Below, piece by piece: positions 1-64,000 of a stretch of DNA of 64,000 nt (position 1 is the stretch's first letter; every line of letters begins with the position of its first letter). The notes under the pieces are model-generated. The model was not told the DNA's origin. It made no database searches and saw only the letters and a list, made by a program, of their open reading frames with translations. The position numbers and the translations under genes are program-made. Origin of the DNA: an uncultured Opitutia bacterium (GTDB taxonomy: Bacteria > Verrucomicrobiota > Verrucomicrobiia > Opitutales > UBA953); contig CAMFKE010000005.1 in the NCBI GenBank assembly GCA_945957395.1, positions 64,001 through 128,000 of the forward strand, in the 5' to 3' direction.

Positions 1-2294
1 GGAGCCTCGTCGCGCAGAGGGGCGCCCACCACACGGAAGTCGAGCTGGCGCTTGAAACGATCCACGCGGTCGACGGTCACACGCACCTTGTCCCCGGCGC
101 GGTACTCGCGCCGCGTGCGACGGCCGACCAGCGAGGTCCCGTCCTGGCTGAGCACATAGAAGTCGTCGGTGAGCGTGGAAAGGTGCACGAGCCCGTAGGC
201 CTGCGACACCGACAGCTCCACATTGAAGCCGTGGTTGCGCACATCCACGATGATGGCGTCGTATGCGGCGCGCTCACGCTTGGCCACCTCGCGCTCGAAC
301 AGCTCCATCAGCTTCACCTTCACGCTGTCGCGTTCGGCGTCCGAGCTGTTGCGCTCCGTGATCGAAATATGGTCGGCGATCTGCACGAGCTCGGAGGGCG
401 AATACTGGACGACCTTGCGAGAGGGCGCGCTGCGCGCCTTGGACCGGTGCAGGTGGAAGTCGAAGATGCGGTGCTCGACCAGGTCGGCGTAGCGGCGGAT
501 GGGCGAGGTGAAGTGCGAGTAGTCGGACTTCGCCAGGCCGTAATGGCCGTCGTTACTGGCGCGGTAGCAGGCCTGCTTCAGGCTGCGCAGGAAACGGATG
601 CGCAAGGGCAGGCCGTTCGGCATGTCCTTGATGAACTTCAGCAGCTTCACCACCTCCTCGCGCTTCGTGAGGTCGCCCGTGCGGATGCCCGCCCCGAGCA
701 GTTCCTGACGAAGGTCGGAGAGCTTCTCGACATCCGGCTCGTCGTGCACGCGCGACAGGTGCGCGAGGCCGGCCTCGCGCAGCGCCTTCGCCACCTCCTC
801 GTTCGCCGCGAGCATGAACTCCTCGACCAACTGGTGGCTCTCGTCGTTGTGAATCAGCTCGGCGCGCTCGGCGTACCCCTGCGCGTCGCAGTAGATCTTG
901 GTCTCCGTCATGTCGAGGTCCAGCGACCCCTTCCTGAAACGGGCCGCGCGCAGCTTCGACGCCACGCTCCACAGGTCGCGCACCGCGGCGCGCAGCTCCG
1001 ACAGCTCCGCGTCGTCGAGCGTCGCGAGCGAGCGGCCGGGCAGACCGGTCTGGTGCGCCGGCGGCGCCGGCACGGCGCGGACATCGTCCGGGGCGTCGAG
1101 CGTCATGAGCGCGTACGCCTGCTTGTAGGTCAGACGCTTGCGCGAACGGATGATGGTGTTGGCCAGTTCGACGCGCACCGGCTTGGCCGTCTTGTCGAAA
1201 GTGATGACGACCGCCTTGGTCAGACGATCCTCGCCCTCCACGAGCGAACAGATGCCGTTGGACAGCGCATGCGGCAGCATGGGAACCACCGTGCCGACCA
1301 GGTAGGTGGAATTGCCGCGCGCCCGGGCGTCCTTGTCCAAAGCCGAACCGGGTCGCACATAATGGCTCACATCGGCGATGTGGATGCCCACGCGCAGGTG
1401 CCCGTCGGGCAAGCGCTCCAGCGACAGCGCGTCGTCAAAGTCCTTCGCGTCATCCGGGTCGATGGTCAGCGTGAGCGTGTTGCGGAAATCGTGGCGACCC
1501 GCGGCGTCCGACGCCGGCACGACCGAGGGGATCTCGGAGACCTCGCGCACCACCTCGGGCGGGAACTCGGGATTGAGACGATACTTGCGCAGGATCGCCT
1601 TGTACTCGGCCATCGGCGTGTGCGTCTCGCCGAGCACCTCGATGATTTCGCCGACCGGGTTGAGGTGCCGCTGCTCCCACTCACCCATGCGCACGACCAC
1701 CTTGTCGTTTTCCTTGGGCAGCGGGAAGAGCCCGGCCTTCTCCGGCTCGGGCACCAGGATGTCGCGGGCGATGCGCGGATCGTCCGGCACCACATACCAG
1801 AACAGGCGCGTCTTGCGCAGGGTGCCCGGCATGCTCTCGTTGGCGCGCGTCAGGATGCGAATCACGCGCCCCGTGCGCCAATCCTCGCCCTTCTTCGCGC
1901 GCGCCCGGTCTCGCGGGCCGGGCGCGTTCAGGCGCACCACCACGCGGTCGCCGTGAAGCGCGATGCCGGTATCCTCGGCGAAAATCTGAATGGGCTCCGG
2001 CTTCGGGTCCGTCGGCAGAGCGTCCGGCTTCGGATCCGGCAACAGCCGCGCCGAACCGCCGGCGCGGAAAAGGATGACCCCGGGCACAAGGTCGGCCGTG
2101 GACGGCAGCGCCAGACGGTCCCCCTTGATGCGCACCACGGTGCCGGCCCCGAGAAGACGCGGCAGCACCTTCTTCAGGTAGCGCGCGTCCCGTTTGTCCA
2201 ACCCGAGCGACTTGATAAGGTCTTCGACGCGGGCCGGCACATAGTCGGGGCGACCCAGGAGTTCGATCAGCAGGTCTTCAGGTGTCTTGGGCAT
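1..2294 (-). CDS. rnr: Ribonuclease R (VacB/RNB family), 3' end cut by window
   Basis: Processive 3'-to-5' exoribonuclease that degrades structured RNA in the cytoplasm. The minus-strand reading frame opens with MPKTPEDLLIELLGRP and stays open to base 1, so about 764 codons are visible and the C-terminus is missing. An N-terminal winged-helix-like region is followed by cold-shock/OB-type segments and then the RNB domain. Its acidic catalytic motif DPDDAKDFDDALS lies near residues 277-290, and HFTSPIRRYADL lies near residue 600. An S1 domain begins close to the window edge. The ATG at 2294 is preceded by no Shine-Dalgarno sequence. The gene lies downstream of pheT in the same direction, but a hairpin terminator separates them. 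The motif order is diagnostic for the RNase II/R family, and the length favours RNase R. A very long open frame on the opposite strand is a composition shadow. Confidence 0.95.
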   Translation of the reverse strand, partial: MPKTPEDLLIELLGRPDYVPARVEDLIKSLGLDKRDARYLKKVLPRLLGAGTVVRIKGDRLALPSTADLVPGVILFRAGGSARLLPDPKPDALPTDPKPEPIQIFAEDTGIALHGDRVVVRLNAPGPRDRARAKKGEDWRTGRVIRILTRANESMPGTLRKTRLFWYVVPDDPRIARDILVPEPEKAGLFPLPKENDKVVVRMGEWEQRHLNPVGEIIEVLGETHTPMAEYKAILRKYRLNPEFPPEVVREVSEIPSVVPASDAAGRHDFRNTLTLTIDPDDAKDFDDALSLERLPDGHLRVGIHIADVSHYVRPGSALDKDARARGNSTYLVGTVVPMLPHALSNGICSLVEGEDRLTKAVVITFDKTAKPVRVELANTIIRSRKRLTYKQAYALMTLDAPDDVRAVPAPPAHQTGLPGRSLATLDDAELSELRAAVRDLWSVASKLRAARFRKGSLDLDMTETKIYCDAQGYAERAELIHNDESHQLVEEFMLAANEEVAKALREAGLAHLSRVHDEPDVEKLSDLRQELLGAGIRTGDLTKREEVVKLLKFIKDMPNGLPLRIRFLRSLKQACYRASNDGHYGLAKSDYSHFTSPIRRYADLVEHRIFDFHLHRSKARSAPSRKVVQYSPSELVQIADHISITERNSSDAERDSVKVKLMELFEREVAKRERAAYDAIIVDVRNHGFNVELSVSQAYGLVHLSTLTDDFYVLSQDGTSLVGRRTRREYRAGDKVRVTVDRVDRFKRQLDFRVVGAPLRDEA

Positions 2295-2470
2295 GGCGCG
2301 CGGAGAGGCGGAAAGTTCGGAAAAGGCGAGAAATCGCGACGCATCCAACCCGCCCCCCACCCCCCAAGCGAGGGAAAACGCCGCGCCCGCGGAGCAATCA
2401 CTCGCGCGACACCGCATTTTCACAGTCGTCGAAACCCGAAGCCGCACAGATTGCCCGACAACCCGACTTC

Positions 2471-2510
2471 ATCGCCAAAACGAAACGCCGCCGGCTGCGG
2501 GCCGGCGGCG
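2471..2510 (-). terminator. Terminator after pheT
   Basis: A perfect 10-bp GC stem (arms 2486-2495 and 2501-2510, 5-nt loop) is followed, in the minus direction, by TTTCGTTTT. It sits 33 bases past the pheT stop codon and ahead of rnr. Confidence 0.75.
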
Positions 2511-2542
2511 CTTCGCGGAAAGAAGGCGCGATGTCGAAGGAC

Positions 2543-5011
2543 TCAGCGGCGGACCGAGAACCCGGCGCCCTTCTCCAAGGCCGTCACGATGGCGTCGAAC
2601 GCCTTGGTGATCTCCTCGTCGGTGAGCGTGCGGTCGGCGGCGCGGAAGGTGAGCCCGTAGGCGAGGCTCTTCTTGCCCTCGGGCAGTCCGGCGCCCTGGT
2701 AGACATCGAACAGCTCGATGGATTCGACATCGAAGCTCTTGCCGGCCGCCTTCACGGCGGCGCCCTTCACCTTGTCGAACACCTCGCCGGCCGACTTCGC
2801 CACATCCACGACGAGCGCGATGTCCTTGGTCACGGGCGGGAACGCCGAGAAGGACTTGAAGCGGGCGAGCTTGGGCGAGGACGCGAACACCTCGGAGGCG
2901 AAAGTGATTTCACCGGCGAACACATCGCCCTTGATGTCGCACGCCTTGGTGACCTTCAGGTTCACGAGGCCGCAGCGCACCGTCACATGGCCCGCGCGAT
3001 CGCCGGCGTAGGCGGAATGGAAAGCCTGCCAAAGGTGCGTGTCATCATGCGCCACGGGAGCGAAGAGCAGTCGGGCTTCGGCGACACCGGCGGCGGCGCA
3101 CACCTCCAGCGCGAGCTTCTTCACGACCGGGAAATCCACGGGAGCGGCGGCCTTCCAGGAACGCGTGACGGGCTCGGCCAGCACGGCGAAGGACACGGCG
3201 ATGAGTTCGCGCACCACGCCGTCCTTGCCGGGGCGGAACACGCGGCCGATTTCAAAGAAGCGGCGCGGCGCGGTCTTGTTGGCCAGGTTCAGACGCAGCG
3301 CGTCGAGCAGGCCGGGCGTCAGCGAGGCGCGCACATGCGACTGGTCGGACGCGAGGGGGTTGGCCAGCGCGAGCGCGTCGGCGGTGGCCTTGCCAAAGAG
3401 CTTCTCGACCTCCTTGCCGTCGCGCAGCGTGTAGTGCTGGCATTCGGCGAAGCCGCGGCCCGTGAGCAGGTCGCCCGCACGGCGAACGAACTCCACCGAG
3501 GGCGCGTCGTTGGCGGGCTCGACGGGGCCGGGCACGGCGGCCACCGGGATGAACTCGGTGCCCTTGATGCGCACATACTCCTCCACCAGATCGATGGGGC
3601 GGTCCACCTCGGGGCGGAACGACGGCACGGTCACCGTCCAGACCCCGGACTCCGTTTCCGAAGCCTTCAGGCGGAAGCCCAGGCGGGTGAACACGCCGGC
3701 GATGTCGGAGTCGGAGGCCAGCGAGGAATCCACGCCGAGGCGCTCGCGCACGAAGGCGCCGGAGATGAGAATGTCGCGGTCTCCACGAGGAGCGGCGCCC
3801 ACGGTGGCGCGCGGGCCGGCGATGGAGCCGCCGGCGAGCTGCACGATCATCTCGGCCGCGCGATTGGAGGCGACGGAGACCATCGCGGGGTCGGCGTCGC
3901 GCGTGAAGCGGTGCGAGGAGTCGCTCGACACGGCGAACTTGCGCGAGCTGCGGCGCACGTCGCCGGGCTTGAACCATGCGGATTCCAGCACGATGTCCAC
4001 GGTGCCCTCGGACACGCCGGAGGATTCGCCGCCCATGATGCCGGCGAGCACGAGCGCCTTGTCGGCGTCGGCGATCACGCCGTCCTGCGCGTCGAGCGTG
4101 AGGGTCTTGCCGTCGAGCAGCTTGAGCGTCTCGCCGGCCTTCGCGCGACGCACGACGATCGTGCGGCCGCGGATCTTCGCGGCGTCAAAGGCGTGCAGGG
4201 GCTGGCCGAGCTCATGCATCACCCAGTTGGTGACATCCACGATGTTGTTGATGGGACGCAGGCCGATGGCCTCCAGGTCGCGCTTCAGCCAGTCGGGCGA
4301 CGGGCCGACCTTCACGCCCTTGATGCTCAGCGCGGTGTACAGCGGGCAGAAGCCGGCGTCCTCCACGCGCACCGCAGCCAGCGCGGCGTCGGCGGAAGGC
4401 GCGGCGGCAGCAGGCACCGCCAGCGCGGAGACGGGGGCGTTGAGCTTGCGGTCGAAATAGGCGGCGAGGTCGCGCGCAACGCCGACCTGGCTGAGAGCGT
4501 CGCCGCGGTTGGCGGTCACCGAGATTTCGAACACGGTGTCGGCCGGCGGGAACAGCGCGTTGATGGGCGTGCCCACGGCGGGAGCGCGCGAAGTCAGGAG
4601 CAGCAGGCCGTCCTCGCCGGCGGGCAGGCCCAGCTCGGTGGACGAGCACATCATGCCCTGCGATTCCACGCCGCGCAGGTTGCCCAGCTTGATCTCGAAG
4701 CCGCCGGGCAGCTTCGCGCCGGGCAGCGACACCGGCACGCGGTCGTTCTGCTTAAAATTCTTAGCGCCGCACACGATCTGGCGGATCACGCCGTCGCCCA
4801 CATCCACGCGGCACACGCTCAGCTTGTCCGCCTGCGGGTGCTTCTCGAACTCGAGAATCTCACCCACCACGACCTTTTCCAGCGGCACGAGGCCGGCCGC
4901 GCTCACCGACTCGACCTCCAGGCCGATCATGGGCAGCGCCGCCTCGATCTGCGCGACGCTGATGCCGCTGAGGTCGACGTACTTCGAGATCCACTGGAGG
5001 GAAACTTTCAT
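2543..5011 (-). CDS. pheT: Phenylalanine-tRNA ligase beta subunit
   Basis: Beta subunit of the (alpha-beta)2 synthetase that charges tRNA-Phe. I take the ATG at 5011 (MKVSLQWISKYVDLSGIS), which matches the family N-terminus and gives 822 residues, near the usual 790-830. The open frame continues upstream, but that extension looks like leader sequence. An EMAP/Trbp-type tRNA-binding OB fold is visible near residues 40-150 (VVGEILEFEKHPQADKLSVC). The B3/B4 editing and B5 regions follow. The C-terminal ferredoxin-like anticodon-binding domain includes FSAFPPVTKDIALVVD. The alpha subunit gene, pheS, usually lies just upstream; here the upstream neighbour is an unrelated gene on the other strand, so pheS must be elsewhere. 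There is no Shine-Dalgarno sequence. Confidence 0.96.
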   Translation of the reverse strand: MKVSLQWISKYVDLSGISVAQIEAALPMIGLEVESVSAAGLVPLEKVVVGEILEFEKHPQADKLSVCRVDVGDGVIRQIVCGAKNFKQNDRVPVSLPGAKLPGGFEIKLGNLRGVESQGMMCSSTELGLPAGEDGLLLLTSRAPAVGTPINALFPPADTVFEISVTANRGDALSQVGVARDLAAYFDRKLNAPVSALAVPAAAAPSADAALAAVRVEDAGFCPLYTALSIKGVKVGPSPDWLKRDLEAIGLRPINNIVDVTNWVMHELGQPLHAFDAAKIRGRTIVVRRAKAGETLKLLDGKTLTLDAQDGVIADADKALVLAGIMGGESSGVSEGTVDIVLESAWFKPGDVRRSSRKFAVSSDSSHRFTRDADPAMVSVASNRAAEMIVQLAGGSIAGPRATVGAAPRGDRDILISGAFVRERLGVDSSLASDSDIAGVFTRLGFRLKASETESGVWTVTVPSFRPEVDRPIDLVEEYVRIKGTEFIPVAAVPGPVEPANDAPSVEFVRRAGDLLTGRGFAECQHYTLRDGKEVEKLFGKATADALALANPLASDQSHVRASLTPGLLDALRLNLANKTAPRRFFEIGRVFRPGKDGVVRELIAVSFAVLAEPVTRSWKAAAPVDFPVVKKLALEVCAAAGVAEARLLFAPVAHDDTHLWQAFHSAYAGDRAGHVTVRCGLVNLKVTKACDIKGDVFAGEITFASEVFASSPKLARFKSFSAFPPVTKDIALVVDVAKSAGEVFDKVKGAAVKAAGKSFDVESIELFDVYQGAGLPEGKKSLAYGLTFRAADRTLTDEEITKAFDAIVTALEKGAGFSVRR

Positions 5012-5193
5012 GGCTTGGGGAAAAACGGTGGAAACGGAAAAACTGGGAAGCCGGCGAGGACACGCCCCGGCCACCGCCTTGTCGAGCTTTTGAACATCTA
5101 CGCCCGGTTGAGCACGAAAGGCCGCCGCGCAGTCAATTCGCCAAGGGCGGTTTTCGATTGAGACAGGAACGTGAGGGAATATCCAGCGACGCC

Positions 5194-5667
5194 ATGAACG
5201 AACCGATCGCCCCTGAATTCGACTCAGCCAAGTTACCAAAGAAAACCAGCGATACGCCCAGTCGCCGACTTTTCATCGCACTGGGGCTGTGTGCCATGAT
5301 TGCACTCGGCTACGCCGGGTGCTCCTGGCAAAACCACCGATCCGGACTCGAATGCGTGAAAAGCTGGGCGCGCGTGGCGGCCGTACCCCAAGATGCGATC
5401 GAGACCCGACTCAGCACGGGAGGAAACATGTTCACCCGGTCGTTCATCTTGGAATTCGATGCGACTCCCCCCGAGCTCGATGATTGGCTGAGCAAATCAC
5501 CGGGACTCTCCGGAGTGACCTATCAAACGATTCTCACGGAAACCGTACGCAACCAATCCTTCGTCCAGTCAATCAACCCCGGAGGCAACGCCTGCTTCGC
5601 ACAGGTTACATTCATGAAGGCACTGAACGGTCGCATCCGCGTCATCATATACACCTATTGGAGCTAA
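5194..5667 (+). CDS. Membrane-anchored protein of unknown function
   Basis: I do not recognise this 157-residue protein. From the ATG at 5194 it has a short hydrophilic N-terminus (MNEPIAPEFDSAKLPKK), one hydrophobic segment near residues 28-46 (LFIALGLCAMIALGYAGCSW), and a soluble remainder of about 105 residues with the stretch FTRSFILEFDATPPELDDWL. The hydrophobic segment could be a lipoprotein-like signal (GYAGC) or a plain transmembrane anchor. An alternative TTG start at 5158 would only add an unlikely hydrophilic leader. Codon use is clearly less C-ending than in the neighbours, suggesting an orphan with a different history. It is bounded downstream by a strong terminator. Confidence 0.7.
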   Translation: MNEPIAPEFDSAKLPKKTSDTPSRRLFIALGLCAMIALGYAGCSWQNHRSGLECVKSWARVAAVPQDAIETRLSTGGNMFTRSFILEFDATPPELDDWLSKSPGLSGVTYQTILTETVRNQSFVQSINPGGNACFAQVTFMKALNGRIRVIIYTYWS

Positions 5668-5725
5668 CATCCCCGACAAGAAGGTCGAGCCCCCCGCGCT
5701 CAAGCCCTGAGCGAGACGGGAAAGC

Positions 5726-5757
5726 AAAAGCCCCGCCGGAAACCGGCGGGGCTTTTT
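5726..5757 (+). terminator. Bidirectional-looking terminator
   Basis: A 14-bp stem (5726-5739 with 5743-5756) has a 3-nt AAA loop, with A-run and T-run forming the stem base. It can end the small gene on the plus strand and tRNA-Gln on the minus strand. Confidence 0.85.
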
Positions 5758-5769
5758 GCGTTTCTCAAG

Positions 5770-5843
5770 TGGTAGAGCGACTAGGATTCGAACCTAGACT
5801 AGGAGGACCAAAACCACCTGTGCTGCCATTACACCATCGCTCC
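5770..5843 (-). tRNA. tRNA-Gln (anticodon TTG)
   Basis: Cloverleaf on the minus strand: acceptor GGAGCGA with TCGCTCT (terminal G-U), D arm GTGT/GCAC, anticodon loop TTTTGGT giving TTG, T arm CTAGG-TTCGAAT-CCTAG, then discriminator A and an encoded CCA. The anticodon stem GGTGG/CCTCC carries a T-T mismatch at position 29:41, which is odd but does not by itself show loss of function. A TTGACA promoter element lies just upstream on the same strand. Confidence 0.93.
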
Positions 5844-5860
5844 GCGACTTGAAGAGCGCG

Positions 5861-5889
5861 GAAGGTGAAAGCCGGGGCGTCCCTGTCAA
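5861..5889 (-). promoter_or_regulatory. Promoter of tRNA-Gln
   Basis: On the minus strand, TTGACA (5889-5884), a 17-nt spacer and ACCTTC (5866-5861) stand about 18 bases before the tRNA 5' end. The -35 is perfect and the -10 is poor but similar to those of the two other tRNA genes in the window. Confidence 0.55.
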
Positions 5890-5967
5890 GAGGAAGTATG
5901 GATACGCGCCCGCCCCCGGCCGCGCTATTGACGCCCCCCGCCACGACCGCCCACATTGCGCCCCACC

Positions 5968-6699
5968 ATGTCCACCGCCTCCGCCACCCCCAAATACAAG
6001 CGCGTGCTGCTCAAGATCAGCGGCGAAGCGCTCAAGAACTACCAGACCGGAGAACCCATCGACGCCGGCGTCCTCAAGCGTCTCGCCGAGGACATCAAAG
6101 AGATCCGCAAGCTGGGCGTGCAGATCAGCGTCGTCGTCGGCGGCGGCAACATCTTCCGCGGTCTGGCCGGCGCCAACAACAAGGGCACCGACCGCACCAC
6201 GGGCGACAACATGGGCATGCTCGCCACCGTGATCAACGGACTGGCCCTCATGGACGCCCTCGAGAAGAACGGCGTGGAGGTGCGCGTGCAGACGGCCATC
6301 CCGATGGACAAGATCGCCGAGCCGTTCATCCAGCGACGCGCCGTGCGCCACCTGGAGAAGGGCCGCGCCGTGGTGTTCGTGGCCGGCACCGGCAACCCCT
6401 ACTGCACCACCGACTACGCGGCGGCCCTGCGCGCCAACGAGGTGAACGCCGAGATCATCCTGAAGGCCACCAAGGTGGACGGCATCTACGACAAGGACCC
6501 GATGAAGCACGCCGACGCCGTGAAGTATGCGCACATCGGATACGAGGAGGCCCTCATGAAGCGACTGGGCGTCATGGACGCCGAGGCCTTCGCGCTGTGC
6601 CAGACCAACAAGATGCCCATCCTGGTGTTCTCCATGAACGAGCCCGGCTCCATCCGCCGCGCGATCCTCGGCGAGACCATCGGCACCATCGTCAACTGA
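5968..6699 (+). CDS. pyrH: UMP kinase (uridylate kinase)
   Basis: Phosphorylates UMP to UDP with ATP, in pyrimidine nucleotide synthesis; a hexameric amino-acid-kinase-fold enzyme in the cytoplasm. The 243-residue protein is of normal length. It shows KRVLLKISGEAL near the N-terminus, the glycine-rich VVVGGGNIFRG, TTDYAAALRANE in the centre, and KATKVDGIYDKDP. The ATG at 5968 is chosen over an upstream TTG (5956) because the family starts shortly before YKRVLLKISG. No Shine-Dalgarno sequence is visible; a TTGACG at 5928-5933 could be part of a promoter very close to the gene. frr follows in the same direction, the common bacterial pyrH-frr pairing, separated by a heptad-repeat spacer. Confidence 0.97.
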   Translation: MSTASATPKYKRVLLKISGEALKNYQTGEPIDAGVLKRLAEDIKEIRKLGVQISVVVGGGNIFRGLAGANNKGTDRTTGDNMGMLATVINGLALMDALEKNGVEVRVQTAIPMDKIAEPFIQRRAVRHLEKGRAVVFVAGTGNPYCTTDYAAALRANEVNAEIILKATKVDGIYDKDPMKHADAVKYAHIGYEEALMKRLGVMDAEAFALCQTNKMPILVFSMNEPGSIRRAILGETIGTIVN

Positions 6700-6720
6700 G
6701 CCCGATTCGCGGAGCACCCC

Positions 6721-6824
6721 GTTTCAAGTTTTCGGTTTCAAGCGAACAGCGCGAAACCGCATAAACGACCGCCGGGGTCCTCATCTTTCCTGAAACCAGA
6801 AACCTCCAACCTTAAATCTTCCCC
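6721..6824 (+). repeat. Heptad-periodic inverted-repeat spacer, pyrH-frr
   Basis: Left arm: three units of 7 nt at 6721-6741 (GTTTCAA, GTTTTCG, then GTTTCAA again). Right arm: units of 7 nt from 6790 (CTGAAAC, then CAGAAAC and two looser units) running almost to the frr start codon at 6828. The arms are imperfectly complementary, so the mRNA could fold into a long hairpin. The same architecture recurs in other spacers of this window. Confidence 0.7.
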
Positions 6825-6827
6825 CCT

Positions 6828-7388
6828 ATGGATACCAAGAAAGTCATCGCTGACGGAGCCGCCTCCATGAAGAAGGCCCTCGACCACACCCTGCACGAGT
6901 TCCACACCCTCAACACCGGCAAGGCCCAGCCCTCGATGGTGGAGAACATCCAGGTCGAAGTCTACGGCTCCCTGCAGCCCATCAAGAACGTGGCCGCCAT
7001 CATGACGCCCGACGCCCGCTCGATCTCCATCCAGCCCTTCGACAAGGGCACCTCGAAGGACATCATCAAGGCCATCCAGGGCGCCAACATCGGCATCAAC
7101 CCGGTGGACCAGGGCAACATCATCCGCTGCCCCATCCCGGACCTCACCACGCAGCGCCGCCAGGAGCTCGCCAAGATCGCCCACAAGTACGCCGAGGAGG
7201 GCAAGGTGCGCGTGCGCAACGTGCGCCGCGACACGCTGGAAGTCCTGAAGAAGGGCCAGAAGGACAAGCTGATCTCGGAGGACGAGTTCAAGCGCGCGGA
7301 GAAGGAAGTGCAGACGCAGCACGACAAGTTCATCGCCGACATCGACAAGGCGCTGAAGGGCAAGGAAGCGGACCTGCAGAAGGTCTGA
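6828..7388 (+). CDS. frr: Ribosome recycling factor
   Basis: Splits the post-termination ribosome together with EF-G. The 186-residue length is normal. The long N- and C-terminal helices flank the small beta domain, with RSISIQPFD and the C-terminal signature EEGKVRVRNVRRDTLEVLKK. It sits downstream of pyrH with a 128-bp spacer holding a 7-nt-period inverted repeat, and ends at a clear terminator. There is no Shine-Dalgarno sequence; the start is preceded by a C-run. Unlike most genes in the window it contains two ACGT tetranucleotides, a feature it shares with rpsA. Confidence 0.97.
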   Translation: MDTKKVIADGAASMKKALDHTLHEFHTLNTGKAQPSMVENIQVEVYGSLQPIKNVAAIMTPDARSISIQPFDKGTSKDIIKAIQGANIGINPVDQGNIIRCPIPDLTTQRRQELAKIAHKYAEEGKVRVRNVRRDTLEVLKKGQKDKLISEDEFKRAEKEVQTQHDKFIADIDKALKGKEADLQKV

Positions 7389-7410
7389 GTCCCCTTCGCT
7401 CCCACGAGAG

Positions 7411-7440
7411 ACCGCGCGGATTTCCGCGCGGTCTTCTTGT
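7411..7440 (+). terminator. Terminator after frr
   Basis: GC-rich palindrome 7411-7432 (ACCGCGCGGA against TCCGCGCGGT) followed by TCTTCTTGTTT, 22 bases after the frr stop. Confidence 0.8.
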
Positions 7441-7543
7441 TTCCGGAGAGGACGGGAGTTCGTCATGCGGGCGACGCGGCATTTTCGCACGCCGGCCACA
7501 CTTTCCCGATTCACCCTTTGCGCATCGCCGTTATCCGAGACCC

Positions 7544-8956
7544 ATGCCCACCCTCGCCACGCTCCGGGACGCCTTCGAACACCGCACGCTTTTCGCCGAG
7601 AAAACCTGGCGGCTCTCGCCCGAGCCCTGGCGGCTCACCCCGGCGCAGCATGCGGAGCTGAAGGACATCGGGCGAGCGTGCCTGGCCTTCCACCACGCGC
7701 TGGAGCGGCTCTACGAACGCTCGGCCTCCGGGAAAAAGCTCCTGCGCAACCGCGACCTCGTGGCGCCGTGGGTGGCGCGATCGCTCGACTACGGCAAGCC
7801 CTCCGGGCTCGTGGCGCACGCGCGGCACCGGCGGCTCAAGGGCAAGGTGCCGGTCGTGCTGCGCCCCGACCTGCTGCTCACCGAGAGCGGCTTCGCCATG
7901 ACCGAGCTGGACAGCGTGCCGGGCGGCGTGGGCCTGACCGCCTTCCTCAACGCTCTCTACGGCAAGGATGTTCCGGACACGCTCGGGGCGGACGGCTCGA
8001 TGCCGGAGCTCTTCCACCGCGCGGTCGCCGCATGCGCGGAGCGCAGCGAGGGTGAAACCGGGGCGCTGGTCGTGGCCATCGTGGTGAGCGACGAGGCGGC
8101 GACCTACCGTCCGGAGTTCGACTGGCTGGCCGAGACGCTGCGCGAGCGCGGCCACCCGGTGTACTGCGTGCACCCGGCCGACCTGATGCCCATGGACGAC
8201 GCCGTGTGCATCCCGGTGGACGGGGCGCCGCTGCGCATCCATGTCATCTACCGCTTTTTCGAGCTCTTCGACCTCGCGAATGTGAAGGGTTCCGACGCCA
8301 TTTTCGACGCGGTGGAGGCGGGCCGCGTGGCGCTCACGCCGCCGATGAAGGCGCATCAGGAAGAGAAGCTGAACCTTGCGCTGCTCCACCACCCCGCCCT
8401 GGACGCCTTCTGGAAGGAGAACCTCTCCGCCGACGACTTCGCGCTGCTGCGCCGCATCATCCCGGAATCCTGGATGATGGAGGCTGCCGGCGAGCTGCCG
8501 CCCACCGCCGTGCTGCACGCGCCGTGGGTGGGCGGGCGCCCCATACGCGAATGGACGGAGCTGGCCGACGCCTCGCAGAAGGAGCGCAACCTCGTCATCA
8601 AGGCCTCGGGTTTCCACGAGACAGCCTGGGGTGCGCGCTCGGTGACGCTGGGCTCGGATGTCTCGCGCGACGCGTGGCTGGACGCCATCGAGGAGGCCGT
8701 GGCGCCGGAGGCGGAGTGCCGCTATGTGATGCAATCCTACAGGAAGCCGGAGCGCCTCTCGCATCCGGTCTTCGACGACAAGGGCGCGCTCGCCGAGGCG
8801 CAGGGCCGCGTGAGGCTGTGCCCCTACTACTTCGTCATCGACGCCAAGGCCGAGCTGGCCGGCGCGCTCGCCACCTTCTGCCCGGCCGATAAGAAGATCA
8901 TCCACGGCATGAAGGACGCCGCGCTGCTGCCCTGCCGCGTCACGCCGGGCGCCTGA
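7544..8956 (+). CDS. Uncharacterised protein, possibly ATP-grasp-like
   Basis: A 470-residue soluble protein with no signal peptide or membrane segment. The stretch VVLRPDLLLTESGFAMTELDSVPGGVGLTAFLN (residues about 105-137) and the C-terminal NLVIKASGFHETAWG recall circularly permuted ATP-grasp proteins and glutathionylspermidine-synthase-like folds. I rate this as resemblance by eye, not identification. It stands alone between two terminators, so context gives no pathway. The ATG at 7544 is the only sensible start, after GAGACCC. A profile search against the CP_ATPgrasp families would settle the fold. Confidence 0.6.
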   Translation: MPTLATLRDAFEHRTLFAEKTWRLSPEPWRLTPAQHAELKDIGRACLAFHHALERLYERSASGKKLLRNRDLVAPWVARSLDYGKPSGLVAHARHRRLKGKVPVVLRPDLLLTESGFAMTELDSVPGGVGLTAFLNALYGKDVPDTLGADGSMPELFHRAVAACAERSEGETGALVVAIVVSDEAATYRPEFDWLAETLRERGHPVYCVHPADLMPMDDAVCIPVDGAPLRIHVIYRFFELFDLANVKGSDAIFDAVEAGRVALTPPMKAHQEEKLNLALLHHPALDAFWKENLSADDFALLRRIIPESWMMEAAGELPPTAVLHAPWVGGRPIREWTELADASQKERNLVIKASGFHETAWGARSVTLGSDVSRDAWLDAIEEAVAPEAECRYVMQSYRKPERLSHPVFDDKGALAEAQGRVRLCPYYFVIDAKAELAGALATFCPADKKIIHGMKDAALLPCRVTPGA

Positions 8957-8984
8957 GCCCGTTCACGCCGCGGTGACGGACGCG

Positions 8985-9017
8985 AAAAAAGGCCGCCCCG
9001 GACGGGGCGGCCTTTTT
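8985..9017 (-). terminator. Shared terminator of rpsA and the 7544-8956 gene
   Basis: Ten-bp stem GGCCGCCCCG (8991-9000) with CGGGGCGGCC (9003-9012), flanked by six A and five T. It can act in both directions between the convergent genes. Confidence 0.85.
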
Positions 9018-9047
9018 GAGTCGGTGAATACCGGATACAGGGGCGGC

Positions 9048-10712
9048 TTAGTTGCCGGCCTTGTCCCAGATGTCGCCGAGGCTGTTGAAGTCGCCGGAGG
9101 AGGAGCCCTTCACGCGGTCGAACGCCTTGATCTCGTCCTGCAGCTTGCCGGCGTCGTAGCTGGCGGCCTTGATGGACAGACCGATGCGGCGCTCTTCCTT
9201 GTCGATCTTGATCACGCGGGCCGAGACCTGCTGACCGATCTTGAGGACGTCCTTGACCTTCTCGACATGGTCTTCGCCGATCTGGGAGATGTGGACGAGG
9301 CCGTCCACTTCGTCGGCCAGCTCGATGAAGGCGCCGAAGTTGGTGATCTTGGAGACCTTGCCGGCGACGATGTCGCCGATGCGGTACTTGCGCTCGACGG
9401 CGGACCAGGGGTCTTCCTGGGTCTGCTTCACGCCGAGGGAGATGCGCTGCTGGGAAGCGTCGACATCGAGCACGATGGCTTCGACTTCGTCGCCCTTCTT
9501 GAGGATCTCGCCGGGGTGGTTGATGCGGCGGGTCCAGGAGAGGTCGGACACGTGCACCATGCCGTCGATGCCTTCTTCGAGTTCGATGAAGGCGCCGAAG
9601 TTGGTGAGGTTGCGCACCTTGCCGCGGACGCGGGCGCCCACGGGGTAGTTGTGGCGCACCATTTCCCACGGGTTGGATTCCAGCTGGCGCAGGCCGAGGG
9701 AGATCTTCTGCTCTTCCTTGTTGACGCCCAGGATGACGGCTTCGACTTCCTGGCCGACCTTGAGGACGTCCGAGGGCTTGGCGACGCGCTTGGTCCAGGA
9801 GAGCTCGGTGACGTGCACGAGGCCTTCCACGCCCTGTTCGATTTCGACGAAGGCGCCGTAGTTGACGAGGTTGACGACCTTGCCCTTGACCTTGGTGCCG
9901 ACGGGGAAGCGCAGGGCGATGTTGTCCCACGGGTTGTTGGCGCACTGCTTGAGGCCGAGGGAGACGCGTTCGCGCTCGCGGTCGACTTCGATGATCATGA
10001 CTTCGATCTCTTCGCCGACCTTCAGGATCTCGCTGGGGTGCGAGACGCGGCCCCAGGACATGTCGGTGATGTGGAGGAGGCCGTCGAGGCCGTCGAGGTC
10101 GATGAACGCGCCGTAGTCGGTGATGTTCTTGACGACGCCCTTGCGCTTGGAGCCGGGCTTCACGTCGTCGAGGAGGGCGCGGCGCTTCTCGGTGCGCTGC
10201 TCTTCGATGAGCTCGCGGCGGGAGACGACGACGTTCTTGCGGTCGAGGTTGATCTTGATGATCTTGAAGTCGTAGGTCTGGCCGACGTACTGGTCCAGGT
10301 TCTTGGGGGGCTGGATGTCGATCTGCGAGGCGGGCATGAACGCGTCCACGCCGACGGAGACGATGAGGCCGCCCTTGACCTTGGCCTTGACCTTGCCGGG
10401 GACGATCGAGCCTTCCTTGCAGTTGGCGACGATGTTCTCCCAGTTCTTCTTCTGCTGGGCCTTGTCGTAGGAAATGACGGGATTGCCGTTCTTGTCTTCG
10501 AGCTTCTCGAGGAAGACTTCGATCTCGGAGCCGATCTGAATGTCGTTCAGGTCGTTGAACTCGGAGTGAGGCACGAGGCCTTCGGACTTGCCACCGATGT
10601 CGACGACGACGTCGGACTGGCGGATTTCGGTGACGATACCGGTGATGACGGAACCGGAAGCGAGGGAGCCGAAGTTGCTCTCGGCGAGGAGCTGTTCCAT
10701 GAGGGAAGCCAT
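9048..10712 (-). CDS. rpsA: 30S ribosomal protein bS1
   Basis: Binds mRNA on the small ribosomal subunit and assists initiation. The 554 residues hold six S1 (OB-fold) repeats; the last four contain the typical NYGAFVEIE/NFGAFIELE strands followed by GLVHVTELSW-type loops. Start ATG at 10712 (MASLMEQLLAESNFGSL). Codon use differs from the surrounding genes: it contains about eight ACGT tetranucleotides in 1.67 kb, while neighbours have almost none, consistent with strong codon selection in a highly expressed gene. The 5' leader on the minus strand contains a 10-bp inverted repeat (10803-10871) that might support autoregulation, known for S1 in other bacteria. A big S1 on ribosomes would fit a genome where mRNAs lack Shine-Dalgarno sites (inference). 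Confidence 0.97.
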   Translation of the reverse strand: MASLMEQLLAESNFGSLASGSVITGIVTEIRQSDVVVDIGGKSEGLVPHSEFNDLNDIQIGSEIEVFLEKLEDKNGNPVISYDKAQQKKNWENIVANCKEGSIVPGKVKAKVKGGLIVSVGVDAFMPASQIDIQPPKNLDQYVGQTYDFKIIKINLDRKNVVVSRRELIEEQRTEKRRALLDDVKPGSKRKGVVKNITDYGAFIDLDGLDGLLHITDMSWGRVSHPSEILKVGEEIEVMIIEVDRERERVSLGLKQCANNPWDNIALRFPVGTKVKGKVVNLVNYGAFVEIEQGVEGLVHVTELSWTKRVAKPSDVLKVGQEVEAVILGVNKEEQKISLGLRQLESNPWEMVRHNYPVGARVRGKVRNLTNFGAFIELEEGIDGMVHVSDLSWTRRINHPGEILKKGDEVEAIVLDVDASQQRISLGVKQTQEDPWSAVERKYRIGDIVAGKVSKITNFGAFIELADEVDGLVHISQIGEDHVEKVKDVLKIGQQVSARVIKIDKEERRIGLSIKAASYDAGKLQDEIKAFDRVKGSSSGDFNSLGDIWDKAGN

Positions 10713-10802
10713 GATCTGTCTGTCTTTCGAAAACCCGCTCCGGCAGTGGCGCGAAAGGCCGTGCGGCGCGGGGGTTGAGGTTGGTTACTCGGTTTGTTGG
10801 GT

Positions 10803-10871
10803 TTGACCTCCCGTCGGGCCGTTGCCCGGGGGAAGGGACGGGCACGGTGAATCGACGCGGAGGGAGGTCAA
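10803..10871 (-). promoter_or_regulatory. Inverted repeat in the rpsA leader
   Basis: TTGACCTCCC (10803-10812) and its exact reverse complement GGGAGGTCAA (10862-10871) enclose a shorter CCCGTC/GACGGG pair. The element lies 91-159 bases upstream of the rpsA start and just past the stop of the patatin-like gene. It may be a leader hairpin controlling rpsA, a terminator for the upstream gene, or a protein-binding site. Confidence 0.45.
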
Positions 10872-10906
10872 GGGGTATTTGCCGCGCGCAAGGACAGGCG
10901 CCGGCC

Positions 10907-12976
10907 TCAGGAGGCGGGGGCGTGACGGGCGAGCTCGGCGTCGAGGGCGCGCCCCAGGGCGGTGCCCATGACTTCGCCGAGCAGCCGCAGGCACTCCCAT
11001 TCGTAGATGTCGCTGGACAGTTCCGAGGTGCTCTTCTGGGGGAACTCGGGGTGGGCGCGCTTGTAGGCCTCGAAAATGCGGAGTTTCTCGGGCGACACGC
11101 CCGGGGTGCGACGCAGGGCGGAATGGCTCATCTTGCACCAGAGCAGTACGGTGTCGGGCGAGGCGGACCCGGCGGGGGGCGACACCACCATGCGATAGAC
11201 GAACGACTCGGGCTCGTGCACGCGGGGGGCGGGCAGAAGATTGCCGGACGCGTCGAACATGGCCTCGCGCAGTCGGGCGCCGGACTCGCCGTCGAAGCGC
11301 CAGCGGAAGCCCCGGTCGAGGGTGATGCGGATCAGCCTGTGCAGGTCGTCCCAATCGTACTCGGGGTCGAAGGTGGCGTCCACGACGCCCACCACGGGGA
11401 CGCCGCGGCGCAGCAGCGCGAAGACCCCCATGTTTTCAAAGTGGCCGCCGTCGGTGAGCAGGAGCGAGCCGGACCTGGGGTTCATCAGTCGGCTGGAGCG
11501 CTCATAGGTGAACTCCGCCAGCGCGTTCGCCGTCTTGGCGCCGCAGGCGGTGAGCCAGTCGCGCCCGGCGAACTGGTGGCTGTTGCGCGTCATGTACCGC
11601 AGGTTCAGGTTGAGCACGAACATCGTGGCGCCGGCGGCCGTGGGCACCACCGAGCCGTCCACCGCGGCGCCCGAGGCGGCCACGGCGTCCGACAGGCGGA
11701 AGGGATCCTCGGCGCCCAGCGGGAGGGCGTTGAAAAGCCGCGGGGTGTCCGTGGTGACGACCGAGTCGCCGTCGCGGCTGAGCACATAGCGGCCGAAGGC
11801 CGGGGTGGGCGTGTAGCCGAGCAGATCGGCGCCGCACCAGCGCGAGGAGAACTCGAAATGGGCGGCCGGGGTGGAATCCGGGTAGGACAGGGATTCGGCG
11901 GTGTTGGCCAGGTTGGCGTTGATGATGAGGTAGGGCGCCTCGCAGCCGTCGGGATTGAGGTCGCCCAGCGCGACCGGCCGCAGCGCGAACGCCACGGGCC
12001 GGTTGCGCAGAAAGTCCGGCGCCCCTGCGGACACCTCCTCCGGCGTGCGCAGCGTGACGACCCGGTCGGAGTCCGGCACATGGAAGGCCTTGCCCAGCGA
12101 GCCGGCGTAGGCGGCGGTGGGCCGGTGCCAGTTCATCTCGTCCGTCGGCGTCCAGTTCAACGCGAGGTTGAAACCGAAATACACCGGGTAGCGCAGCAGC
12201 CAGCCGGCCACATACGGGATGCTGTTCCACGACGACACGCCGTCCTTGGGCGCCTCGCTGCGAATGCCCAGGATGGAGTGGCCGTAGGGCATCACCGAGC
12301 CGTCGCCGGTGTCGCCGTAATCCACCAAAAGGTCCCCGATGTACGAGGACGAGTTGCGAAAGCCGTGCCGGTCGAAGCCCACCTCCTTGACCGCCATGCG
12401 CAGCGCCCTCGGGGAGGTCGCCGGCACATCGGCCGAAGCCGGAATCTTCAGCGGCAAGCGCTCCCGCACGGCGCTCGCCGCCGGCGTGAGGGTGCCGTCG
12501 GCGCTGCGCTCGTTGAGCAGGGCGAACAGCGCCGCATAGGAGAAGGGCCCCTCGCGGTACCGGCCGTAGACCTCGTGCAGCGGTGCGGCCAGGGCGTGAC
12601 AGACCAGCCAGGAAGCCGTGTACGAACCGCCGGAGACGGCGCTGAGGTAATCGGCGCGCTCCAAGGCGGTCACCCCGTCGCGCACCCTGACATCCTGAAG
12701 CCCCTGAAGCGCGCCCACATTGATCACCGCACTGCGCATGCCCCCGCCGCTGGCCGCCAGCCCGACCAAGGGCCCCTTCGCCATGCCGGGTTCGGCCAAA
12801 CCCACGACGGCGCGCCGCTTCGCGACATATTCCGCCTCGGAGCGCGCCAGGCGCGCGGGCGGCGGGCACTCCGGCGACTGCCGTTCCACCGGCGGCAACA
12901 GTTCGTCGGTACGCGTGGCGCCACAGCCGGACAGGAGAACGGCGGCGGCGCACCAGGCGGCTAAAGGAAGGCGCAT
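10907..12976 (-). CDS. Patatin/cPLA2-like lipoprotein
   Basis: Predicted secreted or outer-membrane lipid acyl hydrolase of 689 residues. I choose the ATG at 12976 because it places a textbook lipoprotein signal at the N-terminus (MRLPLAAWCAAAVLLSGC, lipobox LSGC). Two in-frame upstream starts would hide it. The oxyanion-hole stretch GLAASGGGMRSA (residue about 75), the serine motif LSAVSGGSYTASW and a distal acidic motif LLTDGGHFENMG resemble the Ser/Asp dyad arrangement of patatins and cytosolic phospholipase A2. The middle part, with about 300 residues of insertion, is unlike simple patatins. The substrate cannot be told from sequence. It is upstream of rpsA on the same strand, with no Shine-Dalgarno sequence. 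Confidence 0.8.
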   Translation of the reverse strand: MRLPLAAWCAAAVLLSGCGATRTDELLPPVERQSPECPPPARLARSEAEYVAKRRAVVGLAEPGMAKGPLVGLAASGGGMRSAVINVGALQGLQDVRVRDGVTALERADYLSAVSGGSYTASWLVCHALAAPLHEVYGRYREGPFSYAALFALLNERSADGTLTPAASAVRERLPLKIPASADVPATSPRALRMAVKEVGFDRHGFRNSSSYIGDLLVDYGDTGDGSVMPYGHSILGIRSEAPKDGVSSWNSIPYVAGWLLRYPVYFGFNLALNWTPTDEMNWHRPTAAYAGSLGKAFHVPDSDRVVTLRTPEEVSAGAPDFLRNRPVAFALRPVALGDLNPDGCEAPYLIINANLANTAESLSYPDSTPAAHFEFSSRWCGADLLGYTPTPAFGRYVLSRDGDSVVTTDTPRLFNALPLGAEDPFRLSDAVAASGAAVDGSVVPTAAGATMFVLNLNLRYMTRNSHQFAGRDWLTACGAKTANALAEFTYERSSRLMNPRSGSLLLTDGGHFENMGVFALLRRGVPVVGVVDATFDPEYDWDDLHRLIRITLDRGFRWRFDGESGARLREAMFDASGNLLPAPRVHEPESFVYRMVVSPPAGSASPDTVLLWCKMSHSALRRTPGVSPEKLRIFEAYKRAHPEFPQKSTSELSSDIYEWECLRLLGEVMGTALGRALDAELARHAPAS

Positions 12977-13284
12977 GCCGTGGCGAAAACGAGAGGGAAT
13001 AGGGAGATACATCGGGAAGGCCGTCCTTCGCGGAACCACCCTTTCTCCCTAGGGTCAATCATGCCTTTTCAATCCCCCCTGCGCCCCCGTCCCAAACCGC
13101 ACATCTAAAACCCGATTTACCGGCGGGACGCCCCCCGCCCACCCCCGGTTTTGACCAAATCCCGACGACATGCGGCCTAATTCCCGCGTTGCCTTGAAAG
13201 CCTCGGGGAACCAAGGTGCGCGCACGCCACGCCCTGTGAAAACCGGTCGGCGGCCCACCTCACCCCACACCCCGAAGCCATCCC
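12977..13284. other. Divergent intergenic region
   Basis: 308 bases between the patatin-like gene (minus) and the next plus-strand gene. I see no gene. A possible plus-strand promoter is TTGACC at 13151-13156 with GCCTAA at 13175-13180 (18-nt spacer). Both halves are imperfect, so this is weak. No convincing repeat or hairpin is visible. Confidence 0.4.
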
Positions 13285-14595
13285 ATGTCGCTCCGCTCGC
13301 CGGATTCTTCCTCCGCCCTTTGGCCGCTCGTCGCGATCGATCTCGTCTCCGTGGGCGCCGTCATCGCGCTGCACGCCATGCTGGGCGACAAGGTCAGCCC
13401 CGCCATTCATGTGACCGAGCTGCTTCTCGTCGGCGCCGCCGGCGCCGGGTGCGCCTACCTTTGGTGGCGCAACACCAACCGCCCCGCCGCCGCGGCCGAC
13501 ACCGCCGCGGCCGAGGTGGAGAGCCTGCGCAAGGAGACCGCCGAAAACCTGCGCGTGATTCAGGACGACCTTCACAAGCTCGGCGAGGCCCTCATGAAGC
13601 GCCTCGCGCAGAAGCCGGACGCCAAGCCCGAGGCCGACCAGATCGAGTCGCTCGCCGGCACCATGACCGACCTGGCCGTCAGCATCGCCGAAGCCCGCGA
13701 GACGCTCTCCGCCATCGCCGCCGACCTCGCCGAGACCAAGTCCTCCGTCTTCGAGCTCCAGACCCAGGCCGACCAGCAGGCCGACGCCCTGCGCGCCTTC
13801 GAGCACACCGTGGAGAAAACCCAACACTTCTCCGACGCCGACCCCGGCAGCGGCCCCGCCCGCGGCGCCCTTGAAAAGGCCCTCGCCGCAGGCGTCGCCG
13901 GAGCGGCCGTCTCCCGCCTCATCAACGGCAACAACGCCTCCGCCAAAGACCCCGAAGCCACCGGACCGGCCGCCCCTGCCGCCGCCGTGCCGCCCCTCTC
14001 CGAGGAGGACATCGAAGGCTCGTTCGAGACCGACGACGATTTCGACGGCGACAACCTGCCCGAAGAGGACTGGGGTGAGGCCACCCTGCCCGAAACGGGC
14101 CTCGCCTCGCCCGCCGGCAGCGCCGTCGAGCCGCTCACCACTTCTCCCGAAGAGGCCGAGGCCGAGCTCACCGACGGCGAGGAGGACGACAACGACGACT
14201 GGCTTTCCGCCGGCCTCGACGAGGACGACTCACAGGACGACATGCCCGCACCCGCCGCCCAGACGCGCCAGCCCGACCTGCTCGCCCTCGACGACGAGGC
14301 CGAGTCGAAGAAAAAGCCCCGCCGCCCGGGCAAGCACGACACCGCTCTCGTCGCCCATGTCATGATCGGCATCGGCAACAAGCCCTTCCTGCGCGGCTTC
14401 GGCCCCGGCCTTTCCACCTCCAAGGGCGTGCCCATGGAATATGTCGATGTCGGCCGCTGGCAGTGGGTCTGCCCCGAGGCGGGAAGCCCCGTGACCGTCA
14501 CCCTCTGGAAGAACGACGAGACGCCCGCCGACGGCGCCCCGATCAGCGTGCCCTCCGGCATGACCTTGGAAATCCACCCGCACTTCGCCCAATGA
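13285..14595 (+). CDS. Two-TM coiled-coil protein with acidic linker and C-terminal beta domain
   Basis: Unrecognised 436-residue protein. Two hydrophobic segments lie near residues 12-31 (PLVAIDLVSVGAVIALHAML) and 42-60. A helical, coiled-coil-like stretch follows (residues 70-175, rich in E, L, A, K), then a long Asp/Glu-rich, probably disordered linker (about 235-345). The compact C-terminal domain of about 80 residues begins at VAHVMIGIGNKPFLRGFGPGL and continues with GRWQWVCPEAGSPVTVTLWKND. It has the look of a small beta-sandwich of carbohydrate-binding-module type, but I cannot assign a family. The next two genes also encode membrane or exported unknowns in the same direction, so a shared envelope role is possible. 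Confidence 0.7.
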   Translation: MSLRSPDSSSALWPLVAIDLVSVGAVIALHAMLGDKVSPAIHVTELLLVGAAGAGCAYLWWRNTNRPAAAADTAAAEVESLRKETAENLRVIQDDLHKLGEALMKRLAQKPDAKPEADQIESLAGTMTDLAVSIAEARETLSAIAADLAETKSSVFELQTQADQQADALRAFEHTVEKTQHFSDADPGSGPARGALEKALAAGVAGAAVSRLINGNNASAKDPEATGPAAPAAAVPPLSEEDIEGSFETDDDFDGDNLPEEDWGEATLPETGLASPAGSAVEPLTTSPEEAEAELTDGEEDDNDDWLSAGLDEDDSQDDMPAPAAQTRQPDLLALDDEAESKKKPRRPGKHDTALVAHVMIGIGNKPFLRGFGPGLSTSKGVPMEYVDVGRWQWVCPEAGSPVTVTLWKNDETPADGAPISVPSGMTLEIHPHFAQ

Positions 14596-14654
14596 CCGCT
14601 TGCGGCCCGGGCCGTTCAAGCTACCCTGTCATACCATAAACTCCCGATAACGCC

Positions 14655-15380
14655 ATGTCCTCCGATTCCGAATCCAAGAACATCGCCAAACAGTGGTTTG
14701 GCATCATCACGCTGGCCATCCTGAGCATCCTTCTCGGCGGCGCCCTCGGCTTCATCAGCCAGGCCCTGCTTCCCGTGAAAACCCTGGTCTCGCTGCCCGC
14801 GCCCGACCCCAAGAAACCGGACGCGGAAGTCTCCCTGCCCAAGGTCTACTGGCTCAAGCAATCCACCTCCAAGAGCGTCGGCAACGCGCTCGAGAAGGAG
14901 AAGGCCATCAAAGCCGGCGTGGCCACCTCGCTCAACGACCGCGAAATCAACCAGTGGCTTTCGCGCACCTTCACCGGCGCGGAAGTGAAGGAGGACATCG
15001 ACGCCAAGCTCGGCACGCCCTTCGTGCGCATCGGCGGGCAGCGCCCCGGCACCGAGAAGGACGAGGTGCTCACCGTCACCATGCCCTTCAAGCTCAAGGT
15101 CATGAGCCTGCCCGTTTCCGAAGTGCCCCTGCAGTTCGTGGCCCGCCCCGGCTACGACGGCGGCGAGACCTCCTGGGTCTTCGAGGATGTCTATGTCGGC
15201 CACGCCCGCGTGCCCCGCGGCCTCATCACCTCCACCGTCATGGGCGGCATCTCCGAACTGCTCCGCAACCAGGAATCGGCCAAGACCTTCTGGGAAAAGC
15301 TCACCGCCTACAGGCGCATCGTGATTCGCGACAACAAGCTCCTGTTGGAAGCCCCCGCCAAGGTGCTCGCCGACAAGTAA
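14655..15380 (+). CDS. Membrane-anchored protein of unknown function
   Basis: 241 residues with a single N-terminal transmembrane segment (about residues 14-38, FGIITLAILSILLGGALGF). The remaining 200 residues are presumably on the outer face of the membrane. The soluble part has LNDREINQWLSRTF and a beta-rich centre (DEVLTVTMPFKLKVM). I do not recognise the family. It lies 59 bases after the previous gene and only 3 bases before the next one, so the three are probably co-transcribed. The ATG at 14655 fits the anchor topology. Confidence 0.75.
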   Translation: MSSDSESKNIAKQWFGIITLAILSILLGGALGFISQALLPVKTLVSLPAPDPKKPDAEVSLPKVYWLKQSTSKSVGNALEKEKAIKAGVATSLNDREINQWLSRTFTGAEVKEDIDAKLGTPFVRIGGQRPGTEKDEVLTVTMPFKLKVMSLPVSEVPLQFVARPGYDGGETSWVFEDVYVGHARVPRGLITSTVMGGISELLRNQESAKTFWEKLTAYRRIVIRDNKLLLEAPAKVLADK

Positions 15381-15383
15381 GCG

Positions 15384-16562
15384 ATGACCCGCCCCGCCTC
15401 CCCCAAGGCCTGCATGCGCGACGCCATGCGGGCCTTTCTTTGCCTCCTTCCCGCCGCCCTGGCCGCCGCCCCGGCGCCGCTGGGCAAGCCGGACGAGCCG
15501 CCCCGCGAGCCCCCCGCCGCCCCTCGCGTGTTCTTCTCCTCCACGCCCTGGTTCGCCATCGCCGGCGAGGACACCGAAGGCAACATGCGCGCCGCGCAAC
15601 TCGCCTCGCGCCTCGGCCGCGAGCTCGAAGCGGACGGTTTCCGCCCCGCGGACCTGGCTCCGGGCCGGGTCTCCCTGTACATCTCGCCCTCCCCGGGCTT
15701 CCCCACGCTCAACACCGCCGACGGACAGACCTCGGTCATCCTCCCGCGCGCATCCCTGAGCGACACTCACGCCTGCGCCCGCGCCCTGGCCCGCGCCGCG
15801 CTGCACAGGCTGGCCCAGGCGGCCGGCCGCCGCGCGGACCCGGCGCCGTGGGCCTGCGAGGCGCTGGCCTGGCAGACGCGCATCGCCGAAAACCCCGCGC
15901 TGCTCGAGCAGCTCCAAAGGCTCGCCGCCACCGACGAACTCACGCCGCTCGCCGACCTGGACAACCTCGCCGACGCCCCTCCCGAGCAGGCCTCGCGCCG
16001 GTCCCGCGCCGCCTTCTGGCTGCATCGCGCCATACGCCGCGACAACACCGCCGACCCTCGCACCGCGCTGGCCGAAGCCGCCATGGGCTCCGGCCTGGAG
16101 ACGACGCTCGCCAAGTGCGTGCCCGACAGGAAGTCCGGCGGCGAGCAGGCGGACGCCTGGTGGCCCGCCGCCTTCCTTCGCGAAACCCGCGAACGGTTCA
16201 CCCCCGTCGCCGGCACCGCGCAGTCCGCCGAGGACCTCGCGCGCCTCACGCGCTTCGTCATCCGCGAGAACGACCGCGACCTGCCCCTGGACGGCCCCGC
16301 CCTCATCGCGCGGCGCGAGGAACCCCGGGTGCGCGACGAGGCGCGCCGGCGCGTCCTGCATTTCAAGGCCAGGCTTCCCCGCGCCAACCCGATCTGGCAC
16401 AACGCGCTCGTGGCCCACGGCCTTTTCCTGGAAAAACTCGCCCAAGGCGAACCGGAGCCCGTCCTGCGCCAACTGCTCAACGAAGCCCTGGCCGAAGCCG
16501 ACATCGCGCGCACCACCTCCCGCGAAGTGACCGAACTGCTCGCCCCCGCCGCGCGCCCCTAG
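15384..16562 (+). CDS. Exported protein of unknown function
   Basis: 392 residues. The region around residues 11-28 (MRDAMRAFLCLLPAALAA) looks like a signal peptide, so the true start may be one of the in-frame ATGs at 15414 or 15426 rather than 15384. The mature part is Ala/Arg/Leu-rich and largely helical. It contains VFFSSTPWFAIAGEDTEGN and a central region that resembles a peptidase-like or TPR-like helical array without a clear catalytic motif. It begins 3 bases after the upstream gene, implying translational linkage with that membrane protein. Function unknown. Confidence 0.7.
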   Translation: MTRPASPKACMRDAMRAFLCLLPAALAAAPAPLGKPDEPPREPPAAPRVFFSSTPWFAIAGEDTEGNMRAAQLASRLGRELEADGFRPADLAPGRVSLYISPSPGFPTLNTADGQTSVILPRASLSDTHACARALARAALHRLAQAAGRRADPAPWACEALAWQTRIAENPALLEQLQRLAATDELTPLADLDNLADAPPEQASRRSRAAFWLHRAIRRDNTADPRTALAEAAMGSGLETTLAKCVPDRKSGGEQADAWWPAAFLRETRERFTPVAGTAQSAEDLARLTRFVIRENDRDLPLDGPALIARREEPRVRDEARRRVLHFKARLPRANPIWHNALVAHGLFLEKLAQGEPEPVLRQLLNEALAEADIARTTSREVTELLAPAARP

Positions 16563-16638
16563 GAAGCCGCCCCCACGGCCGGCCGCCGGTTTCCGTCTGC
16601 AAAACCGCGCAAAACGCGCACGGTGCAAGTAGCGTCCC

Positions 16639-17574
16639 ATGCCAGCATCGCCCCTGCGTTTGTTCGCCGCCCTCGTCCTCTCGCCCGCCGCGCTCCTCGC
16701 GGAAACGCTCCGCGTGGCCTCCTACAACCTCGAGAACTACAACCTCGCCAACCGCGTCACCGAGGACGGCTTCTCGCGCAACGCGCCCAAGCCGGAGAAG
16801 CAGAAGCAGGCCCTGCGCGCCCTGCTCGTCGCCCTCGACGCCGATGTGCTCGCCGTGCAGGAAATCGGCGGCGCCCCCTTCGTCGAGGAGCTCCGGCGCG
16901 ACCTCGCCCGAGACGGCCTCGCCTACCCGCACACCGCCACCCTCGACGGGCCCGATCCGCACCGCCGCCTCGCCTTCCTTTCCAAACGCCCCTTCGCCGA
17001 CATCCGGCGCCACCCGCGCCTGACCTCCGCCTTCGAACTGCCCTCCCCCGGCGAGAGCGTCGCGCTCGTCAACCGCGGCCTGCTCGGCGTGACCGTGTCG
17101 TCCGAAGGCCGACCGATTAAAATCTACACCGTACACCTCAAAAGCCGACTCACCCGCGACAAACGCGACCCGCGCGCCGAGCGCGAGCGCGCCGCCGAGG
17201 CCGTCGCCGTCAAGGAGCGCCTCGCCGCCGACGGATTAGCCTCGCCCGATTGCGCGGCGCTGCTCGTGGGCGACTTCAACGACGGCCCCAACGCCGCCGC
17301 CCTCACCCGGTTCGAGAACGACGCCGTCGCGGGATTCCGCCTCCTCCGGATGGAGCCGCGCGACAGCGCCGGGGAGACCTGGACCTACCGCAACGACCGC
17401 AAGGGCTTTTACGACCGATCCGACTACGCGTTCGTCACCCCGGCCCTCCGGCCGCTCGCCCCGCGCGCCCGCATCTTCGACCACCCGAAAGCCGCCGCCG
17501 CCTCCGACCACAGGCCGGTTTTCGTCGACCTCGACATCCCTCCGGCGCCCCGGCCCCCGGCCGCCTCCCGCTAA
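16639..17574 (+). CDS. Exported endonuclease/exonuclease/phosphatase family protein
   Basis: 311 residues with a signal peptide (cleavage likely near ALLAETL) and the EEP fold of DNase I-like and phosphodiesterase enzymes. Motifs in order: LRVASYNLENYN (metal-binding Asn), VLAVQEIGG (metal-binding Glu), KIYTVHLKS, LLVGDFNDGP (catalytic Asp-Asn), and SDHRPVFVDL (catalytic Asp-His). The full catalytic set is present, so activity is expected. Whether it acts on extracellular DNA, sphingomyelin-like lipids or phosphoesters cannot be told. It comes just before the GH84 gene in the same direction; a weak T-run lies between them. Confidence 0.85.
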   Translation: MPASPLRLFAALVLSPAALLAETLRVASYNLENYNLANRVTEDGFSRNAPKPEKQKQALRALLVALDADVLAVQEIGGAPFVEELRRDLARDGLAYPHTATLDGPDPHRRLAFLSKRPFADIRRHPRLTSAFELPSPGESVALVNRGLLGVTVSSEGRPIKIYTVHLKSRLTRDKRDPRAERERAAEAVAVKERLAADGLASPDCAALLVGDFNDGPNAAALTRFENDAVAGFRLLRMEPRDSAGETWTYRNDRKGFYDRSDYAFVTPALRPLAPRARIFDHPKAAAASDHRPVFVDLDIPPAPRPPAASR

Positions 17575-17619
17575 GCCCCCGGCGCCGCCCGGGACTTCGC
17601 GCCCCACCGCGCTTTTTTT

Positions 17620-17658
17620 CGAGTATTGAGGAACACTCGCCGGTGACATTTGTTCACC
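17620..17658 (+). promoter_or_regulatory. Pair of adjacent inverted repeats before the GH84 gene
   Basis: CGAGT (17620-17624) with ACTCG (17635-17639), then GGTGA (17642-17646) with TCACC (17654-17658), ending 11 bases before the start codon at 17670. A T-run (17613-17619) precedes them. They could be operators or leader hairpins of the glycosidase gene; nothing else supports either choice. Confidence 0.35.
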
Positions 17659-17669
17659 CGCCATCACCG

Positions 17670-20636
17670 ATGCGACACCCCCTCATCTCCCTGCGCGCGG
17701 CGCTGCTCCCGCTCGCCCTCGCCCCCCTCGCCCTCGCCGCCCAGACCGCTCCCACCGTCTTCCCGACGCCCCAGGAGATGAAGCTCACCGGCGGCCTGCT
17801 CACCCTCTCCTCCTCCGCCAAGGTCGTCGGCGCCGACACCGCCGACGCCGACTCGGTCAAGCTGCTGCGCGCGCGCCTCGCGCTCGCCGCCTCCACCGGC
17901 GACATCACCGAGGTGCGCATCGGCAAAGTCGGCGACGCCGCCGTGAAGGGCTTCGACCAGGGCGTGCCCGCCAAGTCCGGCGCCTACCGCCTCGTCGCGC
18001 GCAAAGGCGTGCTCGCCCTCGTCGGCCACGACGCGCGCGGCACCGCCTACGCCCTACAGACCCTCCGCCAGCTGCTCGACGCCGACGCCAACCCGGCCGA
18101 CCTGCCGGCCGCCGAGGTGCTCGACTTCCCCGTCGTGCCCTTCCGCGGCATCGTCGAAGGCTTCTACGGCATCCCCGAAGACTGCTGGAACCACGAGAAC
18201 CGCCTCTCGCTCATCGCCTTCTGCGGCCGCCACAAGATGGACACCTACATCTACGGCCCCAAGGACGACCCCTACCACCGCAGCCAGTGGCGCAAGCCCT
18301 ACCCCGCCAAGGAATCCGAAAAGATCCGCGAGCTCGTCGTCGCCTCTCAGGCCGCCAAGGTGAACTTCGTCTGGGCCATCCACCCGGGAGGCGACATCAA
18401 GTGGACCGAGGCCGACTTCCAGGCCGCCAAGTCCAAGTTCGAGGACATGTACAAGCTCGGCGTGCGCTCCTTCTCCGTGTTCTTCGACGACATCGGCGGC
18501 GAAGGCACCAAGGCCGAGCGCCAGGCCGAGATGATGAACCGCCTCCACAAGGAGTTCGTGAAGGTCAAGGGCGACGTCACCCCCCTCATCCTCTGCCCCA
18601 CCGAGTACAACAAGGGCTGGGCCAACCAGAAAAAGGGCACCTACCTCGACATCCTCGGCGAGACCCTCGACCCCTCCATCCATGTCATGTGGACCGGCAA
18701 CTCCGTCGTCGCCGACCTCGACAAGGACGCCATGGAGTACATCAACGGCCGCCTGCGCCGCAAGGCGTACATCTGGTGGAACGCCCCGTGCAACGACTTC
18801 TGCCGCACGAATGTCAACATGGGCCCCACCTATGGCGACACCGCCGACTTCCCCGCCTGGATCCGCGACTGGGCCAAGTCCCTCGGCCAGCGCATCTTCG
18901 GCAACACCGCCGAGGCCGCCGAGCTCATGTCCGGCTTCACCTCCAACCCCATGGGCCGCTCCGAGGCCGCCAAGGTCGGCCTGTATGGCGTCGCCGGATA
19001 CTGCTGGAACCCCAAGGGCTATGACGCCCTCAAGTCCTGGGAAGGCGCCATGAGGGACATCATGCCCAAGGCCTCCGACGCCTTCCGCACCTTCTGCACC
19101 CACAACCAGGACAACGGCCCCAACGGCCACGGCTACCGCCGCCCCGAGTCCGTCGAGTTCAAGCCCGTCGCCGACGCCTACCTCGCCGCCTTCCGCGCCG
19201 GCAAGATCGACAAGGACGCCTCCGCCAAGCTGCGCGCCGAGTTCGTCAAGATCGCCGCCGCGCCCGCCGCCATCCGCGCCGGCGCCGAGAACCCCGAGCT
19301 GCTCCGCCAGATCGCCGCCTGGCTCGACGCCTTCGAGGCCCTCGGCCTCGCCGGCCAGGCCGCCCTCGACGCCGCCGACACCACCGACCGCGCCGCCCAG
19401 TGGTCCGCCTACTCGCGCGCCGCCCAGGCCCTCGCCAAGCAGGCCGAGGTCGCCCGCACCAACAACCGCAACGCGTGGCAGCCCGGCATCAAGGTCGGCT
19501 CCCTCGTCATGGCCCCCCTCGTCGACGAGGTCATGAAATCCCTCGGCGCCAAGCTGCAGATCGCCGCCATCGGCAAGCCCGCCCTCGAGATCAAGGGCCT
19601 CACCCACCGCGGCACCCCCAACGGCATCGACAAGATGACCGACGCCGACCCCGCCTCCTACTTCTACAACGAGCAGGACCAGAAGGCCGGCGACTGGTTC
19701 GCCGTCGACCTCGGCGCACCCGCCCCCGTCTCCCGCGTCTCCCTCGTCATGGGCCGCAAGGACGGCGACCACGACTTCGTGAAGAAGGGCCAGCTCGAGT
19801 ACACCGCCGACGGCAAGAACTGGACGAGCCTGGGCGTGCCCACCTCCGGCGAATCCGTCTTCTGGGAAGGCAAGGCCGTGAACGCGCGCCAGGTGCGCTA
19901 CCGCGTGCTGGAAAACGCCAAGGCCTGGACCGCCATCCGCTCCTTCGCCATCAACCCCACCGCCTCGCAGCCCAAGGTGCTCACCTCCGTGAAAAACCTC
20001 TCCGGCATCCCCGTGCGCAAGGAGAAGGACTGGTTCATGCTCACCCCCCAGCTCGAAGTCTTCAGCTTCGAGACCGGCAAGGATGTCGGCATCGTCTTCC
20101 CCGCACCCGTCGGCCTTCGCTCCGTCGAGCTCGACCTCTCCGCCCCCAAGCCCGCCGAGTGGGCCAAGGTCGAGGCCTCCGACGACGGCAAGACCTGGCG
20201 CGAGCTCAAGCTCAAGGCCAAGGGCGAAACCGCCCTCGTCGGCGACGCCTCCGGCACCGCCCGCGCCGTGCGCGTGCGCAACGCCGGCAAGCCCGCCGAT
20301 GTGAAGATCGCCGCCTTCAAGGTGCGCGTCACCGACAGCGGCGACGCCGCCTCCGTGTTCACCGACGGACGCCTCGACACGCTCGCCCCGCTCGGCGCCA
20401 CCCAGGCCATCGAGATCCCCGCGGACACCCGCGGCGTCGTGCTCTTCTTCGCCTCCGGCTCCGGCAAGGGCGCCGCCATCGGCGTCGCCACGGCCAAGGA
20501 CGGCTCGCCCCGCTCCCTCGGCACCGCCTCCGCCGACATCGCCGAGTTCCAGATTCCCGCCGGCGCCAAGTGGCTCGTGATCAAGCCCGCCTCCCCCGAG
20601 GCGAAGCTGCACGAGGCCGTCTGGAAGACCAAGTAA
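17670..20636 (+). CDS. GH84 beta-N-acetylglucosaminidase
   Basis: Secreted glycosidase of 988 residues that removes terminal beta-linked GlcNAc from glycoconjugates by substrate-assisted catalysis. After a signal peptide (MRHPLISLRAALLPLALAPLALA) comes an N-terminal GH20b-like domain (to about residue 150). The GH84 barrel opens with the family hallmark FRGIVEGFYGIPEDCW. The catalytic pair is D273-D274 in FSVFFDDIGGE. Beyond a helical region (about 500-640) are an F5/8-type C-like sugar-binding domain (DQKAGDWFAVDLGAPAPVSR) and a further beta domain. This is the NagJ/BtGH84 architecture. In gut bacteria such enzymes act on mucin glycans, which matches GH2, GH95 and GH101 encoded 30-40 kb away. 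The gene ends at a strong terminator. Confidence 0.93.
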   Translation: MRHPLISLRAALLPLALAPLALAAQTAPTVFPTPQEMKLTGGLLTLSSSAKVVGADTADADSVKLLRARLALAASTGDITEVRIGKVGDAAVKGFDQGVPAKSGAYRLVARKGVLALVGHDARGTAYALQTLRQLLDADANPADLPAAEVLDFPVVPFRGIVEGFYGIPEDCWNHENRLSLIAFCGRHKMDTYIYGPKDDPYHRSQWRKPYPAKESEKIRELVVASQAAKVNFVWAIHPGGDIKWTEADFQAAKSKFEDMYKLGVRSFSVFFDDIGGEGTKAERQAEMMNRLHKEFVKVKGDVTPLILCPTEYNKGWANQKKGTYLDILGETLDPSIHVMWTGNSVVADLDKDAMEYINGRLRRKAYIWWNAPCNDFCRTNVNMGPTYGDTADFPAWIRDWAKSLGQRIFGNTAEAAELMSGFTSNPMGRSEAAKVGLYGVAGYCWNPKGYDALKSWEGAMRDIMPKASDAFRTFCTHNQDNGPNGHGYRRPESVEFKPVADAYLAAFRAGKIDKDASAKLRAEFVKIAAAPAAIRAGAENPELLRQIAAWLDAFEALGLAGQAALDAADTTDRAAQWSAYSRAAQALAKQAEVARTNNRNAWQPGIKVGSLVMAPLVDEVMKSLGAKLQIAAIGKPALEIKGLTHRGTPNGIDKMTDADPASYFYNEQDQKAGDWFAVDLGAPAPVSRVSLVMGRKDGDHDFVKKGQLEYTADGKNWTSLGVPTSGESVFWEGKAVNARQVRYRVLENAKAWTAIRSFAINPTASQPKVLTSVKNLSGIPVRKEKDWFMLTPQLEVFSFETGKDVGIVFPAPVGLRSVELDLSAPKPAEWAKVEASDDGKTWRELKLKAKGETALVGDASGTARAVRVRNAGKPADVKIAAFKVRVTDSGDAASVFTDGRLDTLAPLGATQAIEIPADTRGVVLFFASGSGKGAAIGVATAKDGSPRSLGTASADIAEFQIPAGAKWLVIKPASPEAKLHEAVWKTK

Positions 20637-20678
20637 TCACCCTTCGGATACGCGCGCTCCCCGTCGCGACTCCTGTTC

Positions 20679-20712
20679 AAAAGCCCCGGCCTCACCGCCG
20701 GGGCTTTTTTCA
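20679..20712 (+). terminator. Terminator after the GH84 gene
   Basis: Stem AAGCCCCGGC (20681-20690) with GCCGGGGCTT, 6-nt loop, then a run of T. It lies 43 bases past the stop codon. Confidence 0.85.
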
Positions 20713-20823
20713 AACCGCCCACCCGGTTTGCGGCGCCCCCGCCGCGCTCAAGCCGCAGGCGGACTAGGGGTACGGATTTCCGATTTGCTCGCCTGGCTAG
20801 GCGCTCCAGCGTGCGCGGCCTTT

Positions 20824-22278
20824 ATGAATCATCGTTCCGTCGTGATATGGGGCTCACTCGCCGTCTTTCTGGGCGCCTCCGCGCTCGTCATTTACCTCGG
20901 CACACGCAAGCCGCCGAGACCCGAACTGACTTGGGACGCACGATTCGTCGCCTCGCCCGACAGCTACGGCGTGCGATTCCTAGAGGAAAAGGGAGCTCCG
21001 GAGGCGTTCGCGATGTTGCCGCCCATGGAGGTGCGTGCGTTGAGCAAAGAGGAATTGGACCGGCGAATGGGTCCGAACGCATCCGCACGCTCCGCCTTCG
21101 AAATCATCGGAGTGAACCCCACCCACGACAGGGATGCGATTCCGGGCCAGCCGGAGCCGTCGGTGGATTGCACCAAGCCCATCGCCTTCAGCGACGACAG
21201 CGAGGCTCGGCTCAAGGTGATTGTCGGGTTGGACGACGGCATCAACTCCACCTGTGGAAGCCGTTTCTCTTGGGCGATGACCCCGGAGGGCAAAGCGCTG
21301 ACGGAAGATGAGGCCAAGTCCTTGGGGTGGCGGGAGTCCGGCGGCGGATCGTGGCCAGCCCAACCGCAAGCCATTCAATGCGTCTTCGAACTGAAAGGGG
21401 GCCTGCGCCTGCGCAAGTCCGGCATCTTGGAGGTCGAATCGAGGCACACGACGGAGTCTGGCATCACTTATGGTTCAAGCGGGAGCCTGCAGGTGCTGAG
21501 CGCCCCTGTGGCCCGATGGGAAGCCGGAGCCAAAGAGCTCATCTTCATCGCCTATCATGGCCCTCTGAAATCGGTGGATTTGCCAGTCACCGCAGCCAGT
21601 GAGACCGATTTGGCAGGCATGCCGGTGCGGCACTTGGGCACATTCACAGCGTTCACGGGCAGCGGTGCCGGCCAGGGATGGATCGACGGGAACGCTCAGA
21701 TTTCATTCTTCGGGGGAACAACAGTACGGCTGCACTTCATTCAGTTCCCCCGGGGCACCCAGACTGACGGATTGAGCGCAACCGACGCAAACGGGCGCGA
21801 GCTGTCCTTCTGGAGGACTTGGGGCGGCCTGCTTGCCATCAGCCAGTCTCCGGACGCCCCGTCCGACAGCATTCGCATCTCGAAGTTCTCGGGTGTGCGC
21901 AGGATCCGGATGCGACTGCCGGAGTTTCCGGCGAGTCATATCAAGCCGAGCATCGAGGACCCGCTCGACAGGCCCATTCCAGCGCATTGGGACAAGGCCG
22001 GAATTACCCTAAAAACGGCTGTGCGCGTGCGCACCGAGCTGGACGTAAACCGCTATTGGCATGGGAGTTCGGATCCATTTGAGCGAAAACTCTCCGAGTT
22101 TCGCGGCGGCACTCCGCGTGAAATCCTGGCCGAGGCCCTGGCATCCGACCTGCGAGCCGGCGCGGTCGTGGAAATCGACCGGGCCGAACGAACCCTGGTG
22201 GTGAAGGAGCCCGAGCCGGGGGCGTTCCAAAGGCTGGCGAAGTGGCTCACCGAGACCGCGCGCCGGCTCGGGCTTTGA
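20824..22278 (+). CDS. Membrane-anchored orphan of unknown function
   Basis: 484 residues from the ATG at 20824 (MNHRSVVIWGSLAVFLGASALVIYLG); residues 6-27 form a transmembrane anchor or uncleaved signal. The rest is a large extracytoplasmic region without motifs I know, with beta-rich stretches such as GTFTAFTGSGAGQGWIDGN and a helical end. A TTG at 20728 is in frame but would bury the anchor behind a hydrophilic leader. The base composition is visibly less GC-rich and its third positions are more mixed than in adjacent genes, like the 5194-5667 gene, which suggests recent acquisition or weak codon selection. It is flanked by strong terminators on both sides. Confidence 0.7.
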   Translation: MNHRSVVIWGSLAVFLGASALVIYLGTRKPPRPELTWDARFVASPDSYGVRFLEEKGAPEAFAMLPPMEVRALSKEELDRRMGPNASARSAFEIIGVNPTHDRDAIPGQPEPSVDCTKPIAFSDDSEARLKVIVGLDDGINSTCGSRFSWAMTPEGKALTEDEAKSLGWRESGGGSWPAQPQAIQCVFELKGGLRLRKSGILEVESRHTTESGITYGSSGSLQVLSAPVARWEAGAKELIFIAYHGPLKSVDLPVTAASETDLAGMPVRHLGTFTAFTGSGAGQGWIDGNAQISFFGGTTVRLHFIQFPRGTQTDGLSATDANGRELSFWRTWGGLLAISQSPDAPSDSIRISKFSGVRRIRMRLPEFPASHIKPSIEDPLDRPIPAHWDKAGITLKTAVRVRTELDVNRYWHGSSDPFERKLSEFRGGTPREILAEALASDLRAGAVVEIDRAERTLVVKEPEPGAFQRLAKWLTETARRLGL

Positions 22279-22297
22279 GCCGAAGGCCGCAAACGGA

Positions 22298-22346
22298 AAG
22301 GCCGCGAAGACACGGGAAGCCTCCCGGTTCTTCGCGGCCTTCGTTT
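22298..22346 (-). terminator. Bidirectional terminator
   Basis: Thirteen-bp stem AAGGCCGCGAAGA (22298-22310) with its exact complement (22329-22341), a nested CGGGA/TCCCG in the loop, and a TCGTTTT tail. It is shared by the convergent genes 20824-22278 and 22362-22964. Confidence 0.85.
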
Positions 22347-22361
22347 TGGGGCGTCGCGGGC

Positions 22362-22964
22362 TCAGAGCTTCACACCGCAGCCGTAGGGCTTGGTCTCGGC
22401 GGGCTCGGGGGTCTTGCCGGCGAGCGCAGCGTCGATGGCGTTGGCCAGGTACGGGGTGGACTTGGCGATCTCGTCGGACTTGGGCGAGCGGCCGGAGTCG
22501 ATGGCGCCCTTGTAGAGCAGCTTGCCGTCGGCGCCGACCACGAACACATGCGGCGTGGTCTTGGCCGAGTAGAGGCGCGCCACGACGCCGTCGGTGTCGT
22601 CCAGCATCACGCCCGGAGAGGCCTTCCACTCGAGCGCCTTGGCCTTGAGCCCGGCGCCGTCGAGGTGGTCGGGGTGCTTGGCTTTGGTGGAGGCCACGGT
22701 GATCCACACCACGCCCTTGGCGGCGTAGGCCTTTTGCAGCTCCTGCATTTTTCCGGGAGCGTAGAATTTCTTCACGAACGGGCAGCCGGGGTTGAACCAT
22801 TCGAGCACCACCACCTTGCCCTTGTGGTCGGAGAGCTTCACCGCCTTGCCGTCGGCGTCCTTGGCCGAGAACTCGGGCGCCGCTGCGCCCACGGCGGGGT
22901 CGGCGAAGAGCGAGGCGGCGCCGGCGAAGAGGGAAAGGGAAAGGATGCGCAGGTATTTGGTCAT
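22362..22964 (-). CDS. Exported thioredoxin-like (redoxin/AhpC-TSA) protein
   Basis: 200 residues. A signal peptide (MTKYLRILSLSLFAGAASLFA) precedes a thioredoxin fold: APEFSAKDADGKAVKLSDHKGK, the redox motif WFNPGCPFVKKFY with a single cysteine where thioredoxin has CxxC, HPDHLDGAGLKAKA and TTPHVFVVGADGKLLYKG with the cis-proline region. The C-terminus ends KPYGCGVKL, placing a second cysteine near the tail as in related thioredoxin-family proteins. Likely a periplasmic peroxiredoxin or thiol-disulfide protein; the substrate is unknown. It is divergent from cysE with 72 bases between, but no shared regulatory motif is evident. Confidence 0.85.
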   Translation of the reverse strand: MTKYLRILSLSLFAGAASLFADPAVGAAAPEFSAKDADGKAVKLSDHKGKVVVLEWFNPGCPFVKKFYAPGKMQELQKAYAAKGVVWITVASTKAKHPDHLDGAGLKAKALEWKASPGVMLDDTDGVVARLYSAKTTPHVFVVGADGKLLYKGAIDSGRSPKSDEIAKSTPYLANAIDAALAGKTPEPAETKPYGCGVKL

Positions 22965-23036
22965 GGTCGTATCGGGGGTTGGGGTTTGCCTTGAAGACTC
23001 CCGCAAGTAACCCCGGGAATCCAAACCCGTCAACCG

Positions 23037-23834
23037 ATGCCCGAGCAACTCCCTACCGCCCGCCCCGAGGACCCGCTGTGGAACACCCTGCGTCTTCACG
23101 CCGAGAAGGCCTACGACGCCGAGCCCGCCATGCGCCCCATGCTCAAGGACTGGGTGCTCGACCGCGAGGACTTCGCCCGCTCCCTCGCCTGGCGCCTCGC
23201 CGCCAAGCTCTCCCCGCACGACCACCACGACGGGCGCCTCTTCGGCGTCTTCCAAGAGGCCGTGCTGGCCGACGCCTCCATCGCCGAAAAGGCGCGCCGC
23301 GACCTCGCCGCCATCCTGGAGCGCGACCCGGCGTGCGACTCGGCGCTCACGCCGTTCCTGTGGTTCAAGGGCTTCCACGCCATCGCCTCCCAGCGCGTGT
23401 CGCACCACTACTGGAACGCCGGCCGCCACCAGCTCGCGCTGTGGCTGCAGAGCCTCATGAGCGAGGTGCTCGCCACCGACATCCACCCGGCCGCACGCCT
23501 GGGCTCCGGCATCCTGCTCGACCACGCCACCGGCTTCGTGGTCGGTGAGACCGCGGTGATCGAGGACGATGTGTCCATCCTGCACGAGGTCACCCTCGGC
23601 GGCACCGGCAAGGAGCGCGGTGACCGCCACCCGAAGGTGCGCCGCGGCGTGCTCATCGGCGCCGGCGCCAAGCTGCTGGGCAACATCGAGATCGGCGAGG
23701 GCGCCAAGATCGGCGCGTGCTCGGTCGTGCTGCGCGATGTGCCGGCGCACACCTCGGTGGCCGGCGTGCCGGCGGTCATCGTGGGCAAGGCCTCCGCCTT
23801 CAATCCGGCCTTCAACATGGACCACTCCATCTGA
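23037..23834 (+). CDS. cysE: Serine O-acetyltransferase
   Basis: Makes O-acetyl-L-serine from serine and acetyl-CoA, the first step of cysteine synthesis. The 265-residue protein has the N-terminal helical SATase domain (DPLWNTLRLHAEKAYDAEP, then HHYWNAGRHQLALWLQS) and the C-terminal left-handed beta-helix of hexapeptide repeats (GSGILLDHATGFVVGETAVI, DVSILHEVTLGGTGKERGDRHP). The catalytic His-Asp residues lie in LLDHATG and the glycine-rich loop. The feedback-sensitive tail looks intact in length. The start at 23037 matches family N-termini. A sensor kinase gene follows in the same direction after a heptad-repeat spacer. Confidence 0.95.
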   Translation: MPEQLPTARPEDPLWNTLRLHAEKAYDAEPAMRPMLKDWVLDREDFARSLAWRLAAKLSPHDHHDGRLFGVFQEAVLADASIAEKARRDLAAILERDPACDSALTPFLWFKGFHAIASQRVSHHYWNAGRHQLALWLQSLMSEVLATDIHPAARLGSGILLDHATGFVVGETAVIEDDVSILHEVTLGGTGKERGDRHPKVRRGVLIGAGAKLLGNIEIGEGAKIGACSVVLRDVPAHTSVAGVPAVIVGKASAFNPAFNMDHSI

Positions 23835-23920
23835 GTTTCCGGTTTTCCGTTTTCGGTTTTCAGCCCGCTTTCAGCAGCCTCACGGAGACCACCGAACACA
23901 GAACACCGAAAACCCGCCCC
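23835..23920 (+). repeat. Heptad-periodic inverted-repeat spacer, cysE-kinase
   Basis: Left arm of four 7-nt units at 23835-23862 (GTTTCCG, GTTTTCC, then GTTTTCG and GTTTTCA). Right arm of 7-nt units at 23887-23914 (GACCACC, GAACACA, then GAACACC and GAAAACC), ending 11 bases before the kinase start codon. The arms are imperfectly complementary. The right arm is nearly identical to the one before phoU. Confidence 0.75.
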
Positions 23921-23925
23921 GCCCC

Positions 23926-25617
23926 ATGCACCGCGACACCGCCGCCCTGGAGAGCCTCTACCGCATCGGCGAACTCGCCAACCGCACCGAGGACCCGCGC
24001 GAGGCGCTCGACCTCATCCTCGACGAGATCGTGCGCATGCTCGGCGCCTCCAGCGCCTCCATCGCCCTGCTCAACCCGGACAGCGGCATGCTGCGCATCG
24101 AGGTGCAGCGCGGACTCCCTCGCCCCGCCATCGGCCATGAGCTGCGCCCCGGCGAGGGCATCACCGGGTGGGTGCTGCTGCACGGCAAAAACGCCCTCGT
24201 GCCCGATGTCACGCGCGATGTGCGCTACCTCGCCCTGCGCCGCGACGTGCGCAGCGAGGTGGCCGTGCCGCTCGTACTCATGGGCGGCATCATCGGCGTG
24301 GTGAACTGCGACAGCAACCGCCTCGGCGCCTTCACCGAACGCGACGCCGCCCTGCTCGAACTGCTCGCCGGCGAGACGGCCAAGACGGTCCGCCGCCTCT
24401 GGCTGGTGCGCCGCCTCAACACCCTCAACGCGCGGCTGGAATCCCTCGTCGGCGCCGGACGCGAACTCGTGCGCGAGCGCGCCGAGCCGGCGCTCGCCCA
24501 GGACCTGGCGCGGCGCGGACACGACCTTTTCGACGGCGCCGTATGCGCCGTGTACACGCTGGAGGGCGACACGCTGCGCGCCACGGCGCACCACGGCGAC
24601 CTGCGCGGCTCCGTGCTCGCCCCTCTCGTGCACACCGGCGAGACCTCGCTGGGCTCGGCCGTCTCCCGCCGGCGCACGCTGTGCGTGGACAACGCCGGGC
24701 GCACCGAGGAAAACCTTTTCGCGCGGCTCACGCCCGGCCTGTGCCGCAGCTCCATGCTCGCCGCCCCGGTGTGCTTCGAGGAGGAGACCCTCGGGCTCAT
24801 CGTGCTCTTCTCCGGCGAGCCCCACCGCTTCAGCGACGACGAGCGCCGCCTCGTGTCCACCCTCGCCTCCCTGGGCGCCGCCGCCTGGCTCAACGCCCGG
24901 CTCTACGCGCGCGTGTTCTCGATCGAGGAGAGCCTGCGCGAGCACGCCCAGCTCACCACGCTGGGCCTCATCTCCGCGGAGATCGCCCACGAGGTGCGCA
25001 ACCCGCTCACCGTCATCCGCCTGCTCTTCGACTCCCTCGGCATCGACTTCCCCGAGGACGACCCGCGCCGCGAGGACCTGCGCGTCATCGGCGAGAAGCT
25101 CGGCCACCTCGAATCCGTGGTCACGCGCGTGCTCGAGTTCGGCCGGCGCAAGGCGGTGGACGACGAGCGCTTCGACCTCGCCCGGGAGGTCGCCGACACG
25201 CTGCTGCTCATGCGCATGAAGTTCGAAAGCGCCCATGTGTCCGCCTCCTTCTCCAAACCCGACGCCCCCCTGCCCGTCTCCGGCAACCGCGGCGAGATCC
25301 GCCAGGCCCTGCTCAACCTGCTGCTCAACGCCGTTCAGGCCATGCCGCACGGCGGCGCCATCCGCGTGGACCTCTCCCGCGAGGACGATCCCGCCGGCCG
25401 CACGGGCGTCATCCGCGTGGCGGACACCGGCCCGGGCATACCGGAGGGCATCCGCGAGCGCGTCTTCGAATCCTTCCTGACCGGACGCAGCGAGGGCACC
25501 GGGCTGGGCCTTTCCATCGTGAAGCGCATCCTGCGCGGCCACGACGGCGACATCGTGGTGGAAAACACCGGCGCCTCCGGCACGACCTTCAAGCTCACCG
25601 TGCCGCTTGCGGACTGA
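23926..25617 (+). CDS. GAF-domain sensor histidine kinase
   Basis: 563-residue cytoplasmic kinase without membrane segments. Two GAF domains (about residues 20-165 and 190-335) are followed by a HisKA dimerisation helix with the phospho-acceptor His in AEIAHEVRNPLTVIRLL (near residue 355). The HATPase domain has an N-box (NLLLNAVQAMPHGG), a G1 box (VADTGPGIP) and a G2 box (GTGLGLSIVKRILRGHDG). No response regulator gene is adjacent, so it is an orphan kinase whose partner is elsewhere. The ATG at 23926 gives the expected GAF start. The upstream spacer carries the 7-nt-period repeat, so expression may be coupled to cysE through that structure. Confidence 0.92.
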   Translation: MHRDTAALESLYRIGELANRTEDPREALDLILDEIVRMLGASSASIALLNPDSGMLRIEVQRGLPRPAIGHELRPGEGITGWVLLHGKNALVPDVTRDVRYLALRRDVRSEVAVPLVLMGGIIGVVNCDSNRLGAFTERDAALLELLAGETAKTVRRLWLVRRLNTLNARLESLVGAGRELVRERAEPALAQDLARRGHDLFDGAVCAVYTLEGDTLRATAHHGDLRGSVLAPLVHTGETSLGSAVSRRRTLCVDNAGRTEENLFARLTPGLCRSSMLAAPVCFEEETLGLIVLFSGEPHRFSDDERRLVSTLASLGAAAWLNARLYARVFSIEESLREHAQLTTLGLISAEIAHEVRNPLTVIRLLFDSLGIDFPEDDPRREDLRVIGEKLGHLESVVTRVLEFGRRKAVDDERFDLAREVADTLLLMRMKFESAHVSASFSKPDAPLPVSGNRGEIRQALLNLLLNAVQAMPHGGAIRVDLSREDDPAGRTGVIRVADTGPGIPEGIRERVFESFLTGRSEGTGLGLSIVKRILRGHDGDIVVENTGASGTTFKLTVPLAD

Positions 25618-25691
25618 GCCCCGCGCGGGCCCTCCGGCAGGTTTCCTCTCGTCAGGCGGGCGCGCTCCGGCGTATGCCCTGAGGCCTCCCC

Positions 25692-26981
25692 ATGGAAATC
25701 CTCATCATCCTCGTCTCGCTCTCGATCAACGCGTTCTTCGCGATGTCCGAGATCGGACTCGTCTCGGCCAACAAGGCGCGGCTTCAGTCGCGCGCCGAGG
25801 AGGGCGACGCCGCCGCGGCGCGCGCGCTCACGCTGATCGAGACCCCCTCGCGCTTCCTGTCCACCGTGCAGGTGGGCATCACCTTCGCCGGCATCGTGGG
25901 CGCCATCTACGGCGGCGCCGCGCTGGGCGACCGCCTCGCGCCGCACCTGGCCGCCACCGGGCTGCCGTTCATCGCCTCGCACGCCCAGGCGGTGTCCGAG
26001 GGCATCCTGTCGGTGGTCATCGGCGCGCTTTCCATCGTGTTCGGCGAACTCGTGCCCAAGCGCCTCGCCATGTTCTTCCCCGAGGGCGTGGCGCGCTTCG
26101 TCTCCGGCCCCATGCTGCTCGTGTCGGCCTTCGCCTCCCCGGCCGTGCGCGCCTTCAGCCTCACGGCCGACGGCATCCTGCGCGTGTTCGGCCTGAAGAA
26201 ATCCGTCGACTCGGCGGTCTCCGACGAGGAGGTGCGCATGCTCATCGACCAGGGCATGCAGTCCGGCTCCTTCCACGAGGGCGAACGCGACATGGTCGCC
26301 GGCGTGCTCTCGCTCGACCGCCTCACCGCGGGCGGCCTCATGACCCCGCGCACGCGCGTGGTCTGGCTCAACATCAACGAGCCCGACGAGGCGAACTGGC
26401 GCATGGTCGCCGGCAGCGGCCACACCTACTTCCCCGTGCATGACGGCAACCCCGACCGCGTGCTGGGCACCGTCACCGTCAAGGCCCTGTGGGCCAACCT
26501 CTCGCTCGCCGGCAAGGCCGAGATACGCCACCTCGTGACGCCCGCGCTCACCGTGCCGCTCACCATGAACGCCACGCGCCTGCTGGAGCTTTTCAAAAAG
26601 GAGCGCCGCCACATGGCGCTGGTGACCGACGACTTCGGCTCCGTGCGCGGGCTCGTCACCATCAACGACGTGCTGGAGGCCATCGTGGGCGACATCCCCA
26701 CGGAGCTCAAGACGGCCCAGGCCGAGGCGCACCGGCGCGACGACGGATCCTGGCTGGCCGACGGGCTCATGGAGATCGGCGACCTCAAGAACCTGCTGGA
26801 GCTGCGCGAGCTGCCCGGGGAGAACCGCGGCTGCTACCACACGCTCGCCGGCTTCATGCTCTTCCGCCTCGGCCGCATCCCCAAGCCGACCGACCGCTTC
26901 GAGTGTTCCGGATACATCTTCGAGGTCATGGACATGGACGGCCAGCGCATCGACAAGGCCCTCATCCGCGAGGCCGACTGA
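25692..26981 (+). CDS. CNNM/CBS-pair/CorC-type membrane protein
   Basis: 429 residues of the HlyC/CorC (CNNM) family, implicated in divalent cation export or magnesium homeostasis. The N-terminal transmembrane domain covers about residues 1-160 (MEILIILVSLSINAFFAMSEIGLVSANKARL; VFGELVPKRLA is the conserved acidic-proline stretch). Then come two CBS modules (SDEEVRMLIDQGMQSGSFHEGE, LMTPRTRVVWL; RRHMALVTDDFGSVRGLVTINDVLEAIVGDI). The C-terminal CorC_HlyC domain ends the protein. It lies 74 bases after the kinase gene, with no repeat structure in the spacer. Transport direction and ion are not known from the sequence. Confidence 0.92.
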   Translation: MEILIILVSLSINAFFAMSEIGLVSANKARLQSRAEEGDAAAARALTLIETPSRFLSTVQVGITFAGIVGAIYGGAALGDRLAPHLAATGLPFIASHAQAVSEGILSVVIGALSIVFGELVPKRLAMFFPEGVARFVSGPMLLVSAFASPAVRAFSLTADGILRVFGLKKSVDSAVSDEEVRMLIDQGMQSGSFHEGERDMVAGVLSLDRLTAGGLMTPRTRVVWLNINEPDEANWRMVAGSGHTYFPVHDGNPDRVLGTVTVKALWANLSLAGKAEIRHLVTPALTVPLTMNATRLLELFKKERRHMALVTDDFGSVRGLVTINDVLEAIVGDIPTELKTAQAEAHRRDDGSWLADGLMEIGDLKNLLELRELPGENRGCYHTLAGFMLFRLGRIPKPTDRFECSGYIFEVMDMDGQRIDKALIREAD

Positions 26982-26999
26982 GCGAGACGCCCGCGCGCC

Positions 27000-28742
27000 T
27001 CACGCGAAGCGCGCGAAGAGTCTGCGGCGGAAATCGGCGTCGCCGGCGCGCTCGGTGCGCACCTCCAGGATGCGCACGCCGGGAGATCCGGGCTCGGCGG
27101 ACAGCTCGCGCCCGAGCGACTCCTTGTCCGCGACGAGCGTGTGCGAGACGCCCGCGTAGGCGCCGGCGAGCTTCTGAAAATCCACGGTCTGCGGCGTCGC
27201 CCAGAACTCCTCGAACGCCGGCGTCGCCGACACGGCGAGGTGGTTGAAGATGCCGCCGCCGTCGTTGTTCACCAGGATCACCGTGAGCGTGGTCTTCAGG
27301 CGCGAGGCGAGCAGCAGCGCGTTCGTGTCATGCAGCAGCGAGAGGTCCCCGGTCAGCAGCGCGCACGGGCGCCCCAGCGCGGCGGCCACGCCCAGCGCCG
27401 TGCCGAGCGTGCCGTCGATGCCGTTGGCCCCGCGGTTGTGAAACACCGGGTGCGCGCGCGAACCGCGCGGCAGGAACGCCTCCGTGTCGCGCACCGGCAT
27501 GCTGTTGGCCACGAACAGCGGCGTGCCCGCAGGCAGCCGGCGCGCCAGCAGCGCCGTCACATGCGGCTCGCGCAGCGCGCCCTCGGCCTCCAGCGCCGAA
27601 TCCAGGTCGAGCCCGACGCCGGCGTCGGCGTCGGCCCACATTTCGGCGTAGGCCGAAGGGGGCTTGGTGGCGAAGCCGTCGGTGTCCCAAAGTTCGGGCG
27701 AGGTGCGCAGCGTGGAGGAGCGGCGGTGAAGCGGGTCGAGGTTGGCGCCGGAGGCGGAGACGACGAGCGTGGGGCAATCCCACTCGGCGAGTCGGCGGCG
27801 AAGGGTCTTGCCGGTGGGCGGCTGGCCGATGCGGATGACCACCGAGGGCCGCAGGGCGGCGGCGGCCTCGTCGGAGCGCAGGATCATGTCGTATCCGGCG
27901 ATGACATACGCATTTGCGCCCGGGGCGCCGCGCACGGGGCCGAGCGAATCGGCCAGCACCGGGTACCCGGTGTACGCGGCGAGCGCGAGCACGCCGCGCG
28001 CGAAGGCCTCGGGCCCGCGGCGACCGTGGCCGCACGCGCCCACCACGATGAGCCCGCGTTCGTGCGTCTCCTTGGGCGCGTTGAACTTCGTCCAAAACGC
28101 GATGTCGCAAAGGGTGTTGTCGGACGGCACGGCCTCGACCGGCCGGCGGTGCGCGCAGAACGCGGCAAGGTCGAACCCGGCGGGCGCCTCGCACCCCGGC
28201 TGATTCTCGTGCGGCGCGAGCGGGTCGCGCAGGGGCAGGTTCAGGTGCACCGGACCGCGCGCGTCGAGCGCGCGCTCCACGGCGTGCACGAACGACTGGC
28301 GCCAGTGCGCGAGCGTGTCGGCGGCGCGCGGCGAGGGCGTGGCGAGCTCGGCCTGCCAGACCGGGTAGTGACCGAAAAGCTTCACCTGGTCGATCGCCTG
28401 GCCCGAGGCGCACTCGCGCATCTCGGCCGGCCGGTCGGCGCTCAGCACGATGAGCGGCGTGGACGACGCGCGCGCCTCGACCACCGCCGGCAGGTAGTTC
28501 GCCGCCGCGGTGCCGGAGGTGCACAGCAGCACGGCCGGCTCGCCCGTCGCCTTGGCGTGCCCGAGCGCGAAGAAAGCGGCGGTGCGCTCGTCGAGCACGG
28601 GCGTGCACGCCAGCCCGGGCTCGGCCACGAACGCGGCGGTGAGCGGCGTGTTGCGCGAGCCGGGCGAGATGACCGCGACGCGCACGCCCAGGGCGACGAG
28701 GGTGCGAGCGGCGACGGCGGCGTGGAGGGCGTTGGTGTTCAT
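27000..28742 (-). CDS. menD: 2-succinyl-5-enolpyruvyl-6-hydroxy-3-cyclohexene-1-carboxylate synthase (SEPHCHC synthase)
   Basis: Thiamine-diphosphate enzyme that joins 2-oxoglutarate to isochorismate, the committing step of classical menaquinone synthesis. The 580-residue protein shows GVRVAVISPGSRNTPL at the N-terminus, DERTAAFFALGHAKATG with the conserved Glu, LLCTSGTAAANYLPAVVEA and LIVLSADRPAEMRECASGQAIDQ. The C-terminal ThDP-binding motif is GDLSLLHDTNALLLA followed by VILVNNDGGGIFNHL. The start ATG at 28742 gives the usual N-terminus. It stands alone, with no other men gene beside it, and is convergent with the CNNM gene. It implies that the organism respires with menaquinone. Confidence 0.95.
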   Translation of the reverse strand: MNTNALHAAVAARTLVALGVRVAVISPGSRNTPLTAAFVAEPGLACTPVLDERTAAFFALGHAKATGEPAVLLCTSGTAAANYLPAVVEARASSTPLIVLSADRPAEMRECASGQAIDQVKLFGHYPVWQAELATPSPRAADTLAHWRQSFVHAVERALDARGPVHLNLPLRDPLAPHENQPGCEAPAGFDLAAFCAHRRPVEAVPSDNTLCDIAFWTKFNAPKETHERGLIVVGACGHGRRGPEAFARGVLALAAYTGYPVLADSLGPVRGAPGANAYVIAGYDMILRSDEAAAALRPSVVIRIGQPPTGKTLRRRLAEWDCPTLVVSASGANLDPLHRRSSTLRTSPELWDTDGFATKPPSAYAEMWADADAGVGLDLDSALEAEGALREPHVTALLARRLPAGTPLFVANSMPVRDTEAFLPRGSRAHPVFHNRGANGIDGTLGTALGVAAALGRPCALLTGDLSLLHDTNALLLASRLKTTLTVILVNNDGGGIFNHLAVSATPAFEEFWATPQTVDFQKLAGAYAGVSHTLVADKESLGRELSAEPGSPGVRILEVRTERAGDADFRRRLFARFA

Positions 28743-28827
28743 GCGGTGGCGCTCTTTGCCGGGCAGTTAGGCGGCGGCGCGCGCGGAGGTCAAAGGCGGA
28801 AGCGTCCGCTCGGTCGCGGGAAAAGCG

Positions 28828-28860
28828 GAAGCCCCGCGGCGCAGGCGCCGCGGGGCTTCT
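28828..28860 (-). terminator. Terminator after the sugar transporter gene
   Basis: Perfect GC stem GAAGCCCCGCGGCG with its complement around a short loop, followed on the minus strand by CCGCTTTT. It lies between the transporter stop (28903) and menD. Confidence 0.8.
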
Positions 28861-28902
28861 CGGGAAGGGGCGTCACGCCGGAGGGCGCGGCGCGCGGGGC
28901 GC

Positions 28903-30681
28903 TCAGGCGCGCTTCTTGCCGGCGAAGTGGTCCTCGATCTCCTCGAGGGTCTTGCCCTTGGTTTCCGGCATGAAGAAGGCGGCGGTGATGAAGTACAGCA
29001 CGGTGCAGCCGCCCCAGATGAAGAACATCACATGGAAGCCGCTGCTGCCCACCACGATGGGGAAGAACAGCGCGCTGAGGAACTGCACGCCGGTGTTGAG
29101 CACCATGGCGATGCTCATGCCGGTCGAACGGATGCGCGTGGGCATCAGTTCGGTGAGCGCCAGCCACACGCACACGCCCGGGCCGATGGCGAAGAAGCCG
29201 ATGAACGCGCACAGCAGTCCGGTGATCCACTTGCCCGTGGAGGCCTCGGCGATGGGGCCGTACGAGGCGTTCTTGATCTCTATCTTGCCGGCGTCGGTCA
29301 CGCGCACGACCTCCACCTTGTTGCCGGCGGCGTCCGTCTCCCACTTCTTCTCGGACGGCTGCTCGATCTTGAGCACCCGCGCCGATTCGTCGGCGGCGTT
29401 GGAGAAGGCCGTGGCGATGGCGGGCTTGCTGTTCTTCTCAAACTTGTACGCCACGCTCAGCTGGCCGGGCGCGCCGTCCTCGAGCTTGGCGAGCGTGGCC
29501 TCGTCGACCTTCACCAGCAGCGACTTGCCGTCGGCGGAGAGGCCGGCCTGCACCTGCGCGAGCACATCCACGCGCTTGGATTCGAAGTTGTTGAAGATCA
29601 CGCCGGCCGAGAGAAGGCAGGCGACGATGCCGCCGGTGCCCACCGTGAGCAGGATCTTGCGGCCCAGCTTGTCCACCAGCAGCGCGCCGATGAGGGTGAC
29701 GACCACATTGACGGCCGTGACGATCTGCAGGTTCTCGGCCGCGGAGGCCTCGGAAAGGCCGGCGCCCTGGAGGATCTTGGCGCCGTAGGACATGATGGAG
29801 TTGATGCCGGTGGCCTGGGTGCAGGCGAGCACCACGCAGGCGATGGCGAACGGCACCACATACTTGCGCTGGAACAGCGAGTCGGCGTGCGCGGGCGCGC
29901 CGGCCTCCTTCGTCGTGCCCTCGGCCGCGCGGTCCGTCATCTCCTTCATCTCCACGGCGGTCTGCTCGGCGCTGCGCGACAGGCGCAGCACGGCGGCGGC
30001 CTCCTCGGAGCGCTTGCGCCGGAACAGCCAGCGGGGCGACTCCTTCACGATAAGTCCGGCGACGATGAACAGCACGCCGGGCACGACCGCGGTGAGGAAG
30101 ATGTTGCGCCACGCCGCCTCGTCGGCGGCGAAGATCTTGGCGGCGTCGCCGGCGGCGGCCGCGACGGCCTTGTCATGGATGTCGGCGAAGTGCTTGCCGA
30201 TGATGGTGGAAAGCAGGAAGCCCACCGTCATGAGGAACTGGAAGGCCGCCGTGCCGCGTCCGCGGAACTCTGTGGGCAGGCACTCGGCCATGTACAGGGG
30301 GATCACCACGCAGACGAAGCCGCCGGAGAGGCCCATCAGCACGCGTCCCACCAGCAGGGGCACATAACCGTTGGCGACATAGATGAGCAGGATGCTGGCC
30401 ACGAACATCGCGCCGGCCGTCAGGATCATCCGGCGGCGTCCGATGAAGTCGGCCATCGCACCGGCCACCAGCGAGGCGATCACCCCGCCGAACACATAGA
30501 TGGACACCATGAACCCCTGTTCCGCCGGCGTCATCGGGATGGTCTTATCAAGATACAGCAGCGCCACGGCGATGATGCCGTAGTCGACGCCGGCGACGAG
30601 ACCGCCGAGGCCGGAAAGCAGGATGAGCAGGGGCAGATACCAGCTCTTGGAGCCGGCCGCCGCCGCGGGAGTGGATGACAT
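28903..30681 (-). CDS. Sugar-porter-family MFS transporter with a large extra loop
   Basis: 592-residue major facilitator protein of the XylE/GLUT-like sugar porter family. Signatures: FIGRRRMILTAG after TM2, GRVLMGLSGGFVCVVIPLYMAE, FRGRGTAAFQFLMTVGF, ESPRWLFRRKRSEEAAAVL, QATGINSIMSYG (the substrate-binding QQxxGxN region as QATGIN), DKLGRKILLTVGTGG, and PETKGKTLEEIEDHF at the end. Typical members have 450-500 residues. The excess is a hydrophilic block of about 110 residues (roughly 365-475) between TM9 and TM10, on the outer face in the standard topology. It contains lysine- and valine-rich beta-like sequence. The substrate is presumably a monosaccharide, but the gene is not next to a catabolic gene. 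Confidence 0.9.
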   Translation of the reverse strand: MSSTPAAAAGSKSWYLPLLILLSGLGGLVAGVDYGIIAVALLYLDKTIPMTPAEQGFMVSIYVFGGVIASLVAGAMADFIGRRRMILTAGAMFVASILLIYVANGYVPLLVGRVLMGLSGGFVCVVIPLYMAECLPTEFRGRGTAAFQFLMTVGFLLSTIIGKHFADIHDKAVAAAAGDAAKIFAADEAAWRNIFLTAVVPGVLFIVAGLIVKESPRWLFRRKRSEEAAAVLRLSRSAEQTAVEMKEMTDRAAEGTTKEAGAPAHADSLFQRKYVVPFAIACVVLACTQATGINSIMSYGAKILQGAGLSEASAAENLQIVTAVNVVVTLIGALLVDKLGRKILLTVGTGGIVACLLSAGVIFNNFESKRVDVLAQVQAGLSADGKSLLVKVDEATLAKLEDGAPGQLSVAYKFEKNSKPAIATAFSNAADESARVLKIEQPSEKKWETDAAGNKVEVVRVTDAGKIEIKNASYGPIAEASTGKWITGLLCAFIGFFAIGPGVCVWLALTELMPTRIRSTGMSIAMVLNTGVQFLSALFFPIVVGSSGFHVMFFIWGGCTVLYFITAAFFMPETKGKTLEEIEDHFAGKKRA

Positions 30682-31105
30682 GACGGTGTGGTGGGGGTTG
30701 AGGGTTGTTCTCAGGAAAGCGGGTCCGCCCGGTAAGGCGTTCTAAACTTTCGCAGTCGGCGAATAAGAGACGCGCGGGCGAAGAGAGAAGCGCGAAGTGA
30801 GCGGGACGCCAAAAGGGCGACGGAGGAACACCCCGGCGGCACGGGAGCCTTCCCCCCGGGGCGCTGCGCCCCCAGAAAAACCAACTATGAGGTTGAACCC
30901 CAAAGGGTTTGACCTACATCCCACCCCCGGTCTCCGCCACCCGGCCGACGGCAGGCTTTTCGCATTTTCCGTCGCGAACGCCTCACCCGACCACCGTCGA
31001 GCACGGCCCGCCGCCCGCTTCCCCTCAGGGAAAACGCCGCGCGCCCGAAGCCGCCCGGAGATACCGCCAAACCAAGCTGACGGAAAGTCACAACCCACCA
31101 ACGCA
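30682..31105. other. Divergent intergenic region before the transporter and the Arg/Gln-rich gene
   Basis: 424 bases without a supported gene; a frame open through part of it is the untranslated extension of the downstream gene. An imperfect palindrome AGGTTGAACCC (30891-30901) against GGGTTTGACCT (30905-30915) is centred near 30903 and could be an operator. Promoters for both neighbours should lie here, but I cannot place them confidently. Confidence 0.4.
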
Positions 31106-32218
31106 ATGTCCGAAACCGAAAATCGGGAAAGCGCGCCCGCCCCGGAAGGCGAGCCTATCGCTCCCACCTCGATTCCGTCCGATGCCGCCGCGAACAAGCC
31201 CGCGCCGGCGACCTCCGCCCCTCGTATCGCCGAATCCGCCTTCGAGGCCGCCCACGCCGAACTGCCGCCGCTCAGCGCGATCGGCGGGGAAGCCCCCGTC
31301 ACCGCCTCCGAGACCTCGACCACGCCCGCGGGCGTCCGTCGCGGCCGCGGTCGCGGCGCCCCCGCCGGCAAGTTCGCCCCCGCCGGCGGCCAGCCCGCCA
31401 AGGTCGCCTTCGGCGAGGTCGAGAACCCCGCCGACATGACCGAGTCGCTCTCGGGCAAGCACGCCCAGGGCTACCCCGCCGAACGCACTGAGCGTCCCGC
31501 GCGCCCCGAGCGCGAAGAGCGCAAGCCGCGCGAAGCCGCCCCAGCGCCCGCCGCCGAGACCGGCTGCTGCTCGGAAGGCCCCTGCGCCTGCACCGGCGAA
31601 GCGCCCGCCGCGCCCGCCGGCCCCAAGGAGTTCGTGCCCCCGGTGTCCGAAGGCACCTTCAAGGCCGAGCTCAACCCGGAAGCCGAGCGCAAGGCCCGCG
31701 AAGAGCGCCGCCAGCAGCAGCAGGGCAACCGCGAACCGCGCCAGGAGCGCCGCCGCGACGACGACCGCCGCCAGCAGGGCAACCGCGAACCGCGCCAGGA
31801 CAACCGCCAGGGCGAACAGCAGCAGCGCCGCGACGGCGAACCGCGCCAGGAGCGTCGCCGCGACGAGCAGCGCAACCGCCCCGGCCGCCTGACCATCGAG
31901 GCGCCCAAGATTCCCGAGCAGGAGCCCACCACCCTCTTCGGCAAGATCAAGCGCGCCATCGGCAAGCTCTTCAGCGCCAAGGAACCCGAGACCGTCGAAC
32001 TGCCCAAGTCCGAGAACAAGGGCAACCGCGACTCGCGCGACTGGCAGCCCGGCCGCCGCGAAGAGCGCCATGGACACGGCGATCGCCGCCGCGAGTTCCG
32101 CCACGGCAACTCCGGCCACGGCGCCAAGGACCCCTCGCGCGACGGACGCCACCGCCCGCACCAGCGCGGCGGCAACCACCGCGACCACCACGGTCGCGAC
32201 GGCAACCCGCGCGGCTAA
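31106..32218 (+). CDS. Low-complexity Arg/Gln-rich basic protein
   Basis: 370 residues from the ATG at 31106 (MSETENRESAPAPEGE). It appears largely disordered: an Ala/Pro/Glu-rich N-terminal third, an RRGRGRGAPAG stretch, a cysteine cluster (GCCSEGPCACTG, near residues 155-166), then imperfect tandem repeats built on QQGNREPRQERRRD-like units (about 205-265). A short ordered segment (TTLFGKIKRAIGKLFSAKE) and a His/Arg/Gly-rich tail (HGHGDRRREFRHGNSGHG) follow. The composition resembles bacterial RNA-binding or condensate-forming tails, such as those of RNase E or DEAD helicases, but there is no catalytic domain, so the role is unknown. The cysteine cluster and His tail could bind metal. It ends at a clear terminator. 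Confidence 0.75.
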   Translation: MSETENRESAPAPEGEPIAPTSIPSDAAANKPAPATSAPRIAESAFEAAHAELPPLSAIGGEAPVTASETSTTPAGVRRGRGRGAPAGKFAPAGGQPAKVAFGEVENPADMTESLSGKHAQGYPAERTERPARPEREERKPREAAPAPAAETGCCSEGPCACTGEAPAAPAGPKEFVPPVSEGTFKAELNPEAERKAREERRQQQQGNREPRQERRRDDDRRQQGNREPRQDNRQGEQQQRRDGEPRQERRRDEQRNRPGRLTIEAPKIPEQEPTTLFGKIKRAIGKLFSAKEPETVELPKSENKGNRDSRDWQPGRREERHGHGDRRREFRHGNSGHGAKDPSRDGRHRPHQRGGNHRDHHGRDGNPRG

Positions 32219-32234
32219 ATCAGCCCGTAACGAC

Positions 32235-32268
32235 AAAAGCCCGGAGCCGACAAGGCTCCGGGCTTTTT
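32235..32268 (+). terminator. Terminator between convergent genes
   Basis: Thirteen-bp stem AAAGCCCGGAGCC with its complement around GACAA, followed by TTTTTCG; 17 bases after the Arg/Gln-rich gene. Confidence 0.85.
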
Positions 32269-32292
32269 CGCGCCCCGAAGGGAACTGCGGCG

Positions 32293-33891
32293 CTACACCT
32301 TGCGCCGACGGCGCCTCACCAGCGACACGGCGAGCAGGGCGCCGGCGCCCGCCAAGCCGTATGCGGAGGGCTCGGGAATGACGCTCACCGTGAGCACGCC
32401 GGTGTTGCTGACGGAGGCGGCGAAGTTGGCGGCGTCAAACCCGGTGAGGGTCAGCCCGGTCGTGGAGTTCGCCCCGGAGAAGCCGGAAAAAAGCTGATAC
32501 TGCCCGGCCGCGTTGAAGAAGCCGCCCAGATTGAGCGTGCCCCCGGTCAGTTGGAACGCGCCGGTGCCGCCGCGAATCTGCCCGAGCGTGGTCGCGCCCG
32601 TGTTGCCCTGCGCGTGCACGAGAATGGTGCCGGAAGTCATCACCAGATTGGCGCCATCCACAAAGGTGAGCACCGAGGCGGCGTCGGTGAGCAGATCAAG
32701 AACGCCCCCTTCGACCGTCATCGTGCCGCCGGCGGTGACGGCGTGCTCGATCGTGCCGGGACCGGACGCTCCGCCGATCTGCAGCGTGCCGCCGGAGCTC
32801 ACCAGGATGGTGTTGGGCAGACCTCCGTTGGCCGTGCTGTCGGCGCCCAGCGCCTGCACATGGTTGGCGATGAGCCGCCCGGCGGACACCTTCAGCCCGG
32901 GCAGGAAGTTGGCGGCCGAGATGCGCATGACGCCCGCCCCGGTCTTGTCGAGCGTCACATTGCGTCCGTCGTTCTGGTCGTAGCTGATGCGGGCCGTGAA
33001 ATCCATTTCCAGGTTCGTCGCCGAGCTGTCGCCGACATTCACCGTGGCGGTGCCCGCAGCGCTCGTGCCGGTGGCCGACCAGATGGCGGAGATCGTGGCG
33101 GTGCCGCCGTTGTTGGTGGCGTCGTAGGTGATGGAGCCACCGGTGCCCGGCCCGATGCCGAAGCCGATGGGGTTACCCGAAATGATGCCCGTGGAGGAGA
33201 GTTCGCTGGTGGCGCCGGCGGTGCCGCCCATCGTCAGGTCGCTCAACAGCACCGACCAAATCGGCGCGCCCGAGCCATACGCGCCGGCGCTGCTGGTGAA
33301 GCCCAGGTTGAGCTTGCCGGACTTGATGGTCATGGCGCGTCGCGTGGTGCCGTTGCTGCCGGTCGCGCGCGCGTCGTTCATGTTGACCGTCGCGCCGTCG
33401 ATGATGGTACCCCCGGTGTAGGTGTTAATGCCGGAAAGCGACAGCGTGCCCGTCCCCGTCACGGTGAGCGCGCTCGAGCCGTCCAGTACGGAAGCTATGG
33501 AAGTCTCAAACGCCGTGTTGTTGACGGCAATGGTGGTGGGATTGGCAAGCGTGAGGGTGCCCCCGGTCAGCGTGTATCCGGAGCCGGTGGTGGTGCCGAA
33601 AGTGAGCCCGCCCGTATTCAGCGTGCCGACGACGCTGACGGTGCCGCCCGCGCCGCCCGACCCGAAGCGCACCGTGTCGGTGAGGGCGTTGCCGTAGGCG
33701 ACATTGGTGACGCCGCCGTCCGTGGTCCAGTTACCCGTGGTGGAATCCCAAGCGCCGGAGCCGTCCTGGACGGAGCCGTTGCCGGCCCCGACGGTTCCCG
33801 GTGTGATATCCCAGGTGAACAGGGCGGCTTGAGCCGAGGCGCAGGCGACCAAGGAAGCCGAGGCGAGAAGGAGACGAGTTTTCATATTCAT
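32293..33891 (-). CDS. PEP-CTERM protein with autotransporter-type beta repeats
   Basis: 532-residue exported protein. A signal peptide (MNMKTRLLLASASLVACASAQA) is followed by a Gly/Thr/Ser-rich beta-solenoid region with autotransporter-associated repeats, e.g. LSLSGINTYTGGTIIDGATVN near residue 165. The C-terminus is a PEP-CTERM sorting signal: VIPEPSAYGLAGAGALLAVSLVRRRRRKV, that is, a PEP motif, a hydrophobic stretch and an Arg cluster. Such proteins are recognised by an exosortase and are common in Verrucomicrobiota. Its job is probably at the cell surface or in exopolysaccharide; no ligand can be inferred. Two ATGs six bases apart (33891 and 33885) are possible starts. Upstream, a palindrome lies between it and pstC. 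Confidence 0.88.
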   Translation of the reverse strand: MNMKTRLLLASASLVACASAQAALFTWDITPGTVGAGNGSVQDGSGAWDSTTGNWTTDGGVTNVAYGNALTDTVRFGSGGAGGTVSVVGTLNTGGLTFGTTTGSGYTLTGGTLTLANPTTIAVNNTAFETSIASVLDGSSALTVTGTGTLSLSGINTYTGGTIIDGATVNMNDARATGSNGTTRRAMTIKSGKLNLGFTSSAGAYGSGAPIWSVLLSDLTMGGTAGATSELSSTGIISGNPIGFGIGPGTGGSITYDATNNGGTATISAIWSATGTSAAGTATVNVGDSSATNLEMDFTARISYDQNDGRNVTLDKTGAGVMRISAANFLPGLKVSAGRLIANHVQALGADSTANGGLPNTILVSSGGTLQIGGASGPGTIEHAVTAGGTMTVEGGVLDLLTDAASVLTFVDGANLVMTSGTILVHAQGNTGATTLGQIRGGTGAFQLTGGTLNLGGFFNAAGQYQLFSGFSGANSTTGLTLTGFDAANFAASVSNTGVLTVSVIPEPSAYGLAGAGALLAVSLVRRRRRKV

Positions 33892-34012
33892 AGTCGGATA
33901 AATGGGACGGTTCAGCCCAGCGAACGGTGGCGAACGACTCAAGCGGCGCAACCGGTAGTCCGGACATAAACGAATCTTGAACAACCGCCCCGGGCGCCCG
34001 CGAGGCCGGTGG

Positions 34013-34027
34013 CAATTGTTACAATTG
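34013..34027. promoter_or_regulatory. Near-perfect palindrome upstream of pstC
   Basis: CAATTGTTACAATTG is an inverted repeat with a single central mismatch, 62 bases upstream of pstC and 121 bases upstream of the divergent PEP-CTERM gene, in an AT-richer island. It is a candidate operator. It does not match the direct-repeat Pho box of PhoB as I know it. TATCCT at 34073-34078 could be the pstC -10 element. Confidence 0.45.
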
Positions 34028-34089
34028 GCTCAGCCTGTTCACGCCACCGCCATGATTTCGTAACATTCGCGACTATCCTAGACGGCGAC

Positions 34090-36339
34090 ATGAGCGCCGC
34101 CGCGAAAGACCCCGAGGGGAACCGATTCACCGTCAGCAAGAGCACGCTGCTGACCGACCGGTTCATGAACCTGTTCATCCGCATCGGCGGGGCCGGCATC
34201 ATCGCGACCGTCTTCGGCATCCTCATATTCATCGTCGCCCAGGTGATCCCGCTTTTCCGCTCCGCCTCGGTGGAGCCGCTGCCGTCCGTCCCCCTGGGCG
34301 CCCCCTCCGGCGCCTTGGTGGGCCTGGATGAACACGCCGAACTGCCGTTTTTCGCCACGCTCTCCGGCGACATCGCCTTTTGCGACGCCGCCACCGGCGA
34401 GCGCGGCGCGGTCGGCGCGCCCCTGCCGGAGGGTTTCAAGCCCGCAGCCTTCTCCTATAACGACCGGCTCCAGACCCTTTTCTACGCCGACGAGCGCGGA
34501 ACGGTCGTGCCCGTGGAGATCGGATACAGGACCACCTTCGACCAAAACGGCACGCGCCGCACGCTGGGCGAACCCAAGGCGCTTGCGCCGCTGCGCCTCG
34601 GCGGCGAAGGCGCGGTGCGCTCCATCCGCTGCGAGGAGGGCGCGGGCTCGCGGCTCTTCGTGCTCCTGCGCGGCGACGGCGACGAGGCGCGCCCCGAGGC
34701 GGTGCGTGTGAAGCGCAAGCGCGGACTGGGCGGCGGCAAGATGCGCGAGACGGTCGGCGAGCCCGAGCCGCTTTCGGCGCCCGGAATGGGCCCGGTGCGC
34801 GGCCTGCTCGCGGCCTCCGCCGCCGACTCGGTGCTCGTCGCGGACGCCTCCGGCGAAGTCTTTTGGTTCGGCGACGAGGGCGACGGTTTCACGCTGCGCC
34901 AGAGGTTCAAGCCCTTCGCGGGCCGCCCGGTCGCCCTGATGGGATTCATTTTCGGCGACATGTCGGTGAGCTTCTCCGACGGACGCGGCGAGAATGTGGT
35001 GTGGTCGCTCTACCAGCAAAAGCTCCCCGGCGAGACCGCCTCCACCCGACTCTGGGGCCACACCAAGACGCTCGAGCCCACCCCCGGCGCCCCCACGCTT
35101 TTCGCGGCGGCCGCCAACAACAAGTGCTACCTTCTCGCCGGCGACGGCTTCGCCTCGCTGCGCCACTCCACCACCGAATCCGTGCGCGCCGGGATCGCTC
35201 CGGTGGAAGGCGCGCGCCTCGCCGGGCTCGGTCGCCACTACGAGCTCGCCTGGTTCCTCGACGGCCGCGGCGACCTTCGGCGCTTGCGCATCAAGGACCC
35301 GCACCCCGAGGCCGGCTGGCGCGCCTTCTTCGGCAAGGTCTGGTACGAGGGCGCCTCCGCCCCCGGCTACGCCTGGCAGTCCACCTCCGGCAACGACGAC
35401 TTCGAGCCCAAGCTCTCCCTCGTGCCGCTCCTGCACGGCACGCTCAAGGGCACGCTCTACGCCCTGCTCTTCGCCGTGCCGGTGGCGCTGTTGGCCGCCG
35501 TGTACACCAGCCAGTTCATGCGCCCCGAAGTGCGCCGCGTTATCAAGCCCGTCATCGAGCTCATGGCCTCGCTGCCCTCCGTCGTGCTCGGCTTCCTCGC
35601 CGCGCTGTGGCTGGCGCCCAAGGTCGAATTCCTCGTGCCCGGGCTGCTCCTGGCCTGCGCCGCCCTGCCGGCGAGCGCGCTCCTCTTCGGCTTCACCTGG
35701 GCGCGCCTGCCCAAGCGCATCCGCGTGCGCATCGCCCCGGGCGACGAGTACCTCGCGCTCGTGCCCATCGCGCTCGCCGCGATGGCGGCGGGCTGGGCCT
35801 GCGGGCCGGCATTCGAATCCTTCGCGTTCGCCGGCGATTTCCCGGCCTGGTGGCGCGCGCATGTGGGCGCCTATGAGCAGCGCAACAGCCTGGTGGTCGG
35901 CTTCGTGATGGGCTTCGCCGTCATCCCCATCATCTACGCCATCGCCGAGGACTCCCTGAGCAACGTGCCCAAGAGCCTCGTGTCCGCCTCCCTCGCCCTG
36001 GGCGCCAGCCGCTGGCAGACCGCCTGGCGCGTGGTCGTGCCCACGGCGTCCGCCGGCATCTTCTCGGCCCTCATGATCGGCTTCGGCCGCGCGGTGGGTG
36101 AGACGATGATCGTGGTCATGGCCACCGGAAACACCGCCGTCTCGGAGTGGAACATCTTCAACGGCATGCGCACCGCCTCCGCCAACATCGCCGTGGAGCT
36201 GCCCGAGGCCGCCGTGGGCTCCACGCACTACCGCACGCTGTTCCTGTGCGCGTGCTGCCTGTTCCTGCTGACCTTCGCCCTCAACACCCTCGCCGAGTCG
36301 CTCCGCCACCGCCTGCGCGAGAAGTACAAGGTGGTGTGA
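34090..36339 (+). CDS. pstC: Phosphate ABC transporter permease PstC, long form
   Basis: Inner-membrane permease of the high-affinity phosphate importer. At 749 residues it is the long PstC type known from Pseudomonas: one N-terminal transmembrane helix (about 33-55), a beta-rich soluble region of about 380 residues, then the permease core from about residue 455 (LLHGTLKGTLYALLFAVPVALLAAVYTSQF). The EAA loop is SLALGASRWQTAWRVVVPTASAGI. The ATG at 34090 is chosen; the frame extends upstream without a better start. The pstC-pstA-pstB-phoU order is standard, but the binding-protein gene pstS is absent here, so it must be elsewhere. The spacer to pstA holds the 7-nt repeat structure. Confidence 0.93.
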   Translation: MSAAAKDPEGNRFTVSKSTLLTDRFMNLFIRIGGAGIIATVFGILIFIVAQVIPLFRSASVEPLPSVPLGAPSGALVGLDEHAELPFFATLSGDIAFCDAATGERGAVGAPLPEGFKPAAFSYNDRLQTLFYADERGTVVPVEIGYRTTFDQNGTRRTLGEPKALAPLRLGGEGAVRSIRCEEGAGSRLFVLLRGDGDEARPEAVRVKRKRGLGGGKMRETVGEPEPLSAPGMGPVRGLLAASAADSVLVADASGEVFWFGDEGDGFTLRQRFKPFAGRPVALMGFIFGDMSVSFSDGRGENVVWSLYQQKLPGETASTRLWGHTKTLEPTPGAPTLFAAAANNKCYLLAGDGFASLRHSTTESVRAGIAPVEGARLAGLGRHYELAWFLDGRGDLRRLRIKDPHPEAGWRAFFGKVWYEGASAPGYAWQSTSGNDDFEPKLSLVPLLHGTLKGTLYALLFAVPVALLAAVYTSQFMRPEVRRVIKPVIELMASLPSVVLGFLAALWLAPKVEFLVPGLLLACAALPASALLFGFTWARLPKRIRVRIAPGDEYLALVPIALAAMAAGWACGPAFESFAFAGDFPAWWRAHVGAYEQRNSLVVGFVMGFAVIPIIYAIAEDSLSNVPKSLVSASLALGASRWQTAWRVVVPTASAGIFSALMIGFGRAVGETMIVVMATGNTAVSEWNIFNGMRTASANIAVELPEAAVGSTHYRTLFLCACCLFLLTFALNTLAESLRHRLREKYKVV

Positions 36340-36354
36340 GCCGTGCCGGCTCAA

Positions 36355-36442
36355 GGTTTCGGGTGTCGGGTTTCCGGGTTCAGCCCCCGAGACCTCCGCA
36401 CCACCGCCTGAAACCTGAATCCTGAACCCTGTTTCCGTATCC
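36355..36442 (+). repeat. Heptad-periodic inverted-repeat spacer, pstC-pstA
   Basis: Left arm: GGTTTCG, GGTGTCG and two further 7-nt units (36355-36382). Right arm: CTGAAAC, CTGAATC, then CTGAACC and CTGTTTC (36408-36435). A final unit ends exactly at the pstA start codon (36443), so the 7-nt register runs into the ATG. The arms are imperfectly complementary. Confidence 0.75.
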
Positions 36443-38101
36443 ATGTTTTCCTTCCTCAAAAAGACCTCCGCGCCGCGCGGCGAGCCCATGGTCTGGTTCA
36501 CCGGCCTGGGCCTGGCTCTCGCCCTGCTCATGGTGGCCGGCCTGCTCGGCGTCATCTTCCTCAACGGCTTCTCCGTGTTCACGCCCAAGCGCGTCTCTCT
36601 CATCACGCTGCGCGAGGGCGCCGAGGTGCCGCGCGTCGGCCGCACGATCGCCGCCGAGACGGTGTCGACGCGCGAGAAGCACGACGCCTCGCGCACCCGC
36701 GAGCGCCTGATGTTCCTGGGCAACAAGGACCTCTACGGGCAGGCCTTCGCGTATGTCGCCGAGAGCTCCATCCTTCGCGAGGAGTTCCCCGGGAACCTGC
36801 TCGCCGTCGAACGCGTGGAATACGGCAACGCCATCTTCATCCCCTCCAGGCTCACCGCCGCCGACGGCGCCACGCTCGACGCCTCCGACCCCGCCTTCGG
36901 TCCGCGCCTGGACGAACTGGTGGACCGGGCCAACGCCCGCCGCGCGCGCCTGCTGAGCGTCGAGCGCGACGGCATCGGCGGCATCAACCGCGAACTCGCC
37001 CAACTGGAGAAGCGCGCGGAATTCCTGGAGAAGCGCGTGGGCACCAAGGAGGCCCGCGCCAACGCCGCCGAGCTGCGCAAGGCCATCGCCACGAACAAGG
37101 CCGAGTACGCCGAGCTCGCCGCCGAGGCCTCCCGGCTGCGCGCCGAACTCGCCGCCGTGGCCACCCTGTCCGGCACCACCGCCGACGGCCGCCCGGTTTC
37201 GCATCCCGTGGGCGACTTCATCCGCGTCTGGCGACCCAACGCCATGAGCTTCACCGAACGCTCCGCGCTCTTCTTCTCGCGCATGTGGGCCTTCGTCTCC
37301 GAGGAGCCGCGCGAGGCGAACACCGAGGGCGGCGTCTTCCCCGCCATCTTCGGCACGCTCGTGATGACGCTGTGCATGAGCCTTCTGGTCACCCCCTTCG
37401 GCGTGCTCGCCGCCATCTACCTGCGCGAATACGCCCGGCAGGGCTTCTTCGTGCGCTGGGTGCGCATCTGCGTGAACAACCTCGCCGGCGTGCCCTCCAT
37501 CGTCTTCGGCATCTTCGGCCTGGGCTTCTTCGTCTACTTCCTCGGCGGCTCCATCGACAGCATCTTCTTCTCCGAAGACCTCTCCGCCGGCACCCCGGTC
37601 TTCGGCACCGGCGGCCTGCTCTGGGCCTCCCTCACGCTCGCCATCATGACCCTCCCCGTGGTCATCGTGGCCACCGAGGAGGCCCTCGCCGCCGTACCCC
37701 GCGGCATCCGCGAGGCGTCGCTGGCGCTGGGCGCCTCCAAGTGGCAGACCATCCGCGGCGTCGTGCTCCCGGCGGCCGCCCCCGGCGTGCTCACCGGCGT
37801 CATCCTGGCCATGGCGCGCGGCGCCGGCGAGGTGGCCCCGCTCATGATGGTGGGCGTGGTGAAGCTCGCGCCCAGCCTGCCCCTCGACGGCGTCTTCCCG
37901 TTCCTGCACGCCGACCGCAAGTTCATGCACCTGGGCTTCCACATCTTCGACATCGGCTTCCAGTCGCCGGACTCCGATGCGGCGCGCCCCATGGTGTTCG
38001 CCACCACGCTGCTGCTCATCCTCGTGGTCATCGTGCTCAACCTCGGCGCCATCCTCCTGCGCAACCACCTGCGCAACAAATACAAGACCGGCGCCTTCTG
38101 A
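36443..38101 (+). CDS. pstA: Phosphate ABC transporter permease PstA, long form
   Basis: Second permease subunit, 552 residues. An N-terminal helix (about 18-40, GLGLALALLMVAGLLGVIFLNGF) precedes an insertion of about 240 residues that is helical and coiled-coil-like (RELAQLEKRAEFLEKRVGTKE). The permease core follows from about residue 290 (GTLVMTLCMSLLVTPFGVLAAIYLREY), with the EAA loop REASLALGASKWQTIRGVVLPAAAPGV. The matching long PstC upstream agrees with this being the long-form pair. The start at 36443 directly abuts the heptad repeats, without a Shine-Dalgarno site. Confidence 0.94.
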   Translation: MFSFLKKTSAPRGEPMVWFTGLGLALALLMVAGLLGVIFLNGFSVFTPKRVSLITLREGAEVPRVGRTIAAETVSTREKHDASRTRERLMFLGNKDLYGQAFAYVAESSILREEFPGNLLAVERVEYGNAIFIPSRLTAADGATLDASDPAFGPRLDELVDRANARRARLLSVERDGIGGINRELAQLEKRAEFLEKRVGTKEARANAAELRKAIATNKAEYAELAAEASRLRAELAAVATLSGTTADGRPVSHPVGDFIRVWRPNAMSFTERSALFFSRMWAFVSEEPREANTEGGVFPAIFGTLVMTLCMSLLVTPFGVLAAIYLREYARQGFFVRWVRICVNNLAGVPSIVFGIFGLGFFVYFLGGSIDSIFFSEDLSAGTPVFGTGGLLWASLTLAIMTLPVVIVATEEALAAVPRGIREASLALGASKWQTIRGVVLPAAAPGVLTGVILAMARGAGEVAPLMMVGVVKLAPSLPLDGVFPFLHADRKFMHLGFHIFDIGFQSPDSDAARPMVFATTLLLILVVIVLNLGAILLRNHLRNKYKTGAF

Positions 38102-38137
38102 TCCCCCACCCCGCCGGCAAGCCCAGGAGCCCCCACC

Positions 38138-38172
38138 ACCTCCGCCTTCCATCGCCCACCTTCCACCTTTTC
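38138..38172 (+). repeat. Heptad-like pyrimidine repeat, pstA-pstB
   Basis: Degenerate 7-nt units ACCTCCG, CCTTCCA, then TCGCCCA, CCTTCCA and CCTTTTC end one base before the pstB start codon (38174). No complementary left arm is evident in this spacer, so it is the simplest member of the family. Confidence 0.5.
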
Positions 38173-38173
38173 C

Positions 38174-38962
<789 letters not shown>

Positions 38963-38979
38963 GCCGGGCGGGAGGTCGC

Positions 38980-39112
38980 GTTTTCAGTGTTCGGTTTTCC
39001 GTTTTCCGTGGAGGAACCCTTCCATGCCATTTCTCGAAGACGCGAAACCCCGGACGCCGAAGACCTTTCTCAGCACCGATAACTGAACACAGAAAACCGA
39101 AAACTGATTTTC
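38980..39112 (+). repeat. Heptad-periodic inverted-repeat spacer, pstB-phoU
   Basis: Left arm: GTTTTCA, GTGTTCG, then GTTTTCC twice (38980-39007). Right arm: GAACACA, GAAAACC, then GAAAACT and GATTTTC (39085-39112), three bases before the phoU start. About 19 of 24 positions match when the right arm is reverse-complemented onto the left. The right arm is almost the same as that before the kinase gene at 23926. Confidence 0.8.
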
Positions 39113-39115
39113 CCC

Positions 39116-39781
39116 ATGGACCGATTCTTCCACACCGAGCTCAACGACCTTCGCAAAGACCTCATCCTCATGGGCGAGCACACGCTCGACATGCTCCGCC
39201 TCAGCGCCGACGCCCTCGTGAACGCCGACATCGCCCTGGCCCACCAGGTGCGCGGCATGGACGACTCCGTCGACGAACTCGAAAAGCGCATCGACCGCGA
39301 AGTCATGCGCTACCTCACGCTCTTCGGCCCCATGGGCCGCGACATCCGCCTGCTCATGGCCGTGCGCGACATCGGCCACGACCTCGAGCGCGTCGCCGAC
39401 GAGGCGGCCGTCATCGCCCGGCGCGTGATCACCATCGGCGAACGCGGCGCGCTCAACGACTTCCTGCGTGTGCCCCGCATGGCCGAACTCGCCGAGGCCC
39501 AGGTGCGCCTGGCCCTCGACAGCTTCGTCGAGCTCGACCTGGAAAAGGCGCGCGCCGTGCGCCCCGCCGACGCCGAGGTGGACCGCCTGCACCGCGAGAA
39601 CTACGAGCAGGTCTTCGGCGCCCCCGGAGCCTCGCGCGCGGTCACCGCCCCGGTGGTCGAACTCATGTTCATCTCCAAAGGCTTCGAGCGCGCCGGCGAC
39701 CACGCCAAGAACATCGCCGAGCAGGTCATCTTCCTCGCCTCGGGTGAGGATGTGCGCCACCGCCACGACGACGCGAATTAA
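39116..39781 (+). CDS. phoU: Phosphate transport regulator PhoU
   Basis: 221-residue all-helical protein with two three-helix-bundle PhoU repeats. It dampens Pst uptake and PhoR/PhoB signalling when phosphate is plentiful. MDRFFHTELNDLRKDLILMGEHTLDML opens the first repeat. DRLHRENYEQVF and LMFISKGFERAGDHAKNIAEQVIFLASGEDVRHRHDD carry the metal-binding (E/D)xxxD-type residues of the second. The start at 39116 fits the family. Gene order after pstB is standard. Confidence 0.95.
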   Translation: MDRFFHTELNDLRKDLILMGEHTLDMLRLSADALVNADIALAHQVRGMDDSVDELEKRIDREVMRYLTLFGPMGRDIRLLMAVRDIGHDLERVADEAAVIARRVITIGERGALNDFLRVPRMAELAEAQVRLALDSFVELDLEKARAVRPADAEVDRLHRENYEQVFGAPGASRAVTAPVVELMFISKGFERAGDHAKNIAEQVIFLASGEDVRHRHDDAN

Positions 39782-39782
39782 A

Positions 39783-39878
39783 GAGTGCGGAATTCGGAAT
39801 GGCGTCCGTTGCTTCCGCATTTCGGAGGGCGCATGCGACGGAGGCCATTCTGCAATCCGCACTCGGCATTCCGCATTC
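39783..39878 (+). repeat. Heptad-periodic inverted-repeat spacer, phoU-fabD
   Basis: Left arm: GAGTGCG, GAATTCG, then GAATGGC (39783-39803). Right arm: GCCATTC, TGCAATC, then CGCACTC, GGCATTC and CGCATTC (39844-39878). About 18 of 21 positions of the left arm pair with the first three right units. A further 79 bases separate it from fabD, unlike the other members, where the repeat almost touches the start codon. Confidence 0.75.
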
Positions 39879-39957
39879 CCCCGGGGGGGAAATTCCGGAC
39901 TTCCCCTTTCCTGCCAGTCGCTTACGCAGCACGGTTTTCCAAAAACACCACACACGC

Positions 39958-40860
39958 ATGAAGGCTCTTCTTTTCTCCGGTCAGGGCGCGCAAAAGGTCG
40001 GCATGGGCAAGTCGCTCTACGACAACTCGCCCATCGCCAAAGACCTCTATGAGCGCGCCGAGAAGGTGCTGCCCGGCTTCAAGCAGGTCTGCTTCGAAGG
40101 CCCCGAGGCCGTGCTGACCGAGACCCGCTGGTGCCAGCCCGCCCTGTATGTGCAGGGCTACGCCATCGCCGAGATCCTCAAGTCCCGCGGCAAGCTCGCC
40201 GACCTCAAGGCCTGCCTGGGCCTCTCCCTCGGCGAACTCACCGCCTACGCCGTGGCCGGCGTGTGGGACTTCGAAACCGGTCTGCGCATCGTCGCCGAAC
40301 GCGGCCGCCTCATGCAGGTCGCCTGCGACGCCACCAAGGGCGGCATGGCCGCCGTGGTCGGCGGCACCAAGGACGAGGTTTACAAGCTCTGCGCCGCCTT
40401 CGACCTGGACGCCGCGAACTTCAACTGCCCCGGACAGGTGGTCATCTCCGGCGACGCCGCGCGCGTGGCCGAGGCCTGCGGCAAGGCCAAGGAATACGGC
40501 AGCTTCAAGCTCGTGAAGCAGCTCGTGGTCGCCGGCGCCTACCACAGCCGGCTCATGGAACCCGCCCGCGCCCAGTTCGAGAAGTTCCTCGCCGGCATCG
40601 AGTTCAGGAAGCCCGCCCTCACCGTCTACACCAACACCACCGGCAAGGTGGTCGCCGAGCCCGCCGACCTGCGCGCCGCGCTGGTCAAGCAGGTCGTGTC
40701 CTCCGTGCTCTGGGAGGACTGCATCGCCAACGCCGTCGCCCTCGGCTGCACCGAGATGGCCGAGTGCGGCCCCGGCGGCGTGCTCGCCGGCATGGTCAAG
40801 CGCACCTCGCCCGAGGCCAAGGTCGTCTCCATCGCCGAGTTCGGCGAAATCCCCGCCTAA
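39958..40860 (+). CDS. fabD: Malonyl-CoA-acyl carrier protein transacylase
   Basis: Transfers malonyl from CoA to ACP for fatty-acid elongation. From the ATG at 39958 (MKALLFSGQGAQKVGMGKSL) it has 300 residues, the normal length. The nucleophile elbow GLSLGELTAYAVAG has its Ser near residue 89, an Arg-containing segment is found nearby (ERGRLMQVACDATKGGMAAV), and the catalytic His is in AGAYHSRLMEPA. An in-frame upstream extension overlaps the phoU end and is rejected as untranslated spacer. Its place behind a phosphate operon is unusual; other fab genes are elsewhere (fabH at 47 kb). Confidence 0.95.
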   Translation: MKALLFSGQGAQKVGMGKSLYDNSPIAKDLYERAEKVLPGFKQVCFEGPEAVLTETRWCQPALYVQGYAIAEILKSRGKLADLKACLGLSLGELTAYAVAGVWDFETGLRIVAERGRLMQVACDATKGGMAAVVGGTKDEVYKLCAAFDLDAANFNCPGQVVISGDAARVAEACGKAKEYGSFKLVKQLVVAGAYHSRLMEPARAQFEKFLAGIEFRKPALTVYTNTTGKVVAEPADLRAALVKQVVSSVLWEDCIANAVALGCTEMAECGPGGVLAGMVKRTSPEAKVVSIAEFGEIPA

Positions 40861-40880
40861 GGCGCCCCTTCCCCCCGAAC

Positions 40881-40929
40881 AAGCCTTCCGCTCCGCGCGA
40901 CATCGCCGGGCCGGAAGGCTTTTTCTTTT
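40881..40929 (+). terminator. Terminator after fabD
   Basis: AGCCTTCCG (40882-40890) pairs with CGGAAGGCT (40912-40920), followed by TTTTTCTTTT. The loop is long (21 nt) and partly self-complementary. Confidence 0.8.
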
Positions 40930-40937
40930 CCCCCGAT

Positions 40938-41495
40938 TCAGCGAACGGCGTCGCCATCGGCGCCTTCCCGCCACGGCGGCGCGCCCCAGTGTTTGGAAAT
41001 GTAGCCCGCGAGCGCAGCCGCGTTCGCGCCGACCTCGTCGGAGCCCGACTCGCCCAGCGCGTCGAGCGCGCGCACGAAGTCCTCGTCGGCCACGACAAGC
41101 GCCAGCTGCCGCAGATGCTTCATCTCGTCGCGCGTCGGCCCGCCGAAGATCGCCAGCAGCGCCGCGCGCAGCCGGGCCGCCTCGGGCTCGGGGATGCGCG
41201 CCGACTTGAGCGCCCGGGCGATGTCGCGCAGCGCGAAGCCCGAATCGGGGCAGAACGGATGCTCCTCGATGAAGCAGACGGCGTACTCCAGCGCCTCCGC
41301 ATCGCCCGCCGCCAGCGCAGCCAGCGCCTCCGGCGCCGTGGCGCGTTCGATGAACCGGCGCGTACGCGCATAGGCCTCCCTCAGCGACTCCGGAGCCCCG
41401 TCGCGCGGGTACGCCCGGACCTCCTGGCTTATCCGGGCCCGCTCCTGCGCGGCCTCGCGGATGAAACGCCGCGTCGTTGCTCCCGTATCGCTCAT
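40938..41495 (-). CDS. Small helical protein of unknown function
   Basis: 185 residues from the ATG at 41495 ([23 protein letters not shown]). Soluble and almost entirely helical, with Ala/Arg/Glu-rich amphipathic stretches ([40 protein letters not shown]) that resemble HEAT-like or Armadillo-like helical pairs. No motif identifies a function. An upstream extension to 41582 is rejected as GC-rich leader. It is convergent with fabD and divergent from the VF530-type gene. Confidence 0.7.
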
Positions 41496-41596
41496 GCCGC
41501 GAGTGTGTGCACGCGGGCGCGTCGGGACACAAGCGCCGCCTCGGGCGCGATGACGGTTGCCATCCCCGCCCCCGCCCGTCATCTCGCCGCCTCACC

Positions 41597-41854
41597 ATGA
41601 CGCAACGCCAGCACCCGAACGACCCTCTTCACGGCGTGACGCTCGAGACGATCCTCAACCGCCTCGTCGAGTACTACGGCTGGGAGCGCATGGGCGCCAT
41701 CGTGCGCATCCGCTGCTTCACCCACGACCCGAGCGTGAAGTCCTCCCTCACCTTCCTGCGCAAGACCCCCTGGGCCCGCGCCGAGGTCGAGGCGCTCTAC
41801 CGGCAGATGCTCGTCTCCCGCGAGTGGGACAAGCCGCAGAGCCCCCCCGAGTGA
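41597..41854 (+). CDS. VF530-family DNA-binding protein
   Basis: 85 residues matching the small VF530/DUF2132 family throughout: [56 protein letters not shown]. Members are helical proteins reported to bind DNA, with no defined cellular role. The start is the ATG at 41597; the longer frame from 41477 overlaps the divergent gene and has no coding character. argD follows 55 bases downstream. Confidence 0.88.
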
Positions 41855-41874
41855 CCCGCGCGCCCATTTCGCAC

Positions 41875-41902
41875 TTCACCCCACGCGCTTACCGCCTTTA
41901 TT
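41875..41902 (+). promoter_or_regulatory. Possible argD promoter, near-leaderless
   Basis: TTCACC (41875-41880), a 16-nt spacer and TTTATT (41897-41902) end 7 bases before the argD ATG. The bases around the -10 (CCGCCTTTATTCCGCG) closely match those at the tRNA-Asn promoter (CCGCCTTATTCCGCG). If real, argD would be transcribed without a leader. Confidence 0.35.
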
Positions 41903-41909
41903 CCGCGCC

Positions 41910-43121
41910 ATGAACACCGCCGACCGCTACGCCGCGTATCTGCTCTCCAACTACGGAGCCCCCGCTCTCACCCTGGTGAAGGGCCACGGCGCGTGCGTCA
42001 CCGACGACGCCGGCAAGACCTACCTCGACTTCTGCACCGGCATCGCCGTGAACGCCCTCGGCCACGCCCACCCGGTCTGGGTGCGCCGCGTGCAGGAGCA
42101 GGCCGCCACGCTGGCCCATGTCTCCAACCTCTTCCGCAACGAGCCCCAGTCCCTGCTGGCCGAGAAGATCGTGCAGAAGGCCGGCCCCGGCCGCATGCTC
42201 TTCTGCAACAGCGGCGCCGAGGCCAACGAGGCCCTGCTCAAGCTCGCCCGCCTCCACGGCAAGCGCCGCAACGGCGGCGTCGAGGGCGTGGTCACCAAGG
42301 TCGTCGTCGCCGCCAACGCCTTCCACGGCCGCACCTACGGCTCCATGTCGGCCACCCCGCAGGAGAAAATCCAGGGCGGATTCCGCCCCATGCTCGACGG
42401 CTTCGCCACCGGCAGGATCAACGATCTCGCCTCGTTCGAGGCCCTCGTGGACGAGCGCACCGCCGCCGTGCTCGTGGAGCCCCTCCAGGGCGAAGGCGGA
42501 CTCACCGTCGCGCAGACCGAGTTCCTGCACGGCCTGCGCGCCCTGTGCGACCGTCGCGGCGCCCTGCTGATGTTCGACGAGATCCAGGCCGGCATGGGCC
42601 GCACCGGCAAATGGTTCGGCCACCAGATTTCCGGCGTGCGCGCCGACGCCTTCTCCATGGCCAAGGGCCTCGGCGGAGGCTTCCCCATCGGCGCCATCTG
42701 GGTCGCCAAGGGCAACGACGACCTCTTCACCCCCGGCTCCCACGGCACCACCTTCGGCGGCAACCCCCTCGCCTGCGCCGCAGCCCTCGCCGTGTTCGAG
42801 GTCATCGAGAGCGAAGGCCTTCTGGAAAAGATCGCCGCCTACGCGCCCGCCTGGCGCGCCGCCCTCGCCTCCACCGCCGCGGCCCGCCCGGACATCATCA
42901 AGGAGGTGCGCGGCGTCGGCTACATGACCGGCCTCGCCCTCACCGACGCCCCCGCCGCCTTCGTCGCCGCCCTGCGCGAAGCCGGACTGCTCGTCGCCCC
43001 GGCGGGCGACAATGTCGTGCGCCTGCTGCCCCCGCTGAACGCCACGCAGGCCGAGCTGGCCGAAAGCGCCGCCATCGTGGACCGCGTGGCGCGCGCCATG
43101 CCCGCCGCCCCGGCCAAGTAA
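41910..43121 (+). CDS. argD: Acetylornithine aminotransferase family protein
   Basis: PLP-dependent class III aminotransferase of arginine synthesis, converting N-acetylglutamate semialdehyde to N-acetylornithine. It may also act on succinyl-diaminopimelate intermediates, as ArgD often does. 403 residues: YLDFCTGIAVNALGHAHP, LFCNSGAEANEALLKLARLHG with phosphate-binding residues, AFHGRTYGSMSAT, LMFDEIQAGMGRTGKWFGH, and the Schiff-base lysine in FSMAKGLGGGFPIGA (near residue 252). HGTTFGGNPLACAAALAV is also present. The start at 41910 fits the family. It is the only arginine gene here. Confidence 0.9.
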   Translation: MNTADRYAAYLLSNYGAPALTLVKGHGACVTDDAGKTYLDFCTGIAVNALGHAHPVWVRRVQEQAATLAHVSNLFRNEPQSLLAEKIVQKAGPGRMLFCNSGAEANEALLKLARLHGKRRNGGVEGVVTKVVVAANAFHGRTYGSMSATPQEKIQGGFRPMLDGFATGRINDLASFEALVDERTAAVLVEPLQGEGGLTVAQTEFLHGLRALCDRRGALLMFDEIQAGMGRTGKWFGHQISGVRADAFSMAKGLGGGFPIGAIWVAKGNDDLFTPGSHGTTFGGNPLACAAALAVFEVIESEGLLEKIAAYAPAWRAALASTAAARPDIIKEVRGVGYMTGLALTDAPAAFVAALREAGLLVAPAGDNVVRLLPPLNATQAELAESAAIVDRVARAMPAAPAK

Positions 43122-43143
43122 GTCCGCAACCGGCCCGCCCCCG

Positions 43144-43187
43144 AGGCCTCGCGACGCCCCGGCGCGTCGCGGGGCCTTGTCGTTTTT
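43144..43187 (+). terminator. Terminator after argD
   Basis: GGCCTCGCGACGC pairs imperfectly with GCGTCGCGGGGCC, followed by TTGTCGTTTTTG; about 22 bases after the stop. Confidence 0.7.
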
Positions 43188-43277
43188 GTGCTAAGTCGGC
43201 CGCGCGGTCGCGCCCGGCGCAATCGGCGTTGTGCGTCGGCGAAGAGGACGCCACAATCCGGGGCGATACCCCTCCCC

Positions 43278-44540
43278 ATGCGCTCCACCCTCTACGAATC
43301 CGAAGTTTTCGGCATGGCCTGCCGACAGTTCGACCGGGCCGCGGACCTGCTGAACATGCCCGCCGATCTGCGCGAACGCACCCTGTACCCGCGCCGATGC
43401 CTCTCCGTGCTCATGCCCGTGCGCCTCGACGACGGCCGCGTCGAGATATTCGAGGGGCACCGGGTGCAGCACCACCTGACCATGGGCCCGTGCAAGGGCG
43501 GCGTGCGCTACCACCCCGGCGTGCACATCGGCGAGGTCGCCGCGCTGGCCATGTGGATGACCTGGAAATGCTCGCTGCTCGGGCTGCCCTACGGCGGCGC
43601 CAAGGGCGGCGTGAAAGTGGACCCGTCGAAACTCTCGCCGGGCGAGCTGGAGCGGCTGAGCCGGCGGTACATGTACGAGATGACCCCGTTCGTCGGGCCG
43701 CAGGTGGATGTGATGGCGCCGGATGTCGGCACCAACGCGCAGACCATGGCCTGGATGATGGACACCTACTCGAATGAGAAAGGGCACACCGAACCGGCCA
43801 TCGTCACCGGCAAACCGCCCGAGGTGGGCGGCTCGCTCGGTCGCAAGGAGGCCACCGGCCGCGGCGTCGCGCACCTCTCGCGTCGCCGGCTGGAGACGCT
43901 GAAAATCCCCGCCAACCGGGCGACGGCCATCGTGCAGGGCTTCGGCAATGTGGGCTCGTACGCCGCGCTGGACCTGCACGCCTCCGGGGTGAAGGTCGTG
44001 GGCATCGGCGACGCCACGGTGTCCTTCCACAACCCCGCCGGACTCGACATCCCGAGCGCCTTCGAGCACCAGACCAGGCACGGAAGCCTCGCCGGGTGGC
44101 GCGGCGGCGACACGCTCCCCAACGCCGAACTGCTCGTGCAACCGTGCACCGTGCTGGCGCCCTGCGCCATGGAGCGCGTGATCACGCACGAGAACGCGCC
44201 GAAGCTGCGCTGCCGCATCATCGCCGAAGGCGCGAACGGCCCCACCACCAACCGGGCCGACGAAGTGCTCGCGGCGCGCGGCGACATCGACCTCATCCCG
44301 GATGTGCTGTGCAACAGCGGCGGCGTGGTGGTCTCCTATTTCGAGTGGCTGCAGAACCTCGCCAACGACTACTGGACCCGCGAACGCGTCGACACGAAGC
44401 TCTTCGAGATGCTCGACGCCGCCGACCGGCGCATGGGCGAACGCTCCCGCGAACTCGGCGTGCCCTCCCGCCTCGCGGCGCTCACTCTGGGCATCGGACG
44501 CGTGGCCGAAGCCAAGCGCCTTCGCGGACTCTTCCCCTGA
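43278..44540 (+). CDS. Glutamate dehydrogenase (Glu/Leu/Phe/Val dehydrogenase family)
   Basis: Interconverts glutamate and 2-oxoglutarate plus ammonia. The 420-residue length agrees with the hexameric short class. Substrate region: PVRLDDGRVEIFEGHRVQHH, GPCKGGVRYHPGVHIGEVAALAMWMTWKCSLLGLPYGGAKGGVKVDP with the catalytic and substrate-binding lysines, and APDVGTNAQTMAWMMDTYS. The Rossmann domain has AIVQGFGNVGSYAALDL and AEGANGPTTNRADEVL. I use the ATG at 43278. Cofactor choice cannot be read with certainty; I would call it gudB- or gdhA-like. Confidence 0.93.
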   Translation: MRSTLYESEVFGMACRQFDRAADLLNMPADLRERTLYPRRCLSVLMPVRLDDGRVEIFEGHRVQHHLTMGPCKGGVRYHPGVHIGEVAALAMWMTWKCSLLGLPYGGAKGGVKVDPSKLSPGELERLSRRYMYEMTPFVGPQVDVMAPDVGTNAQTMAWMMDTYSNEKGHTEPAIVTGKPPEVGGSLGRKEATGRGVAHLSRRRLETLKIPANRATAIVQGFGNVGSYAALDLHASGVKVVGIGDATVSFHNPAGLDIPSAFEHQTRHGSLAGWRGGDTLPNAELLVQPCTVLAPCAMERVITHENAPKLRCRIIAEGANGPTTNRADEVLAARGDIDLIPDVLCNSGGVVVSYFEWLQNLANDYWTRERVDTKLFEMLDAADRRMGERSRELGVPSRLAALTLGIGRVAEAKRLRGLFP

Positions 44541-44561
44541 GCCCGCAGGGCGACCGCAGGC

Positions 44562-45074
44562 TCACCAGACGCCCGTCACGGCGTCCTTGATCTGCTTGGC
44601 CAGCTCGCGAGAGACCAGCGGCAGCGTCTGCGACTCGGTGCGCAGGAAACCGTCGTCGGCGTAGGCGGAAAGCCAGGCGCGCACCACGCGGTCCTTCATG
44701 AGCACCTTGCCGTTGCGCGCGTCCACCAGCGTGATTTTCGCGGTGAGCGAAAGCCTGTAGGTGGACGCCTGCACGGTGTCCTTGGGATTCACGGCGGAAA
44801 TTTCGCGACGATACTCGACCAAGGAGACGGAGAGCCTGCCCTGTCCGCCCGAGGGCACCACATGGAGCGCCTTTTCCTGCATCAGCGAATCGGCCAGCTG
44901 CCGGTGGATTTCGGCCTGCATCTGCGGCGCGAAAGTCTCGTTCTTCACCGGTTCGACCGTGATGGACGAAAACGGCGGCTCCCCGCCGGGGCCGAACGCG
45001 TAGTTGCAGCCGGAAACGGCCAACGCGGCCAGCGCGCCGAAGGCGGCGAGACGGAGGCGGAGGCTCGGTTTCAT
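44562..45074 (-). CDS. LptE-like lipopolysaccharide-assembly lipoprotein
   Basis: 170-residue lipoprotein with signal and lipobox (MKPSLRLRLAAFGALAALAVSGC, cysteine at about residue 23). The mature part has the LptE/RlpB pattern: YAFGPGGEPPFSSITVEPVKNETFAPQMQAEIHRQLADSLMQE, that is, a beta strand with VEPVKNET and a helix, followed by STYRLSLTAKITLVDARNGKVLMKDRVVRAW. LptE plugs the LptD barrel that delivers LPS to the outer leaflet. The ATG overlaps the stop of the upstream TPR gene (TGATG), so the two are translationally coupled. The family is divergent, so the assignment is good but not certain. Confidence 0.8.
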   Translation of the reverse strand: MKPSLRLRLAAFGALAALAVSGCNYAFGPGGEPPFSSITVEPVKNETFAPQMQAEIHRQLADSLMQEKALHVVPSGGQGRLSVSLVEYRREISAVNPKDTVQASTYRLSLTAKITLVDARNGKVLMKDRVVRAWLSAYADDGFLRTESQTLPLVSRELAKQIKDAVTGVW

Positions 45075-46222
45075 CACTTGTCGTCGCCGAATCCGGCGGC
45101 GTTCTTGGGCCCGCTCGCGCGCTCGCCGTCGGCGGCCTCGCGGAAGCCCATGGATTCAAGGTTTTGCTGCGACTGCGCGTCCACGAAGTCGCCGGCGTCG
45201 GACTTCGGGTAGCGGCCGAAGATCCAGTCGAGGAGGTTGCGGGGCGGCGGTTCGTCGGCGCGCACCAGGGCGAGCACCTCCTGCGCCTCCTTGGCCGCCG
45301 CGGAATCCGGGGCGACATTGACGGCCTCGTTCAGGAAGATGGCCGCGGCGCGACCGTTGTTGCGCCGGTAGTAGTAGAACTTGCCCAGTTCCAGGCGGTT
45401 GCGCGCCAGCGTGTCGCGCAACTCCAGCACCTTCTGCTGCGCCGCCGGAGCCTGCGGATCCTTCGGGAAAAGGTCCACGAAGTCGCGGTAGTAGTTGAGC
45501 GCGTCGCGCGTGGAACCCTGGTCCCAGTGCGGCCCCATCACGCGACCGGCGTACAGCTCGGCCATCGCGACATAGGCCTTGGGGGTCAGGAAGGAATCCG
45601 GGTAGCGGTAGACCAGGCGTTCGTAGCCGTCGATGGCGTCCTCCTCCTTGTCGATCTCGCGAGCCCACTCGCCCTTCTCATAAAGGGACCAGTCGGCCAT
45701 GGGACCGTAGGGCGCGGCGGCGTTGACCTTGTCAAAGAACTCGAGGGCCTTCTCGTTGTCCTTGAACCAGGGGATCCAGCCCCACAGCCACGGGCGCTCG
45801 CCACGGCGAATGGCCATGGCCACCGCGTACTGCCCCTCGATGACGCGGTCGAAACCGGGGTACTCGGGGTGACGCTCGGGAATGGCGGCGAAGTCCTTGA
45901 ACGCCCGCTCGAACTGGCTGCGGCGCAGGTGGATGACACCCTTCTGATAAAGGGCCTCGGCCTCGTAGTCCGAGCCGGGGAAATCGTCGATGACCTCGTT
46001 GTAGTAGGTGAGCGCCGAATACCAGCTCTCCTCCTCCTGGGCCGCGCGCGCCTTGTTCATCAGGTCCAGCGCGGTCTTGCGCTCCGGCTCGGCGGCCAGG
46101 TCGGCGATGAGCCCGCCTCGCGCCTGCCAGCCCTCCTCGGGCGTCCAGACCAGTTCGGCTCGCGCCGCGAGCGGGGCGAGCGCCAGGGCGGCGAGCGCGA
46201 GAATTCGGGCGGAGACGGTCAT
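45074..46222 (-). CDS. Exported TPR-repeat protein, BamD/YfiO-like
   Basis: 382 residues with a cleavable signal peptide ([22 protein letters not shown]) but no lipobox, and consecutive tetratricopeptide-type helices: AQEEESWYSALTYYNEVIDDFPGSDYEAEALYQKGVIHLRR, then DAIDGYERLVYRYPDSFLTPKAYVAMAELY and DALNYYRDFVDLFPKDPQAPAAQQKV. This resembles BamD-type outer-membrane assembly lipoproteins, though the lack of a lipid anchor means it could be another periplasmic TPR scaffold. The ATG at 46222 is preferred to an upstream in-frame start inside fabH. It is downstream of fabH and overlaps the LptE-like gene by a base, consistent with an envelope-biogenesis operon. Confidence 0.82.
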   Translation of the reverse strand: MTVSARILALAALALAPLAARAELVWTPEEGWQARGGLIADLAAEPERKTALDLMNKARAAQEEESWYSALTYYNEVIDDFPGSDYEAEALYQKGVIHLRRSQFERAFKDFAAIPERHPEYPGFDRVIEGQYAVAMAIRRGERPWLWGWIPWFKDNEKALEFFDKVNAAAPYGPMADWSLYEKGEWAREIDKEEDAIDGYERLVYRYPDSFLTPKAYVAMAELYAGRVMGPHWDQGSTRDALNYYRDFVDLFPKDPQAPAAQQKVLELRDTLARNRLELGKFYYYRRNNGRAAAIFLNEAVNVAPDSAAAKEAQEVLALVRADEPPPRNLLDWIFGRYPKSDAGDFVDAQSQQNLESMGFREAADGERASGPKNAAGFGDDK

Positions 46223-46262
46223 GCGCGGAAAACGGATACGCGAAGGAGAAGGGAGGGAGGGC

Positions 46263-47270
46263 TCAGCGTGCGTCGTGCCACTTGATGAGCGTGGCGCCCC
46301 AGGTGAGGCCGGCGCCGAAGGCGACGAGAAGCACATAGTCGCCATGCTTGAAGCGGCCTTCGCGGTACGCCTCTTCCAGCACCAGCGGGATGGAGGCCGC
46401 CGAGGTGTTGCCGTAGCGGTCGAGATTGATCGGGATGCGGTCCATGCTCACATTGAGCTGCTTGGCCACGGTCTCGATGATGCGCGCGTTCGCCTGATGC
46501 GGCACCACGCAGGTCACCTGGTCGAGGCTCACGCCGCACTTGGCCAGCACCTTCTCGCAGGAGGCCGCCATCACGCGGGTCGCCAGCTTGAAGACCTCCT
46601 TGCCGTTCATGCGGATGAAGTGCTCGCTGTTGGCCACCGTCTCGGGCGTCGCCGGGCGCGCCGCACCGCCCGCGGGGCAGTACAGCAGCTCGGGGTTGGA
46701 GCCGTCGGAGCCCAGCACATTGCCCAGGATGCCCACGTAGGGCTCGTCGCACTTGGAAAGCACCGCCGCGCCGGCGGCGTCGCCGAAGAGCACGCAGGTG
46801 TTGCGGTCCTGCCAGTTCACGAAGCTGGAAAGCTTCTCGGTGCCGACGATGAGAACATTGCGGTAATCACCCGCGCGCAGCATGTGGTGCCCCACCTGCA
46901 GCATGTAAATGAAACCCGAGCAGGCCGCGCCGACATCGAACGCCGGCACCTCCTTGAGTCCCAGCTTGGCCGCCACGAGGCAGGCCGTGGACGGGATCAC
47001 CATGTCGGGCGTCATCGTCGCGCAGATCACCAGGTCGATGTCCTCCTTGGTGAGCCCGGCGCGGGCGATGGCGATCTCGGCGGCCTTCACCGCCATGTCG
47101 GAGGGATTCTCGCCGGGGGCGGCGATGCGACGCTCTCCGATGCCGGAGCGCGTGCGGATCCACTCGTCGGTCGTGTCCACATGCCGGGCAATCTCTTCAT
47201 TCGTGAGTCGGCGCTCGGGCGCATAAGCGCCCAAGCCTCGGATGTAGACGGAGGGAGTCGGAGTTCGCAT
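46263..47270 (-). CDS. fabH: 3-oxoacyl-ACP synthase III
   Basis: Starts fatty-acid synthesis by condensing acetyl-CoA with malonyl-ACP. 335 residues with the full Cys-His-Asn triad: FDVGAACSGFIYML (Cys near residue 117), VVPHQANARIIETVAKQL (His) and NLDRYGNTSAASIPLVL (Asn). The N-terminus TTDEWIRTRSGIGERRIAAPGE is the family substrate-loop region. The ATG at 47270 follows a C-rich tract without a Shine-Dalgarno site. It is first in a minus-strand unit with the TPR and LptE-like genes and is divergent from tRNA-Asn. plsX, its common neighbour, is not here. Confidence 0.96.
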   Translation of the reverse strand: MRTPTPSVYIRGLGAYAPERRLTNEEIARHVDTTDEWIRTRSGIGERRIAAPGENPSDMAVKAAEIAIARAGLTKEDIDLVICATMTPDMVIPSTACLVAAKLGLKEVPAFDVGAACSGFIYMLQVGHHMLRAGDYRNVLIVGTEKLSSFVNWQDRNTCVLFGDAAGAAVLSKCDEPYVGILGNVLGSDGSNPELLYCPAGGAARPATPETVANSEHFIRMNGKEVFKLATRVMAASCEKVLAKCGVSLDQVTCVVPHQANARIIETVAKQLNVSMDRIPINLDRYGNTSAASIPLVLEEAYREGRFKHGDYVLLVAFGAGLTWGATLIKWHDAR

Positions 47271-47365
47271 GGAAGAACCCGGGAGAAAGCCGGAACCGGA
47301 AGCTTTGGGAACAAAAAAAGCCCCCGCCCCGCCGGAGCGCGTTCACAAATTTCTCAAAATCTCCG

Positions 47366-47394
47366 TTGACATACGAAGAACAAACCGCCTTATT
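47366..47394 (+). promoter_or_regulatory. Promoter of tRNA-Asn
   Basis: TTGACA (47366-47371), 17-nt spacer, CTTATT (47389-47394), with an AT-rich upstream patch. The tRNA 5' end is 21 bases further on. Confidence 0.75.
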
Positions 47395-47414
47395 CCGCGA
47401 CCTCGACTCCGAGA

Positions 47415-47489
47415 TGCCCGGTAGCTCAGTGGTAGAGCAGGTGACTGTTAATCACCCTGTCGTAGGTTCAATCCCTACCCGGGCAGCCA
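47415..47489 (+). tRNA. tRNA-Asn (anticodon GTT)
   Basis: Acceptor TGCCCGG with CCGGGCA, D arm GCTC...GAGC with AGTGGTA loop, anticodon stem GGTGA/TCACC around loop CTGTTAA, T arm GTAGG-TTCAATC-CCTAC, discriminator G and an encoded CCA. All stems are complete. Confidence 0.98.
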
Positions 47490-47492
47490 TTT

Positions 47493-47520
47493 AAACCCGC
47501 ACGAAAGTGCGGGTTTTTTT
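47493..47520 (+). terminator. Terminator after tRNA-Asn
   Basis: AACCCGCAC, GAAA loop, GTGCGGGTT, then a run of T, immediately after the tRNA. Confidence 0.9.
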
Positions 47521-47589
47521 GCGCCCCGATTCCCGCCCCAACGCACGCGCGCCCCGCGCGCCCGCTCAAACACTACGCTCCGTGCGCCT

Positions 47590-48771
47590 TCACAGGCGGC
47601 GCAGCGTGCGGTCAAACGCCGGCAGCGCGGCCTCCAGATCGGCCGCGGCGGCGAGCAGACTGACCACCCACCAGGCCTCGTCGGGAGGAAAACCGAAGAA
47701 GTGCCCGGGGTGCAGCGAGACGCCCTCGCGCCGCAGCAGGTCGAGAGCGGAGGCCTCCTCGCCCACACCGCGCGGCAGGCGCAGACAGGCGTACCAGCCG
47801 GCCTCGCGCGGCGCGAGCCGCACCCCGTGACCGGATTCGCGACACCAGGACTCAAGCCGGGCGAAGTTCGCGTCGCACCTCGCGCCGATGGCGTCGCGGC
47901 AGGCGCCGGATTGCTCGAAAATCGCCGGCGCGGCCAGCTGCACGGGCGTGTTCACCGACAGGTAGGTGTCGGCTATGAACTCCAGCCGACGCTTCGCCTC
48001 GCGCCGGAAATCCGACGGACCGGCGACCGCCACCCAGCCCAGCTTCACCTGCGGCAGCGCCGCGATTTTCGAAAAACCGGACAACACGAAGGTCGGCGCC
48101 TGCGCCTCGTCGGCGAAAGTGGCGAGCCGTCCCGCGCCCGCGGCGGGGAAATCCAAAAACACCTCGTCCACGATGAGCGCCAGACCGTGTCGCAGCGCCA
48201 CCCGGCTGAGCGCGGCGCGATCGGCGTCGTCCAGCCCGGAGCCGGTCGGGTTGTTCGGGTTCACGCACAGGATGGCGCGCGCACCCGGCGTGACCGCCGC
48301 GTCCAGGGCGGCCTCGTCCACGCGCCACCCGCCGTCGCGAGCGACCAGCGGGTAGGTCGCCACGCGCACGCACTCCATGGCGCCGAGAAATTCCAGCAGC
48401 GGGTACGAGGGCGTCGGAGCCAGCACGGTGTCGCCCGGGTCGCTCAGCAGCTTCATCAGCCACCCATAACCCTCGCTGGTGCTCGCCGTCAGCACGAGGT
48501 CCTCCGGCGACACCGTCGCGCCGTGGTTGTTTTCATAATACGCGGCCACCGCCTCGCGCGCGCTTCGCAGGCCGCGGGGGTCGGGGTCGTAGCGCACTCC
48601 GTCCGGGTGCGCCAGCGCCCCGCACAGTGCCGCTGGATCCCAGGCGAGCCCGACACGCGAAGGGTTGGCCGCCGTCAGGTCGACGACCGGCAACCCCGCC
48701 TCGCGACGCTCGTGCAGCGCCGCGGACAGCGCGTTCTCCTCCAGACTCCAGGTGAAGCGGCGGGTGAACAT
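47590..48771 (-). CDS. Class I/II pyridoxal-phosphate aminotransferase
   Basis: 393-residue fold-type I aminotransferase. LTASTSEGYGWLMKLLSDPGDTVLAPTPSYPLLEFL is the cofactor phosphate region, CVNPNNPTGSGL holds the conserved Asn, LIVDEVFLDF the Asp that contacts the pyridine ring, and FVLSGFSKIAALPQVKLGW the Schiff-base lysine. The overall pattern is of the aspartate/alanine aminotransferase superfamily; the substrate cannot be assigned from context, since it follows ndk in a translation-linked group. The start at 48771 is reasonable. Confidence 0.88.
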   Translation of the reverse strand: MFTRRFTWSLEENALSAALHERREAGLPVVDLTAANPSRVGLAWDPAALCGALAHPDGVRYDPDPRGLRSAREAVAAYYENNHGATVSPEDLVLTASTSEGYGWLMKLLSDPGDTVLAPTPSYPLLEFLGAMECVRVATYPLVARDGGWRVDEAALDAAVTPGARAILCVNPNNPTGSGLDDADRAALSRVALRHGLALIVDEVFLDFPAAGAGRLATFADEAQAPTFVLSGFSKIAALPQVKLGWVAVAGPSDFRREAKRRLEFIADTYLSVNTPVQLAAPAIFEQSGACRDAIGARCDANFARLESWCRESGHGVRLAPREAGWYACLRLPRGVGEEASALDLLRREGVSLHPGHFFGFPPDEAWWVVSLLAAAADLEAALPAFDRTLRRL

Positions 48772-48840
48772 GGGAAGGGAACGCGGAGCCTCCGACTCGA
48801 AAAAACGGCGCGGCGGCGTCGGCCCCGCGCGCAGCCCGGC

Positions 48841-49254
48841 TCAGACGAGCTCCTCGGGCTTGAAGAAGCGCCGGATTTCGGCGGCGGCGGATTCCGGGGA
48901 ATCCGAAGCGTGCACCACATTCACGGTCGAATCCGTGCCGAGGTCCCCACGGATCGTGCCCGCCGGCGCGTTCTTGGAATTGGTCGGCCCGAGCAGCTCG
49001 CGCACCTTGGCGATAACGCCGGCCCCCTGCAGCACCGCAATGACGACCGGACGCGACGACATGAACGCCTCCAGGCTCGGGTAAAACGGCCTGTCGGCCA
49101 CATGCGCGTAGTGCTCGCGCAGCAGCGCCGGCGACAGACGCGCCATCTTGCACGCCACGATGTCGTATCCGGCCCGCTCAAAGCGGCCCAACACTTCGCC
49201 CACGAGGCGCCGTTCCATGGCGTCGGGCTTGAGGATGATGAGGGTCTTTTCCAT
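48841..49254 (-). CDS. ndk: Nucleoside diphosphate kinase
   Basis: Equilibrates nucleoside di- and triphosphates by a phospho-histidine. 137 residues, full length, from the ATG at 49254 (MEKTLIILKPDAMERRLVGEVLGRFE). Active-site histidine in STVNVVHASDSPESAAAEI; family residues in REHYAHVADRPFYPSL and NAPAGTIRGDLG. An 18-base upstream in-frame start is rejected because family members begin MEKT or close to it. The spacer to rpmE has a terminator, so ndk likely has its own promoter or is partly read through. Confidence 0.97.
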   Translation of the reverse strand: MEKTLIILKPDAMERRLVGEVLGRFERAGYDIVACKMARLSPALLREHYAHVADRPFYPSLEAFMSSRPVVIAVLQGAGVIAKVRELLGPTNSKNAPAGTIRGDLGTDSTVNVVHASDSPESAAAEIRRFFKPEELV

Positions 49255-49332
49255 GCGCCCGGCAGTCCGCACACATTCGCGACGCCGCGCAAGCCGTCTC
49301 CGCGACCGCGTCGCGAACCGCCCCTCCGGGAC

Positions 49333-49364
49333 GCGAAAAAACCCGCCGGTCAGGGCGGGTTTTT
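49333..49364 (-). terminator. Terminator after rpmE
   Basis: AAAACCCGCC and GGCGGGTTTT arms around a short loop, with T-runs on both sides, 28 bases past the rpmE stop on the minus strand. Confidence 0.8.
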
Positions 49365-49391
49365 CCGGGCGTTTCGACTCGGACGCTGCGC

Positions 49392-49643
49392 TTAGGCGCG
49401 GCGACGGGTGAACTTGGAGGTGAACTTCTCCACGCGGCCGGCGGTGTCGACGAAGCGCTTTTCGCCGGTGTAGGCGGGGTGCGAGTCGGCGGTCACATCG
49501 CGCGGGATGACGAAGTATTCCACGCCTTCGATGGTCTTCTTCTCCTTCGACTTGAGGGTCGAGCGGGTGAGAAACTCGCGGCCGGTGGACACGTCGCGGA
49601 AGCAGACGAGGTTGTACTCGGGATGAATGGATTCCTTCGACAT
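49392..49643 (-). CDS. rpmE: 50S ribosomal protein bL31, type B
   Basis: 83 residues; family landmarks SKESIHPEYNLVCFRDVSTGREFLTRST and ADSHPAYTGEKRFVDTAGRVEKFTSKF. It has one cysteine only, without the zinc-binding cysteine pairs of the type A form, so it is the zinc-free paralogue. In some bacteria such paralogues are induced under zinc limitation by Zur; no Zur-box-like palindrome is visible upstream here, and this may be the sole housekeeping copy. rpmJ precedes it in the same direction. Confidence 0.96.
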   Translation of the reverse strand: MSKESIHPEYNLVCFRDVSTGREFLTRSTLKSKEKKTIEGVEYFVIPRDVTADSHPAYTGEKRFVDTAGRVEKFTSKFTRRRA

Positions 49644-49689
49644 GACGAAAAAGGTCTCGGTTGGTGGTTACGGTGATCGCTCGCCCGAA

Positions 49690-49815
49690 TTAGCCCTGAC
49701 GGGCCTTGTAGCGGGGGTGGGTCTTGTTGATCACATAGACGCGACCCTTGCGGCGCACGACCTGGCAATTCGGGTGGCGCTTCTTGAGCGACTTGAGGGA
49801 GGGGCTGACTTTCAT
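49690..49815 (-). CDS. rpmJ: 50S ribosomal protein bL36
   Basis: 41 residues: [18 protein letters not shown] then [23 protein letters not shown]. This is the bL36 pattern with one cysteine instead of four zinc ligands, again the zinc-free type. The ATG at 49815 and TAA at 49690 bound a gene short enough to be missed by length filters. It lies 46 bases upstream of rpmE; the pairing of zinc-free bL31 and bL36 is typical of this variant. Confidence 0.95.
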
Positions 49816-49878
49816 GGCGGTGCCGTTCGTTGTTAAATTTTTGAGAGGGGCGGACGAAAGGTGCCCCCCCGGGGTGTG

Positions 49879-50307
49879 TCAACGGGATTTTTGTTTTTTT
49901 ACAGGAGGGCCGCCCGGCGAGGCGCGTCGGCGCTTGGGGCGCGGCTCGACACCCAGGCGCGGATCGTCGGACAAAACCAATCCGACCAGGGCGCTCGCCA
50001 CGCGCTCGAACGCCGGGTGTTCGCAGGAAATGTAGAGCCACTTGCCCAGCACCGGGTGGCTCGTGAGTTCGGGAAACTCGCCCAGCAGGGCGTCGTGACG
50101 GTCGCGCGAGGTGCACGCGCACACGCCGTTCCACGGCTCGTCGTCCTCCCCGGTGAGCAAAAGGCGCAGCGTCCCCTTCCTATAGAAGGCGGAGCACCCG
50201 AACATGCGCCGCTCCTCGACATCCGTGTGCTCCAGCAGCAGGTCGGATAGCCAGGGCCAGGGCGTGGGGCGGCGCGGGCCTGCGCCGGGCATGTCGAAAC
50301 GGGGCAT
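49879..50307 (-). CDS. TfoX-N-terminal-like small protein
   Basis: 142 residues. VEERRMFGCSAFYRKGTLRLLLTGEDDEPWNGVCACTS recalls the RMFGG-type strand of TfoX N-terminal domain proteins, and the region LTSHPVLGKWLYISCEHPAFERVASALVGLVL is consistent with that small alpha/beta fold. The C-terminal 25 residues are basic and probably disordered (KRRRASPGGPPVKKQKSR). There is no TfoX C-terminal domain, so a role in competence is not implied. It precedes rpmJ with 63 bases between. Confidence 0.65.
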   Translation of the reverse strand: MPRFDMPGAGPRRPTPWPWLSDLLLEHTDVEERRMFGCSAFYRKGTLRLLLTGEDDEPWNGVCACTSRDRHDALLGEFPELTSHPVLGKWLYISCEHPAFERVASALVGLVLSDDPRLGVEPRPKRRRASPGGPPVKKQKSR

Positions 50308-50411
50308 GGTTTCTTATAAGGGAAAGACGGAACGCGCCCCCACTCAGCCTCCCACCCCGCGCCGTGTCCAGTCCCGCCTCCCGTCATCCGCCAATTTGCT
50401 AAAAAATTCTT

Positions 50412-50440
50412 TTGACAGCCAAGGGCGAGAGCGCCTTCTT
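50412..50440 (+). promoter_or_regulatory. Promoter of tRNA-Leu
   Basis: TTGACA (50412-50417), 17-nt spacer, CTTCTT (50435-50440), preceded by an AT-rich stretch (AATTTGCTAAAAAATTC). The tRNA starts 45 bases after the -10 element. Confidence 0.65.
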
Positions 50441-50484
50441 CGCAGCCCTTCACCGGCGGCAACGCTGGACCGAAGAACTCGATT

Positions 50485-50568
50485 GCTCAGGTGGTGAAAT
50501 GGCAGACACGCTAGATTCAGGTTCTAGTGCCGCGAGGCGTAAGGGTTCAAGTCCCTTCCTGAGCACCA
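50485..50568 (+). tRNA. tRNA-Leu (anticodon CAG)
   Basis: Class II tRNA: acceptor GCTCAGG/CCTGAGC, anticodon stem CTAGA/TCTAG around loop TTCAGGT, long variable arm TGCCGCGAGGCGT, T arm AGGG-TTCAAGT-CCCT, discriminator A, encoded CCA. Confidence 0.98.
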
Positions 50569-50575
50569 ATCGATA

Positions 50576-50610
50576 CCCCGCGAACCGCCAAGGTCCGCGG
50601 GGTTTTCGTT
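50576..50610 (+). terminator. Terminator after tRNA-Leu
   Basis: CCCCGCG (50576-50582) with CGCGGGG (50596-50602), then TTTTCGTTT. Confidence 0.8.
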
Positions 50611-50696
50611 TCCCCGTTTCCTCGAAAAAAGAATCGCACCGCGTCGGGGCAACGGAACCCGCGCAAGGAAAGCGTGTCACAAGCAGGCATTCCCCT

Positions 50697-53567
50697 ATGC
50701 CCCGCACCGCCTCGCCCCTCCCGCTGACGACCCTCGCCCTCCTGGCCGCAGCCCCCCTCCTCCACGCCCAGCGCGTCGACCCGCTCAGCCTCGGGCAGTC
50801 CCCGCGCGAGACCTTCCTGCTCGACCGCGACTGGAAGTTCAACCGGGGCGACATCGTGCTACCCCAGGCCACCGACCACCACGAGGTGTACACCCTGTCG
50901 AAAGCCGGCAACGCGCGCGGCCCCGCCGGCATGAAGTGGGACGACGCCAACTGGCAGCGTGTGAATGTGCCGCACGACTATGTGATCGACAGCAAGTTCA
51001 CCGCGTCCGAACCGATTTCGCACGGATTCCTCCCCCGCCCCGTCGGCTGGTACCGCCGCCAGTTCAAACTCGACCCGACCGACCGCGCCAAGACGGTGTG
51101 GCTCTACTTCGACGGCGTCATGGGCCGCTCCCGCATCTGGGTGAACGGCCAGGAGCTCAAGCAGACGGAAAACGGCTACATCGGCTTCCGCGTGAACATC
51201 TCGGATGTCGCCCACTACGGCGACACGCCCAACACCGTCGCCATCCGCACCGACCCCACCGAACCCACCGGCTGGTGGTACGAGGGCGGCGGCATCTACC
51301 GCCATGTCTGGCTCACCAAGGCCGACCCCGTGCATGTCGCGCCCCACGGCGTCTTCGCCGACCCGCGCCGGGACTCCGGCGACCGCTGGATTACCCGCCT
51401 CGAAACCCGCGTGGAAAACGAGACCGACGCCGACGCCAGGGTGCGCGTGCTCTCCACGATCTTCGACGCCGCCGGCAAGCGCGTCGCCTCGGCCGAGGAC
51501 GAGTTCACCGCCAAGGCCGGCGACACCACGCCGCTGGAGCAGAAGCTCGCCGTCACCGCCCCGGCCCTCTGGAGCACGGATACGCCCACGCTGCACCGCG
51601 TGCGCACGGAAATCTTCCGCGACGGCAAAAAGGTGGACGAGGTCGGCACCTACTTCGGTTTCCGCACCCTCGATTTCACGCCCGACAAGGGCATCTTCCT
51701 CAACGGCAAGCCGCTCAAACTGAAGGGCGTCTGCAACCACCAGGACCACGCCGGCGTGGGCGTGGCCGTGCCCGACGCCATCCAGGAATTCCGCCTCGCG
51801 CGCATGAAGCAGATGGGCGTGAACGCGCTGCGCTGCTCGCACAACCCGCCCGCCCCCGAGGTGCTCGACGCCTGCGACCGGCTCGGACTCGTGGTGATGA
51901 ACGAAAACCGCTTCTACAACAGCGGCGACATCTACCTCGAGCAGCTCCACGAGCAGACGCTGCGCGACCGCAACCACCCTTCCGTCATCATGTGGTCGCT
52001 CTTCAACGAGGAGCCCTGGCAGGGCGACGAACGCGGGCGCAAGATGGTGGAGCGCATGAAGCGCACCATCCGGAAACTGGATACCTCGCGCCCGGTCACC
52101 GGCGCCATGAACGGCGGCTTCAACAAGGAGGGCGCCTTCAACACCGTCGACATCATCGGCATCAACTACTTCCTCGGCGTGCACGACCGGGCGCACAAAC
52201 TCGTGCCCGACAAACATGTCTACGGCTCCGAGAATGTCTCCCACTTCGCCACCCGCGGCGAGTGGCGCACCGACAACGCCAAGAAGACCTTCGATAATTA
52301 CGACAAGCATTGCGCCGGCTGGGGCTCCAATGTGCGCGACGCCTGGAAACATGTCGCCCAGCGCGAGTGGGACGGCGGCATGTTCATCTGGACCGGCTTC
52401 GACTACCGAGGCGAGCCCACCCCGCACGCCTGGCCCGTCATCAGCTCCTACTTCGGCATCGTCGACACCTGCGGCTTCGCCAAGGACTCCTTCCACCTCT
52501 GCCGCGCCCTCTGGACGGAGAAGCCCATGGCGCATGTCTTCCCCCACTGGAACCTCGGCGACGACATGGTCGGCAAGCCGGTCAAGGTCGGCGTCTACAC
52601 CAACGGCGACGAGATCGAGCTGCTCCTCAACGGCAAGGTCGTGGTCCCACGCCGCAAGGCCGACCGCTTCGACCAGACCTTCGTCGATGTGCCCTACGCG
52701 CCCGGCAAACTCGAGGCGCGCACCTACAAGGACGGCAAACCCCACGCCTCCGCCTCAGTCGAGACCACCGGCCAACCCGTCGCCCTCGGCGTCGAGGTGA
52801 AGTTCGACGACTGGCGGCGCACCGATGCGCGCACCGGCGCCGGCGACGCGCTCCCGGTCGCCGTGTACGCGGTGGACGCCCGGGGCCGCCGCGTGCCCAC
52901 CGCCGCCGACAAGGTCTCGTTCCTCGTGGACGGCGGCAGCGTGCTGGGCGTGGGCAACGGCGACCCGCTCTGCCACGAGCCCGACCGCGCCGCCTCCCGA
53001 TCCCTCTTCAACGGCTACGCCTGCGCCATCGTCGAGCCCGCCGACGCCGCCAAAACCTTGCGCGTGCGCGTCAGCGCGCCCGGCCTGCGCCCCGCCGAGC
53101 TCGCGCTGCCCGTGAGGCCGGCCGCGTTCGTCACGCCGCAGTACCCGGCCGTGGACAACGCCCTCGTGCTCTCCGCCTGGCGCCTCTCCGCCGTCACCGC
53201 CGAGCGGCAGGACCCGAACCGCCGCATCGCCGACAACGACATGAACACCTGGGAGCCCGTGACCGCCGGCGCCGCGCCCTTCGCCCCGCTCGAAGGGAAA
53301 TCCGGATACGCCTCCGTTCGCACCGACTTCGACATGCCCGCCGGCGACACCCCGCGCGAACTCGTGTTCGGCGGCATCGCGGGCGCGGCCGAGGTGTATG
53401 TGAACGGCAAGAAGGTCGCCGAGAAATCGGATATGGCCGAGAAGCCCCTACGCGCCCCGGTCGAGGCCGCGCCGGGCTCGAAGGTCGTCGTCTCCGTGCT
53501 CCTGCGCGGCGACGGCTCCGCCACGCCGGGCTTCGTCAAAAGCGTGCGCCTCCAAGCCGCCAAGTGA
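50697..53567 (+). CDS. GH2-family beta-galactosidase, exported
   Basis: 956-residue secreted glycosidase. A signal peptide ([24 protein letters not shown]) is followed by the GH2 sugar-binding domain ([44 protein letters not shown]). Then come the immunoglobulin-like domain and the TIM barrel ([50 protein letters not shown]). The acid/base Glu is E438 in WSLFNEEPW and the likely nucleophile is E512 in [11 protein letters not shown]-terminal domains resemble those of Bacteroides-type beta-galactosidases (DUF4982-like, plus a galactose-binding-like end). It heads a pair with the GH95 gene 8 bases downstream. I found no ACGT in this gene. Confidence 0.92.
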
Positions 53568-53575
53568 TCCGCCCC

Positions 53576-55921
53576 ATGAAACGCCCCTTCGCCGCCCTCG
53601 CGCTCGCCCTCGCGCTCGCCCCGCTCGCCTGCGCCGCCACGCGTGAATCGCTCATCGTGTTCGACCGACCCGGACAAAAGTGGGAGGCCGAGGCGCTCCC
53701 CTTGGGCAACGGCCGGCTGGGCGCCATGCTCTTCGGCGGCACCGCCTCCGACCGCATCCAGTTCAACGAAAACACCCTCTGGACCGGCGACGCGAACCCC
53801 TCCGGCGGCTACGCCTACGGCGAGGACAAGAAGAACATCTTCGGCTGCTACCAGAACTTCGGCGACCTCTTCGTCGACTTCGAGGGCGCCGCCGCGCCCG
53901 CCCCGGCCGTCACCGGCTACCGGCGCGAGCTCAACCTCGCCAGGGCCGTCTGCACCACCGCCTTCTCCAAGGCCGGCGTGAAATTCACCCGCGAGGCCTT
54001 CGCCTCCGCCGCCGACCCGGTGATCGTCCTGCGCTACACCGCCGACAGGCCCGGCGCCCACTCCGGCGTCATCCGCCTCAAGGACGGCCGCGCCAACCCC
54101 ACGCTCGCCCAAGGCGACACGCTCAGCGCCCCGGGCAAACTCGCCAACGGCCTCGCCTACGAGAGCCGCGTGCGGGTGCTCCACGACGGCGGCTCCGTCG
54201 CCGCCAAGGGCGACACGCTCGAGTTCAAGGGCTGCACCACGCTCACCCTCATCCTCGGCGCGCGCACCAACTATGTGCCCGACCCCTCCAAAAACTGGAC
54301 CTGCGGCACCGCCTCCGAACGCCTCGACGCCGACTTCGCCTCCGCGCTCAAGCCCTACGCGCGCCTGAAGGCCGACGCCGAAAAGGCCCACCGCGCCTAC
54401 ATGGACCGCGTCTCGCTCGACCTCGGCGACACCCCCGCCGACATCCGCGCCCTGCCCACCCCGCAGCGCATCAAAGCCTACCGCCAGGGCGGCTCCGACC
54501 CGGACCTCGAGGAGGACCTTTTCAACTTCTCCCGCTACCTGCTCATCGGCTCCTCCCGCGGCTCGCTCCCCGCCACGCTCCAAGGCCTGTGGAACGACAG
54601 CAACAAGCCCGCCTGGGCCTGCGACTACCACAACAACATCAATGTGCAGATGTGCTACTGGGGCGCCGAACCCCTCGGCCTTCCCGAGATGGCCTCGCCT
54701 CTCGTCGACTATGTCCTCGCCCAGGCACCGGGCTGCCGCTCCGCCGTCCTCGCCGACAAGCGCCAGTTCCCCAGGCCCGTGCGCGGATGGACCGCCCGCA
54801 CCTCGCAAAACATCATGGGCGGCAACGGCTGGGAGTGGAACCTGCCCTCCTCCGCCTGGTACATGCAGCACCTCTGGGACCACTACGCCTTCTCCCGCGA
54901 CAAGACCTACCTCGCCAAGGTCGCCTTCCCCGCCATCCGCGAGGCCTGCGACTTCTGGGAGGACAACCTCAAGGCCCTCGACGCCGACGGCGCCAACTTC
55001 TTCACCGACGACAAAAAGGCCGACCGCTCCGCGCTGAAAGGCCTTCCCGCCGGCACCCTCGTCGCCCCGCGCGGCTGGTCCCCCGAGCACGGCCCTCACG
55101 AGGACGGCGTCGCCCACGACCAGCAGATCCTCCACGACCTCTTCTCCAACGCCGAACTCGCCGCGCGCGAACTCGGCGACACCGCCTACGCCGAGAAAAT
55201 CGGCGCTCTGCGCGAGCGCCTCGCGCCCCCTCGCATCGGCCGCTGGGGCCAGTTGCAGGAATGGATGATCGACCGCGACGAACCCTCCGACACCCACCGG
55301 CACACCTCGCAGCTCTTCGCCGTCTACCCCGGCCGCAGCATCAGCCTCACCAAGACCCCGGCCCTCGCCCGCGCCGCCACCGTCTCCCTCAAGGCCCGCT
55401 CCAACGACAGGGACGGCCAACCCTTCACCGCCCACACCACCATCGCCGATTCCCGCCGCTCCTGGACCTGGGCCTGGCGCTGCGCCCTGTGGGCCCGCCT
55501 CGGCGACGGCGACCGCGCCGCCACCATGGTGCGCGGCCTCGTCACGCACAACCTGCTCGACAACCTCTTCGCCACCCACCCGCCCTTCCAGATCGACGGC
55601 AACCTGGGCATCGGCGCCGGCATGGCCGAGATGCTCCTGCAGTCCCACGCCGACGAGCTTCACCTGCTTCCCGCCCTCCCCGCCGCCTGGCCCGCCGGCT
55701 GCGTCCGCGGCCTGCGCGCCCGCGGCGCCTTCATCGTCAACATCACCTGGAAGGACGGCAAACTCGCCGCCGCCGACATCACCTCGCTCGCCGGCGAACC
55801 CCTGCGCCTGCGCACCGGCGTGCCCGTGAGCGTCTCCGGCGCCGACGCGCGGCCCGACGCCGACGGCGTGATCCGCTTCGCCACGCGCAAGGGCGCCACC
55901 TACCGGATCGTCGCGCGCTGA
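53576..55921 (+). CDS. GH95-family alpha-L-fucosidase, exported
   Basis: 781 residues with a signal peptide ([20 protein letters not shown]). GH95 enzymes remove alpha-1,2-linked fucose (some act on alpha-L-galactose) by inversion. N-terminal domain: [31 protein letters not shown]. Catalytic (alpha/alpha)6 barrel: [32 protein letters not shown], which carries the family Asn/Asp residues, [21 protein letters not shown] and [24 protein letters not shown]. The C-terminal barrel end includes [23 protein letters not shown]. It starts 8 bases after the GH2 stop and is co-transcribed. Exact linkage specificity cannot be read from sequence. Confidence 0.93.
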
Positions 55922-55940
55922 GGCGCCCGCGCGCGCGGCC

Positions 55941-56999
55941 TCACCGCGGCGGCCCCAGCGAACGCCCGGGCACCCACTCCGGCGCGATCATCTGCCGTCG
56001 CGGCGGCGCCCCGCGCTCCGCCGCCGCGAGCGCCTCGGCCACCGCCTCCGCCAGCTCGCGCACGGGCAGCCGGAAATGCGCCGGCGTGGGCGTGGCCGAT
56101 TCCCACTCGGGCGCCGAGCACAGGCACAGCAGCGACATGTCGCGGGGCAGGCGCAGCCCGGCCTCGCCCAGCACGCCCACCGTGCCCAGCCATTGCGCGA
56201 AATCGCTCGCCACCAGCGCCGTGGGCGGCGTGTGCCGGAGCAGTTCGCGCAGCGTGCGGTGCAGCGCCTGCGGATCGCGCCCCTCCGCCTCCGGAGCGTC
56301 GAACCGGGGCGAGTGGCTGTATCCGTGCCGGGCATACTCGTCGGCCATCCACGCGCGCACGCTCGCCGCCACCTCCGGCCGCCGCCGCCACAGCGGGAAC
56401 GACACGCGCCGGTGCCCCGCCTCGAACGCCTTCCTCAGCGCCCCGCGCACCAGCAGCTCGTGCGACACCGCCACCTGCGAGGCCGTGCCGGTGTCCCCCG
56501 TGGTGCCCGCCGCCACCACCACGCGCCCCGCCCGCGCCAGCGCCGCCACCACCGCCGGGGCGTGGTCCATGGCCACCACGCGCCGGCACCCGGTCTCCAG
56601 CACGCGCTCCACCACCCGCCCCGCCATGTCGTCGCCCGCCGGCAGGCTCAGGCGCAGCACCGGGCCCGGCAGCGCCGCCTCCAGCGCCAGCAGGATCTCG
56701 CGGTGGTCGCCCGTGCGCCGCTCCAGCGGGTCGGCGTGCAGCACCACCGTGCCCTCCCTCGGCGCGCCCGCGCCGCCCGCGACGACCTCCGGCGCGCGCC
56801 GGCCGCCGGCGAGCGTCAGCACGCCCGCGCTCTCGAGCTGCCCGAGAGCCGCCTCCACGCAGGTGCGCGTGACGCCGAAGCGCTCCATCAGCCGGCGTAT
56901 GCCCGGCAGCCGCCCGGCGTACTCGCCGGCGTCGATGCGCCGACGGATCTCCTCCGCCAGCTGGTGCGGCTCGCTCTTGGGCCTGAAGGGCGTTTCCAT
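55941..56999 (-). CDS. GntR-type DNA-binding, LacI-type sensor transcription regulator
   Basis: 352 residues. An N-terminal winged helix-turn-helix of the GntR type (EPHQLAEEIRRRIDAGEYAGRLPGIRRLMERFGVTRTCVEAALGQLESAGVL, residues 10-65) is fused to a periplasmic-binding-protein-like effector domain as in LacI/GalR and AraR proteins (residues about 85-330, with VVAMDHAPAVVAALARAG, AGHRRVSFPLWRRR and TALVASDFAQWLGTVGVLGE). It is convergent with GH95 and divergent from GH101 and is expected to control the glycan genes; the effector is presumably a released sugar. An inverted repeat abuts its own start codon. Confidence 0.85.
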   Translation of the reverse strand: METPFRPKSEPHQLAEEIRRRIDAGEYAGRLPGIRRLMERFGVTRTCVEAALGQLESAGVLTLAGGRRAPEVVAGGAGAPREGTVVLHADPLERRTGDHREILLALEAALPGPVLRLSLPAGDDMAGRVVERVLETGCRRVVAMDHAPAVVAALARAGRVVVAAGTTGDTGTASQVAVSHELLVRGALRKAFEAGHRRVSFPLWRRRPEVAASVRAWMADEYARHGYSHSPRFDAPEAEGRDPQALHRTLRELLRHTPPTALVASDFAQWLGTVGVLGEAGLRLPRDMSLLCLCSAPEWESATPTPAHFRLPVRELAEAVAEALAAAERGAPPRRQMIAPEWVPGRSLGPPR

Positions 57000-57021
57000 G
57001 CTGTGCCATTTTCAACACAGC
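57000..57021. promoter_or_regulatory. Candidate operator between the regulator and GH101
   Basis: GCTGTG (57000-57005) and CACAGC (57016-57021), a perfect 6-bp inverted repeat with a 10-nt spacer, begins directly upstream of the regulator start codon and 107 bases before GH101. Its position suits autoregulation and repression of the divergent gene. Confidence 0.55.
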
Positions 57022-57127
57022 GTACCTTTGGCAAGTCCTCGAAACGCCCGCGCCACTATGTTTCTCACGCCTGCGCGCGGAACCGCGCACTCCCCGGTCG
57101 GTCCTCACTCCTTCCAACTCCGCCACG

Positions 57128-60100
57128 ATGTCCAAGCTCAACTCCCTTTCCTCGCCCTTCGCGGCGGCCGCCGGCCTTCTGGTCTACGCCTCCGCACTGG
57201 CCGCCACGCCCGACCCCCTCGTCCTGCGCAGCGACGCGCTCGCCGTGAACCTCGCGACCGACTTCCCGCGCGTACTCCAATACACCTGGACCGGCTCCGG
57301 CGCCACCCTCTCCGGCGAGACCGGCGCCTTCTCCAAGGTCGCCATCACCACCTTCAAGGACGCCACCGACGGCCTGCGCTCCGAGCCCACCACGGCCAAC
57401 CCGGATTTCGTCGCCGTGAAGACCGCCGACATGACCCGCGAGTACGCCCCCAAGGTGACCGTGCGCCTCGTCGACCCCGCCAAGGCCCTCTACACCCTCA
57501 CCGTCCCCGAGCTCGGCGTCGAAATCGGCGTCTCCGTTTCCGTGGTGAAAAACACCGTCACGCTGGCGCTGGAGAGCGTGACCGGCGAAGGCGCCGCCAA
57601 GGTGCGCTATGTCGACTTCCCCGGCATGAACCTGGTGAGCGTGAGCTCCGCCGAACCCGGCGCCGCCGTCGCCAACGCCCGCGTGGGCATCGGCCAAAAG
57701 TCCCAGCCCGAGGACTTCCTCAAGCTCGTCGACATGCCCGCCGACAAGAAGGCCGTCGAGTGCACCTACGCCATCGTCAACACCGACAGGCTCGCCGCCA
57801 CGGTCTACAACAATGTGCAGAACAACAAGGCCCGCCTCCTGCGCCGCACCGTCGAGACCGGCGGCGTCAAGGTCGCCGGCATCGCGTCCAACGCCATGAC
57901 CTGGCGCGAGGTGCCCAACGAGCAGTTCGAGAAATCCTTCGCCACCGTCATCATCGCGCCCGACCTCAACGACGACAAAACCGTCGACTGGCAGGACGCC
58001 GCCATCGCCTACCGCCGCGTCGCCACGCCCCCCATGGGCGCCGAGCTCACGCCCGACCGCGTGGTCTCCCAGATCTCCATGAACATGGCCAGCTGGGCCC
58101 AAAACCCCTTCCTGCGCACCCTCGACGACCTCAAGAAGGTCTACCTGCTCACCGACGGCCTCCACCAGGATGTCCAGTTCAAGGGCTACGCCGGCGAAGG
58201 CCATGACTCCTCCCACCCCGACTACGGAGGCAATGTCAACCGCCGCGCCGGCGGCGCCGAGGCCCTCAACTTCGTCATGAAGCGCGCCAAGGACTTCAAT
58301 GTCCTCAGCGGCATCCACATCAACGCCACCGAGTACTACCCGGACGCCAACAACTTCGCGCTCGACCTGGTGAACCTCGACAAGCGCGGCTGGGCCTGGA
58401 TGGACCAGTCCTACCTCGTCGACAAGCGCTACGACATCACCTCCGGCAAGCTCTACGCGCGCCTCGACGAGATGAAGAAGACCCTCCCGTCCCTCGACTG
58501 GGTCTATGTCGACGTCTACTGGGGCGAAGGCTGGGACGCCTACAAGCTGGCCTCCAAGATCAACGCACTGGGCTACCCCATGTACACCGAGTTCGAAGGC
58601 CAGGTGGAGCGCCACATCACCTGGAGCCACCGCTCCCAGGACTGGGCCCAGGCCGTCTGGGGCGACGGCCTCTACTCCAAGATCGGCCGCTTCATCCAGA
58701 ACCACCAGAAGGATGTCTGGACGCACAGCCCCCTCCTGCGCGGCAGCCAGAACGACGGCTTCCTCGGCTGGCACTCCCAGCGCGACCTGCGCCACTTCAC
58801 CCGCTCCGTCTTCACCACCAACCTGCCCTCCAAGTACCTCCAGCACTTCGAGATCCTGAAGCTCTCCGACCGCGAGGCCCTCCTCACCGGCGGCGTGCGC
58901 GCCACCTTCGACAACGGCGTCGCCAAGATCTTCCGCAACGGCAAGCTCCTCAACAGCGCCACCTACGCCAAGGACAAGAGCGCCCCCGTGGACAACAGCA
59001 TGCTGCTGCCCTGGGAGCCCAAGAACCCCTCCAAGGCCTACCACTGGAACGACAAGGGCGGCCTCTCCACCTGGGAACTCCCCGAGGAATGGAAGGGCCT
59101 CTCCAGCGTGAAGCTCTACAGGCTCACCGACATCGGCCGCACCTTCGTCGCCGACCTCCCCGTCTCCAAGGACGGCAAGGTCGACATCGACGCCCTCCCC
59201 GCCACCCCCTATGTGGTCTACAAGGACGCCGCCCCCGCCCTCCCCGCCATCGAGTGGGGCGAAGGCTCCCTCGTGAAGGAACCCGGCTTCGACAGCCACG
59301 CCTTCAACACCTGGCGGCTCAACGACGCCGCCCGCGCCCCCGGCGCCAAGGTCGAGATCGTCAACGACGCCAAGGGACAGACCCACCTCACCGTCGCCGG
59401 CGCCCACGACCTCGCCCCCGGCGTCTCCCAGACGCTCAAGCTCACCCCCGGCAAGTGGTACTCCGCCTCCGTCTGGGTCGAGATCGCCGGCGAGCGCCCC
59501 GCCTCCCTCACCGTCTCCTGCGACGGCAAGGTCCTCGGCGAAGCCTCCGTGTCGAAGACCTCCTTCACCAACTTCTCCGACAACTTCTCCAAGTACCTCA
59601 CCCGCTACCAGCGCATCGTCACCGTCTTCCAAATGCCCGAAGGCAAGAGCGAGGCCACCCTCGCCCTCGCCGCCGGCCGCATCGCCTCCAAGCCCGCCGC
59701 CACCGTCATGGAATCCGGCGAGGCCCTCCTGCGCGACGACATGCGCTTCCCCGTCGAGACCGTCAACGAGGTGCGCGTCAACTTCGACGATGTCCGCCTC
59801 GTCGAGTGCAAGCCCCGCGACTTCAAGGGCCACACCTTCTTCGAAGACTTCGAAAACGTCGACGAAGGCTGGGGTCCCTTCGTCTACGGCTACCAGGGCG
59901 AGATGCGCACCCACCTCTCCCAGACCAACAAGCCCCACACCGACGACACCCTCGACGGCGAGTTCTCCCTCAAGAGCTTCGACGAGAACGACGGCCTGAA
60001 CTTCCGCACCCTCCCCGGCCGCCTCCCGTTCAAGCCCAAAACCAAGTACCGCGTCGCCTTCGACTACCTCAGCCGCAACGACTCCCAGTACTCCGTCACC

Positions 60101-60379
60101 ATCGCCTCCGACGAAGGCGGCATCGGCGCCACCAAGCTCTTCGCCGCCCTCCCCGGCGACAGCCTGTCCCGCCGCCGCGCCTCCTTCGAGTTCACCACCG
60201 GCGACCACCCCGATTACTACATCGGCTTCGTGAAGAACTTCTCCCTTCCCGAACTCTCCAAGGACGAACTCAAGAAACTCGGCAAAACCTGGGTCGACCG
60301 CCGCGCCCTCCTCGTCCTCGACAACCTCGCCGTCGACGAGCTCAAGGACGAACCCGCCAAGGACTCCCCCAAGCCCTGA
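57128..60379 (+). CDS. GH101 endo-alpha-N-acetylgalactosaminidase
   Basis: 1083-residue exported enzyme. GH101 releases the Gal-beta-1,3-GalNAc disaccharide from serine/threonine of mucin-type glycoproteins with retention. Signal peptide (MSKLNSLSSPFAAAAGLLVYASALA), N-terminal beta-sandwich (to about 280), then the barrel with KGYAGEGHDSSHPDYGGNVNRRAGGAEALN, GIHINATEYYPDANNF, WVYVDVYWGEGWDAYKLA (D462, candidate nucleophile) and YPMYTEFEG (E488, candidate acid/base). NHQKDVWTHSPLLRGSQNDGFLGW and FTTNLPSKYLQHFEILKL complete the core. The C-terminal 450 residues are beta-rich carbohydrate-binding-like modules. The known enzymes are longer (up to about 2000 residues), so this is a compact member. 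The regulator is divergent upstream. Confidence 0.93.
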   Translation: MSKLNSLSSPFAAAAGLLVYASALAATPDPLVLRSDALAVNLATDFPRVLQYTWTGSGATLSGETGAFSKVAITTFKDATDGLRSEPTTANPDFVAVKTADMTREYAPKVTVRLVDPAKALYTLTVPELGVEIGVSVSVVKNTVTLALESVTGEGAAKVRYVDFPGMNLVSVSSAEPGAAVANARVGIGQKSQPEDFLKLVDMPADKKAVECTYAIVNTDRLAATVYNNVQNNKARLLRRTVETGGVKVAGIASNAMTWREVPNEQFEKSFATVIIAPDLNDDKTVDWQDAAIAYRRVATPPMGAELTPDRVVSQISMNMASWAQNPFLRTLDDLKKVYLLTDGLHQDVQFKGYAGEGHDSSHPDYGGNVNRRAGGAEALNFVMKRAKDFNVLSGIHINATEYYPDANNFALDLVNLDKRGWAWMDQSYLVDKRYDITSGKLYARLDEMKKTLPSLDWVYVDVYWGEGWDAYKLASKINALGYPMYTEFEGQVERHITWSHRSQDWAQAVWGDGLYSKIGRFIQNHQKDVWTHSPLLRGSQNDGFLGWHSQRDLRHFTRSVFTTNLPSKYLQHFEILKLSDREALLTGGVRATFDNGVAKIFRNGKLLNSATYAKDKSAPVDNSMLLPWEPKNPSKAYHWNDKGGLSTWELPEEWKGLSSVKLYRLTDIGRTFVADLPVSKDGKVDIDALPATPYVVYKDAAPALPAIEWGEGSLVKEPGFDSHAFNTWRLNDAARAPGAKVEIVNDAKGQTHLTVAGAHDLAPGVSQTLKLTPGKWYSASVWVEIAGERPASLTVSCDGKVLGEASVSKTSFTNFSDNFSKYLTRYQRIVTVFQMPEGKSEATLALAAGRIASKPAATVMESGEALLRDDMRFPVETVNEVRVNFDDVRLVECKPRDFKGHTFFEDFENVDEGWGPFVYGYQGEMRTHLSQTNKPHTDDTLDGEFSLKSFDENDGLNFRTLPGRLPFKPKTKYRVAFDYLSRNDSQYSVTIASDEGGIGATKLFAALPGDSLSRRRASFEFTTGDHPDYYIGFVKNFSLPELSKDELKKLGKTWVDRRALLVLDNLAVDELKDEPAKDSPKP

Positions 60380-60701
60380 TCCCACGCCGGAGCGCACGCC
60401 CACCGTGCGCCCCTTCCCACACCGCGCCGCCGAGCTCCACGCCCGGCGGCGCGGCCGTTTCCACCCAACCCGCCGGAGCGCGGGCGTCCCCGCCCGCTTC
60501 GAAATCCCTGCCGGAAGGCGGGCGTCCCCGCCCGCCCTTTTCAGCTCCATCACGCTCGCTTATGCCAATTCACAACAGCACACATTCCCTTCGACCTGGC
60601 CGAAAAATTTCCCACCACATGCCGCTCCCCCATAATAATTCTGCAATAATCTTCTACCCTACCCCCACAGATGTCCCACCCCACCCGATAATTTCCATGG
60701 C
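60380..60701. other. Intergenic region between GH101 and cas3
   Basis: 322 bases without a gene. The first half is GC-rich and holds a pair of direct repeats with hairpins (listed separately). The second half turns AT-rich (60545-60690, with several AATAAT and TAATAATT stretches), unlike the rest of the window, and probably contains the cas operon promoter. No CRISPR repeats are present here. Confidence 0.6.
60472..60541 (+). repeat. Two direct repeats with hairpins, possible GH101 terminator
   Basis: Two near-identical 26-27-bp copies (60472-60497 and 60510-60536), starting 38 bases apart. Each contains a GCGGGCG...CGCCCGC stem around TCCC. The second is followed by CTTTTC and could terminate GH101 transcription. 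Copies elsewhere in the genome would show whether it belongs to a dispersed family. Confidence 0.6.
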
Positions 60702-63104
60702 ATGATTTTCTACGGCCACACACACCCTGATTTCCCCTCCGATCCGGCCCGTTGGGAACCCCTGACCGAGCACCTCCATCTTGTCGCGGGGAAGGCGGCC
60801 TCCTTCGCCGAGCGCTTCGGCTGCGAGGAATTGGCAAAGGCCCTGGGCGTCTGGCACGACTTCGGGAAATTCTCCGAGGCGTTTCAAGCGTACCTCCAAG
60901 CCTCTCAGGGCGACACCGAGGAAGGCGACGGCGCGGTGAAGCGCGGGCGCGGACCGGACCACTCCACCGCCGGCGCTCGATTCGCGGCCAAATCCAAATC
61001 CGGACTCGGGCACCTGCTCGCCTATGCCATCGCCGGCCACCATTCGGGCCTCGCCGACGGCCTGGCGATCCATCCCGGAGTCGCCCGGGAATCCACGCTC
61101 GAGCACCGCCTTAAGCAGACCGACATCGAAGAGTGGGAAAAGGGCGCCCGCGACACCTTGCCGCCGGAATGGTTCACCGCGCCGCTCCCTGACAAGTCGC
61201 ACGCCAAGTTCCTGGAAACCGGCTACGCCGCCTCCTTCTGGGTCAGAATGATGTTCTCGTGCCTCGTGGACGCCGACTTCCTCGCCACCGAAGCGTTCAT
61301 GAACGCGGCGCAAAGCAGGGTGCGTAAGAGCACCACGCCACCCGCGCTGGCCGAGCTTGAAGCCCGTCTCGACGCCTACATGGCCCAAAAGCAGGCGAAA
61401 CTGACCCAAGCCCAACGCGCCGATTCGCCGGTCAACCGCATCCGCGCCGAAGTTCGCTCCGCCTGCCTGAGCGCGGCCGAGCAATCCCCGGGCCTTTTCT
61501 CGCTCACCGTACCCACGGGCGGCGGCAAGACCCTCGCCTCTCTCGCCTTCGCCCTGAAACAGGCGCGACTGCACGGGCTCGAGCGTGTCGTGTATGTGAT
61601 CCCGTTCACGAGCATCATCGAGCAGAACGCCGCCGTTTTCCGCGACGCGCTGGGCGACGAGGCCGTGCTGGAGCACCACAGCAATTTCGACCACGAATCC
61701 GCCGACGACGCCTCGCCCGACGCGAAGCGCCGCGCCTGGCAGACCAAGCTGGCCACGGAGAACTGGGACGCGCCGCTCGTCGTCACCACCGGCGTGCAAT
61801 TCTTCGAGTCGCTGCATGCGCACAAACCGTCGCGCTGTCGCAAACTGCACAACCTGGCGAAGTCCGTCATCATCCTCGATGAGGCTCAGACGTTGCCCGT
61901 GCCCTTGCTCCAGCCCTGCCTGCGCGCCCTCGAACAACTGGCGAAAAACTACGGCTCCACCGTCGTGCTGTGCACCGCCACCCAGCCGGCCATCGGCAAA
62001 CGGGACAACTTCCCCTGCGGCCTCGAGGGCATTCGGGAAATCATCCCGCAATCGTTGAACCTGCATGAGAACCTGCGACGGGTCGCCATAGAACGCATCC
62101 CGGAGCCGATGACCGATGACGCCCAGGTCTCGCGACTGCTCGGCGAGCGGCAGGTGCTGTGTGTGGTGAATACGCGTCGTCACGCTCGCGAGCTGTTCGA
62201 AAAACTTCGCGCCGCCTCCGGCGAATCCACCGGCACGCCCGCCGGCGACCGCACCGCATACCACCTCAGCGCGCAGATGTGCCCGGCGCACCGCACGGAG
62301 ATTCTTGCCGAGGTGCGCCGACGCCTCGCCGCCGGAGATCCCTGCAAACTCGTTTCCACCCAGCTCATCGAGGCGGGCGTGGATGTGGATTTCCCGGCCG
62401 TCTACCGCGCACTTGGCGGGCTCGACGCCATCGCGCAGGCCGCCGGACGCTGCAACCGCGAAGGGCGCCTCGCCGCCCCCGGCCGCGTGTTCGTCTTCGT
62501 CTCCGCCGAGCACAAGACGCCGGCCGGCTTCCTGCGCCAGACCGCCGACACCGCGCACGAAGTGCTCGGCCTCCCCGAATTCGCCGACGACGCGCTCTCG
62601 CCCGCCGCTTTGGAAAAATACTTCCGGCTGCTCTACTGGCGGAACTTTTCGCCCGATGCGGCTCTCGACCGAACCAACTTCGTCAAACTCGCCGGCGGCG
62701 ACGGCGCGCGCCGCGCGGTCGTCGGCGAGCTGTTGCCACGCGACCGTCCGAAATCCCCCGACGATTGCCTGACCTTCTCCTTCCGCACCCTGGGCGAGAA
62801 CTTCCGGCTCATCGAAGAAAGCTCGGAAGCCGTCATCGTGCCCTACGGCGACACCGGCCACGACCTCGTCGAAGCGCTGCGCGCCGCCTATGCGCCGTCC
62901 GAGCGAATGAAGCTGCTGCGCAAGCTCCAGCGCTACGCCGTCTCCATCCCCAAACCGGTTTTCGCCAAGGCCGTCGCCGACGGACGGATACACAAAGTTC
63001 ACGACTCCGTCGCCGTCCTGGTCTCGCCGGAACTGGCCTACTCATCCGACTTCGGCGTCGCCCTCGGCGACCGCGATGGCGCTGCCGTATTGCTGTCTCT
63101 GTAA
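60702..63104 (+). CDS. cas3: CRISPR-associated helicase-nuclease Cas3, type I-C
   Basis: Nuclease-helicase that degrades target DNA after Cascade binding. 800 residues: N-terminal HD domain with [14 protein letters not shown] (HD near residue 52) and IAGHHSG, then the SF2 helicase with Walker A VPTGGGKT (near 270), [11 protein letters not shown], the box DEAQ in place of DEAD/H (near 394), LCTATQP and [10 protein letters not shown] (motif VI). The DEAQ form and fused HD-helicase layout are usual for type I-C. The start at 60702 follows an AT-rich upstream region. cas5 follows after 52 bases. All motifs look intact. Confidence 0.95.
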
Positions 63105-63156
63105 GCTGGCTGCGCCCGGATCATCTCCTTCGTCTCCTATCTCCCATCACTCACCC

Positions 63157-63894
63157 ATGTCCCAAGGTATCCGACTCAAAGTTTGGGGCGACCACGCCCT
63201 GTTCACCCGGCCAGAAATGAAGGCCGAGCGGGTCTCCTACGATGTCATCACGCCCTCTGCCGCGCGCGGGGTGCTCGAAGCCATCTACTGGAAACCTCAA
63301 ATCCGCTGGCGCATCACGCGCCTGCATGTCCTCAAAAAGATCCGCTTTACCAATATCCGGCGCAACGAGGTCGGCGCCATCGCCACAAAGCCCTCGGCCG
63401 CCGCCTTGGCTGGCGAACCGGTCGAGCCGCTCGGCCTGTATGTGGACGCCGAGCGCCAGCAACGCGCCTCGCTCGTCTTGAAGGATGTCGCCTATGTGAT
63501 CGAGGCGCGCTTCGACATTCTCGACCGCCGCTTCGACCGGGGCGGCCCCCAACTCTCCGAACACGAGTGCGCCGGCAAACACCTCGCGATGTTCACGCGC
63601 CGCGCCGCCGCAGGGCAGGCGTTCCAGCAGCCCTACTTCGGCTGCCGCGAATTCCCCGCCGCCTTTGAACTGCTCCCGCATGATGCGCCGATTCCCGCCA
63701 CGGAGCTGTCCGAGTCCGAGCGCACCCGCGACCTCGGCTTCATGCTCCACGACATCGCCTTCCTCGACGACAAGAAGGGCAAGATTATCGAAAGCTCCGC
63801 CGGTCGCCGCGTGCGCGCCGAGCCGCGCTTCTTCCGTGCGGAAATGAAAGACGGCATCATCGAGGTGCCCGATTTCGCCACCTCCCGCGCCTAA
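63157..63894 (+). CDS. cas5c: CRISPR-associated protein Cas5c (Cas5d)
   Basis: 245 residues from the ATG at 63157 ([47 protein letters not shown]). In type I-C systems Cas5c replaces Cas6 as the endoribonuclease that cuts pre-crRNA and then stays on the 5' handle. Family marks: [45 protein letters not shown], and [17 protein letters not shown] near the C-terminus. The gene lies between cas3 and cas8c as expected. The C-terminus is standard length. Confidence 0.94.
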
Positions 63895-63910
63895 CCGGAG
63901 ACACCCCTCC

Positions 63911-64000
63911 ATGATTCTCCAAGAACTGGAAAAACTCTACGGCCGCCTCGCCGCCGACCCCGCCTACGGCATCGCTGAACCCGGATACAGTCAGCAGAAA
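63911..64000 (+). CDS. cas8c: Cas8c (Csd1), 5' end only
   Basis: Only 30 codons are inside the window: MILQELEKLYGRLAADPAYG, then IAEPGYSQQK. This matches the start of the type I-C large Cascade subunit, which recognises the PAM. It starts 16 bases after cas5c; a GGAGA lies 11 bases before the ATG, one of the few purine-rich leader sites in the window. cas7c, cas4, cas1, cas2 and the array would follow outside the window. Confidence 0.85.
   Translation, partial: MILQELEKLYGRLAADPAYGIAEPGYSQQK

Follow-up and report, generated by a model that had tools for sequence, protein, structure and literature searches.

Genome-wide avoidance of the tetranucleotide ACGT in an uncultured Opitutia bacterium, a pattern that looks like restriction-site avoidance

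Orthodox Type II restriction-modification (R-M) systems cause avoidance of their recognition sites, and systems that have been lost leave such avoidance too (Rusinov et al. 2015, PMC4687349). Helicobacter pylori avoids ACGT, the HpyCH4IV site, with observed-to-expected ratios (O/E) of 0.11 in multilocus data and 0.05 in the whole genome (PMC3849833), while phages purge recognition sites, the avoidance being weaker in temperate phages (Rusinov et al. 2018, PMC6286503). The genome described here avoids the same tetramer as H. pylori with similar strength (0.16), and shares with Type II R-M avoidance a short palindromic target, a genome-wide and lineage-specific distribution and the limitation to one word. 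In contrast with H. pylori, where the ACGT enzyme is named and several sites are avoided, ACGT is here the only strongly avoided restriction-type palindrome, in a GC-rich genome with strong codon bias, and no cognate R-M pair was found in this genome. Site avoidance as a kind, and that of ACGT itself in H. pylori, are known already; what this genome adds is a set of frame-based tests, an estimate of what each site costs, and avoidance without a matched enzyme. As an example of site avoidance it is clean and quantifiable: reading frames tell avoidance apart from mutation driven by methylation, a test usable for other avoided words, and the pattern predicts an ACGT-specific system to be sought in this lineage.

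Avoidance was followed from a glycoside hydrolase block in the window, i.e., the whole 64,000-nucleotide stretch of DNA analysed, whose relevant features are:

1..64000, no strand: whole window, 23 ACGT against 159 expected, the lowest among 256 tetramers
5956..6699, + strand: pyrH (TIGR02075 pyrH_bact), 0 ACGT
9048..10712, - strand: rpsA, 30S ribosomal protein S1 (NF004952, TIGR00717), an exception with 8 ACGT
50412..53567, + strand: GH2 beta-galactosidase (GalA-type) gene (NF041462 GalA and Pfam GH2 domains), first part of the block, 0 ACGT
53564..55921, + strand: GH95 gene (Pfam Glyco_hydro_95_cat, E 1.2e-123), second part of the block, 0 ACGT

A preliminary description had claimed that ACGT is nearly absent, with about 14 copies predicted and none seen in the GH2-GH95 block, and that Asp-, Asn-, Tyr- and His-Val pairs are written there with T-ending codons. 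Positions 50697-55921 indeed contain no ACGT against 13.9 expected from base composition and 13.2 from a second-order Markov model. When synonymous codons were swapped within each gene over 2000 rounds, the GH2 and GH95 genes were expected to carry 16.7 +/- 2.1 ACGT (minimum 10; observed 0) and 5.3 +/- 1.3 ATGT (observed 18). The codon usage is also as described, Asp, Asn, Tyr and His codons ending in T in 15/15 cases before GTN and in C in 96/97 cases before other G-codons, because T is the sole silent way out of ACGT at these pairs. The avoidance ascribed to pyrH is equally borne out. Outside the block, on the other hand, the site is rare rather than absent: most called genes of the window have 0 or 1 ACGT, and 8 of its 23 sites fall inside rpsA.

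The avoidance is real and extends over the whole genome, from which about 85% of the expected ACGT copies are missing (919 against 5859, O/E 0.16, the lowest of 256 tetramers, followed by CTAG at 0.26; 2.38 of 2.79 Mb counted, with about 0.4 Mb, mainly on contig C3, left out). The comparison with a codon-preserving shuffle proposed in the preliminary description gives, over 464 kb, 99 ACGT against 809 +/- 15 (O/E 0.12, Z -46), whereas ACGC (1.17) and GCGT (1.06), whose equal depletion would have refuted the claim, lie together with ACGA, ACGG, TCGT and CCGT at 0.98-1.17. Words one mismatch away from ACGT all reach 1.08-1.42. Since all 16 NACGTN contexts are depleted (0-0.21), the avoided unit is the bare 4-mer, and a search of the genome for a second avoided palindrome of 4-6 bases found none comparable to it.

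Among 20 sampled genomes of the same family, 18 have ACGT at 0.67-1.24, so that within the family the avoidance appears confined to this lineage; the other two are lower in short samples (0.36 and 0.46), with rpoB regions at 0.63 and 1.15. Whole-genome counts of GACGTC against a reversed control amount to 164/724 in this genome, and of 19 other genomes 18 have a ratio of 0.54 or more. A class-level relative (G211), with 50 GACGTC against 403 for the reversed control, is lower still and may likewise avoid ACGT. In a sister genus (g3; G010-G017), several genomes strongly avoid GGCC and GTAC instead of ACGT.

The strong codon bias serves as a yardstick, against which each ACGT can be assigned a cost of about 4 log-odds units. 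When the next codon is GTN instead of another G-codon, the log-odds of NAC versus NAT fall by 3.8-4.25 in seven of the eight classes of codon adaptation and by 2.8 in the lowest class. The shift is smaller (-2.1 +/- 0.4) in the top 20 genes by codon adaptation, where a ceiling in the baseline may be responsible. The penalty per site is thus roughly constant over codon-adaptation classes, and under mutation-selection balance each site would be subject to scaled selection of about 4. As an additive per-site penalty entails, rpoB (15/17.2), EF-Tu (9/9.5) and rpsA (8 against 9.8 expected; 0/8/0 by frame) keep near codon-shuffled numbers of ACGT, exclusively across the NAC|GTN boundary, i.e., highly expressed genes retain the site only where avoiding it would require a poor codon. 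An origin of ACGT-rich spots as foreign islands was rejected, since many of them are highly expressed genes with ACGT in NAC|GTN only.

Avoidance of a restriction or methylation target, one of two causes offered in the preliminary description, is backed by the exact 4-mer, the genome-wide extent, the lineage specificity, the additive codon-level signature, the depletion in all frames and in intergenic DNA, and an ACGT-free prophage. In all probability ACGT is avoided because the site costs fitness slightly, the agent most likely being an ACGT-specific restriction endonuclease of an orthodox Type II R-M system, long resident in the lineage. We infer that such an enzyme would occasionally cut incompletely protected chromosomal ACGT sites, each of which would then carry a small fitness cost and tend to be lost by selection; the genome would be methylated at ACGT now or have been so formerly.

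An ACGT-specific R-M pair was not found with PF00145, PF01555, PF02384, PF02086 and PF07669 over all contigs of this genome, which is 96% complete, nor could a methyltransferase (MTase) of that specificity, for which the preliminary description had proposed a search, be pointed to. PF01555 and PF02086 MTases are lacking from the genome, which has five m5C MTase genes (PF00145) and two Type I HsdM genes. Three loci were considered individually:

C2:48930-51875: AT-rich island with a cassette (L009) of Dcm MTase, HEPN and DUF262/GmrSD proteins
C2:353656: HpaII-type MTase (P0001), isolated, with a fatty-acid cyclopropane synthase-like gene on one side and priA on the other
C8:18920-20922: MTase and DUF4928 protein, a candidate R-M pair whose site is not tied to ACGT

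The Dcm-HEPN-DUF262 cassette was rejected on account of six plasmid relatives with similar recognition domains, five of which have ACGT at 0.86-1.18; a Campylobacter coli plasmid with a relative has 0.28. Klebsiella, Polaromonas and Phaeobacter plasmids carry annotations of the same trio. Relatives of the HpaII-type MTase adjoin HpaII-family (PF09561) or BsaWI-like nucleases, together with Vsr, and as these nuclease families have a CCGG core, CCGG is its likely core too, leaving it a poor ACGT candidate. This MTase family (L027-L106) is common in Bacteroidota, with an HpaII-family or BsaWI-like nuclease and often Vsr. The two closest relatives of the DUF4928 pair occur in genomes without ACGT loss and are accompanied by proteins that, read by eye, look like GIY-YIG; a DUF4928-like neighbour is present in the GACGTC-poor G211 (50/403), and also in G187, G256 and G205, which are not GACGTC-poor. 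To judge from these related sequences, the pair is not favoured as the ACGT system. The XhoI-type pair on C12, the MmeI-like enzyme on C1 and the two Type I HsdM genes were set aside as belonging to families with another kind of site.

The enzyme pair may have been lost, or its genes may sit in the 4% of the genome that the assembly lacks. This variant of the best explanation, in which the avoidance would be the trace of an ACGT R-M system that has recently gone or is merely absent from the contigs, has a reasonable chance of being correct, though somewhat short of even: it fits the fruitless search, the incompleteness of the genome and the avoidance traces described for such systems (PMC4687349), while some native 20-kb stretches at ACGT 0.02-0.07 imply that any loss would have to be recent, and a nuclease of an undescribed family might instead lie beside one of the MTases of this genome. 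That the agent is an ACGT-targeting defence outside the described Type II pairs, e.g., an undescribed nuclease with an m5C MTase such as the DUF4928 pair, appears unlikely.

The second cause offered in the preliminary description, deamination of a methylated cytosine, fares much worse. An orphan m5C MTase would here produce A(m5C)GT, which would decay to ATGT or ACAT with no selection on the site, and the five PF00145 genes, the excess of ATGT (1.42; 1.86 under the codon shuffle) and ACAT (1.25) over 464 kb, and 97 ACAT against 61.7 expected in the prophage are all compatible with it. The coding ATGT excess, however, lies in NAC|GTN, where no silent escape other than T exists. In the xxA|CGT frame both deaminations alter the amino acid, and this frame is still depleted 7-9 fold (O/E 2/47 in the codon shuffle over 464 kb), CGT making up 0.013 of CGC+CGT after A versus 0.09-0.12 after C, G or T. 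Among Thr codons, ACG falls to 1.3% before T from 34.4% elsewhere, and the gain goes to ACC (60.3% to 86.4%) while ACA is steady at 3-4%; relative to ACC, ACA before T is at 0.83 of its value elsewhere, whereas three control families rise to 1.4-1.7. Finally, intergenic DNA is depleted in ACGT (34/233 = 0.15) with no rise of ATGT (0.79) or ACAT (0.89). Taken together, the frame, product and intergenic tests favour selection against the site over m5C deamination, so that the cause looks like selection against a DNA site, i.e., restriction avoidance, and decay of a methylated cytosine is very improbable. Selection at the level of RNA or translation against ACGU, whether through an enzyme that cleaves mRNA or through codon-pair effects, is scarcely credible, for although the codon-level signal is strong and strand cannot tell RNA from DNA selection on a word that is its own reverse complement, intergenic depletion is equal (0.15), all three frames are affected, and highly expressed genes show the weakest depletion rather than the strongest.

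Restriction as the source of the avoidance also bears on resident phage DNA, examined in one element:

C2:168187-202500: prophage of 34 kb with integrase, head protein, DnaB helicase and terminase

It contains 0 ACGT against 74 expected, and no other palindrome is nearly so low in it; 34-kb windows across the genome have a median of 0.137, and C2:354-393 kb is the only other stretch equally devoid of the site. This resembles the elimination of sites by phages (PMC6286503), but that study reports weaker avoidance in temperate phages while this prophage has none of the sites at all; the absence fits restriction pressure on phage DNA and could also reflect long residence, both arrival and residence being possible origins. 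The 41 CRISPR spacers contain 0 ACGT, an absence that says little as only 2.1 are expected. Their array (C5:132961-135603; repeat GTCGCCCCCTCACGGGGGCGCGGATTGAAAC) lies about 5 kb beyond the window end.

Neither the head protein of the prophage nor the terminase-like protein of a prophage on C4 found relatives in viral contigs. Among viral contigs with a related terminase (L278-L357), 32/80 are almost without ACGT, and many are also almost devoid of AGCT, CCGG, CGCG, GATC, GCGC or CATG; in one of them (L283), seven palindromes occur 0-6 times each where 43-88 would be expected. The scale of this multi-site purging merits a separate study.
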